Source: Planctomycetota bacterium
GTDB lineage: Bacteria; Planctomycetota; Phycisphaerae; Phycisphaerales; SM1A02
Assembly (NCBI GenBank): GCA_022562915.1
Contig: JADFOJ010000004.1
Span: 1-64,000 of the forward strand
Direction of reading: 5' to 3'
DNA length: 64,000 nt
Part shown: one piece after another, positions 1 through 64,000 of the stretch
How positions within the stretch are numbered: position 1 is the stretch's first letter
How the letters are laid out: each line of letters starts with the position of its first letter
Notes under the pieces: model-generated
The model's database searches: none
What the model saw: the letters and a program-made list of their open reading frames with translations, nothing else
Told to the model about the DNA's origin: nothing
Program-made: the position numbers and the translations under genes

Positions 1-246
1 CCGAGGACTGCTTGCGCTTGCACGCGGTGGGGTTTGCCGTGCCCCGGCTGTCACCAGCCGGGCGGTGCGCTCTTACCGCACCATTTCACCCTTACCGCCG
101 GAACCCGGAGGCGCCGGAGGCGGTGTATTTTCTGTGGCACTTTCCCTGACCCCGCGACCGGGGCCGGTGGGCGTTACCCACCACCGTGTCCTGTCGTGTT
201 CGGACTTTCCTCCGCCCCGCGAACGGAACGGCGATCGCCTGTCCAC
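1..246 (-). ncRNA. rnpB: RNase P RNA, class A type, 3' end cut by the window edge
   Basis: This is the catalytic RNA of ribonuclease P, which matures tRNA 5' ends. On the minus strand the conserved blocks occur in the right order: GAGGAAAGTCCG (complement of 201-212), then GGTAACGCCC, then GGTAAGGGTGAAA (about 84-97), then GCGGTAAGAGCGCACC (about 62-77), then the GGCACGGCAAACCCCACC block near 30-45. The order and spacing match the bacterial class A fold. The 3' portion, including the end of P1, lies beyond position 1. The 5' end is approximate: a TATACT box (complement of 252-257) would place transcription start near 245. Confidence 0.93.
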
Positions 247-251
247 GGGTG

Positions 252-257
252 AGTATA
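252..257 (-). promoter_or_regulatory. Possible -10 box of rnpB
   Basis: TATACT on the minus strand sits about seven bases before the expected 5' end of the RNase P RNA. No good -35 hexamer is visible 16-18 bases upstream, so this is a modest prediction. The site lies just ahead of the divergent gene that starts at 283. Confidence 0.4.
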
Positions 258-282
258 GAACGTTCATGTATAGTCACGGGCG

Positions 283-1239
283 ATGTCGTCCAGAATCCGG
301 CTCATTGTCTGGGCGGAACCGGGCCAGGCGGCACTCGTCCGGGAGGCGATCGAGGATGGCCCCCTGCACCTGGCGGCGGTGGGATCGCCCGACACCGCGG
401 CAGGCACGCGGCTCAGTGAAGCCCTCGCGGTCGACCGGGCGACCACGCTGCGCGAGGCGATCCTGCGTGACGACGTGGACCTGCTCTGGCTCGCCTCGCC
501 CCAGAGAATCGATACCGACGAGCGGCGACTGCTTCGGGCGGGACGGGCAAATGCGATCACGACCGAGCCGCTGCCGGCGTCGGCTGCCGACGTGCTCGCC
601 GACCCGGACGAGGCGGCGACCGCGCGCTTCGTCCCGCTGATGCGGCAGAGCCCCGGCTACCGAGCGGCCGCCGACGTCTTCGAGACCTTCGGCGAGCGCT
701 GCGCGGCGAACATTGTCCTCGGGTGCGGGCCCGGTCAGGGGACGTTGTTCGCCCGGCTCTTCGACGCCATGGATCTTGCCGAAGCATTGTGTGGCCGCAT
801 CGAGCAGGTCCACGCCGCCTTGTGGCGACCGCTCGGCGGCGTGCCCGAAACACTGGACGGACTGACCGGAACGCTGACGGCGAACCTGCGATTCCGGTTC
901 AACCACTGCGCCGCCGTGACCGTCAGCGACTGCGCCGGCGCGTGGCTCCGACGGATCGTCCTGCTGGGCACCAAGGGATGCCTGCATATCGACGACGGGG
1001 GCTTCCAGTGGATCGCGCCCGACGGCCGCGAAATCGACACGCACCGGGAGAACCGGGCGCTGTCGCCGGGAAAACTCGTGGCCGACCAGGTCCGCCGCAT
1101 GCTGACGGCCCAGCACGGCACCGATCCGCCGCCGGACACGGCACGGCTCCTCGTACTCTGCGAGGCCGCGCGCCTCAGCGCCCGCACCGGCGGCCCCGAG
1201 ACTCCCGACAAGGTGATCGAAATGCTGAGACGGCCGTAG
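283..1239 (+). CDS. Gfo/Idh/MocA-like oxidoreductase-related protein
   Basis: The 318-residue product resembles the Gfo/Idh/MocA family in layout. It has an N-terminal alpha/beta half that compares a coordinate-like input with a site list (LREAILRDDVDLLWLASP, TTEPLPAS near residues 60-100). A C-terminal beta-rich half follows, with the LxGTKGCLHIDDGGFQW pattern that family members use around the substrate pocket. The usual N-terminal GxGxxG dinucleotide motif is not seen, so it may be a diverged or non-catalytic member. The ATG at 283 is the first usable start after the divergent rnpB promoter. It stands alone and is followed by a strong hairpin. No substrate can be assigned. Confidence 0.6.
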   Translation: MSSRIRLIVWAEPGQAALVREAIEDGPLHLAAVGSPDTAAGTRLSEALAVDRATTLREAILRDDVDLLWLASPQRIDTDERRLLRAGRANAITTEPLPASAADVLADPDEAATARFVPLMRQSPGYRAAADVFETFGERCAANIVLGCGPGQGTLFARLFDAMDLAEALCGRIEQVHAALWRPLGGVPETLDGLTGTLTANLRFRFNHCAAVTVSDCAGAWLRRIVLLGTKGCLHIDDGGFQWIAPDGREIDTHRENRALSPGKLVADQVRRMLTAQHGTDPPPDTARLLVLCEAARLSARTGGPETPDKVIEMLRRP

Positions 1240-1254
1240 GGCGGGGAAAAACAG

Positions 1255-1293
1255 ACCGGGAGTGTTTTTCGGCGACCGAAACACACTCCCGGT
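1255..1293 (+). terminator. Strong hairpin after the oxidoreductase-like gene
   Basis: ACCGGGAGTG at 1255-1264 pairs with CACTCCCGGT at 1284-1293. The inner arms (TTTTTCGG / CCGAAACA) extend the stem around a short CGA loop. The downstream side is pyrimidine rich (TTCTCCTTCC) rather than a pure T run. On the opposite strand CTGTTTTTCCCC follows, so it could stop transcription from either side and would insulate the gene from the cassette array. Confidence 0.7.
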
Positions 1294-1469
1294 TTCTCCT
1301 TCCCCTTCGCTGTTGTTCCATTTCTCGGAACAACTGCGAAATGGCAGTTCGCCCGCCACGATCGGTTGTTATCCGGGTCATCAGGCCCGATCCACCCTAG
1401 AATAGCCATGCAACGTCCCCCCGGAACAACAGCCCCCTACACTGTCCACTTACTGTTAGCGGGACTCGC

Positions 1470-1853
1470 ATGATCGCCATCTACGATCGACTCAAGCACA
1501 TCCTCCGTGCGTTCCGCCTGCGTCGTGAGCCGGCGATTCCGATGTTCGCCATTGAGACGCGGCGCTATTCGACTGTTGTTCGTCGTATCCTCGATCGTTA
1601 CAACAAGGACGTTCAAATTAGTATCGACGGTCGCCATTACAAAGAGTCCGACATCCCGGATCTCCTGAAGTCGTGGTGCACCAACCGCAACCTCAAGAAG
1701 ACCATCGACTTTTCGCTATCTTGCAATGACACTCCGCTGTTTGGGTTTCACGACTACCCATTCGGCTGTTTCTGGGTCGCCGAAACCGAGCGTCTCTTCG
1801 TGGAACAACTCGCCGACGAGAAACTTCTCCGCATCGCTCATGTCACTCCATAG
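1470..1853 (+). CDS. Cassette ORF of unknown function
   Basis: The product has 127 residues and is not recognised. It begins MIAIYDRLKHILRAFRL and has no clear signal peptide, membrane segment or metal motif. The C-terminal part (FGFHDYPFGCFWVAETER) is rich in aromatic residues. It starts 15 bases after a GTTAGCG box and ends 15 bases before the first attC-like site, so it fills the first cassette exactly. The base composition is lower in GC than that of the flanking chromosomal genes, consistent with capture from elsewhere. No Shine-Dalgarno stands out clearly, so the start is less certain than the frame. Confidence 0.6.
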   Translation: MIAIYDRLKHILRAFRLRREPAIPMFAIETRRYSTVVRRILDRYNKDVQISIDGRHYKESDIPDLLKSWCTNRNLKKTIDFSLSCNDTPLFGFHDYPFGCFWVAETERLFVEQLADEKLLRIAHVTP

Positions 1854-1868
1854 CAACTGGAGGACGCC

Positions 1869-1991
1869 CGCTAACCACTCGCTGCAGCTGCCGGGCCGCC
1901 CGCTGCGCGGCCGAGTTCGTCAGCCCGGTACAATGTCTGCTGTTCGTGCGGACTGGCGTCGCCGGCCCGCAGCTGAGCTCAACCGTTAGGC
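1869..1991 (+). repeat. attC-like recombination site 1
   Basis: The left box is CGCTAAC (1869-1875) and the right core is GTTAGGC (1985-1991), with arms that can fold on each other (CGCTGCAGCTG left, CAGCTGAGCTC right). The inner part carries TACAATGTCTG and GTCGCCGGCCCGCAG, both conserved in the other copies. The left box departs from RYYYAAC at two positions; the right core is a perfect GTTRRRY. Confidence 0.82.
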
Positions 1992-2007
1992 GGCAGGAAG
2001 ACTTCGG

Positions 2008-2517
2008 ATGACGTCAAGCGCGCACAATCTGTTGTCTTCGTATCGCGAAACCCTAATCGAGCACTTGTTCGTCGGCGATCTAATGCGCGTTCTTTGGCGC
2101 CATGGTCCAATTCGCGCCGAGATCATGAAGCCGCAGGTTGATGATGCCGGCTACGACTTGGTGGTCGAATGCAACGGTGTCACCCGCCACGTGCAAATCA
2201 AGGCGTCCTTCATTGGCTCAACTACCCGATCGCAGAAGGTCCATTTACACTTGACCAAAAAACCAAGTGGCTGCGTCGTGTGGATTCTCTTCGATCCCGA
2301 GACTCTACAACTTGGTCCGTATCTCTTTTACGGGGACAAACCAGGAGTAGCTCTCCCAAGCTTGGCAGGATTCAAGACTGCGCGCCATACTAAAGGTGAT
2401 GCCAAAGGCGTCAAAGCAGAACGGCCCATGATTCGAGTGGTTCCAAAGGGTAGCTTCAAGTCCATCGATCAAATTGAAAGCCTTGTTGCTCTCCTGTTTG
2501 GGATCCACGATCTGTGA
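2008..2517 (+). CDS. PD-(D/E)XK nuclease-like cassette protein
   Basis: The product is 169 residues. Around residues 45-70 it has the spacing of a PD-(D/E)XK fold: AGYDLVVE supplies the acidic strand and HVQIKAS the QxK pair typical of DUF4365-like and restriction-endonuclease-like proteins. The ATG has AGGAAG seven bases upstream and lies 16 bases after attC core 1, so it is the obvious start. It is the only ORF in the second cassette and ends 12 bases before the next attC. Possible roles are DNA defence or repair. The nuclease call rests on the motif alone. Confidence 0.55.
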   Translation: MTSSAHNLLSSYRETLIEHLFVGDLMRVLWRHGPIRAEIMKPQVDDAGYDLVVECNGVTRHVQIKASFIGSTTRSQKVHLHLTKKPSGCVVWILFDPETLQLGPYLFYGDKPGVALPSLAGFKTARHTKGDAKGVKAERPMIRVVPKGSFKSIDQIESLVALLFGIHDL

Positions 2518-2528
2518 GTCGGCGAGCC

Positions 2529-2652
2529 GCCTAACCAATCGCTTCAGCGGACGGGCCGCCCGCTGCGCGGCCGACCCTCTCGGGTGGTTACAATGTTGTT
2601 TGTCGCCGCGGGCCGACGTCGCCGGCCCGCAGCTGAGCTCAAACCGTGAGGC
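2529..2652 (+). repeat. attC-like recombination site 2
   Basis: The left box is a perfect GCCTAAC (2529-2535). The right box is GTGAGGC (2646-2652), one mismatch from GTTRRRY. It shares TAACCAATCGCT at the left, TACAATGT in the middle and GTCGCCGGCCCGCAGCTGAG at the right with its neighbours. Confidence 0.82.
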
Positions 2653-2689
2653 CGCTTCAAGGAAGTATCGGTAGCAAAGGACTGCTTGC

Positions 2690-3163
2690 GTGCCTCCCAG
2701 GGTGTATATTGAGACGAGCGTCATCGGCTACCTCACGATGCGGCTTAGTCACGATCTTGTGACGGCTGCGGCGCAAGCGGTTACGCGGGATTGGTGGGAG
2801 ACGCGTCGTGCGGCATTCGATCTTGTCTCCTCCGAGGTGGTCCGGGAAGAGATCGCTGCGGGAGATCCCGGCGCTGTGAAAGACCGGCTTGAGATCCTCG
2901 CGGGGCTTCGCCTGCTGGACGTGACCGAAGCGGCTGGCCTGCTGGCGGAGCGCCTGCTTTCTGAAGGCCCCTTACCATCCCGAGCCCAGTACGACGCCTT
3001 GCATATCGCGGTTTCTGCGATCCACGGGGTCGACTATCTCTTGACCTGGAATTGCAAGCATATCGCCAACGCAGCTATGCGTCCGTCCATTGAGCGTCTC
3101 AGCCGACTGGCTGGCTACGAGCCCCCTATCATGTGTACGCCGCAGGAACTTCTCGATGGCTGA
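2690..3163 (+). CDS. PIN-domain (VapC-like) toxin
   Basis: The 157-residue product shows the PIN ribonuclease layout: an N-terminal acidic strand VYIETSVIGYL (Glu in place of the usual first Asp), a central EVVREEI, then DALHIA and the terminal strand LLTWNCKHIAN. Proteins of this type act as endoribonuclease toxins that cleave RNA with a metal-binding acidic triad or tetrad. The start is GTG, with AAAGGA upstream. The stop overlaps the ATG of the next small ORF by eight bases, implying translational coupling. Toxin-first order is unusual for vapBC but is seen in some PIN pairs. It lies in the third cassette. Confidence 0.78.
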   Translation: MPPRVYIETSVIGYLTMRLSHDLVTAAAQAVTRDWWETRRAAFDLVSSEVVREEIAAGDPGAVKDRLEILAGLRLLDVTEAAGLLAERLLSEGPLPSRAQYDALHIAVSAIHGVDYLLTWNCKHIANAAMRPSIERLSRLAGYEPPIMCTPQELLDG

Positions 3164-3356
3164 AACCAGTCCTGATTCGATCGTCGACGAAATCCATCGC
3201 GTTCGCGAAAAGCTCGCCGAACAGCACGACTTTGATATGCGAGCGATCGTTCGTAGTCTCCGTGAGAAGCAGGCGAAGAGCGGGCGCAAGTACGAAACGT
3301 TGCCGTCCAAACCCCCGTCGTTCGGGTCCGATTCCAAGACGGAGGGCGCGGCCTAA
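3156..3356 (+). CDS. Small partner of the PIN protein, probable antitoxin
   Basis: The product is 66 residues, strongly charged and largely helical by eye (DEIHRVREKLAEQHDFDMRAIVRSLREKQ), with a flexible Pro/Ser-rich tail. It overlaps the PIN gene by ATGGCTGA, so the two are translated together. Similar short helical proteins follow PIN genes in other bacteria, and an antitoxin role is inferred from position and size. Its TAA stop lies inside the GCCTAAC box of the next attC, which fixes the cassette edge. Confidence 0.65.
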   Translation: MAETSPDSIVDEIHRVREKLAEQHDFDMRAIVRSLREKQAKSGRKYETLPSKPPSFGSDSKTEGAA

Positions 3357-3482
3357 CCAATCGCTGTCCGCCGGAGGCGGACCGGGCCACCCGCCGCGCG
3401 ATCGACGCCATCAGCAGGACATACAATGCCGGTGTCGTGCGGACCGGCGTCGCCGGCCCGCAGCTGAGTTCAACCGTTAGCC
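3351..3482 (+). repeat. attC-like recombination site 3
   Basis: The left box is a perfect GCCTAAC (3351-3357) and the right box is GTTAGCC (3476-3482). This copy and site 4 are nearly identical through the central GTCCGCCGGAGGCGG hairpin and the right arm, suggesting recent duplication or homogenisation. It is 132 bp long. Confidence 0.85.
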
Positions 3483-3498
3483 GCCTCTCCACGACCAA

Positions 3499-3738
3499 AT
3501 GAGTCCGACGGTCTTCCGCGAACATGGTTTCCGTTTCTTCTTCTTCTCGCGAGAGGAGCCGAGGATGCACATTCACGTGCACGCCCAGGAGGGCGAAGCG
3601 AAGTTCTGGATGGAACCGGAGATCGAGCTGGCAGTAAATCACGGCCTTCCAGATCACGACTTGCGTACAATGAGGCGCATTATCGAGGAACGCGTCGATG
3701 AAATCCGAGAAGCCTGGAACCGACACTTCGGGAGCTGA
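3499..3738 (+). CDS. DUF4160 family protein
   Basis: The 79-residue protein begins MSPTVFREHGFRFFFFSREEPRMHIHVH, which is the hallmark of DUF4160: an N-terminal strand pair followed by an xHIHV segment, then a helix (HDLRTMRRIIEERVDEIREAW). DUF4160 proteins are repeatedly found next to DUF2442 proteins in a toxin-antitoxin-like arrangement, but their biochemical activity is not settled. The ATG lies 16 bases after attC core 3. It overlaps the next gene by 41 bases in another frame, so the two are expressed together. Confidence 0.82.
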   Translation: MSPTVFREHGFRFFFFSREEPRMHIHVHAQEGEAKFWMEPEIELAVNHGLPDHDLRTMRRIIEERVDEIREAWNRHFGS

Positions 3739-3970
3739 GGTCACGAATATTTCTACACATGGCCTCTGGCTCCTCGTTGACGGCTGCGAGCTTTTCATGC
3801 CGTTCGACAGATTCCCCTGGTTCAAGAACGCAGCTGTAGGCGCCATTGCGAACGTCGAACGTCCTCAGCCTCATCATCTCTACTGGCCTGATCTCGACGT
3901 GGACCTCCATTTGGATTCGATTGAGCATCCAGAACGGTACCCTCTGTTGGCCAAGCCACACGGCGGCTAA
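3698..3970 (+). CDS. DUF2442 family protein
   Basis: The product is 90 residues. The pattern GLWLLVDGCELFMPFDRFPWFKNA followed by HLYWPDLDVDLHLDSIEHPERYPLL is typical of DUF2442 (NE0471-like N-terminal fold). It starts inside the end of the DUF4160 gene and its TAA forms part of the left box of attC site 4, so cassette 4 is packed without spare sequence. A role as partner of the DUF4160 protein is inferred from the recurring gene pair. Confidence 0.82.
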   Translation: MKSEKPGTDTSGAEVTNISTHGLWLLVDGCELFMPFDRFPWFKNAAVGAIANVERPQPHHLYWPDLDVDLHLDSIEHPERYPLLAKPHGG

Positions 3971-4098
3971 CCAATCGCTGTCCGCCGGAGGCGGAACGGG
4001 CCACCCGCCGCGCGACCGACGCCTTCACCAGGACGTACAATGTCTTAGTTTCGTGCGGCCCGGCGTCGCCGGCCCGCAGTTGAGTTCGACCGTCAGGC
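3965..4098 (+). repeat. attC-like recombination site 4
   Basis: The left box is GGCTAAC (3965-3971) and the right box is GTCAGGC (4092-4098), each one mismatch from consensus. The inside closely matches site 3. The TCA within the right box is also the stop codon (TGA, minus strand) of the reversed antitoxin gene. Confidence 0.82.
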
Positions 4099-4392
4099 AA
4101 CCCGGCGGGACCGGCTCGTAGTGACGTCCACGCGCATACCCGCGCGCCCCAGCATCTCGATCAGTGAATCCACGCTAAAACGATGGATCTTTCCACGAAT
4201 CAGGTCACTGACTCTTGGTTGCGTCACATCGAGCAGCGTTGCGGCCTTCGCTTGTGTCAGACGGCGCCTTTTTACGAGCTTTGAGAGTTCCATCATCAGC
4301 TCCGACCGCACGCGCAGGTTCTCTGCCTCCTCGGTGTCGAAGCCAAGGTCGTGGAATACGTTGCCGCTCGAGCGGCGAATCTGTCTTGCCAT
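4093..4392 (-). CDS. HigA-type antitoxin, XRE helix-turn-helix
   Basis: The 99-residue protein has a helix-turn-helix of the XRE class around residues 38-75 (RRRLTQAKAATLLDVTQPRVSDLIRGKIHRFSVDSLIEML). The N-terminal segment (GNVFHDLGFDTEEAENLRVRSELMMEL) is typical of the COG5606 antitoxin group. Such proteins neutralise a RelE-fold toxin and repress their own promoter. It follows the toxin gene by nine bases. Its stop is the first codon of the cassette after the attC cleavage point, so the gene runs to the very edge of cassette 5, facing against the array. Confidence 0.88.
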   Translation of the reverse strand: MARQIRRSSGNVFHDLGFDTEEAENLRVRSELMMELSKLVKRRRLTQAKAATLLDVTQPRVSDLIRGKIHRFSVDSLIEMLGRAGMRVDVTTSRSRRVA

Positions 4393-4401
4393 CGTTGTCT
4401 C

Positions 4402-4734
4402 CTATCGTTTCCGAACTCGCTGTACCGCGGCCAGTCTCTTCTTCCCGAGTTCAATATCCGCCGCCCTTGTCTTCTGGGTCCGCTTCTCGAACGCGTGCAA
4501 GACATACACGGCCTCCTCGAATACGGCGACGTAGAACACCCGATAGTCACGCCCGCCCCGTACCCGAATCTCGTACACGCCCCGGCCAACACTGCTCATT
4601 GGCTTCCAGTCCGTTGGGGTCAGCCCACTCTGAACCCTATAGAGCTGGTACCCGGCCTCACGCCTGGCGTTGGCCGTGAACTTGCGTAGATCCTCCAGAG
4701 CGGAGGTGACCCAGCGAATCGGTTTCTGCGCCAC
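4402..4734 (-). CDS. HigB-type toxin, RelE/ParE superfamily (Gp49-like)
   Basis: The 110-residue product matches the phage-derived Gp49-like HigB family: an N-terminal helix pair (ALEDLRKFTANARREAGYQLYRVQ), then the strands VYEIRVRGGRDYRVFYVAVFEEAVYVLHAFEKRTQKT. The terminal HAFEKRTQKT is the usual signature. Members cleave mRNA on the ribosome. The start codon is GTG at 4734, which coincides with the transcription start predicted from the adjacent TTGACG-N17-TATACT promoter, so the message may be leaderless. Toxin-before-antitoxin order is normal for higBA. The pair points opposite to the other cassette genes and carries its own promoter. Confidence 0.88.
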   Translation of the reverse strand: MAQKPIRWVTSALEDLRKFTANARREAGYQLYRVQSGLTPTDWKPMSSVGRGVYEIRVRGGRDYRVFYVAVFEEAVYVLHAFEKRTQKTRAADIELGKKRLAAVQRVRKR

Positions 4735-4740
4735 TTGGGC

Positions 4741-4769
4741 AGTATATACCTACTTATATAACGCGTCAA
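4741..4769 (-). promoter_or_regulatory. Sigma70-type promoter of the higBA-like pair
   Basis: The minus strand reads TTGACG (complement of 4764-4769), a 17-base spacer and TATACT (complement of 4741-4746). This is close to the ideal vegetative promoter. The spacer and -10 contain TATATAAG and TATATA repeats that could serve as the antitoxin operator. The predicted start falls at about 4734, on the GTG of the toxin gene. Confidence 0.75.
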
Positions 4770-4779
4770 ACGGTGGATC

Positions 4780-4820
4780 GCCCAACCACTCGCTCTCCGC
4801 CGGAGGCGGGCCGGGTGAAG
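4780..4820 (+). repeat. Truncated attC-like site 5, end of the array
   Basis: GCCCAAC (4780-4786) followed by CACTCGCTCTCCGCCGGAGG repeats the left arm of sites 3 and 4. Similarity stops after about 40 bases. The conserved right arm and GTTRRRY core do not appear before the next gene ends at 4894. This looks like a broken last site marking the right border of the array. Confidence 0.7.
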
Positions 4821-4893
4821 AACCGCGGCTCCCGCGAAGGCCGCGAGGCACCAGGGCAACCACTGCAGGACCGCGCTACCCACGGGCGTGAGG

Positions 4894-6237
4894 TCATCTC
4901 CGTATGGGCTGGAGGCCGTCGTAGGTCATCGATCGCCACGCCCATTCCAGCGGGCCCATCGTAAAGAATCGCAGCCACAGTACGCTCAGAACGACCTGGC
5001 CCGCGAAGATGCCGGCAACCAGCGCGATCTGCTGCATCCGGGTGACGTCGCCGAACCAGCCGAGCCCCCACCAGTACATGAGAAACGTCGTCACGACGGT
5101 CTGGAGAAGGTAATTGCTCAGCGCCGTACGGCCGACGCAGGCGAGCGCGCGTGTCAGCGGCCGCAGCGCGCCGCCGGCAACCAGCAGCGTCACGGCACCC
5201 ACATACCCGCCGCACAACAGCACGCTGCCGACCTGGTGCACCGGGTCCGCCATTGCCAGCCGCCACGCGGTGTCGGGTCCGCCGGTGGCGATCAGCCCCG
5301 CCGCCAGCGCATCGACCGCCACGCCCAGCGGCAGACCGACGGCGCACATGAGCAGGTGCCACCGTCGGCGGCGGGCGTCGAAGAAGTCCAGCTTCATCAG
5401 TGCCGCCCCCAGCAGGAACATCCCGACGACACGGAAACCGAAGCCGCCGAGGGTGATGTATGCCAGGACGATCACGAACGTGCCGGCGCGCACGATCAGT
5501 GTGGCGGCCATCGGTCCATCCTTGTACGCCATGACCTCGACCTCACGCCACGCCGACAGGTCGTCCTTCCGGTCACCGGTGGTGACGCGACCGAGCGCAT
5601 CGGTGAACCTCGTCCAGCGATCGACACCGTCGGTCTCGTCCGGCTCGCCGGGTTCGCCCGACTCGTCCGGCATGACCTCGATCGCGACCGGTGGCTGGAA
5701 CGTCGAACCGGTGATGACGTCAATCGCGCCGAAGCAGCCCACGATCCCCAGGGACAGACCGAACCACGACGCCGCGAGGATCACCAGGATCTTCGGCCGC
5801 AATCTCAGCAGCGGCAACACCAGCAGCGAGGCGACTGAGTAAACGAAGAGGATGTCGCCGTACCACAAAAGCAGGGCGTGGGCCAGGCCGATGCCCATCA
5901 GCACGAAGGTCCGCCGGAGGTACAGCGGCGTGAACGGCCGGCCGCGCGCGGCGGCACGGCGACGCTGCACGACCATGCCCATTCCGAAAAGCAGCGAGAA
6001 GATCGAGACGAACTTGTACTCGAAGAGGACCTTGACGACCCACCAGCACGCCGTCTCGGCCGCATCGCCGCCGGCCGGCGGCGCGGGAACCACGAGATCC
6101 ACGATCGACATCGCGAAGAACTGCATGTTCACCATGAAAATGCCGAAGATGGCCGCGCCGCGCAGCACGTCCAGTGCCGCGATGCGCTCGCGCTCCCCGA
6201 CGGGTCCGAGCGAGGGAGTTTCGTGAGCCTCGCTCAT
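4894..6237 (-). CDS. DUF418 (YeiB-like) membrane protein
   Basis: The 447-residue protein has about ten hydrophobic segments. It begins with the family's RIAALDVLRGAAIFGIFMVNMQFFAM and ends with the conserved GPLEWAWRSMTYDGLQPIRR. DUF418 proteins are inner-membrane proteins suspected to act in transport or acyl transfer; no activity is established. The ATG at 6237 overlaps the stop of the preceding paralogue by four bases (ATGA), which decides this start over an upstream ATG at 6288. It is the last gene of a minus-strand operon and is adjacent to the broken end of the cassette array. Confidence 0.88.
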   Translation of the reverse strand: MSEAHETPSLGPVGERERIAALDVLRGAAIFGIFMVNMQFFAMSIVDLVVPAPPAGGDAAETACWWVVKVLFEYKFVSIFSLLFGMGMVVQRRRAAARGRPFTPLYLRRTFVLMGIGLAHALLLWYGDILFVYSVASLLVLPLLRLRPKILVILAASWFGLSLGIVGCFGAIDVITGSTFQPPVAIEVMPDESGEPGEPDETDGVDRWTRFTDALGRVTTGDRKDDLSAWREVEVMAYKDGPMAATLIVRAGTFVIVLAYITLGGFGFRVVGMFLLGAALMKLDFFDARRRRWHLLMCAVGLPLGVAVDALAAGLIATGGPDTAWRLAMADPVHQVGSVLLCGGYVGAVTLLVAGGALRPLTRALACVGRTALSNYLLQTVVTTFLMYWWGLGWFGDVTRMQQIALVAGIFAGQVVLSVLWLRFFTMGPLEWAWRSMTYDGLQPIRR

Positions 6238-7463
6238 GACCGTCGCATCGGCTGGAGCTCCATGTACGTCAGTGACCGCCACAGCCACTCCGCGGGGCCA
6301 AAGCGGAAGTGCCGCAACCAGATCGGCGAGACCACCAGTTGCAGGACCCAGATCACGACGACGACGAGTCCCTGTTGCCAGCGCTCAAACATGCCGAATT
6401 GTCCGAGGCCGTGGCCGTAGAAGATAAACGTGCACAGCACCGTCTGCATGAGGTAGTTGGTCAGCGCCATCCGGCCGACCGCGGCGAACGGCCGTGTGAA
6501 CGGGCGCAGCGAGTCGCTCTTGCAGACGAGCATGACGACACCGACCCACCCCAGCGCCACCAGCATGCTTCCCCAGTAGTTGAACTGCGGCCCGAAGAAG
6601 AACGAGTACTTCAGGGACCAGCCCGCCTCGACGTTGCGGTGGACGCCGTACATGATGGTCGGCAGGCCGATCAGTGCCGCGACCGCGACCAGCCCCCAAT
6701 AAAAACGCCTCGATCGGGCGGCAGTGAAGACGCCGAGCTTGCCGAGCGCCATCCCGATGAGCATCATGCCGCCGACCCGCCAGGCAATGCCGATGGCAAA
6801 AATGAAGGTCTCCAGGAACAGGGCGGCCTTGATGCGAGGCCTCATCTGGTCGAGCCAGCTGCCGCGGTACGCGGCAATCTCCTTCTCGAATACCTCCGGC
6901 GGAGGTGCCCAGTCGGCGGCGACGGCCTCGACGGGCACCCAGCCGTTGGCCAGCGAGATCCCGAAGAACACTCCCAGCAGCCACGCCACCGACGCCACTG
7001 CGACTCCGAGGCCGATCAGCAGCCACGGCGGCGCCTTGCGGAACAGGTACAGCACGAAGCCGCACATCGCGTAGCTGTACAGAATATCGCCGTACCACAG
7101 CAGGTGCGCGTGCAGCACGCCGAACAGCAGCAGCCACCCCATCCGCCGGTAGTACGCGCCGGCGGATCCCTGCCCGGCCGCCTCGCGGCGCGACGTCATG
7201 ATCACGAGCCCGGCCCCGAACAGCATCGAGAAGATCGTGATGAACTTCATGTCCGCCAGCAGGTGGCCGAAGTACCAGACCCACCAGTTGACGCCTTCGA
7301 GATCGCCGTACGCCGTCGGGTTCATGTACGCGGCCATGATCATCGCGAAGCCCTGGATGTTCATGATCAGGATGCCCAGCACGGCGACGCCGCGAAGTAC
7401 ATCCAGGCTCAGGATCCGTTGGGACCCCGTGATCGGCCCTACCGGCTGCAATCCAGGATCCAC
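6234..7463 (-). CDS. DUF418 (YeiB-like) membrane protein, second copy
   Basis: This product of about 409 residues is a paralogue of the next gene downstream. It shares RILSLDVLRGVAVLGILIMNIQGFAM at the N terminus, many hydrophobic helices, and FRFGPAEWLWRSLTYMELQPMRR at the C terminus. The start is uncertain: GTG at 7463 gives a short overlap with the HAD gene and places the conserved motif about 15 residues in. An upstream start at 7517 would add a non-conserved leader within the HAD frame. The tandem arrangement suggests local duplication. Confidence 0.85.
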   Translation of the reverse strand: MDPGLQPVGPITGSQRILSLDVLRGVAVLGILIMNIQGFAMIMAAYMNPTAYGDLEGVNWWVWYFGHLLADMKFITIFSMLFGAGLVIMTSRREAAGQGSAGAYYRRMGWLLLFGVLHAHLLWYGDILYSYAMCGFVLYLFRKAPPWLLIGLGVAVASVAWLLGVFFGISLANGWVPVEAVAADWAPPPEVFEKEIAAYRGSWLDQMRPRIKAALFLETFIFAIGIAWRVGGMMLIGMALGKLGVFTAARSRRFYWGLVAVAALIGLPTIMYGVHRNVEAGWSLKYSFFFGPQFNYWGSMLVALGWVGVVMLVCKSDSLRPFTRPFAAVGRMALTNYLMQTVLCTFIFYGHGLGQFGMFERWQQGLVVVVIWVLQLVVSPIWLRHFRFGPAEWLWRSLTYMELQPMRRS

Positions 7464-8131
7464 GAGATGATCTCCTTCGTCTGCGAAAGGTCGTCGGCCA
7501 GCAGGTCCGGTTCGCACGCGACGAGTTCGTCACGAGAGCTCGGCCCGGTGGCGACGGCAAGCGACCGGCACCCGTGGGCCCGGGCGCAGTCCACGTCGTG
7601 CGGCGTGTCCCCGATGATGACGACCTCTTCGGGAGCGATGCGAGCCCCGGTGGCGGCCGCGTGCCGGTCCATCGCCACGCCCGGAAGGTCGCGTCGCGAC
7701 CGGCCGTCGCAACCCCACGCGGCAACCTCGAAGATCTCCGGATCGAGCCCGGCCGCCTCGATCTTGAGTCGGCCGGTCTCCGGGTAATTCCCGGTGAGCA
7801 ATCCTCGCGTCAATCCTTCAACGGCCCCCAGTGCCTCCAGCAGCGCCGTGACGCCCGGCAGCACCCGCACGGTGTTCGCGCCCGCCAGCCGCCGGGCCAG
7901 GTGCCGCGTATAGACCTCGCGGAACCGGTCGTGGTGCTCGTGGGGGTTGTCGATCCCGTTGGCCAGTGCCACGTCGTGCCAGATCTGCGGGTCGATGCGC
8001 CCGGCGATCTCCACCCCGTCGAAGGTGAACGCGTCGCCGTACAACTCGCGGGTGGCATCGTGCATGCACTGCGCCCCGGCGTGCTGCGACAGTAACAGTG
8101 TGCCGTCGATGTCGAACAGAACGAGCATCAT
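7439..8131 (-). CDS. HAD-family phosphatase, phosphoglycolate phosphatase-like
   Basis: The 230-residue protein has the four HAD motifs: I is [13 protein letters not shown] (nucleophile Asp in DIDGT), II is the LLTGNY segment, III is the basic residue before it in the cap-core junction, and IV is VVIIGDTPHDVDCA. A helical cap lies between residues 15 and 85, as in Gph-type enzymes that hydrolyse small phosphate esters. The start ATG overlaps the stop of the SnoaL-like gene by four bases (ATGA). Substrate is not predictable. Confidence 0.88.
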   Translation of the reverse strand: MMLVLFDIDGTLLLSQHAGAQCMHDATRELYGDAFTFDGVEIAGRIDPQIWHDVALANGIDNPHEHHDRFREVYTRHLARRLAGANTVRVLPGVTALLEALGAVEGLTRGLLTGNYPETGRLKIEAAGLDPEIFEVAAWGCDGRSRRDLPGVAMDRHAAATGARIAPEEVVIIGDTPHDVDCARAHGCRSLAVATGPSSRDELVACEPDLLADDLSQTKEIISWILDCSR

Positions 8132-8607
8132 TCGAGCCCCCGGATCATCCCGACGACCTCCAGTGCGATCTCGTTGGGGATCGGGATCGAGAGGTTGTAC
8201 TGGGCGATCCGCCACGCGCCGTCCAGGTGAACCAGCACGCCGGTTCCCCGGCACTCGCCGTACTTGGCGTTGACGGCGACCTCGTCGAACCACGCAGTAT
8301 GGCTGCCGGCCCCGATGAAGACGTGGCGGCCGCGCGGATGATACGTCCAGGACAGCCCCTGCTCGAACCGCGTCATGGCATACGCGCGGAACTCCGCCAG
8401 CGTCCACCGTTCCGAGGCGTCGGTGCCCAGGAACACGGCGTCCGGCGCGAAGTGCGAGAAATACCGTTGCCCGTCGCCCTGTGACGCGGCGTCGTGGAAG
8501 TCGTCGAGCACCGCGGCGATCGCGGCGTGATGGTTGTCTGGTGCACTCGCGGGCTGGGTCCACGCAATCGTTACGGCGGCCAGTGCGACGAACAGGAGAG
8601 TCTTCAT
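8128..8607 (-). CDS. Secreted SnoaL-like (NTF2-fold, DUF4440-type) protein
   Basis: The product has 159 residues with a clear signal peptide ([22 protein letters not shown]). A single NTF2-like domain follows: helix [42 protein letters not shown], then strands ending in [21 protein letters not shown]. Such proteins can be small enzymes or ligand-binding proteins; the pocket residues do not identify the ligand. It is translationally coupled to the HAD gene. A purine-rich GAGGAGCTGAC lies before the ATG. Confidence 0.85.
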
Positions 8608-8643
8608 GTCAGCTCCTCGGATCGGGGACGGGATGAGTCCGGG

Positions 8644-9846
8644 CTACGCCGTCACGGACGCCGCGGCGCAGACCTTCTTCGCCGCGTCGGCGAGGTCCGT
8701 GGCGACGACCATGGTGGGGATCTCGGCGCGGGCCTCGTCGAGCACGCGGCGTGCCTCGGCGACGTTGGTCCCCTCCAGCCGTACGACCAGCGGTACGGTG
8801 AAGCCGACCTCCTTGGCCGCGGCGACGATGGCCCGGGCGATCTTGTCGCACTGCATGATGCCGCCGAAGATGTTGACGAGGATGGCCTGGACGTCGTCGC
8901 CGAGAATGATCCGGAACGCTTCGGCCACGGCTTCGTCGGTCGCGCTGCCGCCGACATCGAGGAAGTTCGCCGGCTCGCCGCCGTGCAGCTTGATGATGTC
9001 CATGGTGCTCATGGCCAGCCCCGCCCCGTTGACCAGGCACCCGATGTTGCCGTCCAGCGCGATGTAGCTGAGCCCGAAGTTCTTCGCCCGCAGCTCCGCG
9101 GCGTTTTCCTCCGAGGGGTCGAACATCTCGCCGATCCGGGCGTGCCGGAACAGCGCGTTGTCGTCGAAGCTGAACTTGGCGTCGATCGCCAGCACCCGCC
9201 CGTCCGGCGCGCCGTCGCCCGGCGGCGTGACGATGAGCGGGTTGATCTCGGCGAGGCTCGCATCGGTCTCGAGAAAGAGCGTCGCGAGCTTGAGCATGAT
9301 CTTCACCGCCTGGCCCACCTGTTTGCCGGTGAATCCCAGCGCGAAGGCCAGCGACCGCGCCTGGTGCGGCTGCAGCCCCAGCAGCGGGTGCATCGGCACC
9401 TTCTTTATCGCGTCGGGCGACCGCTCGGCCACGGCTTCGATCTCGACGCCGCCCTCGGCCGACGCGATCATGGTGTTGGTATTCCGGGACCGGTCGACGG
9501 TGATCGCCAGGTAATACTCCGCCGCGATGTCAACCGCCGCGGCCACCAGGAGTCGCTTCACGTCGAGCCCTTCGGGCGGTGTCTGCGGCGAGACCATGCG
9601 GTTGGAGAGCATGAACTTGGCGGCATCGCGCGCCTCGCCCGTGGAGCTCACCAGGGTGACGAACCCCGCCTTGCCGCGCCCGCCCGCATGCACCTGGGCC
9701 TTGATGACGACACGGGCGCTGCCGGCCTCGAAGAGTTCCGCCGCCCTGGCGACGGCGTCGTCCACGCTCCGGACCATCGCGCCGGCCGGAACGGGAATCC
9801 CCGCCCCGGCGAGCAGCTCCCGCCCCTGGTATTCGTGAATCTTCAT
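8644..9846 (-). CDS. sucC: Succinate-CoA ligase (ADP-forming), beta subunit
   Basis: The 400-residue protein matches SucC along its whole length. It has the N-terminal [20 protein letters not shown], the ATP-grasp segment [18 protein letters not shown], the metal-binding AEINPLIV, and the C-terminal [19 protein letters not shown] and [19 protein letters not shown]. The subunit binds ADP and succinate in the TCA cycle. The alpha subunit gene (sucD), usually next to sucC, is not on either side here, so it must be encoded elsewhere. The gene stands 28 bases after the PH-domain gene stop. Confidence 0.97.
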
Positions 9847-9874
9847 GAGGGACCGATCATACTGCCGGCGACGA

Positions 9875-10543
9875 TCACATGTCCCGGTACTCGTCGATCA
9901 GCGCCTTGACCTTGTACGGTTCTGGAATGTCCAGGATCTCGATCTCGATCCCGTCCTGGCCGGAACTGGAGATGCCCAGGTAACCGACGTTGAAGACCCG
10001 CTGGATGATGGTCTGTCTGATCTCGACGTTGCGGACGTGGTCGTGCAGGACCTCGGAGGTGTGGCGCCGGATGATCCCGTCGCGGCGGATCGTCCGCTTG
10101 TTGGAGATCCGCAGCTTGACCCACAGGTGCGCCGACACGAACCAGACAACCCACCACACCGCCGCGGCGAGCATCATGACGACTCCCAGCCCGGCAAGCT
10201 GCGGAGGGACGGCTTCGGGCATCATCGCCAGTATGACCAGGACACCGCCACCGACCAGCAGCGACAACAGCAGCAGGCCCCGGAAGGGATGCGCCCGGAA
10301 CATGGCGGGACGGATCACACAGATGTCCTGCTCCGGCCCGTGGTCCGGCGGCAGGCCTTTGCCGGCGGGGCGGTTGGCGTCGCCTGGCTGAGGGGCGTCC
10401 GCGTCGGCTGCCGCGTCTTGGGCAGGCCCGGGCTCGGGGACGCGGTTGACGTCGCCGCAGTCAGGGCACTTCACCTTGCCGCCGGCTTCGGCGGTCTCCA
10501 CGAAGAACTCTCGTTCGCAATTATCGCAGGCAATCGTGATCAT
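9875..10543 (-). CDS. Zinc-ribbon plus PH-domain (YdbT/DUF304-like) membrane protein
   Basis: The 222-residue product starts with a CDNCEREFFVETAEAGGKVKCPDCG zinc ribbon. A Pro/Ala-rich linker and two membrane helices (LLLLSLLVGGGVLVILAMM and LGVVMMLAAAVWWVVWFV) follow. A bacterial PH domain (VKLRISNKRTIRRDGIIRRHTSEVLHDHVRNVEIRQTIIQRVFNVG) ends the protein. GGAGGT seven bases before the ATG at 10543 fixes the start and excludes an upstream ATG. Proteins of this kind are of unknown function; a membrane-associated regulatory or stress role is possible. Confidence 0.85.
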   Translation of the reverse strand: MITIACDNCEREFFVETAEAGGKVKCPDCGDVNRVPEPGPAQDAAADADAPQPGDANRPAGKGLPPDHGPEQDICVIRPAMFRAHPFRGLLLLSLLVGGGVLVILAMMPEAVPPQLAGLGVVMMLAAAVWWVVWFVSAHLWVKLRISNKRTIRRDGIIRRHTSEVLHDHVRNVEIRQTIIQRVFNVGYLGISSSGQDGIEIEILDIPEPYKVKALIDEYRDM

Positions 10544-10804
10544 GGTACGGACCTCCCTGTGCGTCAGCCCTCGAATACAGCACTGTAGCGGCCCCGGCGC
10601 TCGCATGGCCGATGCCGGCATGTCCGGGTATCACGGACCTGGGACGCGCCGCACCATGAACAACCTCGACGCGTTTCAACTGCGTACTGTTCCGGAACGG
10701 GTCGGGACCGTACCCGACGGCCTGAAGCCGGGGCGACTTTTCCCTGCAACCAGACCGCAGCAAGCCCCAAGAACCCGGTGGGTCGTTGTCCCAAGGAGCC
10801 GTCC

Positions 10805-12127
10805 GTGAAAATCGTGCTGATTATCCTGGGGCTGTTCGTCACCCTCGCCGTTATCGGCGGTGTCATGATCATCAGCTACGGGCCTGCGGAGTTGCTCAAG
10901 TCACTCACTCCCCAACCGGCGCGCACCGAGGTCCGCTCCGCGACGGTGACGACTGAGCGGCTCATCGAGACGGTCTCGGCCCCGGGCGAGATCGAGCCGC
11001 TGACCAAGGTCGAGATCTCGGCCGAGGTGGCGTCGCGCATCGAGCAGTTGCCCTTCCGGGCGGGCGACGAGATCCACCGCGACGACGTGATCGTAAGACT
11101 CGACGACCGCACGCTTTCGGCATCCCTCAAGTCGGCGAAAGCCCAGCGGGAGGCGGAGCGGTTCCGGCTGCAGAGCGAGCAGGCCCGGCGCGTCGGGATC
11201 ATGCAGCACCTGGAGTTCGCCCGCAGGAACCTCCAGAGGCAGGCCACGCTCTACGACTCCGGCGACGTCAGCCGCAGCAACCTCGATGACGCGCAGGACC
11301 GGGTTGCCGATCTCGAAGCACAGGTCGAGTCAATCACCCACTCGCTGTCGGTGATCGAGAGCTCCCTCGCCGTCGCGGACGCCAATATCGACAGCGCCGA
11401 AGACGCGCTCACCAAGACCGTCATCCGGAGCCCGATCGACGGCATCGTCACGCAGCTCAACGCGGAGGTCGGCGAGGTCGTGCTGATGGGGACGATGAAC
11501 AACCCCGGTACGGTGATCATGACGATCGCCGACCTGACCCGGATGATCCTCAACGCCCGCGTCGCCGAAACGGACGTGGCGAAGATCGCCGCGGCGCAGA
11601 ACGCCAGGATCCACATCAACGCCTATCGCGACCGGGTGTACAACGGCGTGGTGCGAACGATCGCGCTGCAGCGCACGACGGAGCTCGCCGGCACCGGATA
11701 CTTCGAGACGGAGATCGAGCTGGACCTCCAGGGCCAGCGCATCTACTCCGGGCTGGTGGCCAACGTGGACATCGAGATCGCCCGGCACGAAGGGCTCGTG
11801 GTGGAGAGCCAGGCGATCGTCGAACGGCTCGTCGAAGACCTGCCTCCGGAGATCCGCAGGAGCCCGCTGGTGGATCGCCGCAAGCGCGTCACCAACGTGC
11901 TGTACCGGATCGTCGACGGCAAGGCGATGTGCACGCCGGTGAAGCCCGGCCCGAGCGATCTCACCCACACGCTGGTGCTGCAGGGTATCGACGAGGGCGA
12001 CGAGATCATCGTCGGTCCCTACAAGGTGCTCGAGAGCCTCAAGCACGAGCAGCTCGTCAAGCACGAGGACGACACGCCCGCCGGGGACGAGCCCGATGAC
12101 GAGCCCGATCGAGTCACGTCCCGATGA
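10805..12127 (+). CDS. MacA/HlyD-like periplasmic adaptor of an efflux system
   Basis: The product is 440 residues: an N-terminal membrane anchor ([20 protein letters not shown]), a biotinyl-lipoyl half motif ([34 protein letters not shown]), a long coiled-coil hairpin (about residues 100-190), the second lipoyl half ([20 protein letters not shown]) and beta-barrel domains. The start is GTG at 10805 with AAGGAG six bases upstream. It bridges the inner-membrane ABC permease and the outer-membrane TolC partner. Its stop overlaps the ATPase start by ATGA, so the operon is coupled. Confidence 0.93.
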
Positions 12128-12843
12128 TCATCCGGACGCGACAACTGCGGAAGGTCTACCGGGTCGGGGTGGAGCGCATCCACGCCCTGCGCGGCATCGA
12201 CCTCGAGATCGAAGCCAACGAGTTCGTCGCGATCATGGGCAGTTCCGGCTCCGGCAAGAGCACGCTCATGAACATCATCGGCTGCCTCGACCGGCCCACC
12301 GCCGGCACGTACGAGCTTGACGGCCGCGACACGAGCCGCATAAGCGTCAACGAACTGGCGCTCGCCCGCAACCAGCGCGTCGGTTTCGTCTTCCAGTCGT
12401 TCGAGCTATTGCCACGCATGAGCGCGCTGCACAACGTCGAACTTCCGCTGATCTACGCCAAGGGGCGCTGGCGGGACAGGCGCCGCAAGGCGAAGGCCGC
12501 CCTGGAGCGCGTGGGGCTCGGAGACAGGATGACCCACCGGCCCAGCCAGTTGTCCGGCGGCCAGAAGCAGCGCGTCGCCATTGCCCGGGCCATACTGAAC
12601 AACCCGGCCGTGCTGCTCGCCGACGAGCCGACGGGCAACCTCGATTCCGGCACTACCAGGGAGATCATGCAGTTGTTCGAGCAACTGCACGACGACGGCC
12701 AGACGATCCTCGTCGTGACCCACGAGCCGGACGTCGCGAGCCACTGCAACCGCATCATCGTGCTCGCCGACGGGCTGATCGCCTCCGACAGCGGGACTGC
12801 CAACGGCCACGGCGCGGCCCGGGCGGAGCAGGCCCGTGCTTAA
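12124..12843 (+). CDS. MacB/LolD-type ABC transporter ATPase
   Basis: The 239-residue ATPase has Walker [10 protein letters not shown], the Q-loop segment [12 protein letters not shown], the signature [15 protein letters not shown], Walker [15 protein letters not shown] and the switch VVTHEPD. It is of the MacB/LolD/FtsE class that powers extrusion through mechanotransmission rather than by an alternating-access channel. It overlaps the adaptor by four bases and the permease by eight. Confidence 0.95.
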
Positions 12844-14077
12844 CCCCCTGTTCTACCTCCAGGCGATCTACCTGGCGCTCAGCCAGATCTGGGCGAACAA
12901 GCTGCGCTCCATCCTGACCACGCTCGGCATCATCTTCGGCGTGTGGGCGGTCACCACGGTCGTGGCCGCGATCAGCGGCGTGACCACGATGGTGCTCGCC
13001 GAGTTCGAGTCGCTCGGCGGCAGCAAGATGTTCATCTTCCCCGACCGCCCGGACGACGCGCCGCGCAACAAGTACCCCTGGGAGATGATCCGCCTCAAGC
13101 CCGAAGAACTCGTCGCGCTGGCCACGCACTGCCCGTCCGTCATCGGGATCACGCCCCAGACGACCTTCGGGGCGTCGATTCAGCACGGCGAGCGGCAGCG
13201 CGACGGCGTGAGCGTCACGGGGATCTGGCCGGACTGGCACGATATCGAGCGCCGCACGACGCTCATAGGACGGCCCTTCGCCGGCATCGACGAGGACAAC
13301 GCCCGCCAGGTGTGCCTGGTCAACGAGGCTGCCATCAGCGAGCTGGGGCTGGACACCGATCCGACCGGCGAGCACATCCTCATCAACACGCGGCGGTTCC
13401 TGGTCATCGGCGTCGTCGAGAACAAGCAGGAGTCGATCTTCGACCGGGACACCACAGGCACCGAGGTCTTCATTCCCTTCGCGACCGCCGTCAAGCTCCA
13501 GAGCCCCGAGTTCTTCTTCATGATCACCATGAAGCTCAAGGGGCCCGAGGTCGTCGAGGAGGCCAAGGCAGAAGCGAAGTTCGTCCTGCGGCAGGCGAGA
13601 AAGCTCGGCCCCGACGACCCGAACACCTTCGAGATCTTCGCCGCCGACGAGTTCATCGAGGGCATCCAGAAAGTGGCCGGCATCATGACCGTCGGCGGCG
13701 CCTGCGTCGTCGCGGTGTCGCTGCTCGTCGGCGGGATCGGCATCATGAACATCATGCTGGTCTCGGTGTCGGAGCGCACCCGCGAGATCGGCCTGCGCAA
13801 GGCGGTCGGCGCGACCCCGGCGGCGGTCCTCATGCAGTTCCTGCTGGAGGCGGTGACGCTGTGCATCGCCGGCGGACTGATCGGCATCGCCGCCGGTGAA
13901 GCGACCTCGTTCGCCCTCTCCGTGATACCCGGTATCGGTCTCTCCCAGGCCGCGGTGCCGTGGTGGGCGATCGTCATGTCGTTCTCCTTCTGCGCCGTCA
14001 TCGGCGTGGTGTTCGGCATGTTCCCCGCCATCAAGGCCGCCCGACTCGATCCGATCGAAGCGCTCCGTCACGAGTAG
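12836..14077 (+). CDS. MacB/FtsX-type ABC transporter permease
   Basis: The 413-residue protein has the N-terminal helix preceded by the elbow ([31 protein letters not shown]), a periplasmic MacB_PCD domain (about residues 60-270) and three C-terminal helices with the FtsX signature ([39 protein letters not shown]). The ATPase is separate rather than fused, unlike E. coli MacB. It forms the inner-membrane part of the efflux complex with its operon neighbours. Likely cargo is a lipid, peptide or macrolide-like molecule and cannot be told from sequence. Confidence 0.94.
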
Positions 14078-14082
14078 CTCCC

Positions 14083-15798
14083 ATGCGCCACTTGCGAATC
14101 GTCTCCTCGGCCGGCTCGTGCCGGATCGCCGTCATCCTTGGTCTGCTGGCGTGCGCCGGATGCTCCAGCCCGTTCGGTCATCCGGAGGACGACCTCATCG
14201 GCCCGTCGCTGAGGCGGCTGCACGAGATCGACACCGTCGACCTCGCGAGCCAGTCCGGCGCCGTTCCGCAGACCGTGGAGGAGGCCGCCGACGAAGCGAT
14301 CGAGGAACTCATCGAGCGATCCATGCCGAAGGAGTCCACCGAGCTCAGTCTCGCCGAGGTGCGGGCGGCGGCGCTGGCGAACAACCTCGATCTCGATGTC
14401 GAGCTGGTGAACCCCTCCATCTCGCAGACATCCGTCGATGAGGAGCAGGCAAAGTTCGAGGCGACCTTCCGCGGCTCGGCCAGCCTGGCCAAGAGCGACG
14501 ATCCGGTCGAGTTCGCCACGCAGTCATCGGGATCGGATACGGCCCGGTTCAACCTCGGCGTCGACATCCCGCTCCGTACGGGGGGCCGGATCAGCGTCGA
14601 CCTCCCCTTCGGCCGGTCCGATGTGGACAATCCTTTCAGCGTCATCAACCCGTCGTTCGATGCGGCCCTTCGTTTCTCGCTCACCCACGAGCTGTTGCGG
14701 GGAGCGGGCGTCGAGGCCAACACCTTCTCAATCAAGGTCGCGCGCTACCAGCGCAAGATCACCGACGCCCGGACCAAGCTCGAGGCGATCCGGATACTCG
14801 CCAACGCCGACAAGGGCTACTGGCTCGTCTACGCGGCCCGGCGGCAGCTCGACGTGCGTCTCCAGCAGTACGAACTCGCGGTGGAGCAGCTCGAGCAGGC
14901 ACGCCGCAAGTTCAACGCCGGGGACGCCCCGGAACTGGACGTGACCCGGGCCCAGTCCGGGGTCGCGGCAAGCCTCGAAGACATCATCGTCACCGAGACG
15001 ATCCTCAAGCGCCGCCAGCGCGACCTGAAACGGATCATGAACCGCCCCGACATGCCGATGTCCGATCCCACGGCGATCATCACGACCACCCTGCCCGAGC
15101 CGGTGTTCCTCGACCTGGACCCCGTCGCGCTGGGCGAGCACGCCGTCGCCAACCGGATGGAAATGCTGGAGCTGGAGCTGCAACTGGCAATCGACGCGGT
15201 CACGATCGACCTGGAGAAAAACTCCGCCCTGCCGCTGTTCACCGTCGACTACAGCTACGCGGTCCAGGGGCGGGACTCGACGTTCGGAGGCGCCCGCCGG
15301 CAGATCGAGAAACGGACTTTCTCGGGCTGGAGGGTGGGGCTCAACGCGGAGATTCCCATCGGCAACGAGGCCGCCAAGGCGCGGGTGCACAGGTCGATCC
15401 TGACGCGGCTGCAGCGGCTGTCGACGAAACGGCAGCGCCGCCAGGCGATCCTCCAGGAAGTGTACGACGCGGTGGACCTGCTCAACCAGGAATGGCAGAG
15501 GATCCTCGCCGCCCGCCAGGCGGTGATCCTGGCCGGGCGCACGTACGAGGGCGAGAAGCGCCAGTTCGAGGTGGGCGTTCGCACCAGCACCGACGTGCTC
15601 GATGCCGCGGCGCGGCTCGCCGACGCGCGTTCCAGCGAGGTGACGGCGCTGGCGGACTACCAGATCGCCCGCGTGGACATCGCCTTCGGAACCGGCACGC
15701 TGCTGGGCTACGGCAAGATCCTGTGGCAACCCATCGACCTGCCGGAGGGCGTCGAGAACCCCGCCGAGGCCCGCGGCGGCGCCAAAGAGGTCCGGTGA
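14083..15798 (+). CDS. TolC-family outer-membrane efflux lipoprotein
   Basis: The product is 571 residues with a lipoprotein signal (VILGLLACAGC, Cys near residue 27). The body has two OEP-type repeats with long helices (LEQARRKFNAGDAPELDVTRAQSGVAASLEDI and YEGEKRQFEVGVRTSTDVLDAAARLADARSSE) separated by strand regions (LRTGGRISVDLPFGR; RVGLNAEIPIGNEAAK). This is the standard architecture of TolC/OprM-type channels. The start ATG lies five bases after the permease stop, completing a four-gene adaptor-ATPase-permease-channel operon. Confidence 0.93.
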   Translation: MRHLRIVSSAGSCRIAVILGLLACAGCSSPFGHPEDDLIGPSLRRLHEIDTVDLASQSGAVPQTVEEAADEAIEELIERSMPKESTELSLAEVRAAALANNLDLDVELVNPSISQTSVDEEQAKFEATFRGSASLAKSDDPVEFATQSSGSDTARFNLGVDIPLRTGGRISVDLPFGRSDVDNPFSVINPSFDAALRFSLTHELLRGAGVEANTFSIKVARYQRKITDARTKLEAIRILANADKGYWLVYAARRQLDVRLQQYELAVEQLEQARRKFNAGDAPELDVTRAQSGVAASLEDIIVTETILKRRQRDLKRIMNRPDMPMSDPTAIITTTLPEPVFLDLDPVALGEHAVANRMEMLELELQLAIDAVTIDLEKNSALPLFTVDYSYAVQGRDSTFGGARRQIEKRTFSGWRVGLNAEIPIGNEAAKARVHRSILTRLQRLSTKRQRRQAILQEVYDAVDLLNQEWQRILAARQAVILAGRTYEGEKRQFEVGVRTSTDVLDAAARLADARSSEVTALADYQIARVDIAFGTGTLLGYGKILWQPIDLPEGVENPAEARGGAKEVR

Positions 15799-15814
15799 CC
15801 GTACAACACGGTGT

Positions 15815-16771
15815 ATGAAACGCCGGGAACAGCCCCGTCGCCCGCCGGTGACCCTGTTGCTGGGGTCGGCGCTCATCATCGCCTGCGAGGTTCTGCTAGG
15901 CGTCGACGTCGCCCGCCGCGGCGCGGCCGCGCCGGAGGGCGTCGTCGACATGCTCGCCCGCTGGGTCGCGATCAACATGACCCCGCTGGCGTGGGTCGGG
16001 TACCTGCTGGTCGTGGAGGGCCTGCTGGCATGGCGTCGCGGCGCGGGCACGGTCTCGCCGGCCCGGCTGCGGCCGAGGCGATTCACTCTCTGCTTCGTGA
16101 GCAGTGTCGGCGTGTGGCTGGTGTTCGACTGGGTGAACTTCTCGTTCATCCACGCATGGAGCTACCACGGCCTGGAGGCGATCGGCCCCGCGCACGCGTG
16201 GATCGCCAGGATCGTCGCCTTCGGCGCGATCAGCCCGGCGATGTTCATGACGGCCGAACTGTACCGGCAACTCGGCCTGCGGCACCTCCGCGGGCCGCGA
16301 GTCGCCCTCGGGCCGCGCGCTCGCGGCGCGATGGTCGTTCTCGGCGTGCCGGCGCTGCTGTTTCCGTTCGTCGTGCAGAGACCGATCGGCTGCCTGACAC
16401 TGTGGGTGAGCCTGGTGCTGGTGCTCGAGCCCTTCAATTACCGTCTGGGCACGGCCGCCACGCCCTCGTTGATCCGGGACTGGCGCGACGGTCGCTGGGG
16501 CCGGACGATCTCGCTCATGGCGGCCGGGTTGACGTGCGGGTTCTTCTGGGAGTTCTGGAACTACTGGGCCGCGGCGAAGTGGACGTACGACCTGCCGTTT
16601 CTCGGTCGGTTCGAGGCGTACCGGCTCTTCGAGATGCCGCTGGCGGGCTTCGCGGGTTTTGCCCCGTTCGCACTGGAGTGCTGGGTCGTGTTCGAAACGA
16701 TCCTGCTGGTGGCCCGCCGGGTCGGGCTGCGCGGTGTCGAGCCGTTGCCCGATGTTGACGCGATTATCTAG
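15815..16771 (+). CDS. Polytopic membrane protein of unknown function
   Basis: The 318-residue product has about eight hydrophobic segments and many tryptophans (AWVGYLLVVEGLLAW; VWLVFDWVNFSFIHAWSYHG; FFWEFWNYWAAAKWTYDLPFLG). The polar-aromatic motifs between helices recall uncharacterised bacterial membrane proteins of the same length, but no family could be assigned. It starts 16 bases after the TolC gene and might be cotranscribed. Its end overlaps the convergent zinc-ribbon gene by four bases. Confidence 0.75.
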   Translation: MKRREQPRRPPVTLLLGSALIIACEVLLGVDVARRGAAAPEGVVDMLARWVAINMTPLAWVGYLLVVEGLLAWRRGAGTVSPARLRPRRFTLCFVSSVGVWLVFDWVNFSFIHAWSYHGLEAIGPAHAWIARIVAFGAISPAMFMTAELYRQLGLRHLRGPRVALGPRARGAMVVLGVPALLFPFVVQRPIGCLTLWVSLVLVLEPFNYRLGTAATPSLIRDWRDGRWGRTISLMAAGLTCGFFWEFWNYWAAAKWTYDLPFLGRFEAYRLFEMPLAGFAGFAPFALECWVVFETILLVARRVGLRGVEPLPDVDAII

Positions 16772-17211
16772 CGCAGCGAATCGAGCTCGAGGTCGCTGAC
16801 CTCGTCGACCACCCATTCGAACAGGCGTCCCAGGCCGCCGACAAGACCCGTCTCCGGCGCCCGCCGGTCAAGCTCGCCGCAACCGGCCAGTTGGGCACGG
16901 ACTTTCTTGATCTCGGTGAGCTCACCCCCATCGAGCCAGAGGCCGCTGCACTTTCTGCACAGGTCCACTGTGACCTCGGTCTGCGGATACTTGAACGCGT
17001 ACATCGCCTCGAAGTCGCGCGGGCACATCCGGTCGGTCTCCACGGCGCCGGAGGGGACCACCAGGTCCTTGACCGCCACGGTCATGATCGTCTCCAGCTC
17101 CCGCTGGTCGAACCAGATCCCGCCGCAGGTTCGACAGTGGTCCACCCGGGTCTTGACCTCCCCGACCTGGATCTCCTGGAGCGACTCTTTGCGGCATTTC
17201 GGACAGTGCAT
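16768..17211 (-). CDS. Double TFIIB-type zinc-ribbon protein
   Basis: The 147-residue protein carries two zf-TFIIB ribbons: CPKCRKESL...DHCRTCGGIWFDQREL at the N terminus, and CPRDFEAM...DLCRKCSGLWLDGGELTEI in the middle. The C/WFD and C/WLD pattern is the family hallmark. A short tail (residues 110-147) follows. GGAGG five bases upstream of the ATG at 17211 decides the start over an in-frame GTG at 17223. The function of these ribbons is unknown; nucleic-acid or protein binding is the usual guess. Confidence 0.85.
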   Translation of the reverse strand: MHCPKCRKESLQEIQVGEVKTRVDHCRTCGGIWFDQRELETIMTVAVKDLVVPSGAVETDRMCPRDFEAMYAFKYPQTEVTVDLCRKCSGLWLDGGELTEIKKVRAQLAGCGELDRRAPETGLVGGLGRLFEWVVDEVSDLELDSLR

Positions 17212-17278
17212 GCCAGCCTCCACCCATCCTATCGGCCTGCGCCCCTATCCTGAAACAGTCACCACCGGAGAACACCCC

Positions 17279-17845
17279 ATGGTCGCTACAGGTTCGACGA
17301 TGATCCAGCTGGGCCTGCAGGCCCCCGAGTTCAGCCTTCCGGACACCGCCGGCAGAACCGTCTCCCTTTCGGACTTCAGCGACGTTCCGCTGCTGGTCAT
17401 GTTCATCTGCAACCACTGCCCGTTCGTCAAGCACATTGCGGCCGAGCTGGCGGACCTGGGCCACGAGTACCAGGCCCGGGGCTTGAGAATCGTGGCGATC
17501 AACTCCAACGACGCCGAAAAGTATGCCCAGGACGGCCCGGAGCAGATGGCAGACGAGGCCAAGGCCCGCGGATACAGCTTCCCGTATCTGTTCGACGAGA
17601 GCCAGGATGTCGCCAAGGCGTACGGCGCCGCCTGCACGCCGGATTTCTTCGTCTATGACGGTGACCACCGGCTCGTGTACCGCGGACAGCTGGATGACAG
17701 CCGGCCCGGCAACGACGTCCCTGTCACCGGCGCCGACCTGCGGGCAGCCCTGGATGCCTTGATCGAGGGCCGCCCTCCGTTGTCCGAGCAGAAGCCGAGC
17801 ATGGGCTGCAACATCAAGTGGAAACCGGGCAACGAGCCCGGTTAA
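17279..17845 (+). CDS. Thioredoxin-fold (AhpC/TSA-like) protein
   Basis: The 188-residue cytoplasmic protein has a peroxiredoxin/thioredoxin fold. It starts with APEFSLPDTAGRTVSLSDF and has the active-site-like strand LLVMFICNHCPFVKHIAAEL, with the CNHCPF signature of the DUF953-like thioredoxin group. GAACTPDFFVYDGDHRLVYRGQLDDSRP follows and the C terminus is PSMGCNIKWKPGNEP. The CxxC and the C-terminal Cys suggest thiol redox activity. The ATG is preceded by CGGAGAAC. It is a single gene, ended by a hairpin. Confidence 0.9.
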   Translation: MVATGSTMIQLGLQAPEFSLPDTAGRTVSLSDFSDVPLLVMFICNHCPFVKHIAAELADLGHEYQARGLRIVAINSNDAEKYAQDGPEQMADEAKARGYSFPYLFDESQDVAKAYGAACTPDFFVYDGDHRLVYRGQLDDSRPGNDVPVTGADLRAALDALIEGRPPLSEQKPSMGCNIKWKPGNEPG

Positions 17846-17851
17846 CGCAGG

Positions 17852-17872
17852 AAGAGAGACCCGGTCTCTCTT
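17852..17872 (+). terminator. Hairpin after the thioredoxin-like gene
   Basis: AAGAGAGAC pairs with GTCTCTCTT around a CCG loop. The stem ends in two T-A pairs and is followed by GTTACG, so there is no long U tail. It lies between the converging thioredoxin-like and yjbQ genes and would suit bidirectional termination. Confidence 0.6.
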
Positions 17873-17951
17873 GTTACGCGGACTGCGCAGCCTGACAAAG
17901 CCACGCGAGGGACCAGCCCGCTCGGGACGCGACGTGTGGACTGTGGGTGCG

Positions 17952-18356
17952 CTAGGCGACGTGAACGACCAACTCCCGGGTGTGACCGCGACGGCGGTGC
18001 TCCCACAGGTAAATCCCCTGCCAGCGGCCCAGCGTCAGCCGGCCGTCAAGGATCGGGATGCTCAGCGTCGTCGCAGTGAGCGCGGCCTTGATGTGGGCGG
18101 GCATGTCGTCGGGCCCCTCGGCGGTGTGGGTATACAGCGGATCGTTTTCAGCCACGAGCCGGTCGAGCCAGCTTTGCAGGTCGTTCCGCGCCGAAGGGTC
18201 GGCGTTCTCCTGGATCGTCAGGCTCGCCGAGGTGTGTCGGACCATGACCGTGCACAGGCCCTCCGTGACGCCGGACTCGCCCACCACGGCCTCGATCTCG
18301 TCGGTGACGAGTTTGAGCCCCCGGCCCGACGTCGCAATGGTCAGTGCCCTGATCAT
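17952..18356 (-). CDS. YjbQ/UPF0047 family protein
   Basis: The 134-residue protein matches the YjbQ family in length and motif: MVRHTSASLTIQENADP, the central DRLVAENDPLYTHTAEGPDDMPAHIKAAL, and the C-terminal LGRWQGIYLWEHRRRGHTRELVVHV. Conserved His and Asp/Glu residues form the known active-site-like pocket. Some members show secondary thiamine-phosphate synthase activity. It stands alone; the upstream gene is 33 bases away on the same strand and may be cotranscribed. Confidence 0.93.
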   Translation of the reverse strand: MIRALTIATSGRGLKLVTDEIEAVVGESGVTEGLCTVMVRHTSASLTIQENADPSARNDLQSWLDRLVAENDPLYTHTAEGPDDMPAHIKAALTATTLSIPILDGRLTLGRWQGIYLWEHRRRGHTRELVVHVA

Positions 18357-18389
18357 GAGACGTCCGGAAGGCGGCCGGACCGGCCGGTC

Positions 18390-19037
18390 TTACGGGCAGG
18401 GCCCCCACGCCGCCAGCAGTGCCAGGAAGTCCGTGATCCCCACGGTGCCGTCGCCGTCGAAATCGAAGACCGGGTCGTTCGAGCCCCAGGCGGCCAGCAG
18501 GGCGAGGAAGTCGACGATGTCGACCCTCATGTCGCCGTTGCCGTCGCCGTCGCACGTCTCGATCGTGACGTGGAACCGGAACGGGAGGTTCGGTGCGCCC
18601 CACGGCGCATCGGGCCGCCAGGTTCCCAGCTCGATCCAGTACGGCGTGCCGGCCTCCAGCGAGACGGTGATTCTCGGATCGGCGTTCGGCGGCGAGCCAG
18701 GACACTCGTCGTCACCGACCGCGAACTCCTCGCCGTCCGCCCAGCCGCAGCCGCCGGTGTAGATCCGGATGTAGGTGTCACCTTCGCTGTCACACATCTC
18801 GAAGGTGTGCTCGGCGGTCGTCGTGCAGTCGTACCGGTAAAAGATGTCCCAGTACGGCTTGTCGACGATGTTGTTGACGCACCCGATGAGGCCGACGTCG
18901 TCAAATGGGAGGTCGCCGGTGTCAAAGAGAATCTGCCCGTCGCATGTCTCGTTGGACGGAGGGTTGCACCCTGCGCCGGAGACCTCCGCCGCGATCGCGA
19001 TCCCCGCCGCCAACCCGATGACGTTCAGCCGTATCAC
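18390..19037 (-). CDS. Secreted protein with dockerin-like tail
   Basis: The product of about 215 residues has a signal peptide (VIRLNVIGLAAGIAIAAEVSGAG) and a central beta domain similar to bacterial pre-peptidase C-terminal (PPC) domains (DIFYRYDCTTTAEHTFEMCDSEGDTYIRIYTGGC...GTPYWIELGTW). Two dockerin/EF-hand-like repeats follow (GDGNGDMRVDIVDFLALLAAWG and DFDGDGTVGITDFLALLAAWG). The start is chosen as GTG at 19037 because AAGGAG lies seven bases upstream. An ATG at 19061 would overlap the previous gene. It directly follows the metalloprotease gene and probably shares its transcript. Confidence 0.8.
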   Translation of the reverse strand: MIRLNVIGLAAGIAIAAEVSGAGCNPPSNETCDGQILFDTGDLPFDDVGLIGCVNNIVDKPYWDIFYRYDCTTTAEHTFEMCDSEGDTYIRIYTGGCGWADGEEFAVGDDECPGSPPNADPRITVSLEAGTPYWIELGTWRPDAPWGAPNLPFRFHVTIETCDGDGNGDMRVDIVDFLALLAAWGSNDPVFDFDGDGTVGITDFLALLAAWGPCP

Positions 19038-19051
19038 GACTGTTCTCCTTG

Positions 19052-21748
19052 TCAACCCCATGCTCCAAGCAGGATCAGCATGTCATTGATTCCGACCTGG
19101 CAATCGCCGTCGATATCGGCGAGGCATGCGCCGCACTCACCACACGGACCCCACGCGCCCAGCAGCAGCAGGAAGTCCGTGATACCAACCGTGCCGTCGC
19201 CGTCGAGGTCGCCGGGCACGTCGCACGTATCGGGGATGCCGTTGCCGTTGAGATCGTTCACGTCTCCGGAGAGAATCTCGCAATCGTCGGGCGTTCCGTT
19301 GCCGTTGCAGTCGGTGCCGTCGAAGCCCGTGAAGGAGTGCAACGCGCCGGAGTTGGAGCCGAACTCACCGTCACCGCTGGCGCCGACGAGGGCCATGTTC
19401 CCCTCGATGCTGACGGAGTCGCCCACGAAGTCGAACGGAGCGCCGATCGGCGCGAGGAGCTTGGACGCCTGCGTCCAGTTGAAGCCGTCGTACCGGTACA
19501 CGTACGCCGATCCTGATCCGCTGCCGTAGTCGTCATGGAACGGTGCCCCGACGATCGCCATGTCGCCGGAGATGTCGACGCTGGCGCCGAAATCGTCCTG
19601 GTTCGCTCCATCGGAGGCAACGAGCTTCGCCTCCTGCACCCAGGTCGAGCCGATCTCCCTGAAGACGAACGCCGCGCCGGTGCCTGCTTCGGCGCCCACG
19701 ATCAGCGTGTCACCGTCGATCGACATGGACGTGCCGAAGAGATCGCCCGCGGCAGCCGGAAATGCCGCGATGGCGCCGTCCGCATTCCATGAGACACCAT
19801 CGAACCGGTACACGTACGCCGCGCCGGCCTGACCGCCGGGGCTCTCGGATTGCGCGCCGACGATGACGGTGTCGCCGCGGGCGACGGCGGAGCTGCCGAA
19901 GCGGTCGCCGGCCTGGCCGTTCGAGGCCAACACCTTGGTCTGTTCCAACCACTGGTCGCTCCCGGCGTCGTACCGGAAGATGTACGCCGATCCCGACTGA
20001 TCGCCGCTGTCATCGTCAAACCATGCGCCGACGACGATGACGTCTCCGCTCACCGCCACGGAGCTGCCGAATCGATCGCTGAGGGCACCGTCGGAGGCCG
20101 TGAGCTTGGCCTCTTCGAGCCATTGGGAGGTGTTCGTGTCGTACCGCCAGACATAGGCTGCGCCGGACCCTTCGCCGTTCTCATTGTCGCCGGGGGCACT
20201 GATGACCGCGATGTCGCCGTCGAGGGCCACCCGCCATCCGAATAGGTCCAGCGGCTGGAGGTTCCCGGCGAGCAGATTCTGCTGCTCGGTCCACACCAGC
20301 CCGACGGGATCGAACTCGTAGACGTACGCCGAGCCGGAGGCATACCCGTTCTCGTCATCCACGGGAGCGCCCACGATCAGCACGTTGCCGTCCCTGGCCG
20401 ATGACAAGCCGAAGGAATCGTTTGCGTCGGCGCTCGCCGGGACATACTTGTCGGTCTCGCAGTACGGCAGGTGAGTGCGGAACTGAGCGATCGTCGGCGA
20501 GGTCTGGTTGATCGTCAGCGCGTTGAGGGTCGAACCCGGCTGCTCAGCCGGTATTCCCACGGCGCTGTTGTCGAACATGACGTCCGGGTTGGAGAAGTTG
20601 GGGATAAGGACCCCCGGGGCGTACGCCATCACCGTGCGCCACTGCTGGCCGCTCTGGCCGAAGAAACGGTACCCGATCGAGTACGAGAACAGCCCTCCGT
20701 TGAAACAGCCGCCGCCGTCGCCGGGGGCGTGGCAGCAACCCATGTTGTGACCCAGCTCGTGGGCGAACACCATCCCGCTGCAGTCCCACTTGGTGACGCT
20801 GAAAGCGAGGTTCTCCGAACTGACCGAGTTACTGGGCATCAGCCATGCCACGCCGCAATACGGTGCGGTGTCGACCAGCAACACGACCATGTCGGCCAGA
20901 TGGGTGTAGCGAAGCCCGTGGACCTCGTCCAGGGCACCGCTGCCGGAGTTCGTCAGCATGGTGAGGTGGTTCTGACCGCCGGTGTCGTCGTAGTCGGTTT
21001 CGCCGGCGTAGACCAGGTTGATCTGCATGTCGACGAGACTGTTCTGGTAGGCACTGTTGCTGTCGGCCATGAACAGGTCGATCAGCGTCAGGATGGCGGC
21101 GGTACCACCCGCTGCGGCCCGCGTATTGGGCGTGTAGACCACCATGACGTCGATCACGACCGGGCCCGCAGCGCCGGCGGCCACGGCCGGGGGCTCCTCA
21201 TCCAGCTGGTCATGGTCCTCGGCGGCGAGGACCGCGTGCCTGGCCGCGAACCCGCATGGCAGCTCGGCCGCCTCGTCGATTTCCTCCACGACGTGCCGGC
21301 CGTTCTCGATGGGCCGGATTCGATACGTCCCCACGCCCGGCACCCGGATACTCGCCGCGACGAGGCCTCCGCGCTTCACGATCGTGATGAAGCCGTGCGC
21401 GTCACCGACGACGGAACCAGTCCACGCGTCGGACTTCGCCGTCGGTTTCACGGAGGCGACGAACGAGACGTCCTCGAAGAGGTTGAGCTCCAGCCGCCGG
21501 CCGGCCGCCATCGCTGCCAGGCCGTCGCCGTCGATCGCCGCGACACGACTGCGGAGCACCGCATCCGAGCCGGCGCGCTCGGCATCGGGTGACGCCAGCA
21601 GCACCGGCAGCGCCGACGGACCCGGCCGGACCGCTCCCGGCGGGCCCGCCATGACAGGTGACACGAGCGACACGGCCGCCACGACCACGGTGACCGCGAC
21701 CAGAGACGGGACGGACCGTTGAAACGGGAAACGGCAGAATGACGACAT
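19052..21748 (-). CDS. Secreted M12-type metalloprotease with FG-GAP repeats and dockerin-like tail
   Basis: The product is 898 residues. Order of parts: a signal peptide (residues 1-40, SLVAVTVVVAAVSLVSPVMAG), a prodomain, then a reprolysin-like zinc protease with HELGHNMGCCH near residue 328 (the HExxHxxGxxH signature). Next come about seven FG-GAP beta-propeller repeats (DRFGSSVAVSGDVIVVGAWFDDDSG and relatives, residues 440-800) and a C-terminal dockerin-like pair ending DINDMLILLGAWG. It should be exported and calcium bound. The ATG at 21748 gives the only sensible signal peptide. The propeller plus dockerin suggests surface or matrix attachment of a protease. Confidence 0.9.
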   Translation of the reverse strand: MSSFCRFPFQRSVPSLVAVTVVVAAVSLVSPVMAGPPGAVRPGPSALPVLLASPDAERAGSDAVLRSRVAAIDGDGLAAMAAGRRLELNLFEDVSFVASVKPTAKSDAWTGSVVGDAHGFITIVKRGGLVAASIRVPGVGTYRIRPIENGRHVVEEIDEAAELPCGFAARHAVLAAEDHDQLDEEPPAVAAGAAGPVVIDVMVVYTPNTRAAAGGTAAILTLIDLFMADSNSAYQNSLVDMQINLVYAGETDYDDTGGQNHLTMLTNSGSGALDEVHGLRYTHLADMVVLLVDTAPYCGVAWLMPSNSVSSENLAFSVTKWDCSGMVFAHELGHNMGCCHAPGDGGGCFNGGLFSYSIGYRFFGQSGQQWRTVMAYAPGVLIPNFSNPDVMFDNSAVGIPAEQPGSTLNALTINQTSPTIAQFRTHLPYCETDKYVPASADANDSFGLSSARDGNVLIVGAPVDDENGYASGSAYVYEFDPVGLVWTEQQNLLAGNLQPLDLFGWRVALDGDIAVISAPGDNENGEGSGAAYVWRYDTNTSQWLEEAKLTASDGALSDRFGSSVAVSGDVIVVGAWFDDDSGDQSGSAYIFRYDAGSDQWLEQTKVLASNGQAGDRFGSSAVARGDTVIVGAQSESPGGQAGAAYVYRFDGVSWNADGAIAAFPAAAGDLFGTSMSIDGDTLIVGAEAGTGAAFVFREIGSTWVQEAKLVASDGANQDDFGASVDISGDMAIVGAPFHDDYGSGSGSAYVYRYDGFNWTQASKLLAPIGAPFDFVGDSVSIEGNMALVGASGDGEFGSNSGALHSFTGFDGTDCNGNGTPDDCEILSGDVNDLNGNGIPDTCDVPGDLDGDGTVGITDFLLLLGAWGPCGECGACLADIDGDCQVGINDMLILLGAWG

Positions 21749-21855
21749 GGCTGGGTGTCCTCGTTGTCCGTCGACGTGAATCCCCGCGGGCGTATGAGGT
21801 CGGCCATTGTACGCACTCGCGGTGCCGGCGGAACCCACGGTCGTACAATTCACGG

Positions 21856-23292
21856 ATGGTGTCAGTTCGCACAGCACGCCTCACGTTGCTCACTGCCATC
21901 GGCGTCGCCCTGGCCGGCTGCACACCCGGCCCGGAGTGGGACCGGCGTACCGGGGCGACGTACTCCCGCATGGTCGCCGACGAGATGGGACTGGTCGAGG
22001 ATCCTGCCCTGGAGCGGTACGTCGCCTCGATCGGTCAGCGGATCGCGAGCCATGTTCCGGACAGGCGCTTCGACTTCAGCTTCCGGATCGTCGACCAGGA
22101 GGTCCCCAACGCCTTCGCGCTACCCGGCGGCTACGTCTACGTGTCGCGAGGGATCCTGGCGTTGACCAACTCCGAGGACGAACTGGCCAACGTCCTCGCG
22201 CACGAGATGGGCCACGTCGAGCAACGTCACGCCGCGCGGCAGCAGGCCGCCGCGACGTTGCCCGGGTTCTTCACGCTGCCGGGCACGATCGTCAGCGCCA
22301 TCGTCAGCCCGGCGCTCGGCGACGTGCTGGCGTCACCGTTCCGCCAGGTCGGCGCAGTCTACCTCGCCGGCTACGGCCGCAGCCAGGAGCGCGAGGCAGA
22401 CCGGTTCGCACAGGAGACGACCGCCCGGGCCGGCTACGACCCGCGCGGCATGAGCGACCTGCTGGACGCGCTCGGCCGCGAGGAGGACCTTCGCCAGGGC
22501 GACTCGCCCACACCGGGTTTCCTGGACACGCACCCGCCGACCCCCGAACGGGCCGCCACGACCGCGCGCCGTGCCGCAACCCTGGCCTGGTCGCGCACCG
22601 CCGGGACCGAGCCCGATCGCGCCGCGTATCTTCGACGACTCGAGGGGCTTGCGGTCGGGCGCGATCCGCGGCACGGCATCTTCGTCGGCGTCCGTTTACT
22701 GCACGCCCTGCTGGACTGTTCGGCACGGATCCCCGCGGGCTGGGCCGTCGCGTCGTCGCGCGGGGCGTTCGGAGCCATGTCGCCCGAAGGCGACGCGATT
22801 CTCGTCCTCCAGCCGCCGGCACGCGGCACCGACCCGCAGCAGGCGGCGGACGCGTTCGTGAGGGACGTCCTGGCGTCGTCGAAGGTGCACATCGAGCGCT
22901 CCCACGTCACCCAGGTCGCGGGCATGCCCGGCTACGAGATCACGGCGCGGCTCGGCAACGGCGACGACGCCTTCGATCTGGAATTCGCCTGGCTCGCGCA
23001 CGACGGGCGAATCTACCGGTTCACCGGTGTCGCCCCGGTCGCGAACCCGGAACTCATCGGGGCGATCCGCGCCACGATCAGCAGCTTCCGGCCACTGACG
23101 GAGCTTCAGCGCAGCTCGATCCGCGTCAACCGGCTGCACCTGGCCGAGGCACGGCCCGGTGAGAGCATCCGAGCACTGAGCGCCCGCACGAACAACCTCT
23201 GGAGCACCGAGCAGACCGCCGTCATGAACGGCATCGCCGTCGACGACACCTTCACCGGCGGGCAACTGGTGAAGATCGCCGTGCGGGACTGA
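21856..23292 (+). CDS. M48-family metalloprotease lipoprotein (BepA/YfgC-like)
   Basis: The 478-residue lipoprotein has a lipobox LTAIGVALAGC near residue 20. The M48 zinc motif is in NVLAHEMGHVEQRH (HEMGH), and the third ligand is in SQEREADRFAQETT. Members degrade misassembled outer-membrane proteins in the periplasm. After the protease domain, residues 280-478 form an additional beta-rich region ending in a segment like the C-terminal part of related Zn-proteases (RALSARTNNLWSTEQTAVMNGIAVDDTFTGGQLVKIAV). The ATG at 21856 precedes the lipoprotein signal; upstream starts have no signal-like sequence. It is divergent from the M12 gene. Confidence 0.9.
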   Translation: MVSVRTARLTLLTAIGVALAGCTPGPEWDRRTGATYSRMVADEMGLVEDPALERYVASIGQRIASHVPDRRFDFSFRIVDQEVPNAFALPGGYVYVSRGILALTNSEDELANVLAHEMGHVEQRHAARQQAAATLPGFFTLPGTIVSAIVSPALGDVLASPFRQVGAVYLAGYGRSQEREADRFAQETTARAGYDPRGMSDLLDALGREEDLRQGDSPTPGFLDTHPPTPERAATTARRAATLAWSRTAGTEPDRAAYLRRLEGLAVGRDPRHGIFVGVRLLHALLDCSARIPAGWAVASSRGAFGAMSPEGDAILVLQPPARGTDPQQAADAFVRDVLASSKVHIERSHVTQVAGMPGYEITARLGNGDDAFDLEFAWLAHDGRIYRFTGVAPVANPELIGAIRATISSFRPLTELQRSSIRVNRLHLAEARPGESIRALSARTNNLWSTEQTAVMNGIAVDDTFTGGQLVKIAVRD

Positions 23293-23461
23293 ATCCGTCC
23301 CCTTGATTCCTGCCCCACCGGCACAGTCAGCAGGGTTCGCCCAGAGGCGGAAACCGGTCGCCTTGCCGGACCTTGTGCGTAGACTCTGTGCGAGAGCCGA
23401 GCCGGGTATTGCATAGTATGACCTTGGCTCAGACTGGCGAGGAGGCCGGGGAGTCCGCACT

Positions 23462-24856
23462 GTGAACCAACGTCCGATTCTCAGCAGGCCGGCGCTCTTG
23501 GTGGCGGTGCTTTGCGTCCTGCTGTCAGCACAGTCCGCCGCGGGCCGTCCCCCACGCTTCGTGAGCGACGGCCACGAAGAAAAGCCGGTCCGGGTGCCGC
23601 GGGAACGGCGAGTGCCCGTTTCGCCCGTGCCGATATTCTGGTCGTGGCAACCGCCCCTGGGCGAGGCGGCCGAACATCCCGACATCACCGAGTTCGTCCG
23701 GCACTTCACGCACATGGCTCCGGAGACCGTCGCCGACGCGATGTGCGACCGGATCCTGGCTCGAGAGCTGGGCGCGGGCCGCGTCGCCATTCTTCTGCAA
23801 GGCTTCGGGATGGGCGACGGCGACCCGAAGGCCGCGACGGTAGTGTTCCCCGCTCTTTTCAGGCATTGGTCCGACGGGGTGAAACACAGGACAGTGGCCG
23901 ACTCCGGCGGGTTGCGCGGCATGCCCGGGCCCGGCGTCGTCGTCAAGGATTGGTGGCGGACGACATGGCATCGCCACGGCATCGCGGAGTGTCAGCTCTG
24001 GATGACTCGTTTCATCGCCCGGTACAAGGTCCGCCAGGCGATGGATCACCGTATTCCGGATCCGCATCGATTTCACTTCGACTCGGAGGGCATCTCCAGC
24101 TTCCACGGCACAGCGCCGGCGACCTTCGACGCCATGCGGCGTGATTCGCGGTGGGAGACTGAAGCCATTCCCGGTCACGACGGGAAGACCCTCGCCGAAC
24201 TCTATGAAGAAGCGGGCGAGCCTTCGTACGACCCGAACAAGAGATTCTACGTCAAGGCGAACCGGAAATGGACCAACTGGTATGCAGGTGTCGGCCGGCA
24301 AGCGGCGGACGGTGCGATGGACGAGGCCGCGTACCAGTTGATTCGAGCGGCGTGGCCGAAGTGCCTGAGCAGCAATTACGCCACCTCCGACCGGTACGAC
24401 GGTGAGGGCGACCCGCCGCGGCTCAACTTCACCCGCCGGGACGACTGGCTGCGCTTCCGTCAGAATGCCTCCGGCGATCTCCAGGCTCCCGTCTGTTACT
24501 GGGTGGAGCCCGCCAGCGTCCCGCCGGGGACGACGCTCGAAGAGGAAACGCTCCGGCGGGTTGCCGTCAGGATCGACGCCAACATCAACTCGTTCGGCGG
24601 CCCCCACCACAACATCACCCCGTGGGTGCAGGCGCTCGGCAACATCAGCCAACACAAGGACCGGACCGTGGTCGTCACCGAGAGCTTCATGCGCGACATG
24701 CTCGCCCTGCTCAAGGAGAAAGGCGTCCAGGAGTTCATCCTGTGGAGCACCCCCTCGACCCAGGACGAGGAACTCTGGAACCGGTTCGTGCAGATCATCA
24801 ACGACCTCTGGCCGGCGAAGCCTCTGCTGCACGCGGGCGACCTGCGTGGAGACTGA
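23462..24856 (+). CDS. Secreted protein of unknown family
   Basis: The 464-residue product starts at GTG with GGGGAG seven bases upstream. It has a signal peptide (PALLVAVLCVLLSAQSAAG). The mature part is rich in Trp, Asp and His (PVPIFWSWQPPLGEAAEHPDITEFVRHF; FHFDSEGISSFHGTAP; SFGGPHHNITPWVQALGN) and ends with VVVTESFMRDMLALLKEKGVQEFILWSTPS. The strand-helix alternation and late acidic residues recall glycoside-hydrolase-type TIM barrels, but no family motif could be recognised. No partner gene is obvious; the next gene converges. Confidence 0.75.
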   Translation: MNQRPILSRPALLVAVLCVLLSAQSAAGRPPRFVSDGHEEKPVRVPRERRVPVSPVPIFWSWQPPLGEAAEHPDITEFVRHFTHMAPETVADAMCDRILARELGAGRVAILLQGFGMGDGDPKAATVVFPALFRHWSDGVKHRTVADSGGLRGMPGPGVVVKDWWRTTWHRHGIAECQLWMTRFIARYKVRQAMDHRIPDPHRFHFDSEGISSFHGTAPATFDAMRRDSRWETEAIPGHDGKTLAELYEEAGEPSYDPNKRFYVKANRKWTNWYAGVGRQAADGAMDEAAYQLIRAAWPKCLSSNYATSDRYDGEGDPPRLNFTRRDDWLRFRQNASGDLQAPVCYWVEPASVPPGTTLEEETLRRVAVRIDANINSFGGPHHNITPWVQALGNISQHKDRTVVVTESFMRDMLALLKEKGVQEFILWSTPSTQDEELWNRFVQIINDLWPAKPLLHAGDLRGD

Positions 24857-24889
24857 GCAAGGCCGCCGGTCCCACGCGTGGCGAGGCGT

Positions 24890-26803
24890 CTACTTCCAGT
24901 AGTCCCGGCCGCCGCGCAGCTGGCGATCGATTTCCCTGTAGCTGTACTCGGATGCCCGGGCCCGGCCGGTGATCCTCCGGTCCAACCGGTCATTGATCGC
25001 CATGTGGACGCCGTCGCGAGCCGCCATCTGATGGCATTGGGCACAGGTCATGCGGTTGAACCCGATGACGTCGGGGTCCATGCGCCGGGGATCCCGGTAG
25101 AACCGCGGGGTCAGGTCATCCAGGTGCCGTGCGAGCACGTCCCTGCGCGAGCCCGAGCTCCGTTTCATTTCGGCCCTGAAGAGCTCGTTGTCGAACGCGG
25201 TCGAATAGAACCCCACGTCGATCCCCTCACGAACGATCCGCTCCGCGCTCAGTTCCCGATCGGCGTCGAAGGATCGGCTCAGGTTCGCGAACACCCAGAT
25301 TCCCGTCAACGAAGAGCTCATCGCGAGGGTCTCGATCGGTCGGCGCGTGTAATCGACGATCCACTGTTCAGTCACGCGATCCGCCAACTCCGGAGTCTTC
25401 TCGTAAACCGACGTACGGTGATCCAGCGCCTGAAGAAAGGCCCTGTGCTCCCTGTCGCGTTCCGGCTTCGGCGCGTAGCGGTCGACCGCGTCCCAGGCGA
25501 GGTGGAGAAACACCTGCTCGAGAGGGTGATCGTGGTCCGCGGGATCCATCAACTGGTAGACGAACTTGATCTGCGGGATGATCCTCGTCCCCTGCCATCG
25601 CATGTCCGTGACGGGCTCGTAGGGGCGTACGACGACGCACACCAGCGCGTAGTGATCGGGGTTGGAGATGTCGTCGAGCACATGCTGCATCGGGATGACC
25701 TGGAGACCCGACGTGTAGAAGTTCCGGTCGGTGACCTGCTCCACGCTGAAGGCGTCGTTGCCCGGCTCGCGTGCCGGGTCGAAGTCGGGACGCGGACTCC
25801 CCTTCATGACGGCGAGGTACGCCGCGAACGCGTCGTCATCCAGGAGACGTGTGAGCGGGAACGCATCCCGGAGTGCGCTGGAGACCGGGATCACGCAATG
25901 TTCGGGGAGCTTCAGGCTCTCCAGGTCGGGTTGCGGTCGAGGCTCGCGGAGTCCGTACGCCGTCTCGTACGCTTCGGGGTAGTACCACAGGGAGTTCTTC
26001 TGAAGCGAGTAGGTCTCCCTGTACCGCGGCCAGGCCGTTCGACTGAACTCTTCGCTGACGGGCTTCAGGAGTGCGATCTTCGCCTCGTACCTGCTCAGCA
26101 GGTCGGGCGGGATGTCCTCGAGAGTCTTGAAGGAGTCGATGAAGGGCTGAATGGCTTGCTGGGCGTTGAAGTCGGGATCGGGCTCGTGCGACACGTGACG
26201 ACCGCACTGCGCGTCGGGCGTGAGCCTCGTGTAATGGTTGAACGCGATGTCGACGAGCGTATACCCTGCCGCGCGCTCCTCGTGGTACCGGTCGGGAAAG
26301 TCATCGATGTGCCTCACGAGGTAGACCGAATCGACACGGCATCCCTCCGGCGTCACGACCGACGAGAAGTGATCCAGGTGCCGGTTCTTCTTGGACAGGA
26401 ATGCGGGCAGCAGTTGTTTCCAGCTTCGTTGGAAACCTTCCTGGAAGAGTGGATACAGCGGATCCGCCGTTCCGAGACCCGTGTCCAGGAAGCGGTAGTT
26501 GAACGTCGGTCTCGCAAGACCGAAGTTCTGCTCGAAGTACGTGATCATGTCGTAGACCGAGCCCGGCCGAAGCGCCGCGTGATTGCTCTCCATGATCTTG
26601 GCCAGCCAGTGATGACGGACGATCGCCAGGTGAACGTCCTTGGCGACGATGCCGCGTGGAGTCGAGCTCTCGTGCGAGGCTTGCGAGATTTGCGAGGTTT
26701 GCGAGAAGAGGCTCTCCGCGGCGACCAGTGCCAGCCCCGCCGCCACGAGCCTCGGACACGAAAACCACGCGCGCCTGTTCGCCGGAAACTTCGTTGCAGC
26801 CAT
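24890..26803 (-). CDS. Secreted protein with one C-terminal c-type haem motif, unknown family
   Basis: The 637-residue product has a signal-like N terminus from the ATG at 26803 (LVAAGLALVAAESLFSQ). Most of it is an unrecognised helical domain (YDMITYFEQNFGLARPTFNYRFLDTGLG; HRTSVYEKTPELADRVTEQWIVDY). Close to the C terminus, FNRMTCAQCHQMAARDGVHMAINDRLDRRI contains a single CxxCH haem-binding motif. The gene therefore likely encodes an exported redox or electron-transfer protein. Longer upstream starts read through low-complexity Arg/Gly sequence and are unlikely. Its function is unknown. Confidence 0.75.
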   Translation of the reverse strand: MAATKFPANRRAWFSCPRLVAAGLALVAAESLFSQTSQISQASHESSTPRGIVAKDVHLAIVRHHWLAKIMESNHAALRPGSVYDMITYFEQNFGLARPTFNYRFLDTGLGTADPLYPLFQEGFQRSWKQLLPAFLSKKNRHLDHFSSVVTPEGCRVDSVYLVRHIDDFPDRYHEERAAGYTLVDIAFNHYTRLTPDAQCGRHVSHEPDPDFNAQQAIQPFIDSFKTLEDIPPDLLSRYEAKIALLKPVSEEFSRTAWPRYRETYSLQKNSLWYYPEAYETAYGLREPRPQPDLESLKLPEHCVIPVSSALRDAFPLTRLLDDDAFAAYLAVMKGSPRPDFDPAREPGNDAFSVEQVTDRNFYTSGLQVIPMQHVLDDISNPDHYALVCVVVRPYEPVTDMRWQGTRIIPQIKFVYQLMDPADHDHPLEQVFLHLAWDAVDRYAPKPERDREHRAFLQALDHRTSVYEKTPELADRVTEQWIVDYTRRPIETLAMSSSLTGIWVFANLSRSFDADRELSAERIVREGIDVGFYSTAFDNELFRAEMKRSSGSRRDVLARHLDDLTPRFYRDPRRMDPDVIGFNRMTCAQCHQMAARDGVHMAINDRLDRRITGRARASEYSYREIDRQLRGGRDYWK

Positions 26804-27022
26804 GGATGTTCGCGATGCCAAAGGGGGTGGCGATGGACCGGTGCCGGAACCCGGCGTGCTCTCACAGCGCCGCCCGCGGGAACGAACGAGGCCGCCGTGT
26901 TCCATCGGCATCAGCCGCCACGGTGGTGAGATTTGGCCGCCAGTATTCCGGCCTGGGCGTCCACCACGCCGTGCGGCCGGCCCCCGGGAGGAGTCTCGCG
27001 CCCCCCTGGGGCCCACCTGCTC

Positions 27023-27079
27023 GGAACAGGGTCAAAGATCACCCCTTTTCTGAACTTCACATGCGCCGGACCCTGTCCC
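27023..27079. repeat. REP-like inverted repeat
   Basis: GGAACAGGGTC (27023-27033) is matched by GACCCTGTCCC (27069-27079) in inverted orientation, with a 35-base middle containing CACCCCTTTTCTGAACTTC. The half sites and the middle segment resemble intergenic REP/BIME elements mobilised by Y1 (REP-associated) transposases. No transposase is nearby, and only one copy was noticed in this window. Confidence 0.5.
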
Positions 27080-27150
27080 GACTCTCATAACCACTGGTAC
27101 ATAGAACGGGGGCCGGTCAGCGGACCGACGAAATGCAAGCGGCACACGTT

Positions 27151-27286
27151 GGCGTCTGCGCGCACAGGCTGGTCTCTGCGCGCACAGGCTGGTCTCTGCG
27201 CGCACAGGCTGGTCTCTGCGCGCACAGGCTGGTCTCTGCGCGCACAGGTGGGCGTCTGCGCGCACAGGTGGGTGTCGCGGCGACAG
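27151..27286. repeat. 20-bp tandem repeat, six full copies and one decayed
   Basis: Units start at 27151, 27171, 27191, 27211, 27231, 27251 and (decayed) 27271. The unit is ggtctctgcgcgcacaggct; units 1 and 6 begin ggcg, and units 5 and 6 end aggtg. Each unit contains the palindrome TGCGCGCA. The array ends 17 bases before the ATG of the carrier-protein gene, so it occupies the promoter or leader position. The 20-bp period is not a multiple of three and there are no spacers, so it is neither a coding repeat nor a CRISPR array. Confidence 0.92.
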
Positions 27287-27303
27287 TGCACTATGATTCT
27301 ACG

Positions 27304-27570
27304 ATGACGACGGACGAACTCATGACGCAACTCGTCTCGATCCTGCGCCGGCACCTCCAGTTCGTCGGCGACGATCGGGAGATCGGGATGTCCGACGACC
27401 TGGTCGACCTCGGCCTCGACTCGACGGGCGCGATCGGCATGCTGCTGGACGTCCAGGAGTCCTTCTCGATCTCGTTTCCCGACGAGATGCTGGTCCCCGG
27501 GACGTTCCGCACGGCGGCCACGCTGCTGGACGCCATCAGATCGTTGACAGGCGCCGATCAGGCGACGTGA
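27304..27570 (+). CDS. Free-standing acyl/peptidyl carrier protein
   Basis: The 88-residue protein is a phosphopantetheine-binding carrier domain. The attachment site is in DLVDLGLDSTGAIGMLLDVQESFSISFPDEMLVPGTFRTAATLLDAI, with DST as the 4'-phosphopantetheine serine context and the usual EEL-like helix following. It converges with the free condensation-domain gene, overlapping it tail to tail by 35 bases, which ties it to the peptide locus. The ATG at 27304 comes right after the 20-bp repeat array. It may carry an acyl or aminoacyl unit for the condensation protein. Confidence 0.92.
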   Translation: MTTDELMTQLVSILRRHLQFVGDDREIGMSDDLVDLGLDSTGAIGMLLDVQESFSISFPDEMLVPGTFRTAATLLDAIRSLTGADQAT

Positions 27571-28966
27571 GCATCGCCAGGGTGATGTCCTTGTACCGGG
27601 CGATGAGCGCGTCGAGATCCTGCCCGCTGATGTGTTCGGGCCGGTGGATGACGGTGAGCGCCAACTCGTCGGGGAACTCCTGGAACTGGAGGATCAGGTC
27701 CAGCGAGTCCGCGAAGTTGGCCGTGACCGGTTCTCCGGTCCGACCCAGCAGGGGACCTTCGCTCACCGGTTGCCGCTGCTCGCCGTAGGCGGCGGCCCCG
27801 AGCTTCAACGGTTGCCCGGAGCCGGTGCGCCAGTCCGTCTGGACCCTCGACGGGATGGTCGAGATCCTGCCCTCGCCGCACAGGATGTCGTAGACGCGCT
27901 TCGCCGAGACGTCGATGTTGCCCAGGGCGCCGAGCACCGTGCCCCGCACGCGCTGAAGGAGTTCGCGGAAGGTCGGATCGCCGCCGAGGTCCGTCCGCAG
28001 CAGCGCGACGTTCGCACACGGACCGATCAGGCGGCGCATCTCCGGGCGGGCGCGGTTGGCCATCCTGGCCTCGACGCACACGTCGCTCTCGGCAACGTCC
28101 TGGCGGAACAGGATCTTGAACGACGCCAGCAGCATCATGTAAAGCGTCGCCCCTGTCTCGGACCGGAGGCTGCGCAGTCCCTCGACCGTCGTCTGCGGGA
28201 TCGTGTACGCCCGCGCGACCGCGGTCGCTTCACCGTCTCGATAGCTCCCGGCGAAGAGCCGCGGCGACTCTCCCAGGCCGTCGAGGGCGCCCCTCCAGTA
28301 CTGCACCTGCCCCTCGGCGAGCTCGCGGAAGGCATCGCCCTGTTGCCAGTGGCCCAGATCGGTCACCTGGATCGGCAGGTCGGGCAGACCCGGTCGGGTC
28401 CCGTCGGAGATCGCGCCGTAGGCGTCGCACAGCTCACGGGCGAAGATCAGCCTCGACCAGCCGTCGAAACAGAGATGGTGGAATCCCAGCAGCAGCATGT
28501 GCTTGCTGTCCGAGACGGGAAGCAGCGACGCGCAATAGGGCGGCCCGTCCACGAGGTTCACGAAGGCGCTCTTGAATTGATCGAGCTGTCTTTCGATCTG
28601 TTCGGCGGTCAGACGGTCTCTCAGGTCCTGAAAGTCGAACGCCTTGGAGAGGTCAGGCATGACCAGTTGCCTGGGAACGCCGCCGACGACGGGAAACTTG
28701 GTCCGCAGCACGTGCTGCACCCGGACGACCTCGAGAAACGCCGCGTGCAGCGTGTCGACGTCCAGCGGCCCGTGGATCGGGACGAGGGCGAAGTCCGCGA
28801 ACGATTTCTGCGGAGTTTGCGCGTAGTTGGGCCAGAGCGCTTCCTGGATGTCCGTCAGCGGGGCGGGCCAGGAACTCGAGACCTGGGGGATCGCCGCGGC
28901 GTCGCGCTGCGCCTTGAGCGCCTCGAAGGCCGCGCTCCACACCGCCGCGTTGGAATCCTTCGCCAT
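27536..28966 (-). CDS. Free-standing NRPS condensation-domain protein
   Basis: The 476-residue protein is a single condensation domain. The N-terminal PLTDIQEALWPNYAQTPQKSFADFALVPIHGPLDVDTLHAAFLEVVRVQHVLRTKF is C1/C2-like and the catalytic motif is GFHHLCFDGWSRLI (HHxxxDG). Later comes the NRARPEMRRLIGPCANVALLRTDLGGDPTFRELLQRVR block. Such domains join an acceptor amine or hydroxyl to a carrier-bound donor. Its ATG overlaps the stop of the megaenzyme gene by one base (TGATG). Because it is separate, it may work with the free carrier protein encoded opposite. Confidence 0.93.
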   Translation of the reverse strand: MAKDSNAAVWSAAFEALKAQRDAAAIPQVSSSWPAPLTDIQEALWPNYAQTPQKSFADFALVPIHGPLDVDTLHAAFLEVVRVQHVLRTKFPVVGGVPRQLVMPDLSKAFDFQDLRDRLTAEQIERQLDQFKSAFVNLVDGPPYCASLLPVSDSKHMLLLGFHHLCFDGWSRLIFARELCDAYGAISDGTRPGLPDLPIQVTDLGHWQQGDAFRELAEGQVQYWRGALDGLGESPRLFAGSYRDGEATAVARAYTIPQTTVEGLRSLRSETGATLYMMLLASFKILFRQDVAESDVCVEARMANRARPEMRRLIGPCANVALLRTDLGGDPTFRELLQRVRGTVLGALGNIDVSAKRVYDILCGEGRISTIPSRVQTDWRTGSGQPLKLGAAAYGEQRQPVSEGPLLGRTGEPVTANFADSLDLILQFQEFPDELALTVIHRPEHISGQDLDALIARYKDITLAMLTSPDRRLSTI

Positions 28967-31900
28967 CACGCTTGCTCCCTCGGCCAGTCGAAGCACGCGA
29001 TGTCCTTCACGCCGCCTTCGACCGCAAGTGCCGCTGCCCAGCCCGATCCGGGTGAGAGATCGTACAGACACCACCCGGATGCCGCGCGGGCGTCACCGCA
29101 GATCGAGAGCAGTCGTGCCGGCCTGCCAGGGGCGATCGACACCTCGACGTCCTTCAGCGGCAGCGACAGGCCGGTACCCCGGGCCTTGAGAAAGGCCTCC
29201 TTGCGCGTCCAGCAGTTGAAGAACGCGTCAGTCCGTACCTCCGGGGGAAGCGCCCGCAGCGCCTCGGCTTCCGCGGAACAGAAGAACTCCTCGGCGATGC
29301 GGTCCCGGTCGTCACGCGCGTCGGTTCGCTCGAGATCGACGCCGACCGGCTTCCCGCGCGTCACCGCGACAAGGGCCAGTTCGGCTGAGTGGGCGAGGTT
29401 GAACTCGATTGCCGCGGGCCCGGTCCCGCCGGCGAGCGACGGCTTGCCGTGACTCGTGTATTGGAACCGCAGAGCTTCGGGCGAGGTGCCGAGGTAACGG
29501 GCCAGGATCGTGCGCAGCACGCCGCGCCGGACGATGAACCGGCGCCTGTGCTGGGCGAACCTGTAGCGATCGGCCCGGGCGCGCTCGTCGTCCGAGAGCA
29601 CGCCTGCCAGGCGGTCGACGACGTCCGGATGAACGTCCAGCGGCACCCGCCAGACGTGCGCTTCGGTTGCACCAAGTTCCAGGAGTCGCGGCGGGTCGGC
29701 CCAGACCTGCTCGCGAACCGCGCCCCGGCTCCCGATACAGCGCTGCATGGCACGGGCCACATCGCACACGTGCGGCTCCTTGAGCAGTTCCAGGTGCCGG
29801 CACGGGAACGTGTGCGTCTGAACGCCGCCGCGGGCCAGCTCGTTCCACCCGCCATCGGCCGGCCGCGCGCTCCACGCCGGGTCGCCGGTCGTCTTGAAGA
29901 GGACCACACGGCCCGGATAGGGCAGCGCGACGTAGCTGCCGGATGCCCTGGCTCCTGCGCGGCGGACGCGCCGGATGATCTCCGTGACACCGGCGCCCGA
30001 GGCGAAACGCTTCGCGACCGCGGCGGCCAGGCGCCAGTCGATGGGCGGGGTGTCATCGGCGGACGCATCGGCGCCGCGCGCTGCATCCGGTGACAACGTG
30101 TTCAGCAGCGCGAGCAACGCCACCGGCCGGTCCAGCGCGGTCAACTGCCTGGCGATCTCGTACGCCAGGAGACCGCCCTGGCAGAAGCCGCAGAGCCGGT
30201 ACGGGCCGGCGGGCTGGACGCGGCAGACCCGCTCGACCAGCACGGCCGCGATGTCCTGCAGTCGAGCCAGCGGCTCCCCGACGCCGTCGAGCCCGGGTGC
30301 CTCCAGACCGTAGCACGACACCTCCGGCGGGAGCCGGTCCACCAGCTCGCGGAAGCAGAACACCTGGTCGCCCGGAGGCGGTACCAGGAACAGGGCATCC
30401 GGCCCGGTGCCGGCGCGCAGCGTCACCACGCCGCCCGGCGCGAGGCGTACCGCGTCCTGCTCGACCACCGCCGCGAGCTGCTCGATCGTCGGCGCGGCAA
30501 AGAGGCTCGCCAGCGGCAGCGCCCGGCCGAACCTCGTCTCGATCCGGTCGAAGAGCCCGACGGCCATCAACGAATGACCACCCAGTTCGAAGAAGTCGTC
30601 CGTGATCCCGATGCGATCGACGCCCAGCACGTCCTGCCAGATCGTCACCAGGGATTCTTCGATGTCGTTGCGAGGCGCCGCGTACGCCCGTTGAAGGTCC
30701 GGGCGCGCCGTCTCCGGCCGCGGCAGGTTCCGGCGATCGATCTTGCCGTTGGGTGTCAGCGGCAGCGCGTCGAGCGTCACGAACGCCGAGGGCAGCATGT
30801 ACTGCGGCAGCCGATCCTGCAGGAACCGGCGGAGTTCCGTCACGGTGGGCGGCGGCGTCGTGTCGAACACGACGTACGCCACGAGCCTCCTGTCGCCCGG
30901 CTCGTCCTCGCGCACGAGAACGACCGCCTGGCCCAGCGCCGGGAACTGCCCGAGCACCGTCTCGATCTCGCCGAGCTCGATCCGGAAGCCGCGGAGCTTC
31001 ACCTGGTGATCGATCCGGCCGACGAACTCGACGTTCCCGTCCGCCAGGCGGCGCACCAGGTCGCCCGTCCTGTAGAGGCGTGCCTCCGGCTCGTCGCCGA
31101 AGGGATCGGCGATGAACTTCTCCGCGGTTAACTCGGGCCGTCCCCGGTAGCCGCGCGCCAACCCGTCGCCGCCGATATGGAGCTCTCCCGTCACGCCCAC
31201 CGGAACCGGTTCCAGGTGCCGGTCGAGCACGTACATCGTCGTGTTCGCGATCGGCCGGCCGATCGGCACCGTCAGGGCGTCCCGGGGCACGTCCGTGACC
31301 GGGTACCAGCTGGCGAAAGTCGTGCTCTCGGTCGGTCCGTAGACGTGCAGGAGACGTTCCGGCGGATCGTTCTCGAGAACCCTGCGCACGCAACCCGGAT
31401 CGACCGCCTCGCCGCCGAACAGCAGGTGGCGCAGAGAGCCGAATGCCCCCGGCACCTCGCGGGCCACCGTATTGAACAGCGCCGTGGTCACGAACAGGAC
31501 CGTGATGCCCTGCTCCTTCAGGAATGCCGCCAGCGCCCGCGGGCTCAGGGTGTGCTCGCGATCGACGCCGATGAGCCGGGCGCCGTTGAGCAGCGCCCCC
31601 CAGAGTTCGAAGGTGATCGCGTCGAACGACGAGTTCGACGCCTGCGCGATGCGGTCCGAGGGCTCGATCGCAATGTAATCCGTGTTGATCACGAGACGGG
31701 TGATCGCCCGGTGCGGCACTGCAACGCCCGTGGGCGTGCCCGTCGAACCCGACGTGTAGACGACGTAGGCGAGATCGTCCGGGCTCGCGTCGCCGCCGGG
31801 GTTCTCGGCGCTGAACTCCGATATCCGGGACCGCTGCGCCTCCAGGCGTTCCGGGGTCAGCACGATCTTCGCCCCGGCGTTCTCGACCATGAAGGCGAGC

Positions 31901-33570
31901 CGCGTCGCGGGGTACTCCGGGTCCAGCGGCACGTACGCGCCGCCGGCCTTGAGGATCGCCAGCTGCGCCGTCACCATGCCGGCGGAGCGGCCCAGGCGGA
32001 CGCCCACGAGATCCCCCCGCCGGACCCCCAGCGATCGCAGGTAACCGGCCAGTCTATTCGCCTGCTCGTTGAGTTGCCGGTAGGTCAGCGTCCCGTCATC
32101 GAAGCTCACCGCCACGGCGTCCGGAGTGCGCCGGACCTGTGCCTCGAACAGGCCGTGGACGCAGGCGTCCCGCGGGTAGGACGTCTTCGTCCGGTTCCAC
32201 TGCACCAGCACCTGCCGGCGCTCGGCTCCCGTCAGCAGCGGAAGCTGCGAAAGGCGCGCCGCGGGGTCGGCGACGATCCCCTCCAGCAACGTCCGGAAGT
32301 GGCCGTGCGTGCGCCGGATCGTCTCTGCATCAAAGAGCGCAGTGTCGTATTCCCACTCCGCGAGCAGTCCAGACGGCCTGTTCCGCACCGTCAGCGTCAG
32401 ATCGAACTTCGACGTGCCCGTGTGGATCGCCATCGGCCGGACGGTGATCCGGTGAAACGCAAGTTCTCCGGCCGGCGCGTTCTGGTACGCGAACATGACG
32501 GCGAAGAACGGCGTCCTGCCGGGATCGCGCCGCGGCTGAAGCGCCTCGACGAGCTGTTCGAACGGCAGGTCCCGGTGGGCATAGCCGTCCAGGGCCGTGT
32601 CGCGGACGCGCCCCAGCAGCTCCCGGAAACCGGGGTCGCCCGACAGGTCGGTACGGAAGGCGAGCGTGTTCACGAAGAGCCCGACGAGACCCTCGAACTC
32701 CGTGCGGTTGCGGTTCGCGATCGGGCTGCCCACGATGATGTCCCCGAGCCCGGTGTAGCGGTGCAGCAGCGTCTGCACGGCCGCGAGCAGTGTCATGAAC
32801 ATCGTGGTCCGCTCGCGCCGGCCCAGGGTCGCCAGGGCCTGCGTCAGCGCCGGGGACAGTTCGTGCACCTCGACGGCGCCCTCGCCGGACTGGATCCTCG
32901 GCCGCGGCCGGTCCGACGGCAACTCCATGACGGGAAGCTCGCCGCCCAGGTGCTCTTGCCAGTATCGACGCGTCGACTCGAGCTCGTCGCCGCGCAGGCG
33001 CTGCCGCTGCCGGCGGGCGTAGTCGGCGTACTGCACCGGAAGGTCCGGGAGGTGCGCCGTCCCGCCGGTACGGTGCGCCTCGTACAGCGCGGACAGCTCG
33101 CGCAGCAGCACGCCGATCGACCACCCGTCCGAGACGATGTGGTGCATCGCCAGGAGCAGGGAATGCTCCTGCTCCGACCGGAGAACGATCACGGCACGAA
33201 ACAGCGGCCCCCGGGCGAGGTCGAACGGTACGCGGGCTTCCTCGGCCACTGCCCGCTCGGCGGCGGCGTTGCGCTCGTGGTCCCCCATCGCGCGGAGGTC
33301 GATCATCTTCACCGCCACCGGCCCGGGCGGGGTGATCACCTGGACCGGTTCACCGTCCACCATGCCGAAGACCGTGCGCAGCGATTCGTGGCGGGCGGCG
33401 AGATCGTTGAGAGAACGCCGCAGCGCGCCCATGTCGAGCGGCCCGGCGAGATCAAAGGCGATTCCGACGTTGTAGGCGGCACTGCCCGGGCTGATCCGGT
33501 CGAGAAGCCACATGCGTTGTTGCGCGAAGGACGCCGGTGACGGGTCGCCGCGAATCGCCTCGTCATCCAT
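28966..33570 (-). CDS. NRPS C-A-T-TE megaenzyme fused to an Sfp-type phosphopantetheinyl transferase
   Basis: The 1534-residue protein has five parts. Condensation (residues 10-440) has HHIVSDGWS. Adenylation (about 460-960) has YTSGSTGTPTG, YGPTES, YRTGDL and NGKIDRRNL. The carrier has DDFFELGGHSLMAVG near 998. The thioesterase (about 1060-1285) has GFCQGG. The last 240 residues are a phosphopantetheinyl transferase with VGVDLERTD, EFFCSAEAEAL and FFNCWTRKEAFLKARGTGLSLPL. Reading the Stachelhaus positions by eye gives D-A-F-F-L-G-V-T-F-K, an aliphatic type pocket close to known Ile/Val codes. The built-in transferase could prime this protein and its neighbours. It overlaps the upstream A-T gene by eight bases and the downstream gene by one. 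Confidence 0.93.
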   Translation of the reverse strand: MDDEAIRGDPSPASFAQQRMWLLDRISPGSAAYNVGIAFDLAGPLDMGALRRSLNDLAARHESLRTVFGMVDGEPVQVITPPGPVAVKMIDLRAMGDHERNAAAERAVAEEARVPFDLARGPLFRAVIVLRSEQEHSLLLAMHHIVSDGWSIGVLLRELSALYEAHRTGGTAHLPDLPVQYADYARRQRQRLRGDELESTRRYWQEHLGGELPVMELPSDRPRPRIQSGEGAVEVHELSPALTQALATLGRRERTTMFMTLLAAVQTLLHRYTGLGDIIVGSPIANRNRTEFEGLVGLFVNTLAFRTDLSGDPGFRELLGRVRDTALDGYAHRDLPFEQLVEALQPRRDPGRTPFFAVMFAYQNAPAGELAFHRITVRPMAIHTGTSKFDLTLTVRNRPSGLLAEWEYDTALFDAETIRRTHGHFRTLLEGIVADPAARLSQLPLLTGAERRQVLVQWNRTKTSYPRDACVHGLFEAQVRRTPDAVAVSFDDGTLTYRQLNEQANRLAGYLRSLGVRRGDLVGVRLGRSAGMVTAQLAILKAGGAYVPLDPEYPATRLAFMVENAGAKIVLTPERLEAQRSRISEFSAENPGGDASPDDLAYVVYTSGSTGTPTGVAVPHRAITRLVINTDYIAIEPSDRIAQASNSSFDAITFELWGALLNGARLIGVDREHTLSPRALAAFLKEQGITVLFVTTALFNTVAREVPGAFGSLRHLLFGGEAVDPGCVRRVLENDPPERLLHVYGPTESTTFASWYPVTDVPRDALTVPIGRPIANTTMYVLDRHLEPVPVGVTGELHIGGDGLARGYRGRPELTAEKFIADPFGDEPEARLYRTGDLVRRLADGNVEFVGRIDHQVKLRGFRIELGEIETVLGQFPALGQAVVLVREDEPGDRRLVAYVVFDTTPPPTVTELRRFLQDRLPQYMLPSAFVTLDALPLTPNGKIDRRNLPRPETARPDLQRAYAAPRNDIEESLVTIWQDVLGVDRIGITDDFFELGGHSLMAVGLFDRIETRFGRALPLASLFAAPTIEQLAAVVEQDAVRLAPGGVVTLRAGTGPDALFLVPPPGDQVFCFRELVDRLPPEVSCYGLEAPGLDGVGEPLARLQDIAAVLVERVCRVQPAGPYRLCGFCQGGLLAYEIARQLTALDRPVALLALLNTLSPDAARGADASADDTPPIDWRLAAAVAKRFASGAGVTEIIRRVRRAGARASGSYVALPYPGRVVLFKTTGDPAWSARPADGGWNELARGGVQTHTFPCRHLELLKEPHVCDVARAMQRCIGSRGAVREQVWADPPRLLELGATEAHVWRVPLDVHPDVVDRLAGVLSDDERARADRYRFAQHRRRFIVRRGVLRTILARYLGTSPEALRFQYTSHGKPSLAGGTGPAAIEFNLAHSAELALVAVTRGKPVGVDLERTDARDDRDRIAEEFFCSAEAEALRALPPEVRTDAFFNCWTRKEAFLKARGTGLSLPLKDVEVSIAPGRPARLLSICGDARAASGWCLYDLSPGSGWAAALAVEGGVKDIACFDWPREQA

Positions 33571-35443
33571 CGCCGCGTGCCTTGTCGGACACCGTCGCCC
33601 GGACCTCGCCGGGTGGCGTGCTCTCGCTCCGGCGCTGCAGCGCGTCGATCATGCCCGCGATCGTGGGGCTGTCGAACATTGCCCGCAGCGGCAGCTCGAT
33701 CCTGAACGTCTCGCGCACGCGCGAAAGAACCTGGGTGGCCAGCAGTGAATTGCCGCCGAGCTCGAAGAAGTCGTCCTCGACACCTGCACGCTCGACACGA
33801 AGGACCTCCGCCCAGATCGCGGCCAGGATCTCCTGCGGGGCCGTGCGCGGCGCGACGTAGGACTGCTCCAGATCGGGCCGTGCCGGATCCGGCGCCGGCA
33901 GCGCGCGGCGGTCGAGCTTTCCGTTGGGAAGCTGCGGCATCGCCTCCAGCAGAACGAAGGTGGAGGGGACCATGTAGTCCGGAAGCGTTCCCGCCAGGGC
34001 CTCCCGCAGCGCCGCGACGGTGGGCGAGGACTCCTGCCGCGGCACCACGTAGCCCACGAGTCTCCGGTCGCCGTGGCCGATGTCCTGGGCCGTGACGACC
34101 GCTTCCCTGACGAGGCCGGTCTCCAGCAGCGCCAACTCGACCTCGGACGCCTCCACCCGGAATCCCCTGATCTTCACCTGGAAGTCCTTTCGGCCCAGGT
34201 GCAGCAGGCATCCTCCCGGCTGCATGCGGCCGAGATCTCCGGTCAGGTAGCGCCGTTCGCCCCCGCCTGCCGGAACGGGTCCGAAGACCGTCGCGGTCAG
34301 CTCCGGCAGCCGCCAGTAGCCCGGCGAGTGATACCGGCTGTCGATGGCGATCTCGCCGACGAGGCCCTCGCCGAGCTCGTTGCCGTCCTCGTCCAGCAGG
34401 ACCACGCCCGCGTCGGAGACCTCGTAGCCGACGGGGACGATGCTCCCGGAGAGCCGGGTCTCGCCGTCGAAGAAGCACCACCGGAACGTCAGCACTTCGG
34501 TCGTTCCCAGGACGTTCAGGAACAGGGCGTGACGCGAGAAGTGCCGCTGGTAGATCTGAACGTCCCGGGCATCGACGATCTCGCCCCCCAGCCTGACGAG
34601 CCGCAGCTTCGGAAACGACTCGTCGCCGTGCAGCGTGTGGCCGAAGTGGCGGAAGACCGTGGGCACGGAGTGGTAGACGGTGATCTCGTTCTCCAGGAGC
34701 CAGTGAGCCATCGGGGCAAGGCCCTCGGCCTTGATGTCCAGCGGATAGAGGGCCGCCCCCGTGAGCAGCGCCGTGAAGATGTCCATGCTGGCCCCGACGC
34801 CGCTGAAGGAGCGGATGTGGGTGAGCCGATCGGCGCGGCAGATATGGAAATCGTTGGTGTACTTCATGATCTCGTGAAGCACGTTCCGGTGGTTCTGAAC
34901 GACCCCCTTGGGACGCCCGGTCGAGCCGGAGGTATAGAACAGTGCGGCGATCGCGTCCGGTGAGATGGAGGCGCCGGCGGGGCCGGGGCCGGGCGCGTCC
35001 TGCAGTTCGTCGACGTTGACCAGCTCGATCCCGTCGCAGAGCTCCCGGGCCAGGGCGAGGTTCCGGTCGTTGGTGACGATGAGGCCGGCCTGGGAGTCCT
35101 CCAGCATGAAGCGGTTCCGGGCCGGGGGATACGAAGGATCCAGCGGCACGTAGAAGTTGCCGGTCTTCAGGACACCGAGGACCGCCCCGATCACCGGCGC
35201 GTCGTGCTCCAGCAACAGGGCGACCGCTTCGGCGCGTGCGCCGCGCCGAGCCAGGATCGCTCCGGCCACCCGGTCGGCGGCCGTGCTCAGCTGGTGGTAC
35301 GTCAGCTCACGGGTGCCGGACTTGACGGCGAGACTGCCGGGCGCGTTGCGCACCTGCTGCTCGAAGCGTTGCGGGATCGATTGCTCGACGTCCTGCGGCT
35401 CGAACCTGACAAAAGGATTGGTCGGCCCCGGCACTTCGCGCAC
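33563..35443 (-). CDS. NRPS adenylation-carrier (A-T) loading protein
   Basis: The 626-residue protein has an adenylation domain (LTYHQLSTAADRVAGAIL, LFYTSGSTGRPKGV, YLTGDLGRM, NGKLDRRALP) and a carrier domain with FFELGGNSLLATQVL, but no condensation domain. It is therefore a likely loading module. In core A4 the usual FD pair is replaced: FSGVGASMDIF aligns with FSFDASVWEIF, putting Val at position 235 where an Asp normally holds the alpha-amino group. This suggests a carboxylic, hydroxy or keto acid substrate rather than an alpha-amino acid. The start is GTG at 35443 (GTG at 35434 is also possible). Its stop overlaps the megaenzyme start by eight bases. Confidence 0.92.
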   Translation of the reverse strand: MREVPGPTNPFVRFEPQDVEQSIPQRFEQQVRNAPGSLAVKSGTRELTYHQLSTAADRVAGAILARRGARAEAVALLLEHDAPVIGAVLGVLKTGNFYVPLDPSYPPARNRFMLEDSQAGLIVTNDRNLALARELCDGIELVNVDELQDAPGPGPAGASISPDAIAALFYTSGSTGRPKGVVQNHRNVLHEIMKYTNDFHICRADRLTHIRSFSGVGASMDIFTALLTGAALYPLDIKAEGLAPMAHWLLENEITVYHSVPTVFRHFGHTLHGDESFPKLRLVRLGGEIVDARDVQIYQRHFSRHALFLNVLGTTEVLTFRWCFFDGETRLSGSIVPVGYEVSDAGVVLLDEDGNELGEGLVGEIAIDSRYHSPGYWRLPELTATVFGPVPAGGGERRYLTGDLGRMQPGGCLLHLGRKDFQVKIRGFRVEASEVELALLETGLVREAVVTAQDIGHGDRRLVGYVVPRQESSPTVAALREALAGTLPDYMVPSTFVLLEAMPQLPNGKLDRRALPAPDPARPDLEQSYVAPRTAPQEILAAIWAEVLRVERAGVEDDFFELGGNSLLATQVLSRVRETFRIELPLRAMFDSPTIAGMIDALQRRSESTPPGEVRATVSDKARGDG

Positions 35444-35448
35444 ACACT

Positions 35449-35477
35449 ATTATGGCCCGAAAGCGGCGGCAGTGAAA
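35449..35477 (-). promoter_or_regulatory. Candidate promoter of the NRPS operon
   Basis: On the minus strand TTTCAC (complement of 35472-35477) is followed by a 17-base spacer and CATAAT (complement of 35449-35454). Start would fall at about 35442, right on the GTG of the A-T gene, implying a leaderless or near-leaderless message. The -35 box is weak. The same 73-bp gap must also hold the promoter of the divergent synthase gene at 35517. Confidence 0.45.
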
Positions 35478-35516
35478 TACCTTATCATCTGTTCGAGGCG
35501 CGGCGCGGGTCTGTGA

Positions 35517-36947
35517 ATGGTTGACGAGAAGGATCACTCATCGCGGAGTGTCACGCCGGGGCCCATAACCGGGGAGGGGCTGCTCGTCGATCCCCGGCGG
35601 TTCACCGAGGGCGTCACGTTCCCCGATCCCCGGCTCATCCGGGTCTACGACACGACCCTGCGGGACGGCGAGCAGACGCCGGGGGTCGCCTTCAGCCCCG
35701 AACAGAAGTACACCATCGCCCGGCTGCTCTCCGATGCGGGCGTGCACATCATCGACGTGGGGTTTCCCTCGGTCGCCTCCTCCGAGCGGGAGGCGCTGCG
35801 CCGGATCATCCGCGGCAAGCGAGAGGGAACCATCCGCGACGATCTCGAGATCCTCGTCATGTGCCGCGCGGTCCGCACCGACGTTGACGCGATCCTTCGG
35901 ACCCTCGACGAGGTCGGCGCGGCGCCGGACGAGATCACCTTTCTCACCTTCACCTCGGCGAGCGATCTCCACATCAGGGTCAAGCTCCGCGACACTCTCC
36001 TTCGGCGCGAGGGCGCGTCGGACAGGGGCAAGGACCCGGCGTGGTTCCGCGAGGCCAACGTCCGCATGATGGAGGACATCTGCTCGTACATCCGCGACCA
36101 CGGCGTCCGCGAGATCGAATTCGGCACGGAGGACGCCAGCCGAAGCGACGTCGAGTACCTCATCGAGCTCGTGCGCCGGACCGTCGCGGTCGGCGCGACG
36201 AGGTACATCTTCCCCGACACGACGGGGTCGCTGACGCCGGAGGCCACGCGTTTCTACGTGCGCCGTCTTCTGGCTGCCTTCCCGGACCTGCCGATGGTGT
36301 GCCACTTTCACAATGACTTCGACCTCGCCGCCGTCAACACGATCATCGCCCTCCAGGAGGGGATGCACGGGTTCAGCGTCACCGTCAACGGGATCGGCGA
36401 GCGGGCGGGCAACGCCGCGCTGCACAACGTCGTGGTCCCGCTCAAGGTGCTGTACGACGTCACGATACCGGGGTTCCGATACGACCTTCTCAAGCCGCTG
36501 TCGGAGCTCGTCGAGTCGTGTTCCGGCGTTCCGGTCGGCCCGTGCGAACCGGCGATGGGGCGGAACGTCTTCGCCCACGAGTCGGGGATTCACGCCCACG
36601 GCGTGCTGCGCGAGCCAAGGACCTACGAGCCGATCCCCCGCGACCTGCTGGGGACCGGCGTGCGTTTCGTCTACGGCAAGCACACGGGCCTGGCCATTCT
36701 CTCGGCGACGCTCGAAGAGCACCGGGCCCGCTTCGAGGCGGAGGGTCTCCTTCTGGACGATGATCTCAAGGAGTCCGTCCTCGAAAGCGTCAAGGCCGCC
36801 CGCGAGCGCAGGGCGGTCGACGGGTCCGCCCAGCGGATCATCGCCGACTACCGGAGCCTGCTCGCACGGCTGGAGATCGGCGAGAACGAGATCCTCGACA
36901 TCGCCCTGGCCGAGGCCCGCGCCCGCGCGGCGGGGACTGACGGGTGA
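35517..36947 (+). CDS. DRE-TIM (2-isopropylmalate/homocitrate synthase-like) condensing enzyme
   Basis: The 476-residue enzyme has the DRE-TIM signature RVYDTTLRDGEQTPGVAFS, the metal ligands CHFHNDFDLA (HxH) and the family motif VNGIGERAGNAAL. GRNVFAHESGIHAHGVL follows. The body ends at about residue 400 with a helical subdomain, and the full LeuA regulatory domain is not evident. Such enzymes join acetyl-CoA to a 2-keto acid to make an alkyl-malate. It diverges from the NRPS operon with only 73 bases between, so it may supply the acid that the A-T protein loads. It could also be an ordinary leucine or lysine-pathway enzyme. Confidence 0.9.
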   Translation: MVDEKDHSSRSVTPGPITGEGLLVDPRRFTEGVTFPDPRLIRVYDTTLRDGEQTPGVAFSPEQKYTIARLLSDAGVHIIDVGFPSVASSEREALRRIIRGKREGTIRDDLEILVMCRAVRTDVDAILRTLDEVGAAPDEITFLTFTSASDLHIRVKLRDTLLRREGASDRGKDPAWFREANVRMMEDICSYIRDHGVREIEFGTEDASRSDVEYLIELVRRTVAVGATRYIFPDTTGSLTPEATRFYVRRLLAAFPDLPMVCHFHNDFDLAAVNTIIALQEGMHGFSVTVNGIGERAGNAALHNVVVPLKVLYDVTIPGFRYDLLKPLSELVESCSGVPVGPCEPAMGRNVFAHESGIHAHGVLREPRTYEPIPRDLLGTGVRFVYGKHTGLAILSATLEEHRARFEAEGLLLDDDLKESVLESVKAARERRAVDGSAQRIIADYRSLLARLEIGENEILDIALAEARARAAGTDG

Positions 36948-36992
36948 TTCGCTGCCCGTAGAGAGCGTGTACCAGGCGAGGCGTCCCCCCCG

Positions 36993-37754
36993 CTACGCCC
37001 GGACGTCCAGCACCTCGCCCGCGCTCAGCGGCACCATCGCCGTGGACGATCGGTCGAAATCGTCCGGCAGGTGGATCAGGCGAATCCTGGCGGTGAGCTC
37101 CGGCGGCAGGGCGTTGAGCGACTCGATCGACGTGTGCATCGGCGGCTGGTTGCACTCGTGGACGATGACGTCGGCACGGTCGAGCCACTGCACGTGCTCC
37201 TGTTCGAAGGGCGTGTCGCTCGACCAGCCGAGGGTCGCCGCGCCGTCGCTGATGAGCAGGCCGATGGTGGGCAGCGAGTGCCGGGTGACGCGGCACTGCA
37301 CGGTCAGCCCGGCGACCGAGGCCGTCGTGCCGGGCTCGAGCAGCCGGACGTCGTAGAAATCGTCCAGGCCCCGCGGCGAGCCGGAGTTCGCGGCGTCCAT
37401 CGCCGGAGCCAGCCGCTCCCAGAGGCGCTCGGCGGCGGGACGGCTCGTGTGAATCCGCGGGCGGAGCCGCTCGGCGGCACGGCCCGTGCCCGTGTCCGCC
37501 GGACGCATTCGGCGGGCGAAGCCGAACGACTCCAGCCCGTTGCAATGGTCGCCGTGCAGATGCGTCAGCAGGATGTCGTCGATCTTCGATGTGTCGACAT
37601 CCCACCCGGCACGCGCGGCCGCCTCGTGCACGGCCCTGTGGATGAGATCCGGGCAATCCAGCAGAACGTAGCCCTCGGGCGCTTCGATCAAGGCGCTGGA
37701 GCCGAACGACCGCCGGGTAAAGGCGTCACCGACACCGAGAATGAGCACCCGCAT
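36993..37754 (-). CDS. MBL-fold metal-dependent hydrolase (RNase Z-like)
   Basis: The 253-residue protein is a metallo-beta-lactamase fold enzyme: the N-terminal strand MRVLILGVGDAFTRRSFGSSALIE, then LLTHLHGDHCNGL (HxHxDH), then a second half with a later metal ligand in VTRHSLPTIGLLISD and the C-terminal VIVHECN. It most resembles RNase Z/arylsulfatase-like cytoplasmic hydrolases. It lies 45 bases from the synthase gene end, converging with it, so a link to the peptide locus is positional only. Confidence 0.85.
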   Translation of the reverse strand: MRVLILGVGDAFTRRSFGSSALIEAPEGYVLLDCPDLIHRAVHEAAARAGWDVDTSKIDDILLTHLHGDHCNGLESFGFARRMRPADTGTGRAAERLRPRIHTSRPAAERLWERLAPAMDAANSGSPRGLDDFYDVRLLEPGTTASVAGLTVQCRVTRHSLPTIGLLISDGAATLGWSSDTPFEQEHVQWLDRADVIVHECNQPPMHTSIESLNALPPELTARIRLIHLPDDFDRSSTAMVPLSAGEVLDVRA

Positions 37755-37867
37755 GGTCCGTGGCTCTCCTGGTGAACCCGCCGCAGGATAGAGCATCTTC
37801 AGTTCAGATGTAGCGTTCTGAGCGCGGCGAAGCACGCGTGGCACGGAGGGCGAAGCAGGCGTATTCC

Positions 37868-38830
37868 CTATACGTCGATGCGACCGTGGCGGTCCAGCCA
37901 GTCGAGCATCTCCCGGATGCTCCCGGTGGCGACGCAGATCGAGGTGTCGGCCGCTCCGTAGTACATGAGCACGGTGTCGCCGTCGTCGCCGATCGTGTAC
38001 CCGCACGGGAACACGACGTTCTGGACGTCGCCCTCGCGCTCGTAGGGGGCGAAGGGGCCGAAGATCCAGCTGTCGCCGCGACGAAGGCAGGTCTCGGGGT
38101 GCTCCAGGTCGAACAGCGCCAAACCAATGCGGTAGAGACATCCGGCGGGGGTCACGCGCACGCCGTGGTAGATCATCAGCCAGCCACACTCGGTCTCGAT
38201 CAGCGGCGGCGAGAGACCGATCTTGTTGGCGTCCCACCACCCCCCCTGCCGCGCCCGCAGCACGAGCTTGTGACCGCCCCAGTGCTTCAGGTCCGGTGAG
38301 TACGAGATCCAGATGTGCGCGCCCATCGGTGTCGCGGGACGGTGGATCATGGCCCACCGCCCGTCGATCTGTCGCGGCAGCAGCGCCGCATCCTTGTCCT
38401 CCGGCGGCATGATGATGCCGATTCGCTCGAAGTGACGAAAGTCCTCGGTCAACGCGAGGCCGACGCCCGGGCCGCCCCACGAGTAGGCGGTGTACACCAC
38501 CGCGTACTTGCCGAGCGCCTCCAGGTACGTCACCCGCGGATCCTCCAGTCCCCAGTGCTCCTCCGGGTACTTGTCCGGGTCCGGCGCAAACGTCGGCGCG
38601 GGATCGATCGTCCAGTCCGTGATCCCGTCGGCGGACCGGGCCACCGTCAGGTGGGAGTGCCCGCGCCGGTCCTCCACCCTGCACAGCAGGATAGTGCTGC
38701 CGTCGGAGCAGCGCACGGCACCGGGGTTGAAGACGGTGTTCGCCGGGTACGGCCACGCCGCCGCGGTCAGGATCGGGTTCCGCTCGTGACGGTGGAAAAG
38801 AATCTCGTGATGCTGGTTGCGGTACGTCAT
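37868..38830 (-). CDS. GH130-type phosphorylase/hydrolase
   Basis: The 320-residue protein is a five-bladed propeller of the GH130 type: NPGAVRCSDGSTILLCRVEDRRGHSHL, the EDPR motif in WGLEDPRVTYL, the basic pocket in HRPATPMG, and the later IYHGVRVTPAGCLYRIGLALFDLEHPE. GH130 members phosphorolyse or hydrolyse beta-mannosidic bonds. The start is probably ATG at 38830, which keeps the conserved N terminus; an ATG at 38884 adds 18 residues without family support. It diverges from a second GH130 gene. Confidence 0.9.
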   Translation of the reverse strand: MTYRNQHHEILFHRHERNPILTAAAWPYPANTVFNPGAVRCSDGSTILLCRVEDRRGHSHLTVARSADGITDWTIDPAPTFAPDPDKYPEEHWGLEDPRVTYLEALGKYAVVYTAYSWGGPGVGLALTEDFRHFERIGIIMPPEDKDAALLPRQIDGRWAMIHRPATPMGAHIWISYSPDLKHWGGHKLVLRARQGGWWDANKIGLSPPLIETECGWLMIYHGVRVTPAGCLYRIGLALFDLEHPETCLRRGDSWIFGPFAPYEREGDVQNVVFPCGYTIGDDGDTVLMYYGAADTSICVATGSIREMLDWLDRHGRIDV

Positions 38831-38955
38831 CACACCCACAGGCGCATCGGCCCGGCGGCCGGTGCCCGTGAGCCTTGTCGGCACATCACGCGGCGAACCT
38901 TAACTGCCGGTTCCGCCGCGACGGCCCGCGATCGCCCCGGTAGACTACCCGGCGG

Positions 38956-40041
38956 GTGAACGTCGACCTCGCCAGCCCCGTCAGCCGCCACGCCGGCAAC
39001 CCGATCCTGACGTGCCACGACGTCAACCGGGTGTGGAAGTCACCGGCGCTGCAGGTCACCACCGTCCACAACGCGGGGATCGCCGAGCACGGCGGCGAGG
39101 TGGTCATGCTCTTCCGAAGCCACCTGCGCAGCGGCGTCTCGGTGCTCGGGCTCGCCAGAAGCGCCGACGGCCTCGGCGGGTGGCGCGTCGACGCGGCCCC
39201 GGCCATGCTCCCGTGCAGCGCCGACGATCTCTTCGCCGAGGGCGTCGACCGGCAGGCCCTCTGCGAAGACGAGGCCGGCGGCGTCGAGGACCCCCGCATC
39301 ACGCTCATCGGCGACACCTGGTACGTCACGTACAGCGCCTACCACGGGTCGATCAAGGATCGCGTGCGGGTCTCGCTGGCCACCACGACGGACTTCTCCC
39401 GTTTCGTCCGCCACGGCCCGCTGATCGATCGCGACATGCGGAACGTCGTGCTGTTTCCCGAACCCGTCGGCGGCCGGTTCGTCGGGCTCTTCCGCCCCAA
39501 CAACAGCGCGGCCGGCGACGTCGGCGGCACCTTCGCCGAGATCCGCCTCGGCACGACGGATCGAATCGAGAGCGGCGACTGGGTCCTCGACGACGAGCCG
39601 ATCCTGCGGACCGGTGGCGGCCCGTCCTGCTTCTCCGACAAGATCGGCCCCGGAGCGCCGCCGATCCGCACCCGGCACGGGTGGCTCAACATCTTTCACG
39701 GGGTCCGATCGACGATGGACGGCAACCCGTACTGTCTGGGCGTGGCGTTGCACGACCTGGAGGACCCCCGCCGCGTCGAGGCGGCCGCCGTGCCGATCCT
39801 GCAGCCCAGCCGCGCCGACTGCCGGGTGGACGAGACCGACTACGTCCACGTGCCCAACGTCGTGTTCACGTGCGGGGCCCTGCGCCGCGACGACGGCACG
39901 ATCCTTCTGTACTACGGCGGCAACGACACCGTCATGAACGTCGCGTTCAGCCACGAGGACGTCCTGGCGGACCTCTGCCGGGCCCTGCCCATGGACCCCC
40001 TGACCGGCCGGGCGATGTACGATCTGCACCCGGGCAGGTGA
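38956..40041 (+). CDS. GH130-type protein, second and diverged copy
   Basis: The 361-residue protein has the same propeller plan as the divergent gene: NPILTCHDVNRVWKSPALQVTTVHNAGIAEHGGEVVMLFRSH, EDPRITLIG, FRPNNSAAGDVGG, NIFHGVRSTMDGNPYCLGVALHDLEDPR and VVFTCGALRRDDGTILLYYGGNDTVMNVAF. The sequence is clearly distinct from its neighbour, so the two are not a recent duplication. The start is GTG at 38956. It is five bases upstream of a glycosyltransferase and likely shares its transcript. Confidence 0.9.
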   Translation: MNVDLASPVSRHAGNPILTCHDVNRVWKSPALQVTTVHNAGIAEHGGEVVMLFRSHLRSGVSVLGLARSADGLGGWRVDAAPAMLPCSADDLFAEGVDRQALCEDEAGGVEDPRITLIGDTWYVTYSAYHGSIKDRVRVSLATTTDFSRFVRHGPLIDRDMRNVVLFPEPVGGRFVGLFRPNNSAAGDVGGTFAEIRLGTTDRIESGDWVLDDEPILRTGGGPSCFSDKIGPGAPPIRTRHGWLNIFHGVRSTMDGNPYCLGVALHDLEDPRRVEAAAVPILQPSRADCRVDETDYVHVPNVVFTCGALRRDDGTILLYYGGNDTVMNVAFSHEDVLADLCRALPMDPLTGRAMYDLHPGR

Positions 40042-40045
40042 GCCG

Positions 40046-41131
40046 ATGCGCATCGCCATGCTGGCCCCCATCAACTGGCCGCTTCCCCCCGCCGGCTACG
40101 GCCCGTGGGAGCTGGTGGCGTCGAACCTGACCGAGGCGCTCGTTGCGCTCGGTCACGAGGTCACGCTCTTCGCCGCCGGCGGCACGCGGACCGCCGCGAC
40201 CCTCGTCGCCACCACCCCGCACGCCCTGGCGACGTGGCCGGAGGCCGAGCGCACCCGGCGGCGCGAGTTCGATCCCGGATCGGGGCTGCTCGAGGGGCCG
40301 CCGGACGCGCGGGTGCTCGAGCAACTGCACATCGCGATGTGCATGGAACGCGCCGCCACCGGCGAGTTCGACGTGGTGCACTCGCACCTGCACGTGCATG
40401 CGCTGGTCTTCGGTCGCCTGGTGGACTGCCCCATCGTGACCACGCTTCACGGCTCGGCGTGGAACCGGGCGACCCACCCGATCCTGCGGGCCTACCGGCA
40501 CATGCCCTTCGTCTCGCTCTCGGACGCCGAGCGGAGGTTCCTGCCCGAGCTGAACTATGTCGCGACGGTCCCCAACGGCATCCGGCTCGATTCTTTTCCG
40601 ATGTCCGCGCTCAAGGAAGACTTCCTGCTCTTCGCGGGACGCCTCGCGCCGGAGAAGGGCCCGGACACCGCCATCGAGGTCGCCCGCCGCGCCGGCCGCC
40701 GGCTCGTGCTCGCGGGGATGGTCGAGCCGCAGCACCAGGGATTCTTCGACGAGCGCATCAAGCCGCATCTCGACGACGGCCGGGTCGATTTCGTCGGGCT
40801 GCTCTCCCAGCCCGAGCTCGTGCCCTATCTCCGCAAGGCCGCCGCGGTCGTCTTCCTGGGGCGGTGGCACGAGCCCTTCGGGCTGTCGGCCGTCGAGGCG
40901 CAGGCGTGCGGCACACCGCTGATCGCCTCACGGCGCGGCGCGCTGCCGGAGATCATCGTCGAGGGCCGGACCGGCTTCGTCGTCGACAGCGTGGACGAGG
41001 CCGTCGAGGCGGTGAAGCAACTGCACGCCATCCGCCCCGACGCGTGCCGGGCCAACGTCGAGACGCGCTTCTCCGACGCCGCGATGGCCCGCGGCTACGA
41101 GGACGTGTACGCCGGGGTCACCGCGCCTTGA
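40046..41131 (+). CDS. GT4-family glycosyltransferase
   Basis: The 361-residue protein is a GT-B fold enzyme of family GT4. The N-terminal half has MRIAMLAPINWPLPPAGYGPWELVASNLTEALVALGHEVTLFAAGG. The C-terminal half has LLFAGRLAPEKGPDTAIEVARRAGRRLVLAG and the donor-site motif EPFGLSAVEAQACGTPLIASRRGALPEII (ExxxxxxxE). It probably adds a hexose such as mannose to a glycan or lipid acceptor. The end overlaps the convergent GT4/glycosidase-like gene by 37 bases. Confidence 0.92.
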   Translation: MRIAMLAPINWPLPPAGYGPWELVASNLTEALVALGHEVTLFAAGGTRTAATLVATTPHALATWPEAERTRRREFDPGSGLLEGPPDARVLEQLHIAMCMERAATGEFDVVHSHLHVHALVFGRLVDCPIVTTLHGSAWNRATHPILRAYRHMPFVSLSDAERRFLPELNYVATVPNGIRLDSFPMSALKEDFLLFAGRLAPEKGPDTAIEVARRAGRRLVLAGMVEPQHQGFFDERIKPHLDDGRVDFVGLLSQPELVPYLRKAAAVVFLGRWHEPFGLSAVEAQACGTPLIASRRGALPEIIVEGRTGFVVDSVDEAVEAVKQLHAIRPDACRANVETRFSDAAMARGYEDVYAGVTAP

Positions 41132-43428
41132 GTGCCGGCAAGGACCGGCTCGCGCGCGGGGATCTCGATGGCGCTCTCGGCGAGGCGCATTTCCACCAGG
41201 GACAGGAGAAACGCCAGCGTCGATTCGGCGCCCTGGTTCTTGTTGACGTGATCGGGCTGGAGGCCGTCGTGGCACCCGCCCGTCACGGGGTCGTAGATCG
41301 GCACGCGCAGGTCGTTGCGGCCGATGAACCAGTCGAACGCCCGCTGCGCCTCGACCTTCCACCGCTGCTCGCCGGTCGTCCGAAACGCCTCCAGGCACGC
41401 CGAGACCGTCGCGTGGGCCTCGATCGGCTGTTGATCGAACCGGGCCCTGCGGCCTCCGCGGGGATGGAACCCGTCGTTGCCGATCGGCACGAAATGGCCC
41501 TTCTTGGAGCGCTGCATACCGGTGAGCCAGTCGAGCGTCTCCAGCCCGGCCTCCAGGAAGTCGTCGCGCCGCATCGATCGGCCTGCCAGGAGCATCGCGT
41601 GCGGAAGCTTGGCGTTGCTGTAGGTGAGCGTGGGCTCGAACCAGACCCAGTCCGCGGCGCGGTTGGTCCCAAGCAGCTTCAGCAGGCGCCCGGCGAGCTC
41701 TTCCTGGGCGTCCTCGGCGATGCGATCTCCGCTGAAGCGCGTGAGGTACTCGCGGATGCCGTGCAGTGTGAACGCCCAGGCCCGGGGGCTGGTGAAGTCC
41801 AGGGCCGGCGGCAGCGCCAGCTCGAAGAGCCTGCCGGCCCACTCCCGGATCCCCGGCTGCGGCCCCCGACCGACAAGGATGCCCAGTGACCGCAGCGTCC
41901 TGCCGTGGCTGTCCTCGGAACCGACCTCCTCCAGCCATCTACGGTCAAAGGACAGGAAGTTGCGGAAGCGGTGCTTGGCGGGGTTGTAGGCGTACTGGAG
42001 GAAGGACATGTAGCGCAACGCGAGCCGGCCGAGCTCACCGGCGGGCAGGGCCGACGACTCGCCGGCGAGCACCGTGAACGTGAGGGCCCTGGCGTTGTCG
42101 TCCGTCGCGTACCCTTCGTCATAGTTGGGCACACAGTGCACCGCATGTTGAATCATCCCGGTTCCGTCGGTCATCCGCCACAGGTGATCGAGCTTCAGCA
42201 CGGGAAGCTCCCCCGGCTGCTTGTCCATGGTCGTCGGCTCGGCGGCGGGCCGCGGCGTGTGCACGCGGGCGTCGCGAGCCTTCGCGAAGGACTCCAGGTA
42301 GCGGCGGGCGACCTTCGCCCACGTCGTCTCGCGGGCCTGCACGTATGCCCGCTTGCGGATCGCGTCGCGGCGCACGGGGTGGTCGAACAGATCGATGACC
42401 GACCGGCCGATCGCGTCGGGGTCGGCGACGGGTACGAGCACGCCGTGATCGTCGGCGAGCAACTCCCGGGCGTGCCGGTACGGCGTGGAGATGATCGCCT
42501 TGCCGGCACCGGCGGCGTACGCGAGCGTTCCGGAGACGGCCTGGGCCATGCCCAGGTACGGCGTCAGGTAGATGTCGGCGGCGCCGAGGAACTCGGTGAG
42601 CTCGGCGACCGACACGAAGCGGTTGTGGAAGATCACGTGGCTCTCCACGCCGCGCTCGCGGGCGAGCTGCTGAAGACCGAGGCGGTAGATCTCGCCCTGC
42701 TCGCGCTTCAGTGCGGGGTGCGTCGCCCCCAGAATGATGTAGACCGTGTCGGGGTGCCGGGCGACGATCGCGGGAAGTGCCTCGATGACGTGCTCGATGC
42801 CTTTGCCGGGGCCGAGCAGCCCGAAACTGAGCAGGACCTTGCGCCCCTCGACGCCGAACTTGTCCTTGTGAAAGCTCGGATCGACGAAGGGCACGTCGTG
42901 GATGCCGTGGGGGATGATCTCGATCTGGTCCGAGGCCACCCCGTACACCTCGCCCAGCAGCTCGGCGCTGAGACGGGTCATCACGACGAGCGTGTCGGAG
43001 AGCTCGATGAGCTCGGCCATGACCGCCCGCTGGCCTGCATCGGGATCGTCCAGGATCGTGTGCAGTGTCGTCACGATCGGCATGCGCAGTGCCCGAAGCA
43101 GCATCAGGACATGGCTCCCGGCCGTCCCGCCGTAGATGCCGAACTCGTGCTGCAGGCACACCACGTCGACGTTGTTGATGTTCAGGAAATCCGCCGCCCG
43201 CCGGTAGGACGCGGTCTCCTTCTCCTCGATCTCGAACCACACGCGGTCGGGATAGTCGTAGCCCTCCGGGAGGTCGTTGACGGGAACGATCAGGACGTCC
43301 GTCTGCGGGCGGAGGGCCGCAAGGGCGTCGGTGAGGTCGGTCGTGAACGTGGCAATTCCACACTGCCGCGGCAGTGAGGTGCCGACGAACGCTACCCGCC
43401 GCAGCGATGGGCGTTTTTTCATGGGCAT
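41095..43428 (-). CDS. GT4 glycosyltransferase fused to a large C-terminal glycosidase-like domain
   Basis: The product of about 777 residues is a fusion. Residues 1-390 form a GT4 enzyme: RVAFVGTSLPRQCGIATFTTDLTDAL, LLSFGLLGPGKGIEHVIEALP, and the donor-site region ADIYLTPYLGMAQAVSGTLAYAAGAGKAIISTPYRHARELL. Residues 430-777 form an alpha/alpha-barrel-like domain of glycosidase-related proteins (VPNYDEGYATDDNARALTF; FLSFDRRWLEEVGSEDSHGRTLRSLG; WVWFEPTLTYSNAKLPHAMLLAG; DHVNKNQGAESTLAFLLSL). A start at 43428 (ATG) is preferred. With the GH130 pair it suggests a mannose-containing oligosaccharide cycle. Confidence 0.88.
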   Translation of the reverse strand: MPMKKRPSLRRVAFVGTSLPRQCGIATFTTDLTDALAALRPQTDVLIVPVNDLPEGYDYPDRVWFEIEEKETASYRRAADFLNINNVDVVCLQHEFGIYGGTAGSHVLMLLRALRMPIVTTLHTILDDPDAGQRAVMAELIELSDTLVVMTRLSAELLGEVYGVASDQIEIIPHGIHDVPFVDPSFHKDKFGVEGRKVLLSFGLLGPGKGIEHVIEALPAIVARHPDTVYIILGATHPALKREQGEIYRLGLQQLARERGVESHVIFHNRFVSVAELTEFLGAADIYLTPYLGMAQAVSGTLAYAAGAGKAIISTPYRHARELLADDHGVLVPVADPDAIGRSVIDLFDHPVRRDAIRKRAYVQARETTWAKVARRYLESFAKARDARVHTPRPAAEPTTMDKQPGELPVLKLDHLWRMTDGTGMIQHAVHCVPNYDEGYATDDNARALTFTVLAGESSALPAGELGRLALRYMSFLQYAYNPAKHRFRNFLSFDRRWLEEVGSEDSHGRTLRSLGILVGRGPQPGIREWAGRLFELALPPALDFTSPRAWAFTLHGIREYLTRFSGDRIAEDAQEELAGRLLKLLGTNRAADWVWFEPTLTYSNAKLPHAMLLAGRSMRRDDFLEAGLETLDWLTGMQRSKKGHFVPIGNDGFHPRGGRRARFDQQPIEAHATVSACLEAFRTTGEQRWKVEAQRAFDWFIGRNDLRVPIYDPVTGGCHDGLQPDHVNKNQGAESTLAFLLSLVEMRLAESAIEIPAREPVLAGTQGAVTPAYTSS

Positions 43429-43540
43429 CTCAGATGAGGCCGGCTCCGGACGCGGGGCTCGGCCCCTGTGCCACTGCCGGTGGTTGAAACCCATTGTACC
43501 CTCTCCGTCGCAGGAACGCCGGGCAAGGTGTAGACTGTGT

Positions 43541-43936
43541 GTGAACACCGATCGTGCTCGAGGCTCGTCGATCATACGAACACACGCACTCATCGCCGCC
43601 GTCGGCGCCGCGGTCGGCTTGCTCGCGGTCTTCAGCATCTGGTTCGTGCCCGATGAGCCGTACCCGAGCTTCATCGTCGCGGGGGGAACCCTCAACGGCG
43701 TGGTCACGGGATTCCTGATCGCCGCGTTCGTCGATCGCGCGACCTCGGTGCCCCGGGCGCTGGTGACGGGTGCGGTGTGCGGGTTGGCGGCGTCGGTGAC
43801 GGTGTACCTCGCCAAGGGCGGTTGGATCAGCAACGACGCACCGTACGTCGTCCCGGCCGGCGTTGCGATCGGCTTGATCCTGGGCCCTGCCGTCCGTGCT
43901 CTGCATCCGAAACGCCCGCCCATGGCAACGGGGTGA
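43541..43936 (+). CDS. Small membrane protein of unknown function
   Basis: The product is 131 residues, starting at GTG 43541. It has four hydrophobic segments (THALIAAVGAAVGLLAVFSIWFVP; FIVAGGTLNGVVTGFLIAAFV; RALVTGAVCGLAASVTVYLA; YVVPAGVAIGLILGPAV). No family was recognised. The divergent glycosyltransferase start lies 113 bases away. The gene is bounded by GC-rich non-coding sequence on the right. Confidence 0.65.
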   Translation: MNTDRARGSSIIRTHALIAAVGAAVGLLAVFSIWFVPDEPYPSFIVAGGTLNGVVTGFLIAAFVDRATSVPRALVTGAVCGLAASVTVYLAKGGWISNDAPYVVPAGVAIGLILGPAVRALHPKRPPMATG

Positions 43937-44019
43937 TCCCCTGGGGCGAGGCCGGGGCGGGCCGGCCGGGGGAGCCGCCCGGAACTCGTCATCTTTCGCG
44001 AAGTACCCCGAAAAAGGCT

Positions 44020-44047
44020 TTGGATCACCCGGAGAATGGGGTAACAT
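44020..44047 (+). promoter_or_regulatory. Weak promoter candidate before the secreted paralogue pair
   Basis: TTGGAT (44020-44025), a 16-base spacer and TAACAT (44042-44047) precede the GGGAGGA Shine-Dalgarno of the gene at 44066. The fit is moderate and the leader would be very short. Confidence 0.3.
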
Positions 44048-44065
44048 TTTTCGGGAGGACAGGGT

Positions 44066-44911
44066 ATGTGGAGCTTCCAGAAGCCGGTCTGCGCGGTTGT
44101 TGTGTACCTGGCTCTGTGCCTGGCTTGGCCGGCCCAGGCCGGACCGGACTTCATCGAGGGCATGTGCAACGGCGAGGCGGGGTCCGACCCGTCGAGCGCC
44201 TGCCGCGTCTCCGGCGGTGGAGGTGGGCTCGTGATGTCGATCACCGGCAAGATCAACGGCGGGGGCGCCGGCCTCGGGGCGCCGGACTTCGAGGACATGT
44301 ACGTCATCCTCATTACGGACCCCGAGGGCTTCAGCGCGACCACGGTGGGGCCCGCCACGGGCTTCGACACCCAGCTGTGGCTGTTCCGCGCCGACGAGTT
44401 GGATCCCACCTCGGACGGCCTGGGCCTGCTCGCCAACGACGACAGCTCGGCGGCGGACGACGCGTCGATGATGGGGTCGATGTCCGATGACGGGACGGGT
44501 ATCGCCATCACGATGCCGGGGCTCTACTACCTGGCAGTCAGTGGCGGCGCAGGCCTGGGAGTCCCCGGAGACGGCAGGTTCCCCGTCGCGGGCGGGCTTC
44601 CCATCTTCGACCTGATATCGCCAACCGAAGTCTCAGGCCCGGACGGAGCGGGCGGCATGTCCGTGGTCGACGGCTGGGCTGGAAAAGGCGAACTCGGCAG
44701 CTACACCATCGCCATTGAGGGTGTGACCTTTCTCGAGCCGCTGTGCCCCTGGGACTGCGAGGCGACTGTCGACGGAGGCGTCGGGATCACCGACTTCCTG
44801 GCACTGCTCGGTACGTGGGCGGTTGTCGGCGCGTCGTGCGACTTTGACGGTGGCGGCGTCGGGATCACCGATTTCCTGGAACTGCTGGGCCACTGGGGTC
44901 CGTGTCCGTAG
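44066..44911 (+). CDS. Secreted protein with dockerin-like tail, paralogue of next gene
   Basis: The 281-residue product has a signal peptide (VVVYLALCLAWPAQAG) followed by GPDFIEGMC. A beta-rich domain (GFDTQLWLFRADELDPTSDGLGLLANDDSSAADDASMMGSMSDDGTG; GLYYLAVSGGAGLGVPGDGRFPVAGG) makes up the middle. It ends in two dockerin/EF-hand-like repeats (GGVGITDFLALLGTWA and GGGVGITDFLELLGHWG). A GGGAGGA motif precedes the ATG. The next gene encodes the same central domain with a different C-terminal tail. Confidence 0.85.
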   Translation: MWSFQKPVCAVVVYLALCLAWPAQAGPDFIEGMCNGEAGSDPSSACRVSGGGGGLVMSITGKINGGGAGLGAPDFEDMYVILITDPEGFSATTVGPATGFDTQLWLFRADELDPTSDGLGLLANDDSSAADDASMMGSMSDDGTGIAITMPGLYYLAVSGGAGLGVPGDGRFPVAGGLPIFDLISPTEVSGPDGAGGMSVVDGWAGKGELGSYTIAIEGVTFLEPLCPWDCEATVDGGVGITDFLALLGTWAVVGASCDFDGGGVGITDFLELLGHWGPCP

Positions 44912-44937
44912 AACGAAGTACCTGAGGAGGTCAAGAC

Positions 44938-45648
44938 GTGAGGATTGTGAAAGAAGCGATCTGTGTGGGTGCCCTGCTCGTTGCCGTAACGCCGGTGGAC
45001 GCCGGGCCTGACTTCATCGAGGGCATGTGTAGCGGCGGCAGCGCAGGGTCGTTCCCGGGAACCGCGTGCGGCGTCACCGGCGTCGGGAATCTGTCCACGA
45101 TCACCGGCGGCACCTCCATGCCGTTCGGGCCGGGACTGCTGGACCTGGAGGACATGTACATCATCCGCATCACCGACGCGAGCATCTTCAGCGCCAGCAC
45201 ACTGGACGCCCTCACGACCTTCGACACGCAGTTGTGGCTGTTCCGCGTCGATGAGTTTGATCCCCTGCTGGACGGCGTGGGCCTGCTCGCCAACAACGAC
45301 ATCTCGGCAATGGAAACCGCGTCGATGCTGGGGCCGATGTCGACGGACGGGACGGTCGTCATCACGGAAGGGATCTACTACCTGGCGATCAGCGGCGGCG
45401 CCGGCGCGGGCTTCCCCGGACGATTTCCCGTCGCGGCCGGCGCTGCGATGTTCGACTTCATGACGCCGACCGATATCGTCGGTCCGTTGGACCCGTTTGC
45501 GATTATCGACGACTGGTCCGGAGACGGGGCGGTCGGCACCTATGTCATCCACTTCGAGGGCGTCAGCTTCATCCCGGCACCCGGGGCGTTCTGGGTGCTT
45601 GCCCTGCTCGCGGTAAACACTCGTCGGCGACGCCGGGCTACGCCGTAG
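44938..45648 (+). CDS. Secreted protein with PEP-CTERM-like sorting tail, paralogue of previous gene
   Basis: The 236-residue protein starts at GTG. It shares GPDFIEGMC, FDTQLWLFRVDEFDPLLDGVGLLANND and GAGFPGRFPVAAG with the preceding gene, so the two arose by duplication. Instead of dockerin-like repeats it ends in FIPAPGAFWVLALLAVNTRRRRR, which is a PAPG, hydrophobic helix, arginine cluster arrangement of the PEP-CTERM type that targets proteins to the cell envelope. It overlaps the convergent kinase gene by 11 bases. Confidence 0.85.
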   Translation: MRIVKEAICVGALLVAVTPVDAGPDFIEGMCSGGSAGSFPGTACGVTGVGNLSTITGGTSMPFGPGLLDLEDMYIIRITDASIFSASTLDALTTFDTQLWLFRVDEFDPLLDGVGLLANNDISAMETASMLGPMSTDGTVVITEGIYYLAISGGAGAGFPGRFPVAAGAAMFDFMTPTDIVGPLDPFAIIDDWSGDGAVGTYVIHFEGVSFIPAPGAFWVLALLAVNTRRRRRATP

Positions 45649-48427
45649 CGGCCGCCTGGAGAGTGCGATACCGTTGGGCCTCGTCTGATCGACCGAGCCG
45701 CTCGCACACGTCGATGAGTTGCTGCAGGGCCCGCTTGGTTCTCTCGTCCGCTGACCCGTACTCGGCGTCGAGCACCGGGTAGCTCCTAACGAGGACCGTC
45801 TCTGCCTCATCGAGACGATCGAGTTGCAGCAGGCACTCGCCCAGAAGGCTCCCCGTGTGCGCGGTCCGACCATCCTGGTCGGTGAACCTGGCGCGGCGGA
45901 TCGCAAGGGCCTCGCGCAACAGCGGCTCCGCCTGGGCCGGTGCGCTGCGCTGTAGATGAAGACCGCCCAGCTCATGAAGGCTGATCGCCAGCCTTCGGTC
46001 GTCGGGCTCCAACACCTCGCGCTTCATCGCCACGGCCGATTCCAGCAGCGTCCGTGCCTCGTCCAGCTCCCCCTTCTTCAAGAGGCACTTGGCGAGGTTG
46101 CTCATGGCGCCGGCCAGCGCCGGGCTCGGAGCATCGGGCTGCAGGCTGTCGACGACCTCCCTGAAGTACCCTTCCGCCTCGTCGAGCTTGCCCTGCTCGC
46201 GCAGACAGGTCGCGAGGTTGTTCTGGATGTAGACCCAGCTTATCCCTGACCCCCACATAGTGAGACCGTCGCGGTGGTCCTCCGGCAGGAGTTCGCGGAT
46301 GTGCAGCGCCTCGCGAAAGAACCGTTCCGCTTCCTCGCGTTTGTCCATCCGGTCCAGGCACCCGGCCAGATGGTTCGTCGTTTCCGCCACGGCGAGCTGG
46401 GCGTCCGGATCGTCCTGCGCGCGCTTGACCAGTTCCTGCCGGATCGCCAGCGCGCGCCGGTAAAGCTCCGCCGCCTGCTCGTACTGCATCAAGTCCCACT
46501 TCACCGCAGCCAGCTCGTGGACGCTTTGCGCGAGCTCCGCCGGGGGTGCGCCCATCGCCTCCCGAAGGCGCATCGCCCGCTCGAGGTGCGGCTCTCCCTT
46601 GTCGGGCCAGCCGAGCTTCTTGTAGGTCCATCCCAGCGTCGCATGAAGCGACGCCTTGATCTCGGGCCGGTCATCGAACCTCGTCTCCAGGTCCGCCGCG
46701 GCATCGTCGAGCACGTCGACCACCTTCACGCCGGGGCCCTTGTTCGACCACGGGTTCGCCGCGGCGAGCATGTCCTGAAGAAAGACGTTCATCTCCCTCG
46801 CCTTGTCAGCCGCGATCTCAGCCCGTTCGCGCAGCATGCCCTCACGGAGGCCCCACACGGTCGCCACCGTCAGCAGCACGGCGAGCACGGCGCTTGCCGC
46901 GGCCCCCACGCGAATGATGTTGCGGCGCCGGCGAGCCCGTCGTCGCTGCGGCAGTGTCTCGAGCTTCTTGGCAAGCCCCTGGGCGCTGCCCAACCGCTGC
47001 TGCTCGTCGCCCTCGACACAGGCGGCGATGTCCTCACGCAGCAGGGGATAGCGCACGTCGCGCTCCCACCCCTGCGCGAGCGGTCGATCGAGGTCGCCGA
47101 CGACCATCTGGTACAGGAGCACTCCGAGCGCGTAGACGTCACCGAGCACCGTAAAGGGCTTGCCGGCAAGAAGCTCCGGGGGCGCGTACATGCGGGTTCC
47201 GGTCGTGATGTCGTCATCGATCCCGTCCGTGAACCCCGCGACCGTAATATTGCCCTGGGCCAGCCGGCCCTTGTCCGTGAGGGTGCCGATGCCGAAGTCC
47301 GAGAGCCGCGGCCGGGCCACCCCGTCCTCATCCTTGTAGATCAGGATATTGGCGGGCTTGATGTCCTTGTGCAGGATGCCGACCGAATGCGCCGCCGCCG
47401 CCGCCCGCGCCGTTCGAGCGACCAGCTCGACGCGCGCCTCCAGCGGAACCTCGGCGATGCCGTTCAGCGTCTCGGCCCACTCCTGGAGGCTGCCGCAGGT
47501 GGTGAACTCGCTCTCCAGAAAGAACGGAGGCTCGTCCAACTGCACCTCGTAGAGCCGCGCGATGTCCGGTCGTTCGCCGAGAGCCTCCCGCAGGACGCGG
47601 AACAGTGTCATCTCCCGCTTGAGTGAGCGCAGGCGATCCACGTCGTAGCAGAACTTGAAGACCCGCCGGGTCCTTGTCCGCTTGTGGCCGGCCAGCCAGA
47701 CCTCACCGAAACCTCCCTCGCCGAGCTTTCGCTCCAGGACCCAGCCCTTGCGGCCGGGAACCGGCAGGCTGGAGGCAGGCCGCCACCCGAGCGTCTCCTC
47801 CTCCTCGGCCGCCACGGACCGCCGCGCCTTTTGACCGTCGGGGGGAACACTCAGCGGCGCGATGCCGACGGCCCCGACCTCGAAGATCTCCATCGCGTCG
47901 TCGGCACCCTGGAAGAGATAGCGGCCGTGCGCCATCCACTCGAACGGACGCCCGTCGCCCTCGTGGCGAACGTACTGCCGGGCGTTGTCAAAGGCCGCCC
48001 GGGTCATCAGGATCTGGCCGGGCAAGCCCAGGCCCATCACTCGCGCGGCGATGTCCACCGCCAACCCGGACACCTTCGGCAGCCCGGTCGTTTCGAGCTC
48101 GAGCTCCGATACCTCGCCCAGGTGAATGCCAATCCGCACCTGGATCGGGTCGGCCCCCCACGGCTCGGACCAGATCGCGTGCTGGAACCGCAGGGCCACC
48201 ATGACGGCCTCGCGTGTCGTGGTGAACCGTGCCAGGAAGCCGTCGCCGGTGTCCTTGAGAATCTCCGCGCTCTCCGCGGCGCCCATCACCTCGCGAAACA
48301 GCTCGTCGTGCCGACCGATCAGCCGGGCACCCTCGGCATCACCGAGCCGGGTCTTGAGGTCCACCGACCGCACGATGTCGGTGAACAACAGAACCATCAG
48401 GCGCGAGGGCGCGACCTTACCGCTCAC
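45638..48427 (-). CDS. Nucleotide cyclase-Ser/Thr kinase-TPR signalling protein
   Basis: The 929-residue protein is made of three modules. Residues 10-150 form a class III cyclase homology domain (VLLFTDIVRSVDLKTRLGD; LKDTGDGFLARF; RIGIHLGEVS). Residues 230-490 form a kinase with GEGGFGEVWLA, HKDIKPANIL and SDFGIGTL, and a single TM segment (VGAAASAVLAVLLTVATVWGL) follows. Residues 560-925 are TPR repeats (LGWTYKKLGWPDKGEPHLERAM and similar). It should perceive an outside signal through the TPR part. The start is GTG at 48427 with GGAG seven bases upstream. It is divergent from a GAF-SpoIIE phosphatase. Confidence 0.9.
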   Translation of the reverse strand: MSGKVAPSRLMVLLFTDIVRSVDLKTRLGDAEGARLIGRHDELFREVMGAAESAEILKDTGDGFLARFTTTREAVMVALRFQHAIWSEPWGADPIQVRIGIHLGEVSELELETTGLPKVSGLAVDIAARVMGLGLPGQILMTRAAFDNARQYVRHEGDGRPFEWMAHGRYLFQGADDAMEIFEVGAVGIAPLSVPPDGQKARRSVAAEEEETLGWRPASSLPVPGRKGWVLERKLGEGGFGEVWLAGHKRTRTRRVFKFCYDVDRLRSLKREMTLFRVLREALGERPDIARLYEVQLDEPPFFLESEFTTCGSLQEWAETLNGIAEVPLEARVELVARTARAAAAAHSVGILHKDIKPANILIYKDEDGVARPRLSDFGIGTLTDKGRLAQGNITVAGFTDGIDDDITTGTRMYAPPELLAGKPFTVLGDVYALGVLLYQMVVGDLDRPLAQGWERDVRYPLLREDIAACVEGDEQQRLGSAQGLAKKLETLPQRRRARRRRNIIRVGAAASAVLAVLLTVATVWGLREGMLRERAEIAADKAREMNVFLQDMLAAANPWSNKGPGVKVVDVLDDAAADLETRFDDRPEIKASLHATLGWTYKKLGWPDKGEPHLERAMRLREAMGAPPAELAQSVHELAAVKWDLMQYEQAAELYRRALAIRQELVKRAQDDPDAQLAVAETTNHLAGCLDRMDKREEAERFFREALHIRELLPEDHRDGLTMWGSGISWVYIQNNLATCLREQGKLDEAEGYFREVVDSLQPDAPSPALAGAMSNLAKCLLKKGELDEARTLLESAVAMKREVLEPDDRRLAISLHELGGLHLQRSAPAQAEPLLREALAIRRARFTDQDGRTAHTGSLLGECLLQLDRLDEAETVLVRSYPVLDAEYGSADERTKRALQQLIDVCERLGRSDEAQRYRTLQAAATA

Positions 48428-48536
48428 AGTGACACTCCAACCACGTTCGAGAATCCCACCAGGCCCACCACCGGTCAAGCTTACCCGCACGCGACCGCTC
48501 GAACCACCGTCGCCCGTGGTGTAGGATCACCACTCG

Positions 48537-49862
48537 ATGCCCGATCCCGGCGGCGAGCTTCATGACGACGTGCTGCGGCGAATGCTCGAGGTCGCCCGGC
48601 ACTTGAGCGGCTCGGCGGACCTCCGGCAGATCCTTTCGGTCATCATCAATGCCATGCGGGACACGCTGGCCGCGGAACGGGCAACGGTCTTCGAGTACGA
48701 CGAGGCCCGGGGGCAGCTCGTGGCCACGGTGGCCCACGGCCTCGATCCGGCAGCCCTCTCCGGCCTCCAGGAGATCCGGATCCCCGCCGACCGCGGGCTG
48801 GCCGGACAATGCGCTCAACAGCGATCGATCATCAATGTGCCCGACGCCTATGCCGACGACCGCTTCGACCGGTCCATCGATGCCCGCACCGGCTACCGCA
48901 CCCGATCGATCCTGACCGTGCCGCTGCTCGACGACGATCAATCGTTGATCGGCGTCACGCAGGTGCTCAACAAGTTCGGGGGTCCCTTCGATGACCGCGA
49001 CGAAGAAATCGCGCTCGGCCTCGGATCGCTCGCGGCGGTGGCCATCAGGCGCGGCCGGCTGCTCGAAGATCGGCTCGTGCGCGAAAAGCTCCAGCGCGAT
49101 CTGCAACTGGCCCGCCAGATCCAGCAGAGCACCTTCCCGAAGCAGCTGCCCCGGCTCGACGGGTTCGGGCTGGCCGCCTGGAGCGAGCCTGCGGAAGAGA
49201 CCGGGGGCGACGTCTTTGACGTGATCGGATTTCGGGCCGGGCGCGCGATCGCGGGCGGCGACGAGGCGGACCGTGCCCTGCTGCTCCTCGCCGACGCCAC
49301 CGGGCACGGCGTCGGACCCGCCCTGGCCGTAACCCAGTTGCGCGCGATGCTGCGCATGGCAGCGCGGATCGGCGCCGACCTGCCCACGGTCGCCAGGCAC
49401 ATCAACCACCAGCTGTGCGACGACCTTCCCACCGGCAGGTTCATCACCGCCTGGATGGGCGAGCTGAACGTCGCGGATCTCTCGCTGCAGAGCTTCAGCG
49501 CCGGCCAGGGACCTCTACTGCAGTTCGACGCCGCCCGGGATGCGTTCGAGCAGTTGCACGGGGATACTCTGCCCTTCGGCGTGGAGCGCGATCTCGACAT
49601 CACCATGGCACCACCCATTCACCTCGGCGAAGGCGACATCTTCGCCGTGGTCTCCGACGGGATATTCGAAGCCACCGACGATCGTGGCCGGGAGTTCTCG
49701 GCAGGCCGGGCCATGGACGTCATTCACGCCCATCGCGGCGAGTCAGCCCAGGCCATTCTCGACGGGCTCAAAGGGGCGGTGGCCGCGTTCTCCGGCGACA
49801 CCGCGGCGGCCGACGATCGCACCGCGATCATCATCAAGCGGGAGGCCCCGCCGATCTCCTGA
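48537..49862 (+). CDS. GAF-domain SpoIIE-type protein phosphatase
   Basis: The 441-residue protein has a GAF sensor (residues 25-175, with AERATVFEYDEARGQLVATVAHGL and SILTVPLLDDDQSLIGVTQVLNKFGGPFDDRDEEIALGLGSLAAVAI), a coiled segment RDLQLARQIQQSTFPKQLP, and a PP2C/SpoIIE phosphatase (about 195-435) with EETGGDVFDVIG, LLLLADATGHGVGPALAVTQLRAM, GDIFAVVSDGIFEATD and AADDRTAIIIKRE. Such enzymes dephosphorylate anti-sigma-factor antagonists in partner-switching networks. No antagonist gene is next to it. The divergent cyclase-kinase suggests a paired signalling unit. Confidence 0.92.
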   Translation: MPDPGGELHDDVLRRMLEVARHLSGSADLRQILSVIINAMRDTLAAERATVFEYDEARGQLVATVAHGLDPAALSGLQEIRIPADRGLAGQCAQQRSIINVPDAYADDRFDRSIDARTGYRTRSILTVPLLDDDQSLIGVTQVLNKFGGPFDDRDEEIALGLGSLAAVAIRRGRLLEDRLVREKLQRDLQLARQIQQSTFPKQLPRLDGFGLAAWSEPAEETGGDVFDVIGFRAGRAIAGGDEADRALLLLADATGHGVGPALAVTQLRAMLRMAARIGADLPTVARHINHQLCDDLPTGRFITAWMGELNVADLSLQSFSAGQGPLLQFDAARDAFEQLHGDTLPFGVERDLDITMAPPIHLGEGDIFAVVSDGIFEATDDRGREFSAGRAMDVIHAHRGESAQAILDGLKGAVAAFSGDTAAADDRTAIIIKREAPPIS

Positions 49863-49946
49863 GGGTGTATGGTGTGGTCGTTCGTTGGTGCCGGGAGGAC
49901 CGTGTCGTGGGCCGGGCTCGTGCCGGCAGACAACAAGGGATCGGCC

Positions 49947-51965
49947 ATGGAACAGCGCATCGTGTCGCCGGGAAGGCTGTCTCGGCACCGGCGGGTGATG
50001 TCGGTCGGGATCGGAGTCCTGGCCGTCGCGTGGGGCGGGCCCGGGCTCTTCGGCCCGGCGGTCTCCCCGGCCCGGGCGGCCGATGTCGAGCCGGACCTCC
50101 AGGACATCGCGGACCGGGCACACGAGCAATTGCTCCTGGGGGAGCGGTTCCCATCCGCGACCACGTGCGCCGCGTGCCACCCGAAACACTACCGCGAATG
50201 GTCCGTGTCCCAGCACGCGTACGCCCAGATGAGCCCGATCTTCAACGCGATGCACGGAAGGATTCTGCAACTCACCAACGGTACGAACGGAGACTTCTGC
50301 ATTCGCTGCCACACGCCGGTCGGGATGATCCTCAAAGAGCCGGAGTTCATGAGCAACATCGACCGGCACCCGACGTCGCGCGAAGGCGTCACGTGCATCG
50401 TCTGCCACCGGGTGAACAAGGCCTACGGCAAGATCAGCGGCCGGCTGGCGATCGTCGAGGGTGACCTCACCCAGACCATCTACGGGCCTTCGGGCGACAA
50501 CACGGCACTCGATGACGCCATCGCCGATGTCGGGCTCGTCACCGATCCGAACAGGGGCGGCCTCCAGGTTCACGGCCGGATCGACAAGTTCTTCCAGATC
50601 ACCACGTCAGCACAGTGCGGAACGTGCCACGACGTGACGCTGGTCAACGGCTTCCGCCTGGAAGAGGCGTTCAGCGAATTCAAGAGCTCACCCGCCAGCA
50701 GGAAAGGCATCTCCTGCCAGGATTGCCACATGGGCATGGACCCCGGTCGGATCCTGGCCGAGCGCAGCGACCCGGAATTCGATCGAAAGAACTACGACTT
50801 CGGTCCGGCCGCAACGGTCCGGGGCTACGACACCCCCGCTCGCAAATTGACAAACCACATGTTCGTCGGGCCTGACTATTCAGTGCTGACGCCGGCCTTG
50901 TTCCCGCTGCACAGGTTGATCAAGGAAGAGAGCGAGAAGGACGACGTCTCGGCTGACGGGTACACCATTCGAGAATGGTTGAGGTTCAAATGGAAGGCGG
51001 GCTGGGGCACCGATGACTTCGAGGACAAGGTGCCCGACGACTACATCGACACGGCATGGGACGAGTCCGACACGGACCGGCCCGCCCAATACAGGTGGCA
51101 GGAGCCGTGGGACTCGCCCGACGACCGGTACGATGCCCGGGAGGTCATCCAGGAAAACCTGGTGCTTCTCAAGGACATGGAACAGCAGCGCCTGAGACTG
51201 CTACAGAACGGGTACAAACTCAGCGACGTCGTGACGGAGCGAGCGGACCCCGGGGGCATTCGTTTTCGCGTCCAGGTCAGCAGCGGCACCGACGGCCACA
51301 ACGTCCCGACGGGCTTCGACGCCGAGCGGCTCGTCTGGCTGTTCGTGCAGGTGATGGACGCCGACGGCACCGTCGTCATGCAGTCCGGCGACCTGGACCC
51401 CAACGGGGATCTCCGCGACCTGCACTCGTTGTACGTCCACAACCACGAGCTGCCGCTGGACAGCCAACTCTTCAGTCTGCAGTCGAGGTTCGTCGTCCGC
51501 ATGGTCCGGGGCGGTGAGCGCGAGCAGGTGCTCGCGGTGAACTACTCGCCGAGCCCGCTGCCGTTCCTGCGCCCCGAGCGTCGCTCGAGCGTGCTGCTGG
51601 GCAGACCCGGCGGGGCCCGCAAGCACAAGCAGGGCATCGAGCCCAACGGTCACCGCTGGGCACAGTACTCCGTCAAGAAGAAACAGATGACCGGACCGGG
51701 CCCGTACCGGGCCGTGATCCAGCTCAAGGCGGCGATGGTGCCCGTGAACCTGATCAACGAGATTCGCCGCGTCGGGTTCGACTACAACCTGAGCGCCCGC
51801 GACGTGGCCCAGGTACTCGTGCACGGGCACGTCATCGACACGGGCGACGAGTTCCAGCGCGTCATCTGGAATCCTGATTCCGAGCTGCCGGCGGACAACC
51901 AGGTGGTCGGCCACCAGGTGCTGTGGGAGCGCGAGGTCATCTTCGACGTAACCGGCGATGAATAA
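49947..51965 (+). CDS. Pentahaem c-type cytochrome
   Basis: The 672-residue exported protein has a signal segment (MSVGIGVLAVAWGGPGLFGPAVSPARA) and five CxxCH motifs in the N-terminal half (CAACH, CIRCH, CIVCH, CGTCH, CQDCH, about residues 70-265). A long C-terminal region without haem motifs follows. The haem spacing places it among the multihaem cytochrome family near cytochrome c554/NrfA-like proteins. The ATG at 49947 has AAGGGA upstream and was preferred over an in-frame ATG at 49869. It is the first gene of the seven-gene electron-transfer operon; its stop overlaps the porin gene by eight bases. Confidence 0.9.
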   Translation: MEQRIVSPGRLSRHRRVMSVGIGVLAVAWGGPGLFGPAVSPARAADVEPDLQDIADRAHEQLLLGERFPSATTCAACHPKHYREWSVSQHAYAQMSPIFNAMHGRILQLTNGTNGDFCIRCHTPVGMILKEPEFMSNIDRHPTSREGVTCIVCHRVNKAYGKISGRLAIVEGDLTQTIYGPSGDNTALDDAIADVGLVTDPNRGGLQVHGRIDKFFQITTSAQCGTCHDVTLVNGFRLEEAFSEFKSSPASRKGISCQDCHMGMDPGRILAERSDPEFDRKNYDFGPAATVRGYDTPARKLTNHMFVGPDYSVLTPALFPLHRLIKEESEKDDVSADGYTIREWLRFKWKAGWGTDDFEDKVPDDYIDTAWDESDTDRPAQYRWQEPWDSPDDRYDAREVIQENLVLLKDMEQQRLRLLQNGYKLSDVVTERADPGGIRFRVQVSSGTDGHNVPTGFDAERLVWLFVQVMDADGTVVMQSGDLDPNGDLRDLHSLYVHNHELPLDSQLFSLQSRFVVRMVRGGEREQVLAVNYSPSPLPFLRPERRSSVLLGRPGGARKHKQGIEPNGHRWAQYSVKKKQMTGPGPYRAVIQLKAAMVPVNLINEIRRVGFDYNLSARDVAQVLVHGHVIDTGDEFQRVIWNPDSELPADNQVVGHQVLWEREVIFDVTGDE

Positions 51966-53346
51966 CGGCACACGTGGCCTTGCGGCAGCGACCCTGCTGG
52001 CAGTGGCGGCGCCCGCGGTCGGCGAGCCGCCCCAGGACGGGGAGCACACCAGCCGGATCTCCGACGAGCCGGCGCCGCGGATTAAACCCGAAGACATCCC
52101 GTCCCGGCCCAGCCTGCTGCTGGAGCTGGGCAATCCGTTTCTCGGGTCCGGCCCGATCGACCCGGGTTTCGAGCTTCCGGGAGGGGCCGTGGCCCAACCG
52201 TCGCTGTGGGTGTTCGGTACGTATCGGTCCGCCGTGCAGGTCTTCAACCAGGGCCGTGACACACCGAACCTCAGTGAGTGGGCGAATCGGCTGGACCTGT
52301 TCGCCAACCTTCAACTGTCCGGGACCGAGCGCGTGCTGTTCGGCATTCGACCGCTCGACGAGGACGGCACGTTCTCCGGCTACCAGTTCAGCCCCGACGG
52401 CACCGACGGTTCGGTCGACGGGTTCAATTTCGACGTGACCACGCTGTTCTTCGAAGGTGACATCGGTGAGATGATTCCCGACGCGGACCCGAAGGATTTC
52501 GCCTCGCTCGACTGGGGCATCTCCGTCGGACGCCAGCCGCTGTTCTACCAGGAGGGCATGCTGATCGACGAGGACATCATCGATGCGGTCGGCATCACTC
52601 GCAACACGCTGTTGCCCGCCGGCGGCAGCGATCTGCAACTGACCTTCGTCTACGGCTGGGGCAGGATCAGCCGCAACAACAACGTCGAGCTCTCCGGCCA
52701 GAGCCTGTTCGGGTTCTTTTCCGCGTGGGACTTCCCCAGGACGACGATCAACGCCGACGTCGTCTATGTCCATGACGGCAACGGCAACACCGACGGGGTC
52801 TTCTTCGGCCTCAGCGGTGTGCAGCGGATCGGGCACTTCAACACGTCGTTCCGCGTCCTGGGCTCCCATGCTACCGAGCGGGAGACGGCTGCCGTGAGCG
52901 ACGGCTACCTCCTGTTCACCGAGCTTTCCTGGACGCCGCCGTGGACCGAGAACCATGCGTACGTCAACGCCTATTGGGGCATCGAGGACTTCTCGTCGGC
53001 GGCCCGCGGGGAAGCCTCGGGCGGACCGCTCGGCCGCGTCGGCATCATGTTCGCCGCGGTGGGCCTCGGCCGGTACGGAGCGCCGCTGGGCAATCGTCCG
53101 AACGACTCGGTGGGCGGTGCCATCGGGCACCAGTGGTTCTTCGACGATACGCGTAAGCAGTTCATCGTCGAGCTGGGAAGCCGATACAGCACGAGCAGTC
53201 AGGGGCTGACCGCGGTCGCGCTGGGAGGCCGTTACCAGCAGGCGATGGGCCGGCACTGGGTGCTGCAACTGGATGCCTTCGGGTCGCTGGTGCACGACGG
53301 CGACGAGGGCTACGGCGCCCGCGCGGAGATCCGGTACGAGTTCTGA
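51958..53346 (+). CDS. Predicted outer-membrane porin-like protein
   Basis: The 462-residue exported protein has a signal peptide (MNNGTRGLAAATLLAVAAPAVG). Alternating amphipathic strands run through the rest (RLDLFANLQLSGTERVLFGI; DLQLTFVYGWGRISRNNNVELSG; TELSWTPPWTENHAYVNAYWG) and it ends in a C-terminal aromatic residue (ARAEIRYEF), as outer-membrane beta-barrels do. It begins inside the end of the cytochrome gene. Porin-cytochrome pairing is the plan of outer-membrane electron conduits, so it may sheath a multihaem cytochrome. The sequence is not recognisable as MtrB. Confidence 0.75.
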   Translation: MNNGTRGLAAATLLAVAAPAVGEPPQDGEHTSRISDEPAPRIKPEDIPSRPSLLLELGNPFLGSGPIDPGFELPGGAVAQPSLWVFGTYRSAVQVFNQGRDTPNLSEWANRLDLFANLQLSGTERVLFGIRPLDEDGTFSGYQFSPDGTDGSVDGFNFDVTTLFFEGDIGEMIPDADPKDFASLDWGISVGRQPLFYQEGMLIDEDIIDAVGITRNTLLPAGGSDLQLTFVYGWGRISRNNNVELSGQSLFGFFSAWDFPRTTINADVVYVHDGNGNTDGVFFGLSGVQRIGHFNTSFRVLGSHATERETAAVSDGYLLFTELSWTPPWTENHAYVNAYWGIEDFSSAARGEASGGPLGRVGIMFAAVGLGRYGAPLGNRPNDSVGGAIGHQWFFDDTRKQFIVELGSRYSTSSQGLTAVALGGRYQQAMGRHWVLQLDAFGSLVHDGDEGYGARAEIRYEF

Positions 53347-53354
53347 CGTCCATC

Positions 53355-54653
53355 ATGGTTGACGCACCGACCAACGCGGCAGAGTTCATGACCTCGCCCC
53401 TCGTCCAGGAGAACCTGTGGATCGTGGGAGCCGTGATCATCGGCGCGATCGGCGCGCAGGCTCTCTGGCTCACGGTGGACTTTTTTCGCCGGGCCGCTCA
53501 CGAGAACGCCCAACGCGCGCGGATTGCCGAGCTTCTCGAATTGCGGCTGGCGGCGGCGCGCACCCATCGAGCCGAGCAGGAGAAGAAATCCTTCTCCTGG
53601 GCGGGCTGGCGAAAGTTCGAGGTGAAACGCAGGGAGTTCGCGGATCCCTCCAGCCAGGCGTGCTCGTTCTACCTGGCGCCGCACGACGGCAAACCGATAC
53701 CGGCGTTCGAGCCGGGGCAGTTCCTGACGTTTCAGCTCGCGATTCCCGGTCAGGCCAAGCCGGCGGTTCGCTGTTATTCACTCTCGGATTCACCGCGATC
53801 GGACCACTATCGCGTGACGATCAAGCGGCTCCCGGCGAGGGGCGATGCGCCGCCGGGGCTCGCCTCGAACTTCTTTCACGATCACATCGGCGAAGGCGAT
53901 CTCGTGGACGTCAGGGCGCCGAGCGGGCGATTCTTCCTGGACATGACACACGACACCCCCGTCGTGCTCCTGGCCGCGGGTGTCGGCATCACGCCCGTGC
54001 TGTGCATGCTCAACGCAATCGTCGACAGCGGCTCATCGCGAGAAACCTGGTTCCTGTTCGGCGTCCGCCATGGCGACGAGCACATCATGCGAGAGCACCT
54101 CGACCGCGTGGCCCGCGAACACGAGAACGTTCATCTGCACGTGTGCTACAGCAATCCTCGAGACGGCGTCGACGTCCGGGGCACGGACTATCACCACAGC
54201 GGGTATGTGAGCACCGAGCTGCTTCGCGAGCTGCTGCCGTCGAGCAACTACGATTTCTACATGTGCGGGCCGCCGCCGATGATGGACTCGCTGACGGAGG
54301 GCCTGCTGGAGTGGGGCGTTCCCGAAGAACGCGTGCACTTCGAGAAATTCGGCCCCGCCCCCGGCAAGCCGAAACCGAAGCCGGACACGTCAGCCAAAGG
54401 GCCGCCGGTCACCTTCAAGAAGTCCGGCAGGACGATCCCGTGGGACGCCGCCTTCGAGCACGTCTGGGACTTCGCGGCCGCCAACGGCGTGGAGATCGAC
54501 AGCGGCTGCCTCGAAGGCAACTGCGGCAGTTGCATGACGGCGATCCTCTCCGGGGAGGTCACCTATGCCGACGAACCATCGTTTCCGTACGAGAAGGGCA
54601 CATGCCTGACGTGCTCGTGTGTCCCGAACGGTCCGTTGGAGTTGGATGCCTGA
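53355..54653 (+). CDS. Membrane-anchored FAD/NAD(P)H-dependent reductase with 2Fe-2S domain
   Basis: The 432-residue protein starts with a membrane anchor (ENLWIVGAVIIGAIGAQALWLTVDFF). The FAD-binding part has RCYSLSDSPRSDHYRVTIKR, and the NAD-binding strand PVVLLAAGVGITPVLCMLNAIV and the CGPPPMMDSL pocket motif complete a ferredoxin-NADP reductase fold. The C terminus is a 2Fe-2S plant-type ferredoxin with DSGCLEGNCGSC and a late TCLTC. The layout resembles the Hcr/NqrF/MMO-reductase class that passes NAD(P)H electrons to a partner. It starts nine bases after the porin. Confidence 0.92.
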   Translation: MVDAPTNAAEFMTSPLVQENLWIVGAVIIGAIGAQALWLTVDFFRRAAHENAQRARIAELLELRLAAARTHRAEQEKKSFSWAGWRKFEVKRREFADPSSQACSFYLAPHDGKPIPAFEPGQFLTFQLAIPGQAKPAVRCYSLSDSPRSDHYRVTIKRLPARGDAPPGLASNFFHDHIGEGDLVDVRAPSGRFFLDMTHDTPVVLLAAGVGITPVLCMLNAIVDSGSSRETWFLFGVRHGDEHIMREHLDRVAREHENVHLHVCYSNPRDGVDVRGTDYHHSGYVSTELLRELLPSSNYDFYMCGPPPMMDSLTEGLLEWGVPEERVHFEKFGPAPGKPKPKPDTSAKGPPVTFKKSGRTIPWDAAFEHVWDFAAANGVEIDSGCLEGNCGSCMTAILSGEVTYADEPSFPYEKGTCLTCSCVPNGPLELDA

Positions 54654-54727
54654 GCTTTGCGAACGGTCACTGAACGACTATATTGACTGAGTGGTTGTGG
54701 GACCCCGGGGTGTGGAAGGAACTCTCG

Positions 54728-55780
54728 ATGCATCACAAGAAGGTCACCGGACGTACCGCCGTCCTGGCATCGCTCGCCGCGCTCATGGTGATGAGCGTCG
54801 TCGCCGCCGTGCTGCCGGCCGAAGACGACGTCGAGGGTACCTGGGCGAAGATCATGGGACCCATCGAGACTGACAACAGCTGTGACGCCTGTCATGGGTC
54901 GGAGGTGGGTGCCTGGAAGTTGACGCATCATTTCGCGACCTTCAGGAACCGCCACAAGGACAAACGCGCCAAGGAGATCCGTGCGAACCTGGGCGTCAAG
55001 CGGATGAAGGACCCGGCCCCGGAGAACATGTGCCTCGAGTGCCACTACACGATGGGGACTAAGAGCAACAAATTCAGGCCCAGATGGGGCGTCTCCTGCG
55101 AGTCGTGCCACGGACCCGCGCAGGATTGGGTCAACATCCACTATAAGGTCGGCGGGACCGCCGACGGCAAGGTCATGAAGTGGGGTGACGGAAAGAACGA
55201 ACCGTCCGCGCAACGCGCCGCACGCCTCGACGCGGCCGCGGCGGCGGGCATGATCCATTCGGAGATGATCTACGAGATCGCGGTCAACTGCTTCGGATGT
55301 CACACCGTTCCGAACGAAGAGCTGGTGAACAAGGGCAAGCACAAGGCCGGCAGCGACTTCGACCTGGTTGCCTGGAGCCAGGGGGAGATCCGTCACAACT
55401 TCGTCAGCTCCGCCGGTGCACCTGACAATCCGACGAATCGGCCGGCGACGAAGCAACAGTTGCGGCGCCTTTACGTCGTCGGCGCCATGGTGGACCTGGA
55501 GATCAGCCTCCGCAACCTCGCCGCCGCGCAGGACATGGAAGGTGCGTATCACGCCGCCATGGCCGCGCGGGTCGGCCGATGCAAAGACAAGATCCAGCAG
55601 ATCCTCGCGGCGGTCGAGATCCCCGAACTGGCGGCGGTCATGAAGTCCGACGATCCGGCGACGCCCGACCAGGTCGGCGCCGCAGCCAGGACATTCGTGA
55701 GAACCCACGACGGATCCACGCTCGGCGCGATCGACGGCATGATCCCGACGGCGTACATGGGAAGCGCCTACAAGGAGTAG
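54728..55780 (+). CDS. Tetrahaem c-type cytochrome (c554-like)
   Basis: The 350-residue exported protein has a signal peptide (AVLASLAALMVMSVVAAVLPA) and four CxxCH motifs (CDACH, CLECH, CESCH, CFGCH) within the first 200 residues. The spacing CDACHGSEVGAWKLTHHFAT resembles the cytochrome c554 family that accepts electrons in nitrogen-cycle pathways. The C-terminal half is helical and lacks haem. The ATG at 54728 follows GGAAGGA. It sits between the reductase and the cyclic-nucleotide/ferredoxin gene. Confidence 0.88.
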   Translation: MHHKKVTGRTAVLASLAALMVMSVVAAVLPAEDDVEGTWAKIMGPIETDNSCDACHGSEVGAWKLTHHFATFRNRHKDKRAKEIRANLGVKRMKDPAPENMCLECHYTMGTKSNKFRPRWGVSCESCHGPAQDWVNIHYKVGGTADGKVMKWGDGKNEPSAQRAARLDAAAAAGMIHSEMIYEIAVNCFGCHTVPNEELVNKGKHKAGSDFDLVAWSQGEIRHNFVSSAGAPDNPTNRPATKQQLRRLYVVGAMVDLEISLRNLAAAQDMEGAYHAAMAARVGRCKDKIQQILAAVEIPELAAVMKSDDPATPDQVGAAARTFVRTHDGSTLGAIDGMIPTAYMGSAYKE

Positions 55781-55788
55781 ACGCGTCT

Positions 55789-57573
55789 GTGGTAGAAACC
55801 GAGGAATTCTCAAGACCCCAGCGGTGGGACGTCCCGTTCAGTCTCGACCTGCCTGATCCCGCTGAGCGCCGCGCCATGACGGACGAGGACGTGGCGCGGC
55901 TGCTGGCGATCGAGCCGTTCTCCGCGATGGACCCCCGGAATTTCCCGGAGCGCGTCGGGCTCCGGGGAATCCTGCGGAACGACACGCGGATCCGCCGTTA
56001 CCGCAACGGCACCGTCGTGGTCCGCCAGGGCGACTACGGCAATTCGGCGTTCCTGATCCTCGCCGGGTCCGTGCGGGTCATCCTGGAGGGACTCGACCCG
56101 AAGCTGGTCGGCCGCAGCGAGCGCCGCCGCCGGAGCGTGATCGGTTCCGTCGCCCGCCTGATCACCAACCCCCGATCGCCCGAATCGCGCGACGCCAGGC
56201 GGTACCCGCAGATGCAAAGGCCGGCGGACGACCAATCGCCCGATGCCGAACGGGCATTCGTCCAGGATGTCAATATCCTGAGGGACTTTCCCGCGGCGTT
56301 CGAACAGACCACCAACGACGTGATGACCACGGGTGAGCTCTTCGGTGAGCTCGCCGCGCTGGGCAGGATCCCCAGGTCGGCCACGGTCGTTGCCGACGGC
56401 GAGTGCGAGTTGCTGGAGATCCGCTGGCAGGGTCTGCGGGACCTGCGGAAGTATGACGCCGCGCTGCGGCAGCACACCGACGACCGGTTCCGCCGGTTCG
56501 GCCTGTCCGCCGCGCTACGGGCGTCGCCGCTGCTGGCGGGGCTGAGTACCGAACTCCTGGAGCAGGTGACGAGTGCGGCGGAATTCGAGACGTACGGATC
56601 CTTCGACTGGTACGGCACCTTTCAACAGTTGCGCAAGCGAGATGTCGACCCTCTCTCTGCAGAGCCCGTCATCGCCGAGCAGGGGCATTACCCCAATGGC
56701 TTGGTGTTGATCCGAGCCGGCTTCGCCCGGGTGAGCCGGAAGCTGGGTCATGGCGAGCAGACATTCAATTACCTCGGCAAGGGCGACGTCTACGGCCTGG
56801 CCGAGCTGGTGCACAACGCCGGGGCCGCGCAGCCGGTGCCGCTGGCGTCCACGCTCCGCGCCGTCGGGTACGTCGATGTCGTCCGCATCCCCACCAGGAC
56901 CTTCGAGCAGGTGATCCTGCCCAACCTGCCGGCCGGAATGCGCCCGCCCGCCGCACTGCCCGTGGACCCGTCGGGTGGTGGGCCGACACCGTCCCGTCCT
57001 GACCGTCCTGGGGGTCATGAGGGTCATGGCATCGACCCCCCCATGCTGGAGTTCCTCGTCGAGCACCGTTTCATCAACGGCACCGCGACGATGATGATCG
57101 ACATGGATCGCTGCACTCGCTGCGACGACTGCGTGCGCGCGTGCGCCAGCGGCCACGACAACAACCCGCGGTTCATCCGGCACGGCCCGACCATCGGTCA
57201 CCACATGATCGCCAACGCGTGCATGCACTGCGCCGACCCGGTGTGCATGATCGGGTGCCCCACCGGCGCGATCCACCGCAGCGAGGAAAGTGGCGAGGTC
57301 GTCATCAACGATCTGACCTGCATCGGCTGCGGCACGTGCGCCGCCAGTTGCCCCTACGACAACATCCAGATGGTTGAGATTCGCGATCGATCGAGCAACG
57401 ACGCCATCATGATCGACCCCGCCCAGGGCAAGGCCATCGTCAAGGCGACCAAGTGCGACCTGTGCATCGACCATCACGGCGGCCCGGCGTGCGAACGGGC
57501 GTGCCCGCACGATGCCCTGAAGCGCGTCGACATGCGCGATCTGGACTCGCTCGCACGGTGGCTCCGGCGGTGA
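55789..57573 (+). CDS. Cyclic-nucleotide-binding domains fused to a four-cluster ferredoxin
   Basis: The 594-residue protein carries two cyclic-nucleotide-binding-type domains (about residues 60-190 with RRYRNGTVVVRQGDYGNSAFLILAGSVRVIL, and about 270-390 with YPNGLVLIRAGFARVSRK). The C-terminal part (440-590) is a ferredoxin with sixteen cysteines for four [4Fe-4S] clusters (CTRCDDCVRAC, CMHCADPVCMIGC, CIGCGTCAASC, CDLCIDHHGGPACERAC), like HybA/NrfC/DmsB electron-carrier subunits. The fusion suggests that electron flow is gated by a small molecule. The start is GTG at 55789. Confidence 0.88.
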   Translation: MVETEEFSRPQRWDVPFSLDLPDPAERRAMTDEDVARLLAIEPFSAMDPRNFPERVGLRGILRNDTRIRRYRNGTVVVRQGDYGNSAFLILAGSVRVILEGLDPKLVGRSERRRRSVIGSVARLITNPRSPESRDARRYPQMQRPADDQSPDAERAFVQDVNILRDFPAAFEQTTNDVMTTGELFGELAALGRIPRSATVVADGECELLEIRWQGLRDLRKYDAALRQHTDDRFRRFGLSAALRASPLLAGLSTELLEQVTSAAEFETYGSFDWYGTFQQLRKRDVDPLSAEPVIAEQGHYPNGLVLIRAGFARVSRKLGHGEQTFNYLGKGDVYGLAELVHNAGAAQPVPLASTLRAVGYVDVVRIPTRTFEQVILPNLPAGMRPPAALPVDPSGGGPTPSRPDRPGGHEGHGIDPPMLEFLVEHRFINGTATMMIDMDRCTRCDDCVRACASGHDNNPRFIRHGPTIGHHMIANACMHCADPVCMIGCPTGAIHRSEESGEVVINDLTCIGCGTCAASCPYDNIQMVEIRDRSSNDAIMIDPAQGKAIVKATKCDLCIDHHGGPACERACPHDALKRVDMRDLDSLARWLRR

Positions 57574-58394
57574 TGACATTCGCCGCCCGTCGATGGTTCG
57601 CGATCGTCCTGACCGTCGTGGTCGCCGTGGCCGGCTCGGCGGTGCTGCTCTCCCGTTCCATGTCGCTGCGCGGGACCGCGTGGGAATCGGGTTGGGTCCT
57701 GCTGGCGGTCCTGCTCTTCCTGGCCTCGTACAACCTGCGCAAGAAATTGACGTACCCGCCGCTGCTCAGCTCGGCCACCTGGCTGCAACTGCACGTCTAT
57801 GTCGGGGTCCTGTCCGTCATCCTGTTCGGGTGGCACATCGGCTGGCGGATACCCAACGGGCTGCTCGAAACAGCGATCGCCGTGGTCTTCGTGTGCGTCG
57901 CCGCCAGCGGCGTCGCCGGGCTTGCGTTGAGCCGGATGATCCCCGGCCGGCTGACGGTCCGGGGCGAGGAGGTGCTCTTTGAGCGCATACCCGTGTACCG
58001 CCGTCAACTTCGCGAGCGGGCGGAGGCGGTGATCGTGGACTCGGCGCAGGAGAGCGGGACGGACACGCTGTCGGACTTCTATGCGCGCCGGCTGGCGGAC
58101 TTCTTCCACGGACCGCGTCACGCCTGGCGACACGTCGTCCAGTCGACGCGCCCGGTGACCGAATTGTTGCACGAGTTGCGCTCGCTGGAGAGGTATCTCA
58201 GCGATGGCGAACGGGAGACGCTGCGAGAGCTGACCGAGCTCGTTCAGGCCAAGGACAATCTGGACTACCACCGCACCATGCAGGGCATGCTCAAGGGCTG
58301 GCTCTTCGTCCATATTCCGCTGACGGGCGTGCTGCTGGTGCTCGTCGGGGCCCACGTGGTCCTCGTCCATGCCTTCGCGGGAGCGAGTGCGTGA
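57573..58394 (+). CDS. Cytochrome b-like membrane protein
   Basis: The 273-residue membrane protein has about five helices. Candidate haem-ligand histidines lie in LQLHVYVGVLSVILFGWHIGWRIP and in LFVHIPLTGVLLVLVGAHVVLVHAF. This placement (two histidines per helix, facing pairs) is typical of dihaem cytochrome b subunits that exchange electrons with quinones. Its ATG overlaps the ferredoxin stop by one base (TGATG) and its own stop overlaps the decahaem gene by four, so all are cotranslated. Confidence 0.82.
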   Translation: MTFAARRWFAIVLTVVVAVAGSAVLLSRSMSLRGTAWESGWVLLAVLLFLASYNLRKKLTYPPLLSSATWLQLHVYVGVLSVILFGWHIGWRIPNGLLETAIAVVFVCVAASGVAGLALSRMIPGRLTVRGEEVLFERIPVYRRQLRERAEAVIVDSAQESGTDTLSDFYARRLADFFHGPRHAWRHVVQSTRPVTELLHELRSLERYLSDGERETLRELTELVQAKDNLDYHRTMQGMLKGWLFVHIPLTGVLLVLVGAHVVLVHAFAGASA

Positions 58395-60232
58395 ACATCC
58401 AGCTTCAGCAGACCGGACACCGGGAGAGCCGGTACGAACGGCCCAACCAGACCTGGGTGTGCGGTTGGGCGGCGGATGGCCGCCCGTGCACGCTGGGCCC
58501 CGACCGCCGGGGCCGCTGCCCCGCCCGCGCCGAGGCCGAGTGCGCGCCGCGCCGAGACGGCGACCGTTACCACTGCACGCGGCTGGACGCGTTCGGCGGA
58601 GCGTGCGAGCCCGGCCCGTTGCCTGACGGATCGTGCTGCGGGCCCGAACCGGAGCACCCGGTGTGCCAGCCCCGGCTGAGCATCCGGGCCCTGCGCGGGC
58701 GGCTGAACCTCGCCGTCTTCATCGGCGCCATCGGCGCCCTGCTCGTGGGGATCGCGGGGCCGTGGCGCCTGGAGGTCGTCTCGCCGGGCGAGCTTGCCTC
58801 GGTCCACCGGGCCTTCGAGAGACCGAGCGACGCCCCCAACGACTGCGCCGTCTGCCACGTGGCCGCCGAGCAGGGGCCGCTCGGCTGGATCAGCGGTGCG
58901 ATCGGGGATCACGGCAGTCCGGACGACAACCGCGCATGCCTGCGGTGCCACTTCGCCGACACCACCGCCCGGACCCATGCGTTTTCCGTTCACGGTCTTC
59001 CCGCCGACGTGCTCGACGCGGCCCGCGCCCCGCTGGCGTGCGCCACCTGCCACCGCGAGCACCGCGGCCGCGATCACGACCTCGCGTTCATGGACGACAC
59101 GCGCTGCCAGGTCTGTCACAAGGATCAGTTCAAGAGCTTCAGCTCCGGTCACCCCGAATTCCGGACCGAGCAGCGGCACGCCCAGGGCATTGCCTTCGAT
59201 CATACCACCCACCAGGAGCACTTCGGCAAGATGCCGTTCGACTGTCTCCAGTGTCACGAGCCCGACGCCCGCGGGCGTTCCATGGTGCTCAAGCCCTTCG
59301 ACGTTTCTTGCGTCGGCTGTCACTCCGGCGGAAGCAGCGATCACCACGGTGACAAGATCACGAACATGGGCACCAACCTGGTCATACAACTGGACACCGA
59401 GGAGAACCTGCCGCCATTCATGCGTCTGCTGCTCGCCGGTGACGATGACGCCGTCGACTTCCTGGTCGAGCTCGAGGACGTGGATGTCGTCGACGAGCTG
59501 GACGACGAGAACAAGAATGCGTTCGCAACGGCTTTCAAACGCCTGGTCGACGAACTCCTGGACGGCGATCCCAAGCCGCGGATCGCCCGCGCTCTCGGCG
59601 TCCCCGCGACGTCTCCAGCCGTCGCGGCGCTCGCCGATGAGTTGTCCTCGGCAACCGGGTCAGTCCTGGCGTTCAAGGAACGCTGGTTGCCCGGACCCGA
59701 CGCCGCGTCAATCGACCGGGACGGGCCGATGCCGAACGAGACCGGCTGGTATCACGATCCGGACCAGGTCGCGATCGGCTACCGCGTCACCACGCATGCC
59801 GATCGCTTCGTGAAAGCCTGGGTGGATGCGCTGGCGACCCCAGGTGACGCGCGGCCCGCCATCGTTGTTGACGAGAGCGACGGCGATCGCCAGGCGCTTC
59901 GCGAGAGTTTTACCGAGGAACTGAGAGACAGCTTCGCCACCTGCCTGCGGTGCCACGAGGCCGGTCGCTGGGACCCGGCCGATCGCGAGGTCTCGGCGCT
60001 CGGAGACCGGAGGCCCTTTGAGCACGGCACGCATCTGCGCCTCTTCGGCGCAACGACGGAGAGCTGCGATGCGTGCCACCGGCTCTCGGAGCCGTCGGGC
60101 AAGGGGCCCGGGGGCCGGTCCCGCCATGGATTCCTCGAATACGCCAGGAGCGACTGCGCGACTTGTCACCGGCCGGGCCGGGCCGCCGACAGTTGCCTCA
60201 CCTGCCACAGGTATCACGTTCTCCGGCCGTAA
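58391..60232 (+). CDS. Decahaem c-type cytochrome with cytoplasmic Cys-rich domain
   Basis: The 613-residue protein starts at GTG. Residues 1-100 are a Cys-rich segment without CxxCH (WVCGWAADGRPC, CTRLDAFGGACEPGPLPDGSCCGPEPEHPVCQP), likely cytoplasmic. One TM helix (LNLAVFIGAIGALLVGIAGPW, residues 106-125) follows. Ten CxxCH motifs lie beyond residue 150: CAVCH, CLRCH, CATCH, CQVCH, CLQCH, CVGCH, CLRCH, CDACH, CATCH and CLTCH. The haem part should face the periplasm. Last gene of the operon. It resembles a tethered electron-transfer relay between a cytoplasmic partner and an exported chain. Confidence 0.9.
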   Translation: MNIQLQQTGHRESRYERPNQTWVCGWAADGRPCTLGPDRRGRCPARAEAECAPRRDGDRYHCTRLDAFGGACEPGPLPDGSCCGPEPEHPVCQPRLSIRALRGRLNLAVFIGAIGALLVGIAGPWRLEVVSPGELASVHRAFERPSDAPNDCAVCHVAAEQGPLGWISGAIGDHGSPDDNRACLRCHFADTTARTHAFSVHGLPADVLDAARAPLACATCHREHRGRDHDLAFMDDTRCQVCHKDQFKSFSSGHPEFRTEQRHAQGIAFDHTTHQEHFGKMPFDCLQCHEPDARGRSMVLKPFDVSCVGCHSGGSSDHHGDKITNMGTNLVIQLDTEENLPPFMRLLLAGDDDAVDFLVELEDVDVVDELDDENKNAFATAFKRLVDELLDGDPKPRIARALGVPATSPAVAALADELSSATGSVLAFKERWLPGPDAASIDRDGPMPNETGWYHDPDQVAIGYRVTTHADRFVKAWVDALATPGDARPAIVVDESDGDRQALRESFTEELRDSFATCLRCHEAGRWDPADREVSALGDRRPFEHGTHLRLFGATTESCDACHRLSEPSGKGPGGRSRHGFLEYARSDCATCHRPGRAADSCLTCHRYHVLRP

Positions 60233-60398
60233 TTACCCGACTTTCTCTCGTCAACCCATGGGTCGCGAGGTATCCTCTGTGAACTGGGTCGGCACCAGAG
60301 GGATGTATTCCTGTTAACAACGCCGGACGACTCGATGGCCCTGGCGCCGGCCCGCCGGAGCTATCCGACGGGACCGGCGAACAGGCGAGGAATCGGTC

Positions 60399-62489
60399 AT
60401 GGAGAAGAAGAAAGTATCGGCACGCTGTGGTCTAGGACTCACCACGCTGGTCGCGGCGGCCACCGCGGTGATGCTCGGCGTCGCCCCGTCGGAAGGCCCC
60501 CCGACGCAATCGGTCGCGCGGCAGTGGAACGAGGCATTGCTCAGCGCAATCCGGCTCGACTTCGCCCGCCCGACGGTCCACGCACGGAACCTCTACCACG
60601 TCTCGGTGGCGATGTGGGACGCGTGGGCGGTCTTCGACGACGTCTCGGACGGTGTCCTGGTCAACGAGAAGATCGAGGTCGAACCGTCGCTGCTGGAGGC
60701 CTCGCGCGAAGAGGCGATCAGCTTCGCAGCGTACCGCGTGCTCAAGGCCCGCTTCGCCGACTCACCAGGCGCCGCGACCTCGCTGCCGGTGTTCGACGCA
60801 CTGATGGACGCGCTTGGCTACGACAAGGACTACAAGGGCACGCTCGGCGACTCGCCCGCCGCGTTGGGCAACCGCTGCGCCGTCACCGTGCTGTTCAACG
60901 GCTTCAACGACGGCGCCAACGAAGCCGGCAGCTATGAGAACCTGTTCTACGAGCCGATCAACCCCCCGCTGCTGCCCGACTTCCCCGGGAACCCCGATCT
61001 TCTCGACCCGAACCGCTGGCAGCCGCTGGCGCTCGAATGGTTCATGGACCAGGCCGGCAACATCTTCCTCGAAGGATACCCCGACTTCCTCGGCCCCGAG
61101 TGGGGGCAGGTGACGCCGTTCTCCCTCAGGCCCCAGGACGCGACGATCTACCAGCGTGACGGCTTCGACTACTGGGTCTACCACGATCCCGGACCGCCGC
61201 CGCTGTTCAACGGGGTCGGCGACGAGTACTACCGCTGGGGGTCCGAGCAGGTCGCCATCTGGAGCAGTCACCTCGACCCCACCGACGGCGTGATGTGGGA
61301 CATCTCCCCGGCGTCGATCGGCAACGCGCCCCTGCCCCAGCCCTCGGAATACGAGACGTTCTTTGACCGGATCAACGGCGGCGACTGGGGCACGGGGTAC
61401 ACTGTCAACCCCGCGACCGGCCAGCCGTACACGCCGCAGATGGTGCCGCGCGGCGACTACACGCGCATCCTCGCCGAGTTCTGGGCGGACGGCCCCGAGT
61501 CCGAGACGCCGCCCGGCCACTGGTTCGTGATTCTGAACTACGTCTCCGATCACCCGGACACCGGCAAGCAGCTCGGCGGCGAGGGCCCGGTCCTCGACGA
61601 CCTGGAGTGGGACGTCAAGACGTACCTCGCCATGGCCGGCGGCATGCACGACGTGGCCATTGCATGCTGGGGGACCAAGGGCTGGTATGACTACATCCGG
61701 CCGATCTCGTCCATCCGGTACATGTGCGACCAGGGCCAGTCGTCGGACGTCAAGGGCCCGTCGTACCACCCGGACGGCATCCGGCTCGTCCCCGGCCTTA
61801 TCGAGGTGGTCACCGCCAGGAGTTCGCAGGCCGGTGAACGCCACGAGCACCTCGCCCAGTCGATCGGCAAGATCGCCTTGCTCGCCTGGCGCGGCCATGC
61901 CTTCATCAACGACCCCGCCGTCGACTCCGCGGGCGTCGGCTGGATCCTCGCCGAGGACTGGTGGCCGTACCAGCGGCCCACCTTCGTGACACCGCCGTTC
62001 GCGGGCTACACGTCCGGACACAGCACCTTCAGCCGCGCGGCCGCCGAGATCATGACCCTGCTGACCGGTGACGAGTACTTCCCCGGCGGCCTCGGCGAGT
62101 TCTTCTGCCCGCAGAACGAGTTCCTGGTGTTCGAGGACGGGCCGAGCATGGACGTCACACTGCAGTGGGCCAAGTACGGCGACGCCAGCGACCAGTGCTC
62201 GCTGTCGCGCATCTGGGGCGGCATTCACCCCGGCGCCGACGACCTGCCCGGCCGACAGATGGGCCTGATCATCGGGCCGGAATCATTCTGCCAGGCGTCG
62301 CGTTACTACAACGGCCAGTTCAGTTGCCCGGCGGACATCGATGGTGACGGCGCCGTCGGCATCACCGACCTGCTCGAACTGCTCGGCACCTGGGAGTCCG
62401 CCGACTGCAACGCGGACATCGACCGTGACGAGACCGTCGGCATCCTCGACTTCCTGGCGATCCTGGGTACATGGGGCTCCTGCCCGTAG
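60399..62489 (+). CDS. Secreted vanadium-haloperoxidase/PAP2-like protein with dockerin-like tail
   Basis: The 696-residue protein has a signal peptide (TTLVAAATAVMLGVAPSEG). The acid phosphatase/vanadium haloperoxidase pocket motifs are present: K-x6-RP in KGWYDYIRP, SGHSTFSRAAAE, and SRxxxxxH in SLSRIWGGIHPGADD. The fold is close to the DUF6851/vanadium-dependent haloperoxidase group, which oxidise halides with peroxide or cleave phosphates. The C terminus is a dockerin-like pair (DIDGDGAVGITDLLELLGTW and DIDRDETVGILDFLAILGTWG). AGGAATCGGTC precedes the ATG. It follows the cytochrome operon after 166 bases. Confidence 0.88.
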   Translation: MEKKKVSARCGLGLTTLVAAATAVMLGVAPSEGPPTQSVARQWNEALLSAIRLDFARPTVHARNLYHVSVAMWDAWAVFDDVSDGVLVNEKIEVEPSLLEASREEAISFAAYRVLKARFADSPGAATSLPVFDALMDALGYDKDYKGTLGDSPAALGNRCAVTVLFNGFNDGANEAGSYENLFYEPINPPLLPDFPGNPDLLDPNRWQPLALEWFMDQAGNIFLEGYPDFLGPEWGQVTPFSLRPQDATIYQRDGFDYWVYHDPGPPPLFNGVGDEYYRWGSEQVAIWSSHLDPTDGVMWDISPASIGNAPLPQPSEYETFFDRINGGDWGTGYTVNPATGQPYTPQMVPRGDYTRILAEFWADGPESETPPGHWFVILNYVSDHPDTGKQLGGEGPVLDDLEWDVKTYLAMAGGMHDVAIACWGTKGWYDYIRPISSIRYMCDQGQSSDVKGPSYHPDGIRLVPGLIEVVTARSSQAGERHEHLAQSIGKIALLAWRGHAFINDPAVDSAGVGWILAEDWWPYQRPTFVTPPFAGYTSGHSTFSRAAAEIMTLLTGDEYFPGGLGEFFCPQNEFLVFEDGPSMDVTLQWAKYGDASDQCSLSRIWGGIHPGADDLPGRQMGLIIGPESFCQASRYYNGQFSCPADIDGDGAVGITDLLELLGTWESADCNADIDRDETVGILDFLAILGTWGSCP

Positions 62490-62493
62490 GGAA

Positions 62494-63018
62494 TCACCCG
62501 CTCACGCGGTGAAGCTTCGTGGCGAGGATGACGAACACGCCCTCGTTGGGTCGCGGGCCGACGGTGCCGACGACGACGACCTCGTCGAGCGGCTTGATCG
62601 CGTGCTCGCCGAGGTCCAGCGAGATCGGTCTGCCGGCGCCATCGACGAGCTTCACCGTGACGCTGTTGGCGAGGATGGATTCCGGCGTCTCGCAGCAGTA
62701 GTCCCATGGTACCTTGCACTTGCCGATCTCGCAGTGCGGGATCGCCGGATCGATCATCACGAAGACGGCACTGCCCGCGGTCATCGGCTCGCGTCGCCCC
62801 CCGATGCGGCCTCGGACCACGACCTCGTCGCCTTCGCGAGCCGTCTTGCGGGCCTCGGCGACGGGGATCGCGGCACCGGGCATCTCGGCGAGCAACCACG
62901 AGGTGCCGGTAACCACCGTGCCCGTGCCGGGGGCTGCGCCGGGCGATGCCGGGGAGTCGCCACAGCCGCCGAGGGCGATGACCATGAGAAACGTCGAGAG
63001 AAACGGGCCGGTACGCAT
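62494..63018 (-). CDS. Lipoprotein of unknown function
   Basis: The 174-residue lipoprotein has the lipobox VIALGGC. The mature part contains strands of an OB-type fold (DEVVVRGRIGGRREPMTAGSAVFVMIDPAIPHC and DEVVVVGTVGPRPNEGVFVILATKLHRV) and four cysteines (HCEIGKCKVPWDYCC) that could bind a metal or form disulfides. It ends near the convergent haloperoxidase gene. The FtsX-type permease gene ends 18 bases upstream on the same strand, so the two probably form an operon. Confidence 0.78.
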   Translation of the reverse strand: MRTGPFLSTFLMVIALGGCGDSPASPGAAPGTGTVVTGTSWLLAEMPGAAIPVAEARKTAREGDEVVVRGRIGGRREPMTAGSAVFVMIDPAIPHCEIGKCKVPWDYCCETPESILANSVTVKLVDGAGRPISLDLGEHAIKPLDEVVVVGTVGPRPNEGVFVILATKLHRVSG

Positions 63019-63036
63019 GACGGGGTTACCCTTTCT

Positions 63037-64000
63037 TCAGTGCGCCTTGAGGGCTTCGGTGATCGGCATCCGCAGGCATCGGGCCGCCGGCGCAATGGCG
63101 CCGACGAATCCGACGAGCAGCCCGCCCGCCAGAGCCGTAAGCATGACCGGCGCGTCCACCGTGATCGCGAACGCGCCCATGGAAAAACGAATCGCGATCC
63201 CATCCAGGAACAGCAGCCCCATCGCCGCCCCGGCGATCGCGCCGCAGGCGGCCGTGAAGACCGATTCCTCGGTGAGGTTCAGGACGATCGCCCCCCGCGT
63301 GTACCCGAGCGTCTGAAGCAGGCCGATCTCGCGGACACGCGCGGCAAAGGCGGCATACATCGTGTTCAGGCCGCCGAGCAGCCCGCCGATGGCGATGAGC
63401 GCTGCGGTCACGATGATCATGATCCTGATCGGCCTGTAGAACGCCGCGATCGACCGGTAGTAGTCGCGCTCTCCGATGGCGATGATCTCCAGGTCCAGCC
63501 GGCTCTTGGCGAAGATGTCCACGTCGGCAAAGGTCGCCGTGTCCAGTGTGACCACGACGCAGGACAGCGAGCTCTCACGCCTGGTGGCAATCTGCAGGTC
63601 GGTGATGGGCAGCCAGATCTCGGCGTCCATCACCGTGTTGGGGGCGCTGAACCGCCCCACGATCGTCCAGTCGCGGTTGTCGAAGTAGAGGGTCCTGCCG
63701 ACCGCCAGCCGCTCGTCGGCCAGTCCAAGGCGTGTCGAGGCGATCCCGCCCACCATCAACTCGTCGAACCCCGCCCTCGGCGGCCGGCCGTCGACGATCT
63801 CAACCTCGCTGTGCACCAGCAGCGCCACCGGACGCACCCCGCGCATCATCGCGTGGCGAACCTGGTCGTCGTCCGCCGACGCCCACACCGGCAGGGCCGT
63901 GTGGATCTCCGGGGAGACGAACGTCACGCCCGCGGCCTCGCGCAACCCGGCGATCGATGCGGCGGCGATGCCGGCGACACTCGCGTGGATCTGGGATCGT
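63037..64000 (-). CDS. FtsX/MacB-type ABC permease, 5' end beyond the window
   Basis: The visible 320 residues are the C-terminal part of an FtsX-like permease. The periplasmic domain ends around residue 180; three membrane helices follow (IMIIVTAALIAIGGLLGGLNTMYAAFAARVREIGLLQTLGYTRGAIVLNL; ACGAIAGAAMGLLFLDGIAI; VMLTALAGGLLVGFVGAIAPAARC). The frame is open to position 64000, so the start is not seen. It is coupled to the lipoprotein gene. Related permeases work with a LolD-type ATPase, which should be next beyond the window. Confidence 0.9.
   Translation of the reverse strand, partial: RSQIHASVAGIAAASIAGLREAAGVTFVSPEIHTALPVWASADDDQVRHAMMRGVRPVALLVHSEVEIVDGRPPRAGFDELMVGGIASTRLGLADERLAVGRTLYFDNRDWTIVGRFSAPNTVMDAEIWLPITDLQIATRRESSLSCVVVTLDTATFADVDIFAKSRLDLEIIAIGERDYYRSIAAFYRPIRIMIIVTAALIAIGGLLGGLNTMYAAFAARVREIGLLQTLGYTRGAIVLNLTEESVFTAACGAIAGAAMGLLFLDGIAIRFSMGAFAITVDAPVMLTALAGGLLVGFVGAIAPAARCLRMPITEALKAH

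Follow-up and report, generated by a model that had tools for sequence, protein, structure and literature searches.

A seven-gene porin-cytochrome operon of a planctomycete with cyclic-nucleotide-binding domains on a ferredoxin and a neighbouring class III cyclase gene

Layout of the locus and its outer-membrane and periplasmic genes

The window analysed here (64,000 nucleotides of planctomycete contig JADFOJ010000004.1) carries seven genes, g1 to g7, between positions 49947 and 60232, all on the plus strand. A first-pass annotation from the sequence alone had described them as a tightly packed porin-cytochrome operon, and an ORF check recovered all seven with the expected close spacing: g1 and g2 overlap by 8 bp, g2 and g3 are 8 bp apart, g3 and g4 74 bp (g4 ATG at 54728), g4 and g5 8 bp (g5 GTG at 55789), while g5/g6 and g6/g7 overlap by 4 bp each. 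The G+C content of the operon is ordinary (0.662 versus 0.672, sd 0.012), and promoter and terminator scans of the locus gave scores no better than those of shuffled sequence.

The gene immediately upstream, on the same strand and ending 84 bp before g1, encodes a GAF and SpoIIE/PP2C-type phosphatase (48537 to 49862; PF01590, PF07228). It is possibly cotranscribed with g1 to g7, and is not a conserved neighbour of the operon. A vanadium-chloroperoxidase-like gene follows 166 bp downstream. No terminal reductase had been noticed in the set, and our search of the operon and its flanking genes for a catalytic-subunit gene likewise returned none; the four molybdopterin-oxidoreductase matches in the genome all lie on other contigs.

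The penta-, tetra- and decahaem cytochromes of the earlier description are borne out by CXXCH counts of 5 in g1, 4 in g4 and 10 in g7, far above the shuffle means of 0.004, 0.009 and 0.07, respectively. A DNA pattern for clustered CXXCH motifs was too strict and matched nothing in the organism's own genome. g1 (49947 to 51965, plus strand) encodes a periplasmic pentahaem cytochrome c with a C554-like haem domain (PF13435, E=2.5e-10), remotely matching the pentahaem cytochrome c552 structure 5ze8, followed by a large, uncharacterised C-terminal domain. It is the predicted partner of the porin g2 (51958 to 53346, plus strand), whose assignment as an outer-membrane beta-barrel agrees with a signal-peptide-like N-terminus and a C-terminal Phe in 30/32 homologues; the barrel has no match in Pfam.

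Of the two remaining cytochromes, g4 (54728 to 55780, plus strand) is a periplasmic tetrahaem, c554-like protein (PF13435, E=1.4e-12), and g7 (58391 to 60232, plus strand) is a decahaem protein with periplasmic haem domains (PF14522, PF22113), a single transmembrane anchor at residues 101 to 119 and an N-terminal Cys-rich region with nine conserved Cys. Besides the five proximal His, g1 retains six other near-invariant His (33 homologues); g4 has four further invariant His for its four haems, and g7 nine near-invariant non-motif His for ten. Since nearly every haem in the three proteins thus has a candidate distal ligand, an open catalytic haem is not evident.

Inner-membrane and cytoplasmic genes and their relatives

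The cytochrome b-like protein of the first-pass annotation is g6 (57570 to 58394, plus strand), an inner-membrane di-haem b-type protein with five transmembrane helices, two WX3HX13H motifs (W71-H75-H89 and W244-H248-H262) and one SGXXG motif (SGVAG at 113 to 117). Its four His are near-invariant among 88 homologues, 84 of which keep both WX3HX13H motifs. Neither Pfam (E<=0.01), including the ferric reductase family PF01794, nor NCBIfam gave a match, and the sequence found none in the PDB. An AF2 model from a 73-sequence alignment (pLDDT 92, pTM 0.84) also lacked PDB matches at E<=0.001, and its comparison with cytochrome b561 (4o6y, Z 7.5) and SpNOX (8qt6, Z 6.7) stayed within the noise for helical proteins. 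A first model, built from 13 sequences (pLDDT 74), was discarded, its Foldseek hits being meaningless.

On the cytoplasmic side, g3 (53355 to 54653, plus strand), the membrane-anchored flavin/2Fe-2S reductase of the first-pass annotation, is an NAD(P)H:FAD reductase with a C-terminal 2Fe-2S domain (PF00175, PF00970, PF00111). A hydrophobic segment spans residues 16 to 34, the 2Fe-2S Cys are conserved, and g3 matches the flavohaemoprotein reductase 3ozu (E=6e-56). The four-cluster ferredoxin g5 (55789 to 57573, plus strand; PF13247, E=2.7e-10; PF12838) carries 16 Cys in four 4Fe-4S motifs, with full or almost full conservation across 92 relatives.

Relatives of the operon occur in at least eight phyla, a conservation that strengthens the view of a porin-cytochrome system laid out across both membranes. 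The full set of seven recurs within one fetched stretch at 27 loci, hosted by Planctomycetota, Pseudomonadota, Nitrospinota, Verrucomicrobiota (Opitutales) and candidate phyla, in four gene arrangements. Across 392 planctomycete genomes, g6 was present in 43/50 genomes bearing g1 as opposed to 37/342 without it (p=8e-28), a co-occurrence that holds even where the genes are unlinked. Two gammaproteobacterial bins (L030 and L032) nest inside the clade of the window (SH-aLRT 99). Horizontal transfer of the operon is suggested by this but no more than suggested, as both are metagenome bins and the G+C content is ordinary. Among isolates, Hwanghaeella grinnelliae Gri0909 and Ferruginivarius sediminum WD2A32 each have the complete set of seven; a literature search for Hwanghaeella cytochromes retrieved nothing.

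The gene that accompanies g5 and g6 varies. At loci L025 to L028, g3 is replaced by an NDH-2 with its own cyclic-nucleotide-binding (cNMP) domain, and at locus L029 by NuoE/F, with g5 fused to a NuoG-like N-terminus. This exchange of one NAD(P)H flavoprotein for another argues for an outward electron flow fed by NAD(P)H.

Cyclic-nucleotide domains and a neighbouring cyclase

The N-terminus of g5, ahead of the iron-sulfur motifs, consists of cNMP-binding domains (PF00027, E=3.2e-27) with the phosphate-binding cassette FGELAALGRIPRSA. A relaxed form of this cassette, FGE..A......R[ST]A, is kept in 91/92 relatives; a strict PROSITE-like version was rejected as a family signature since it fails in part of the family. 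An intact cassette in a cNMP fold does not necessarily entail binding of a cyclic nucleotide. About 7.4 kb away lies the match to the class III cyclase family PF00211, in a gene on the minus strand (45638 to 48427) that also encodes a Ser/Thr kinase (PF00069) and TPR repeats. In this 93% complete genome, PF00027 is found in g5 only and PF00211 in this gene only. The first-pass annotation had included neither the cNMP domains nor the cyclase-kinase gene, nor a comparison on the NAD(P)H side.

At locus L071, the same operon has an orthologue of the cyclase gene on its upstream side (45% over 937 aa). More generally, a class III cyclase sits within 10 kb of g6 in 12/25 genomes where about 0.3 (0.32) would be expected and, counted by genus, in 5/16 (0.26 expected; p=8e-6). 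These cyclases differ in their sensor parts (CHASE2, FHA, kinase-TPR), and in roughly half of the genomes tested none lies close to the module. In the window, the cyclase domain keeps both metal-binding Asp, while an Asp replaces the transition-state Asn, so the enzyme may be inactive or altered.

From this association, the 45638 to 48427 gene is a possible source of a cyclic nucleotide for g5. That such a signal gates the flow of electrons through g5 is a tentative proposal, with odds well short of even. Its fuller version is a little less likely: a transmembrane valve in which the signal of a dedicated cyclase would bind directly to the ferredoxin instead of to a transcription factor and would switch the NAD(P)H-driven export of electrons on or off, this being apparently the only class III cyclase/cNMP-domain signalling of the genome. 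Our literature search found no report of a cNMP-domain ferredoxin in extracellular electron transfer; this regulatory feature, cNMP domains on g5 with a cyclase nearby, is unreported and suggests a regulated electron valve.

Direction of electron flow and comparison with known systems

We infer that the operon serves extracellular electron transfer. The gene plan is already published: g1 to g7 match, in every testable feature, the putative 'PCC4, subgroup II' porin-cytochrome cluster predicted from sequence by He et al. in 2017, as described in the main text of that paper (PMC5566968). We favour, at a probability of about 0.58, a version in which cytoplasmic NAD(P)H is the electron source and the acceptor lies outside the cell. 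Electrons would pass from NAD(P)H to g3 (FAD, 2Fe-2S) and the four 4Fe-4S clusters of g5, cross the inner membrane through two stacked b haems of g6 in the manner of ferric reductases and NADPH oxidases, and move on via the anchored decahaem g7 and the periplasmic tetrahaem g4 to g1, which would sit inside or next to the g2 barrel, and from there to the acceptor. The cNMP domains of g5 would respond to a cyclic nucleotide from the neighbouring cyclase; gating is proposed because outward flow would use up NAD(P)H and run down the membrane potential. Points against this reading include the weak structural match of g6 to cytochrome b561 and NADPH oxidase and the small haem number of g1: with five haems, compared with ten in MtrA, it may not reach across the outer membrane by itself. 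Electron exchange between g6 and quinone, suggested by He et al. (PMC5566968), is a further possibility that speaks against it.

The reverse direction is the 2017 hypothesis of He et al., who found PCC4 in zetaproteobacterial iron oxidisers and drinking-water-filter bacteria (PMC5566968). Here, Fe(II) or Mn(II) outside the cell would give up electrons to the porin and cytochromes, and these electrons would reach the quinone pool via g6. As in MtoAB and PioAB, an extracellular cytochrome is not encoded. However, a route from Fe(II) to quinone leaves no evident role for the FAD/2Fe-2S reductase in the cytoplasm and its four-cluster ferredoxin, exchangeable for NDH-2 or NuoEF types, and the hosts include many planctomycetes and verrucomicrobia that are not known to oxidise iron. 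Electron transfer from Fe(II) to NAD+ against the membrane potential is also strongly uphill, and we regard inward flow as unlikely.

Slightly less likely again is outward transfer in which quinol supplies g6 with electrons and g3 and g5 act as a side entry or sensor. In its favour, bis-His b-haem proteins frequently react with quinones, and locus L023 consists of g1-g2-g4-g6-g7, without g3 and g5. The published PCC4 model likewise assumes quinone exchange, and PCC4 subgroup I clusters, as presented there, have no Fe-S gene (PMC5566968). On the other hand, g5, g6 and g7 are adjacent in 81/82 loci where all three were called (most of them found via g5), and the g6 of L023 has lost its first His, so that this locus may be a derived form. 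Finally, it is improbable that the barrel admits a soluble substrate to a terminal reductase, be it g1 or one of the other cytochromes: the remote likeness of g1 to 5ze8 and its large C-terminal domain would fit, but in g1 and g4 every haem could draw on one or more additional conserved His, and hits to catalytic families are all below cut-off (octahaem tetrathionate reductase model, 16.7 bits versus 375).

The NAD(P)H-fed reading turns a vague candidate for extracellular electron transfer into concrete questions, namely whether NADH reduces the b haems and whether cAMP or cGMP switches the flow. It concerns a gene set whose wide spread includes culturable species, whose inner half is paired with NAD(P)H-oxidising enzymes that stand in for one another, and whose ferredoxin may be under cyclic-nucleotide control.

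Among known systems, MtrCAB, MtoAB and PioAB also cross the outer membrane with a barrel and multihaem cytochromes, but their decahaem MtrA-type partner is here the pentahaem g1, and the CymA-type quinol entry of MtrCAB gives way to an NAD(P)H reductase, a ferredoxin and a di-haem b protein. Models of MtrA/DmsE type (TIGR03508, 29.7 bits versus 192.2) and MtrC/OmcA type (TIGR03507, 15.9 versus 209.3) scored far below cut-off. The earlier statement that this is not the Mtr or Omc plan thus stands as far as Mtr-type models go, but the plan is a known one. With ferric reductases and NADPH oxidases (FRD, PF01794), g6 shares HX13H pairs in helices 3 and 5, and the system shares flavoprotein NAD(P)H input and an expected flow from cytoplasm to outside. 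It differs in that g6, which has no Pfam match, carries a long insert on the cytoplasmic side between helices 4 and 5, in that the flavoprotein is encoded apart from g6 and a ferredoxin stands between the two, and in the proposed delivery to c haems instead of O2. Verrucomicrobial porin-octahaem clusters likewise combine a porin with multihaem cytochromes for a proposed electron transfer to humics, but use an eight-haem periplasmic partner, and g5, g6 and g7 do not figure in that description (PMC5615132).

The closest likeness is to PCC4 subgroup II (PMC5566968), as set out in its main text. There, the inner-membrane protein has five transmembrane helices, two WX3HX13H motifs (helices 3 and 5) and SGXXG in helix 4, as in g6; a pfam13247 Fe-S protein lies directly upstream, as does g5, overlapping g6 by 4 bp; and a redox gene precedes the tetrahaem gene, as g3 does g4. 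The porin and cytochrome set corresponds to our barrel with signal and C-terminal Phe and to the CXXCH counts of 4, 5 and 10; both lack an extracellular multihaem cytochrome, and Planctomycetes are among the named hosts. Our literature searches found no experiment on any PCC4, nor a later paper naming PCC4 together with PCC3. The 2017 scheme runs from an extracellular donor to quinone, whereas we propose a flow from NAD(P)H to the outside, its main text does not mention cyclic nucleotides, and the NDH-2 and NuoEF replacements do not figure in its description of the cluster. What is new relative to the known plan is therefore the exchange of enzymes on the NAD(P)H side, together with the cNMP domains and their neighbouring cyclase.

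Gene content and conservation as a unit

The seven tightly packed ORFs at 49947-60232 (+) are present as first described, and the haem motif counts (5, 4 and 10 in g1, g4 and g7) hold, far exceeding those of shuffled sequence. Domain searches identified g1 and g4 as C554-type penta- and tetrahaem cytochromes, g3 as an FAD/NAD-binding and 2Fe-2S protein with a single N-terminal membrane segment, g5 as carrying cNMP-binding regions and four 4Fe-4S motifs, and g7 as a decahaem protein with a single membrane anchor and an N-terminal region rich in Cys. The same searches gave no match for g6, which has five helices, or for g2, assigned as a barrel from its signal and C-terminal Phe. The g7 N-terminus (58391-58700) comprises ~100 residues before the anchor with nine conserved Cys (C24-C92); it matched no Pfam family, is probably cytoplasmic, and might coordinate Zn or an Fe-S cluster and serve to dock g5. 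The g7 relatives at loci L024-L028 are shorter and lack this region.

The window is contig 50 in a genome of 3.59 Mb that is 93% complete. Besides the operon, it encodes a vanadium-chloroperoxidase-like protein (60399-62489) whose C-terminus is dockerin-type, immediately after the operon and not conserved with it; two secreted paralogues in tandem (44066-45648), one with a dockerin-like and the other with a PEP-CTERM-like end; and a class A RNase P RNA, incomplete at the window end (1-250, minus strand).

The first-pass annotation proposed looking for the seven-gene order in relatives. With g6 as the query against 198 genomes of the class, the DNA around the matches showed g1-g7 in that order in three other genomes. 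A g5 alignment scanned against the GTDB contig collection gave 236 relatives, and the seven proteins were mapped around the best 80. Among these, all seven genes lie within one fetched stretch at 27 loci, in four arrangements. The order g1-g7 occurs in Planctomycetota, in gamma- and alphaproteobacterial bins, in Ferruginivarius sediminum and in Nitrospinota, Latescibacterota and Zixibacteria. Several alphaproteobacterial bins have g4-g5-g6-g7 followed by g1-g2-g3, Hwanghaeella has g3-g5-g6-g7 followed by g1-g2-g4, and in Opitutaceae g3-g2-g1 diverges from g4-g5-g6-g7. Of the 82 mapped loci where all three were called, 81 have g5-g6-g7 side by side. Because gene content is constant while order is shuffled, this is good evidence for a joint function. 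In a survey of 392 genomes from the phylum, strong g1 matches occur in 50, 43 of which also have g6, as against 37 of the 342 g1-less genomes (p = 8e-28). The g1 gene is unlinked yet present in Candidatus Uabimicrobium and in the relative genome G060, where two adjoining copies (G060:C21:128187-133592) are unlinked to the g3-g7 cluster. Metagenome bins L085 and L075 are titled Klebsiella pneumoniae and Akkermansia muciniphila, probably in error; in the tree, the module of each groups among the verrucomicrobial ones.

Proposed electron route and direction of flow

In most Verrucomicrobia of the Pedosphaera/Limisphaerales type, g3-g5-g6-g7 is accompanied by a divergent trihaem g4, and many of these loci have nearby a different barrel (~750 aa), an LVIVD-repeat decahaem protein and an HbpS-like protein. 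Seven verrucomicrobial loci (L051, L052, L066, L067, L089, L095 and L109) have the HbpS-like protein and the ~750-aa barrel near g3-g5-g6-g7, most of them also the 10-haem LVIVD cytochrome. Planctomycete loci L024, L027 and L028 likewise have relatives of this barrel and/or the LVIVD cytochrome next to g5-g6. One inner-membrane module is therefore combined with two or more unrelated outer-membrane modules, a pattern more in keeping with electron export than with a single soluble-substrate enzyme. The earlier description had noted no terminal reductase in the set, and the genes flanking the operon are indeed non-reductases; the four molybdopterin-enzyme matches in the genome all lie on contigs other than the operon's. 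Near-invariant His residues outside CXXCH (six for five haems in g1, four for four in g4, nine for ten in g7) are about as expected for bis-His conduits.

The NAD(P)H side varies too. Loci L025-L028 have no FNR-type g3; adjoining g5-g6 instead is an NDH-2-type NADH dehydrogenase (L025:13010-14656, L026:5138-6790, L027:10812-12455, L028:4852-6501) with its own C-terminal cNMP-binding domain, cassette intact, making it a second redox enzyme with the regulatory domain of g5. At L029:10789-14903, a NuoE-NuoF fusion adjoins a g5 homologue that has a NuoG-like 2Fe-2S/4Fe-4S region fused at its N-terminus. That one ferredoxin-cytochrome b pair occurs with three unrelated flavoproteins, each of them NAD(P)H-oxidising, suggests that NAD(P)H supplies the electrons.

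The four g6 histidines are near-invariant in 88 homologues. On a positive-inside reading, H75 and H248 would lie on the cytoplasmic and H89 and H262 on the periplasmic side, a topology that would stack two b haems across the membrane; a cytoplasmic insert of roughly 110 residues is a likely g5 docking site. An AF2 model from a deep alignment is confident (pLDDT 92, pTM 0.84), and its weak matches to cytochrome b561 and bacterial NADPH oxidase are no more than consistent.

Published work has proposed Fe(II)-to-quinone flow, which is possible; established bioenergetics favours the outward direction. Electrons passing from cytoplasmic NADH through b haems to the periplasm follow the membrane potential and dissipate it, much as they do in NADPH oxidases; the reverse route from Fe(II) to NAD+ would be strongly uphill. 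We therefore prefer outward flow. A single haem-copper oxidase is encoded in the genome; aerobic respiration is thus likely, which would make the g1-g7 pathway a further outlet for electrons.

A putative cyclic-nucleotide link

Because outward flow would drain the membrane potential, a gate would be useful. The phosphate-binding cassette of g5, FGELAALGRIPRSA, is almost canonical, and 91 of 92 relatives retain a relaxed form of it. Searched across the whole genome, PF00027 matched g5 alone and PF00211 only the cyclase-kinase-TPR gene at 45638-48427 (-), ~1.5 kb upstream of the operon and ~7.4 kb from g5. We regard the two as a putative cNMP binder and a putative cyclase. Both metal-binding Asp residues are present in all nine cyclase domains compared; in the window's domain the transition-state Asn is replaced by Asp. 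In the distant planctomycete L071, an orthologue of the cyclase-kinase-TPR gene (45% over 937 aa) precedes the same seven-gene set on its upstream side. More broadly, a class III cyclase lies within 10 kb of g6 in 12 of 25 genomes with a good g6 (0.32 expected) or, counted by genus, in 5 of 16 (0.26 expected, p = 8e-6). The sensor parts of these cyclases vary (CHASE2, FHA, kinase-TPR), so the recurring element is the catalytic domain.

Relation to the published PCC4 type

He et al. (2017; PMC5566968) defined the g1-g7-type arrangement as putative PCC4, subgroup II, Planctomycetes included. The same paper had pointed out the WX3HX13H and SGXXG motifs, likening them to FRD/NOX and bc1 cytochrome b. 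The window operon shows each testable feature stated for subgroup II, and is predicted from its sequence to belong to this known type. Our literature search found no other paper using the name PCC4 together with PCC3, and cyclic nucleotides are not mentioned in the main text of He et al. (PMC5566968). To the published PCC4, the present analysis adds the comparison of the NAD(P)H side and the putative cyclic-nucleotide link.
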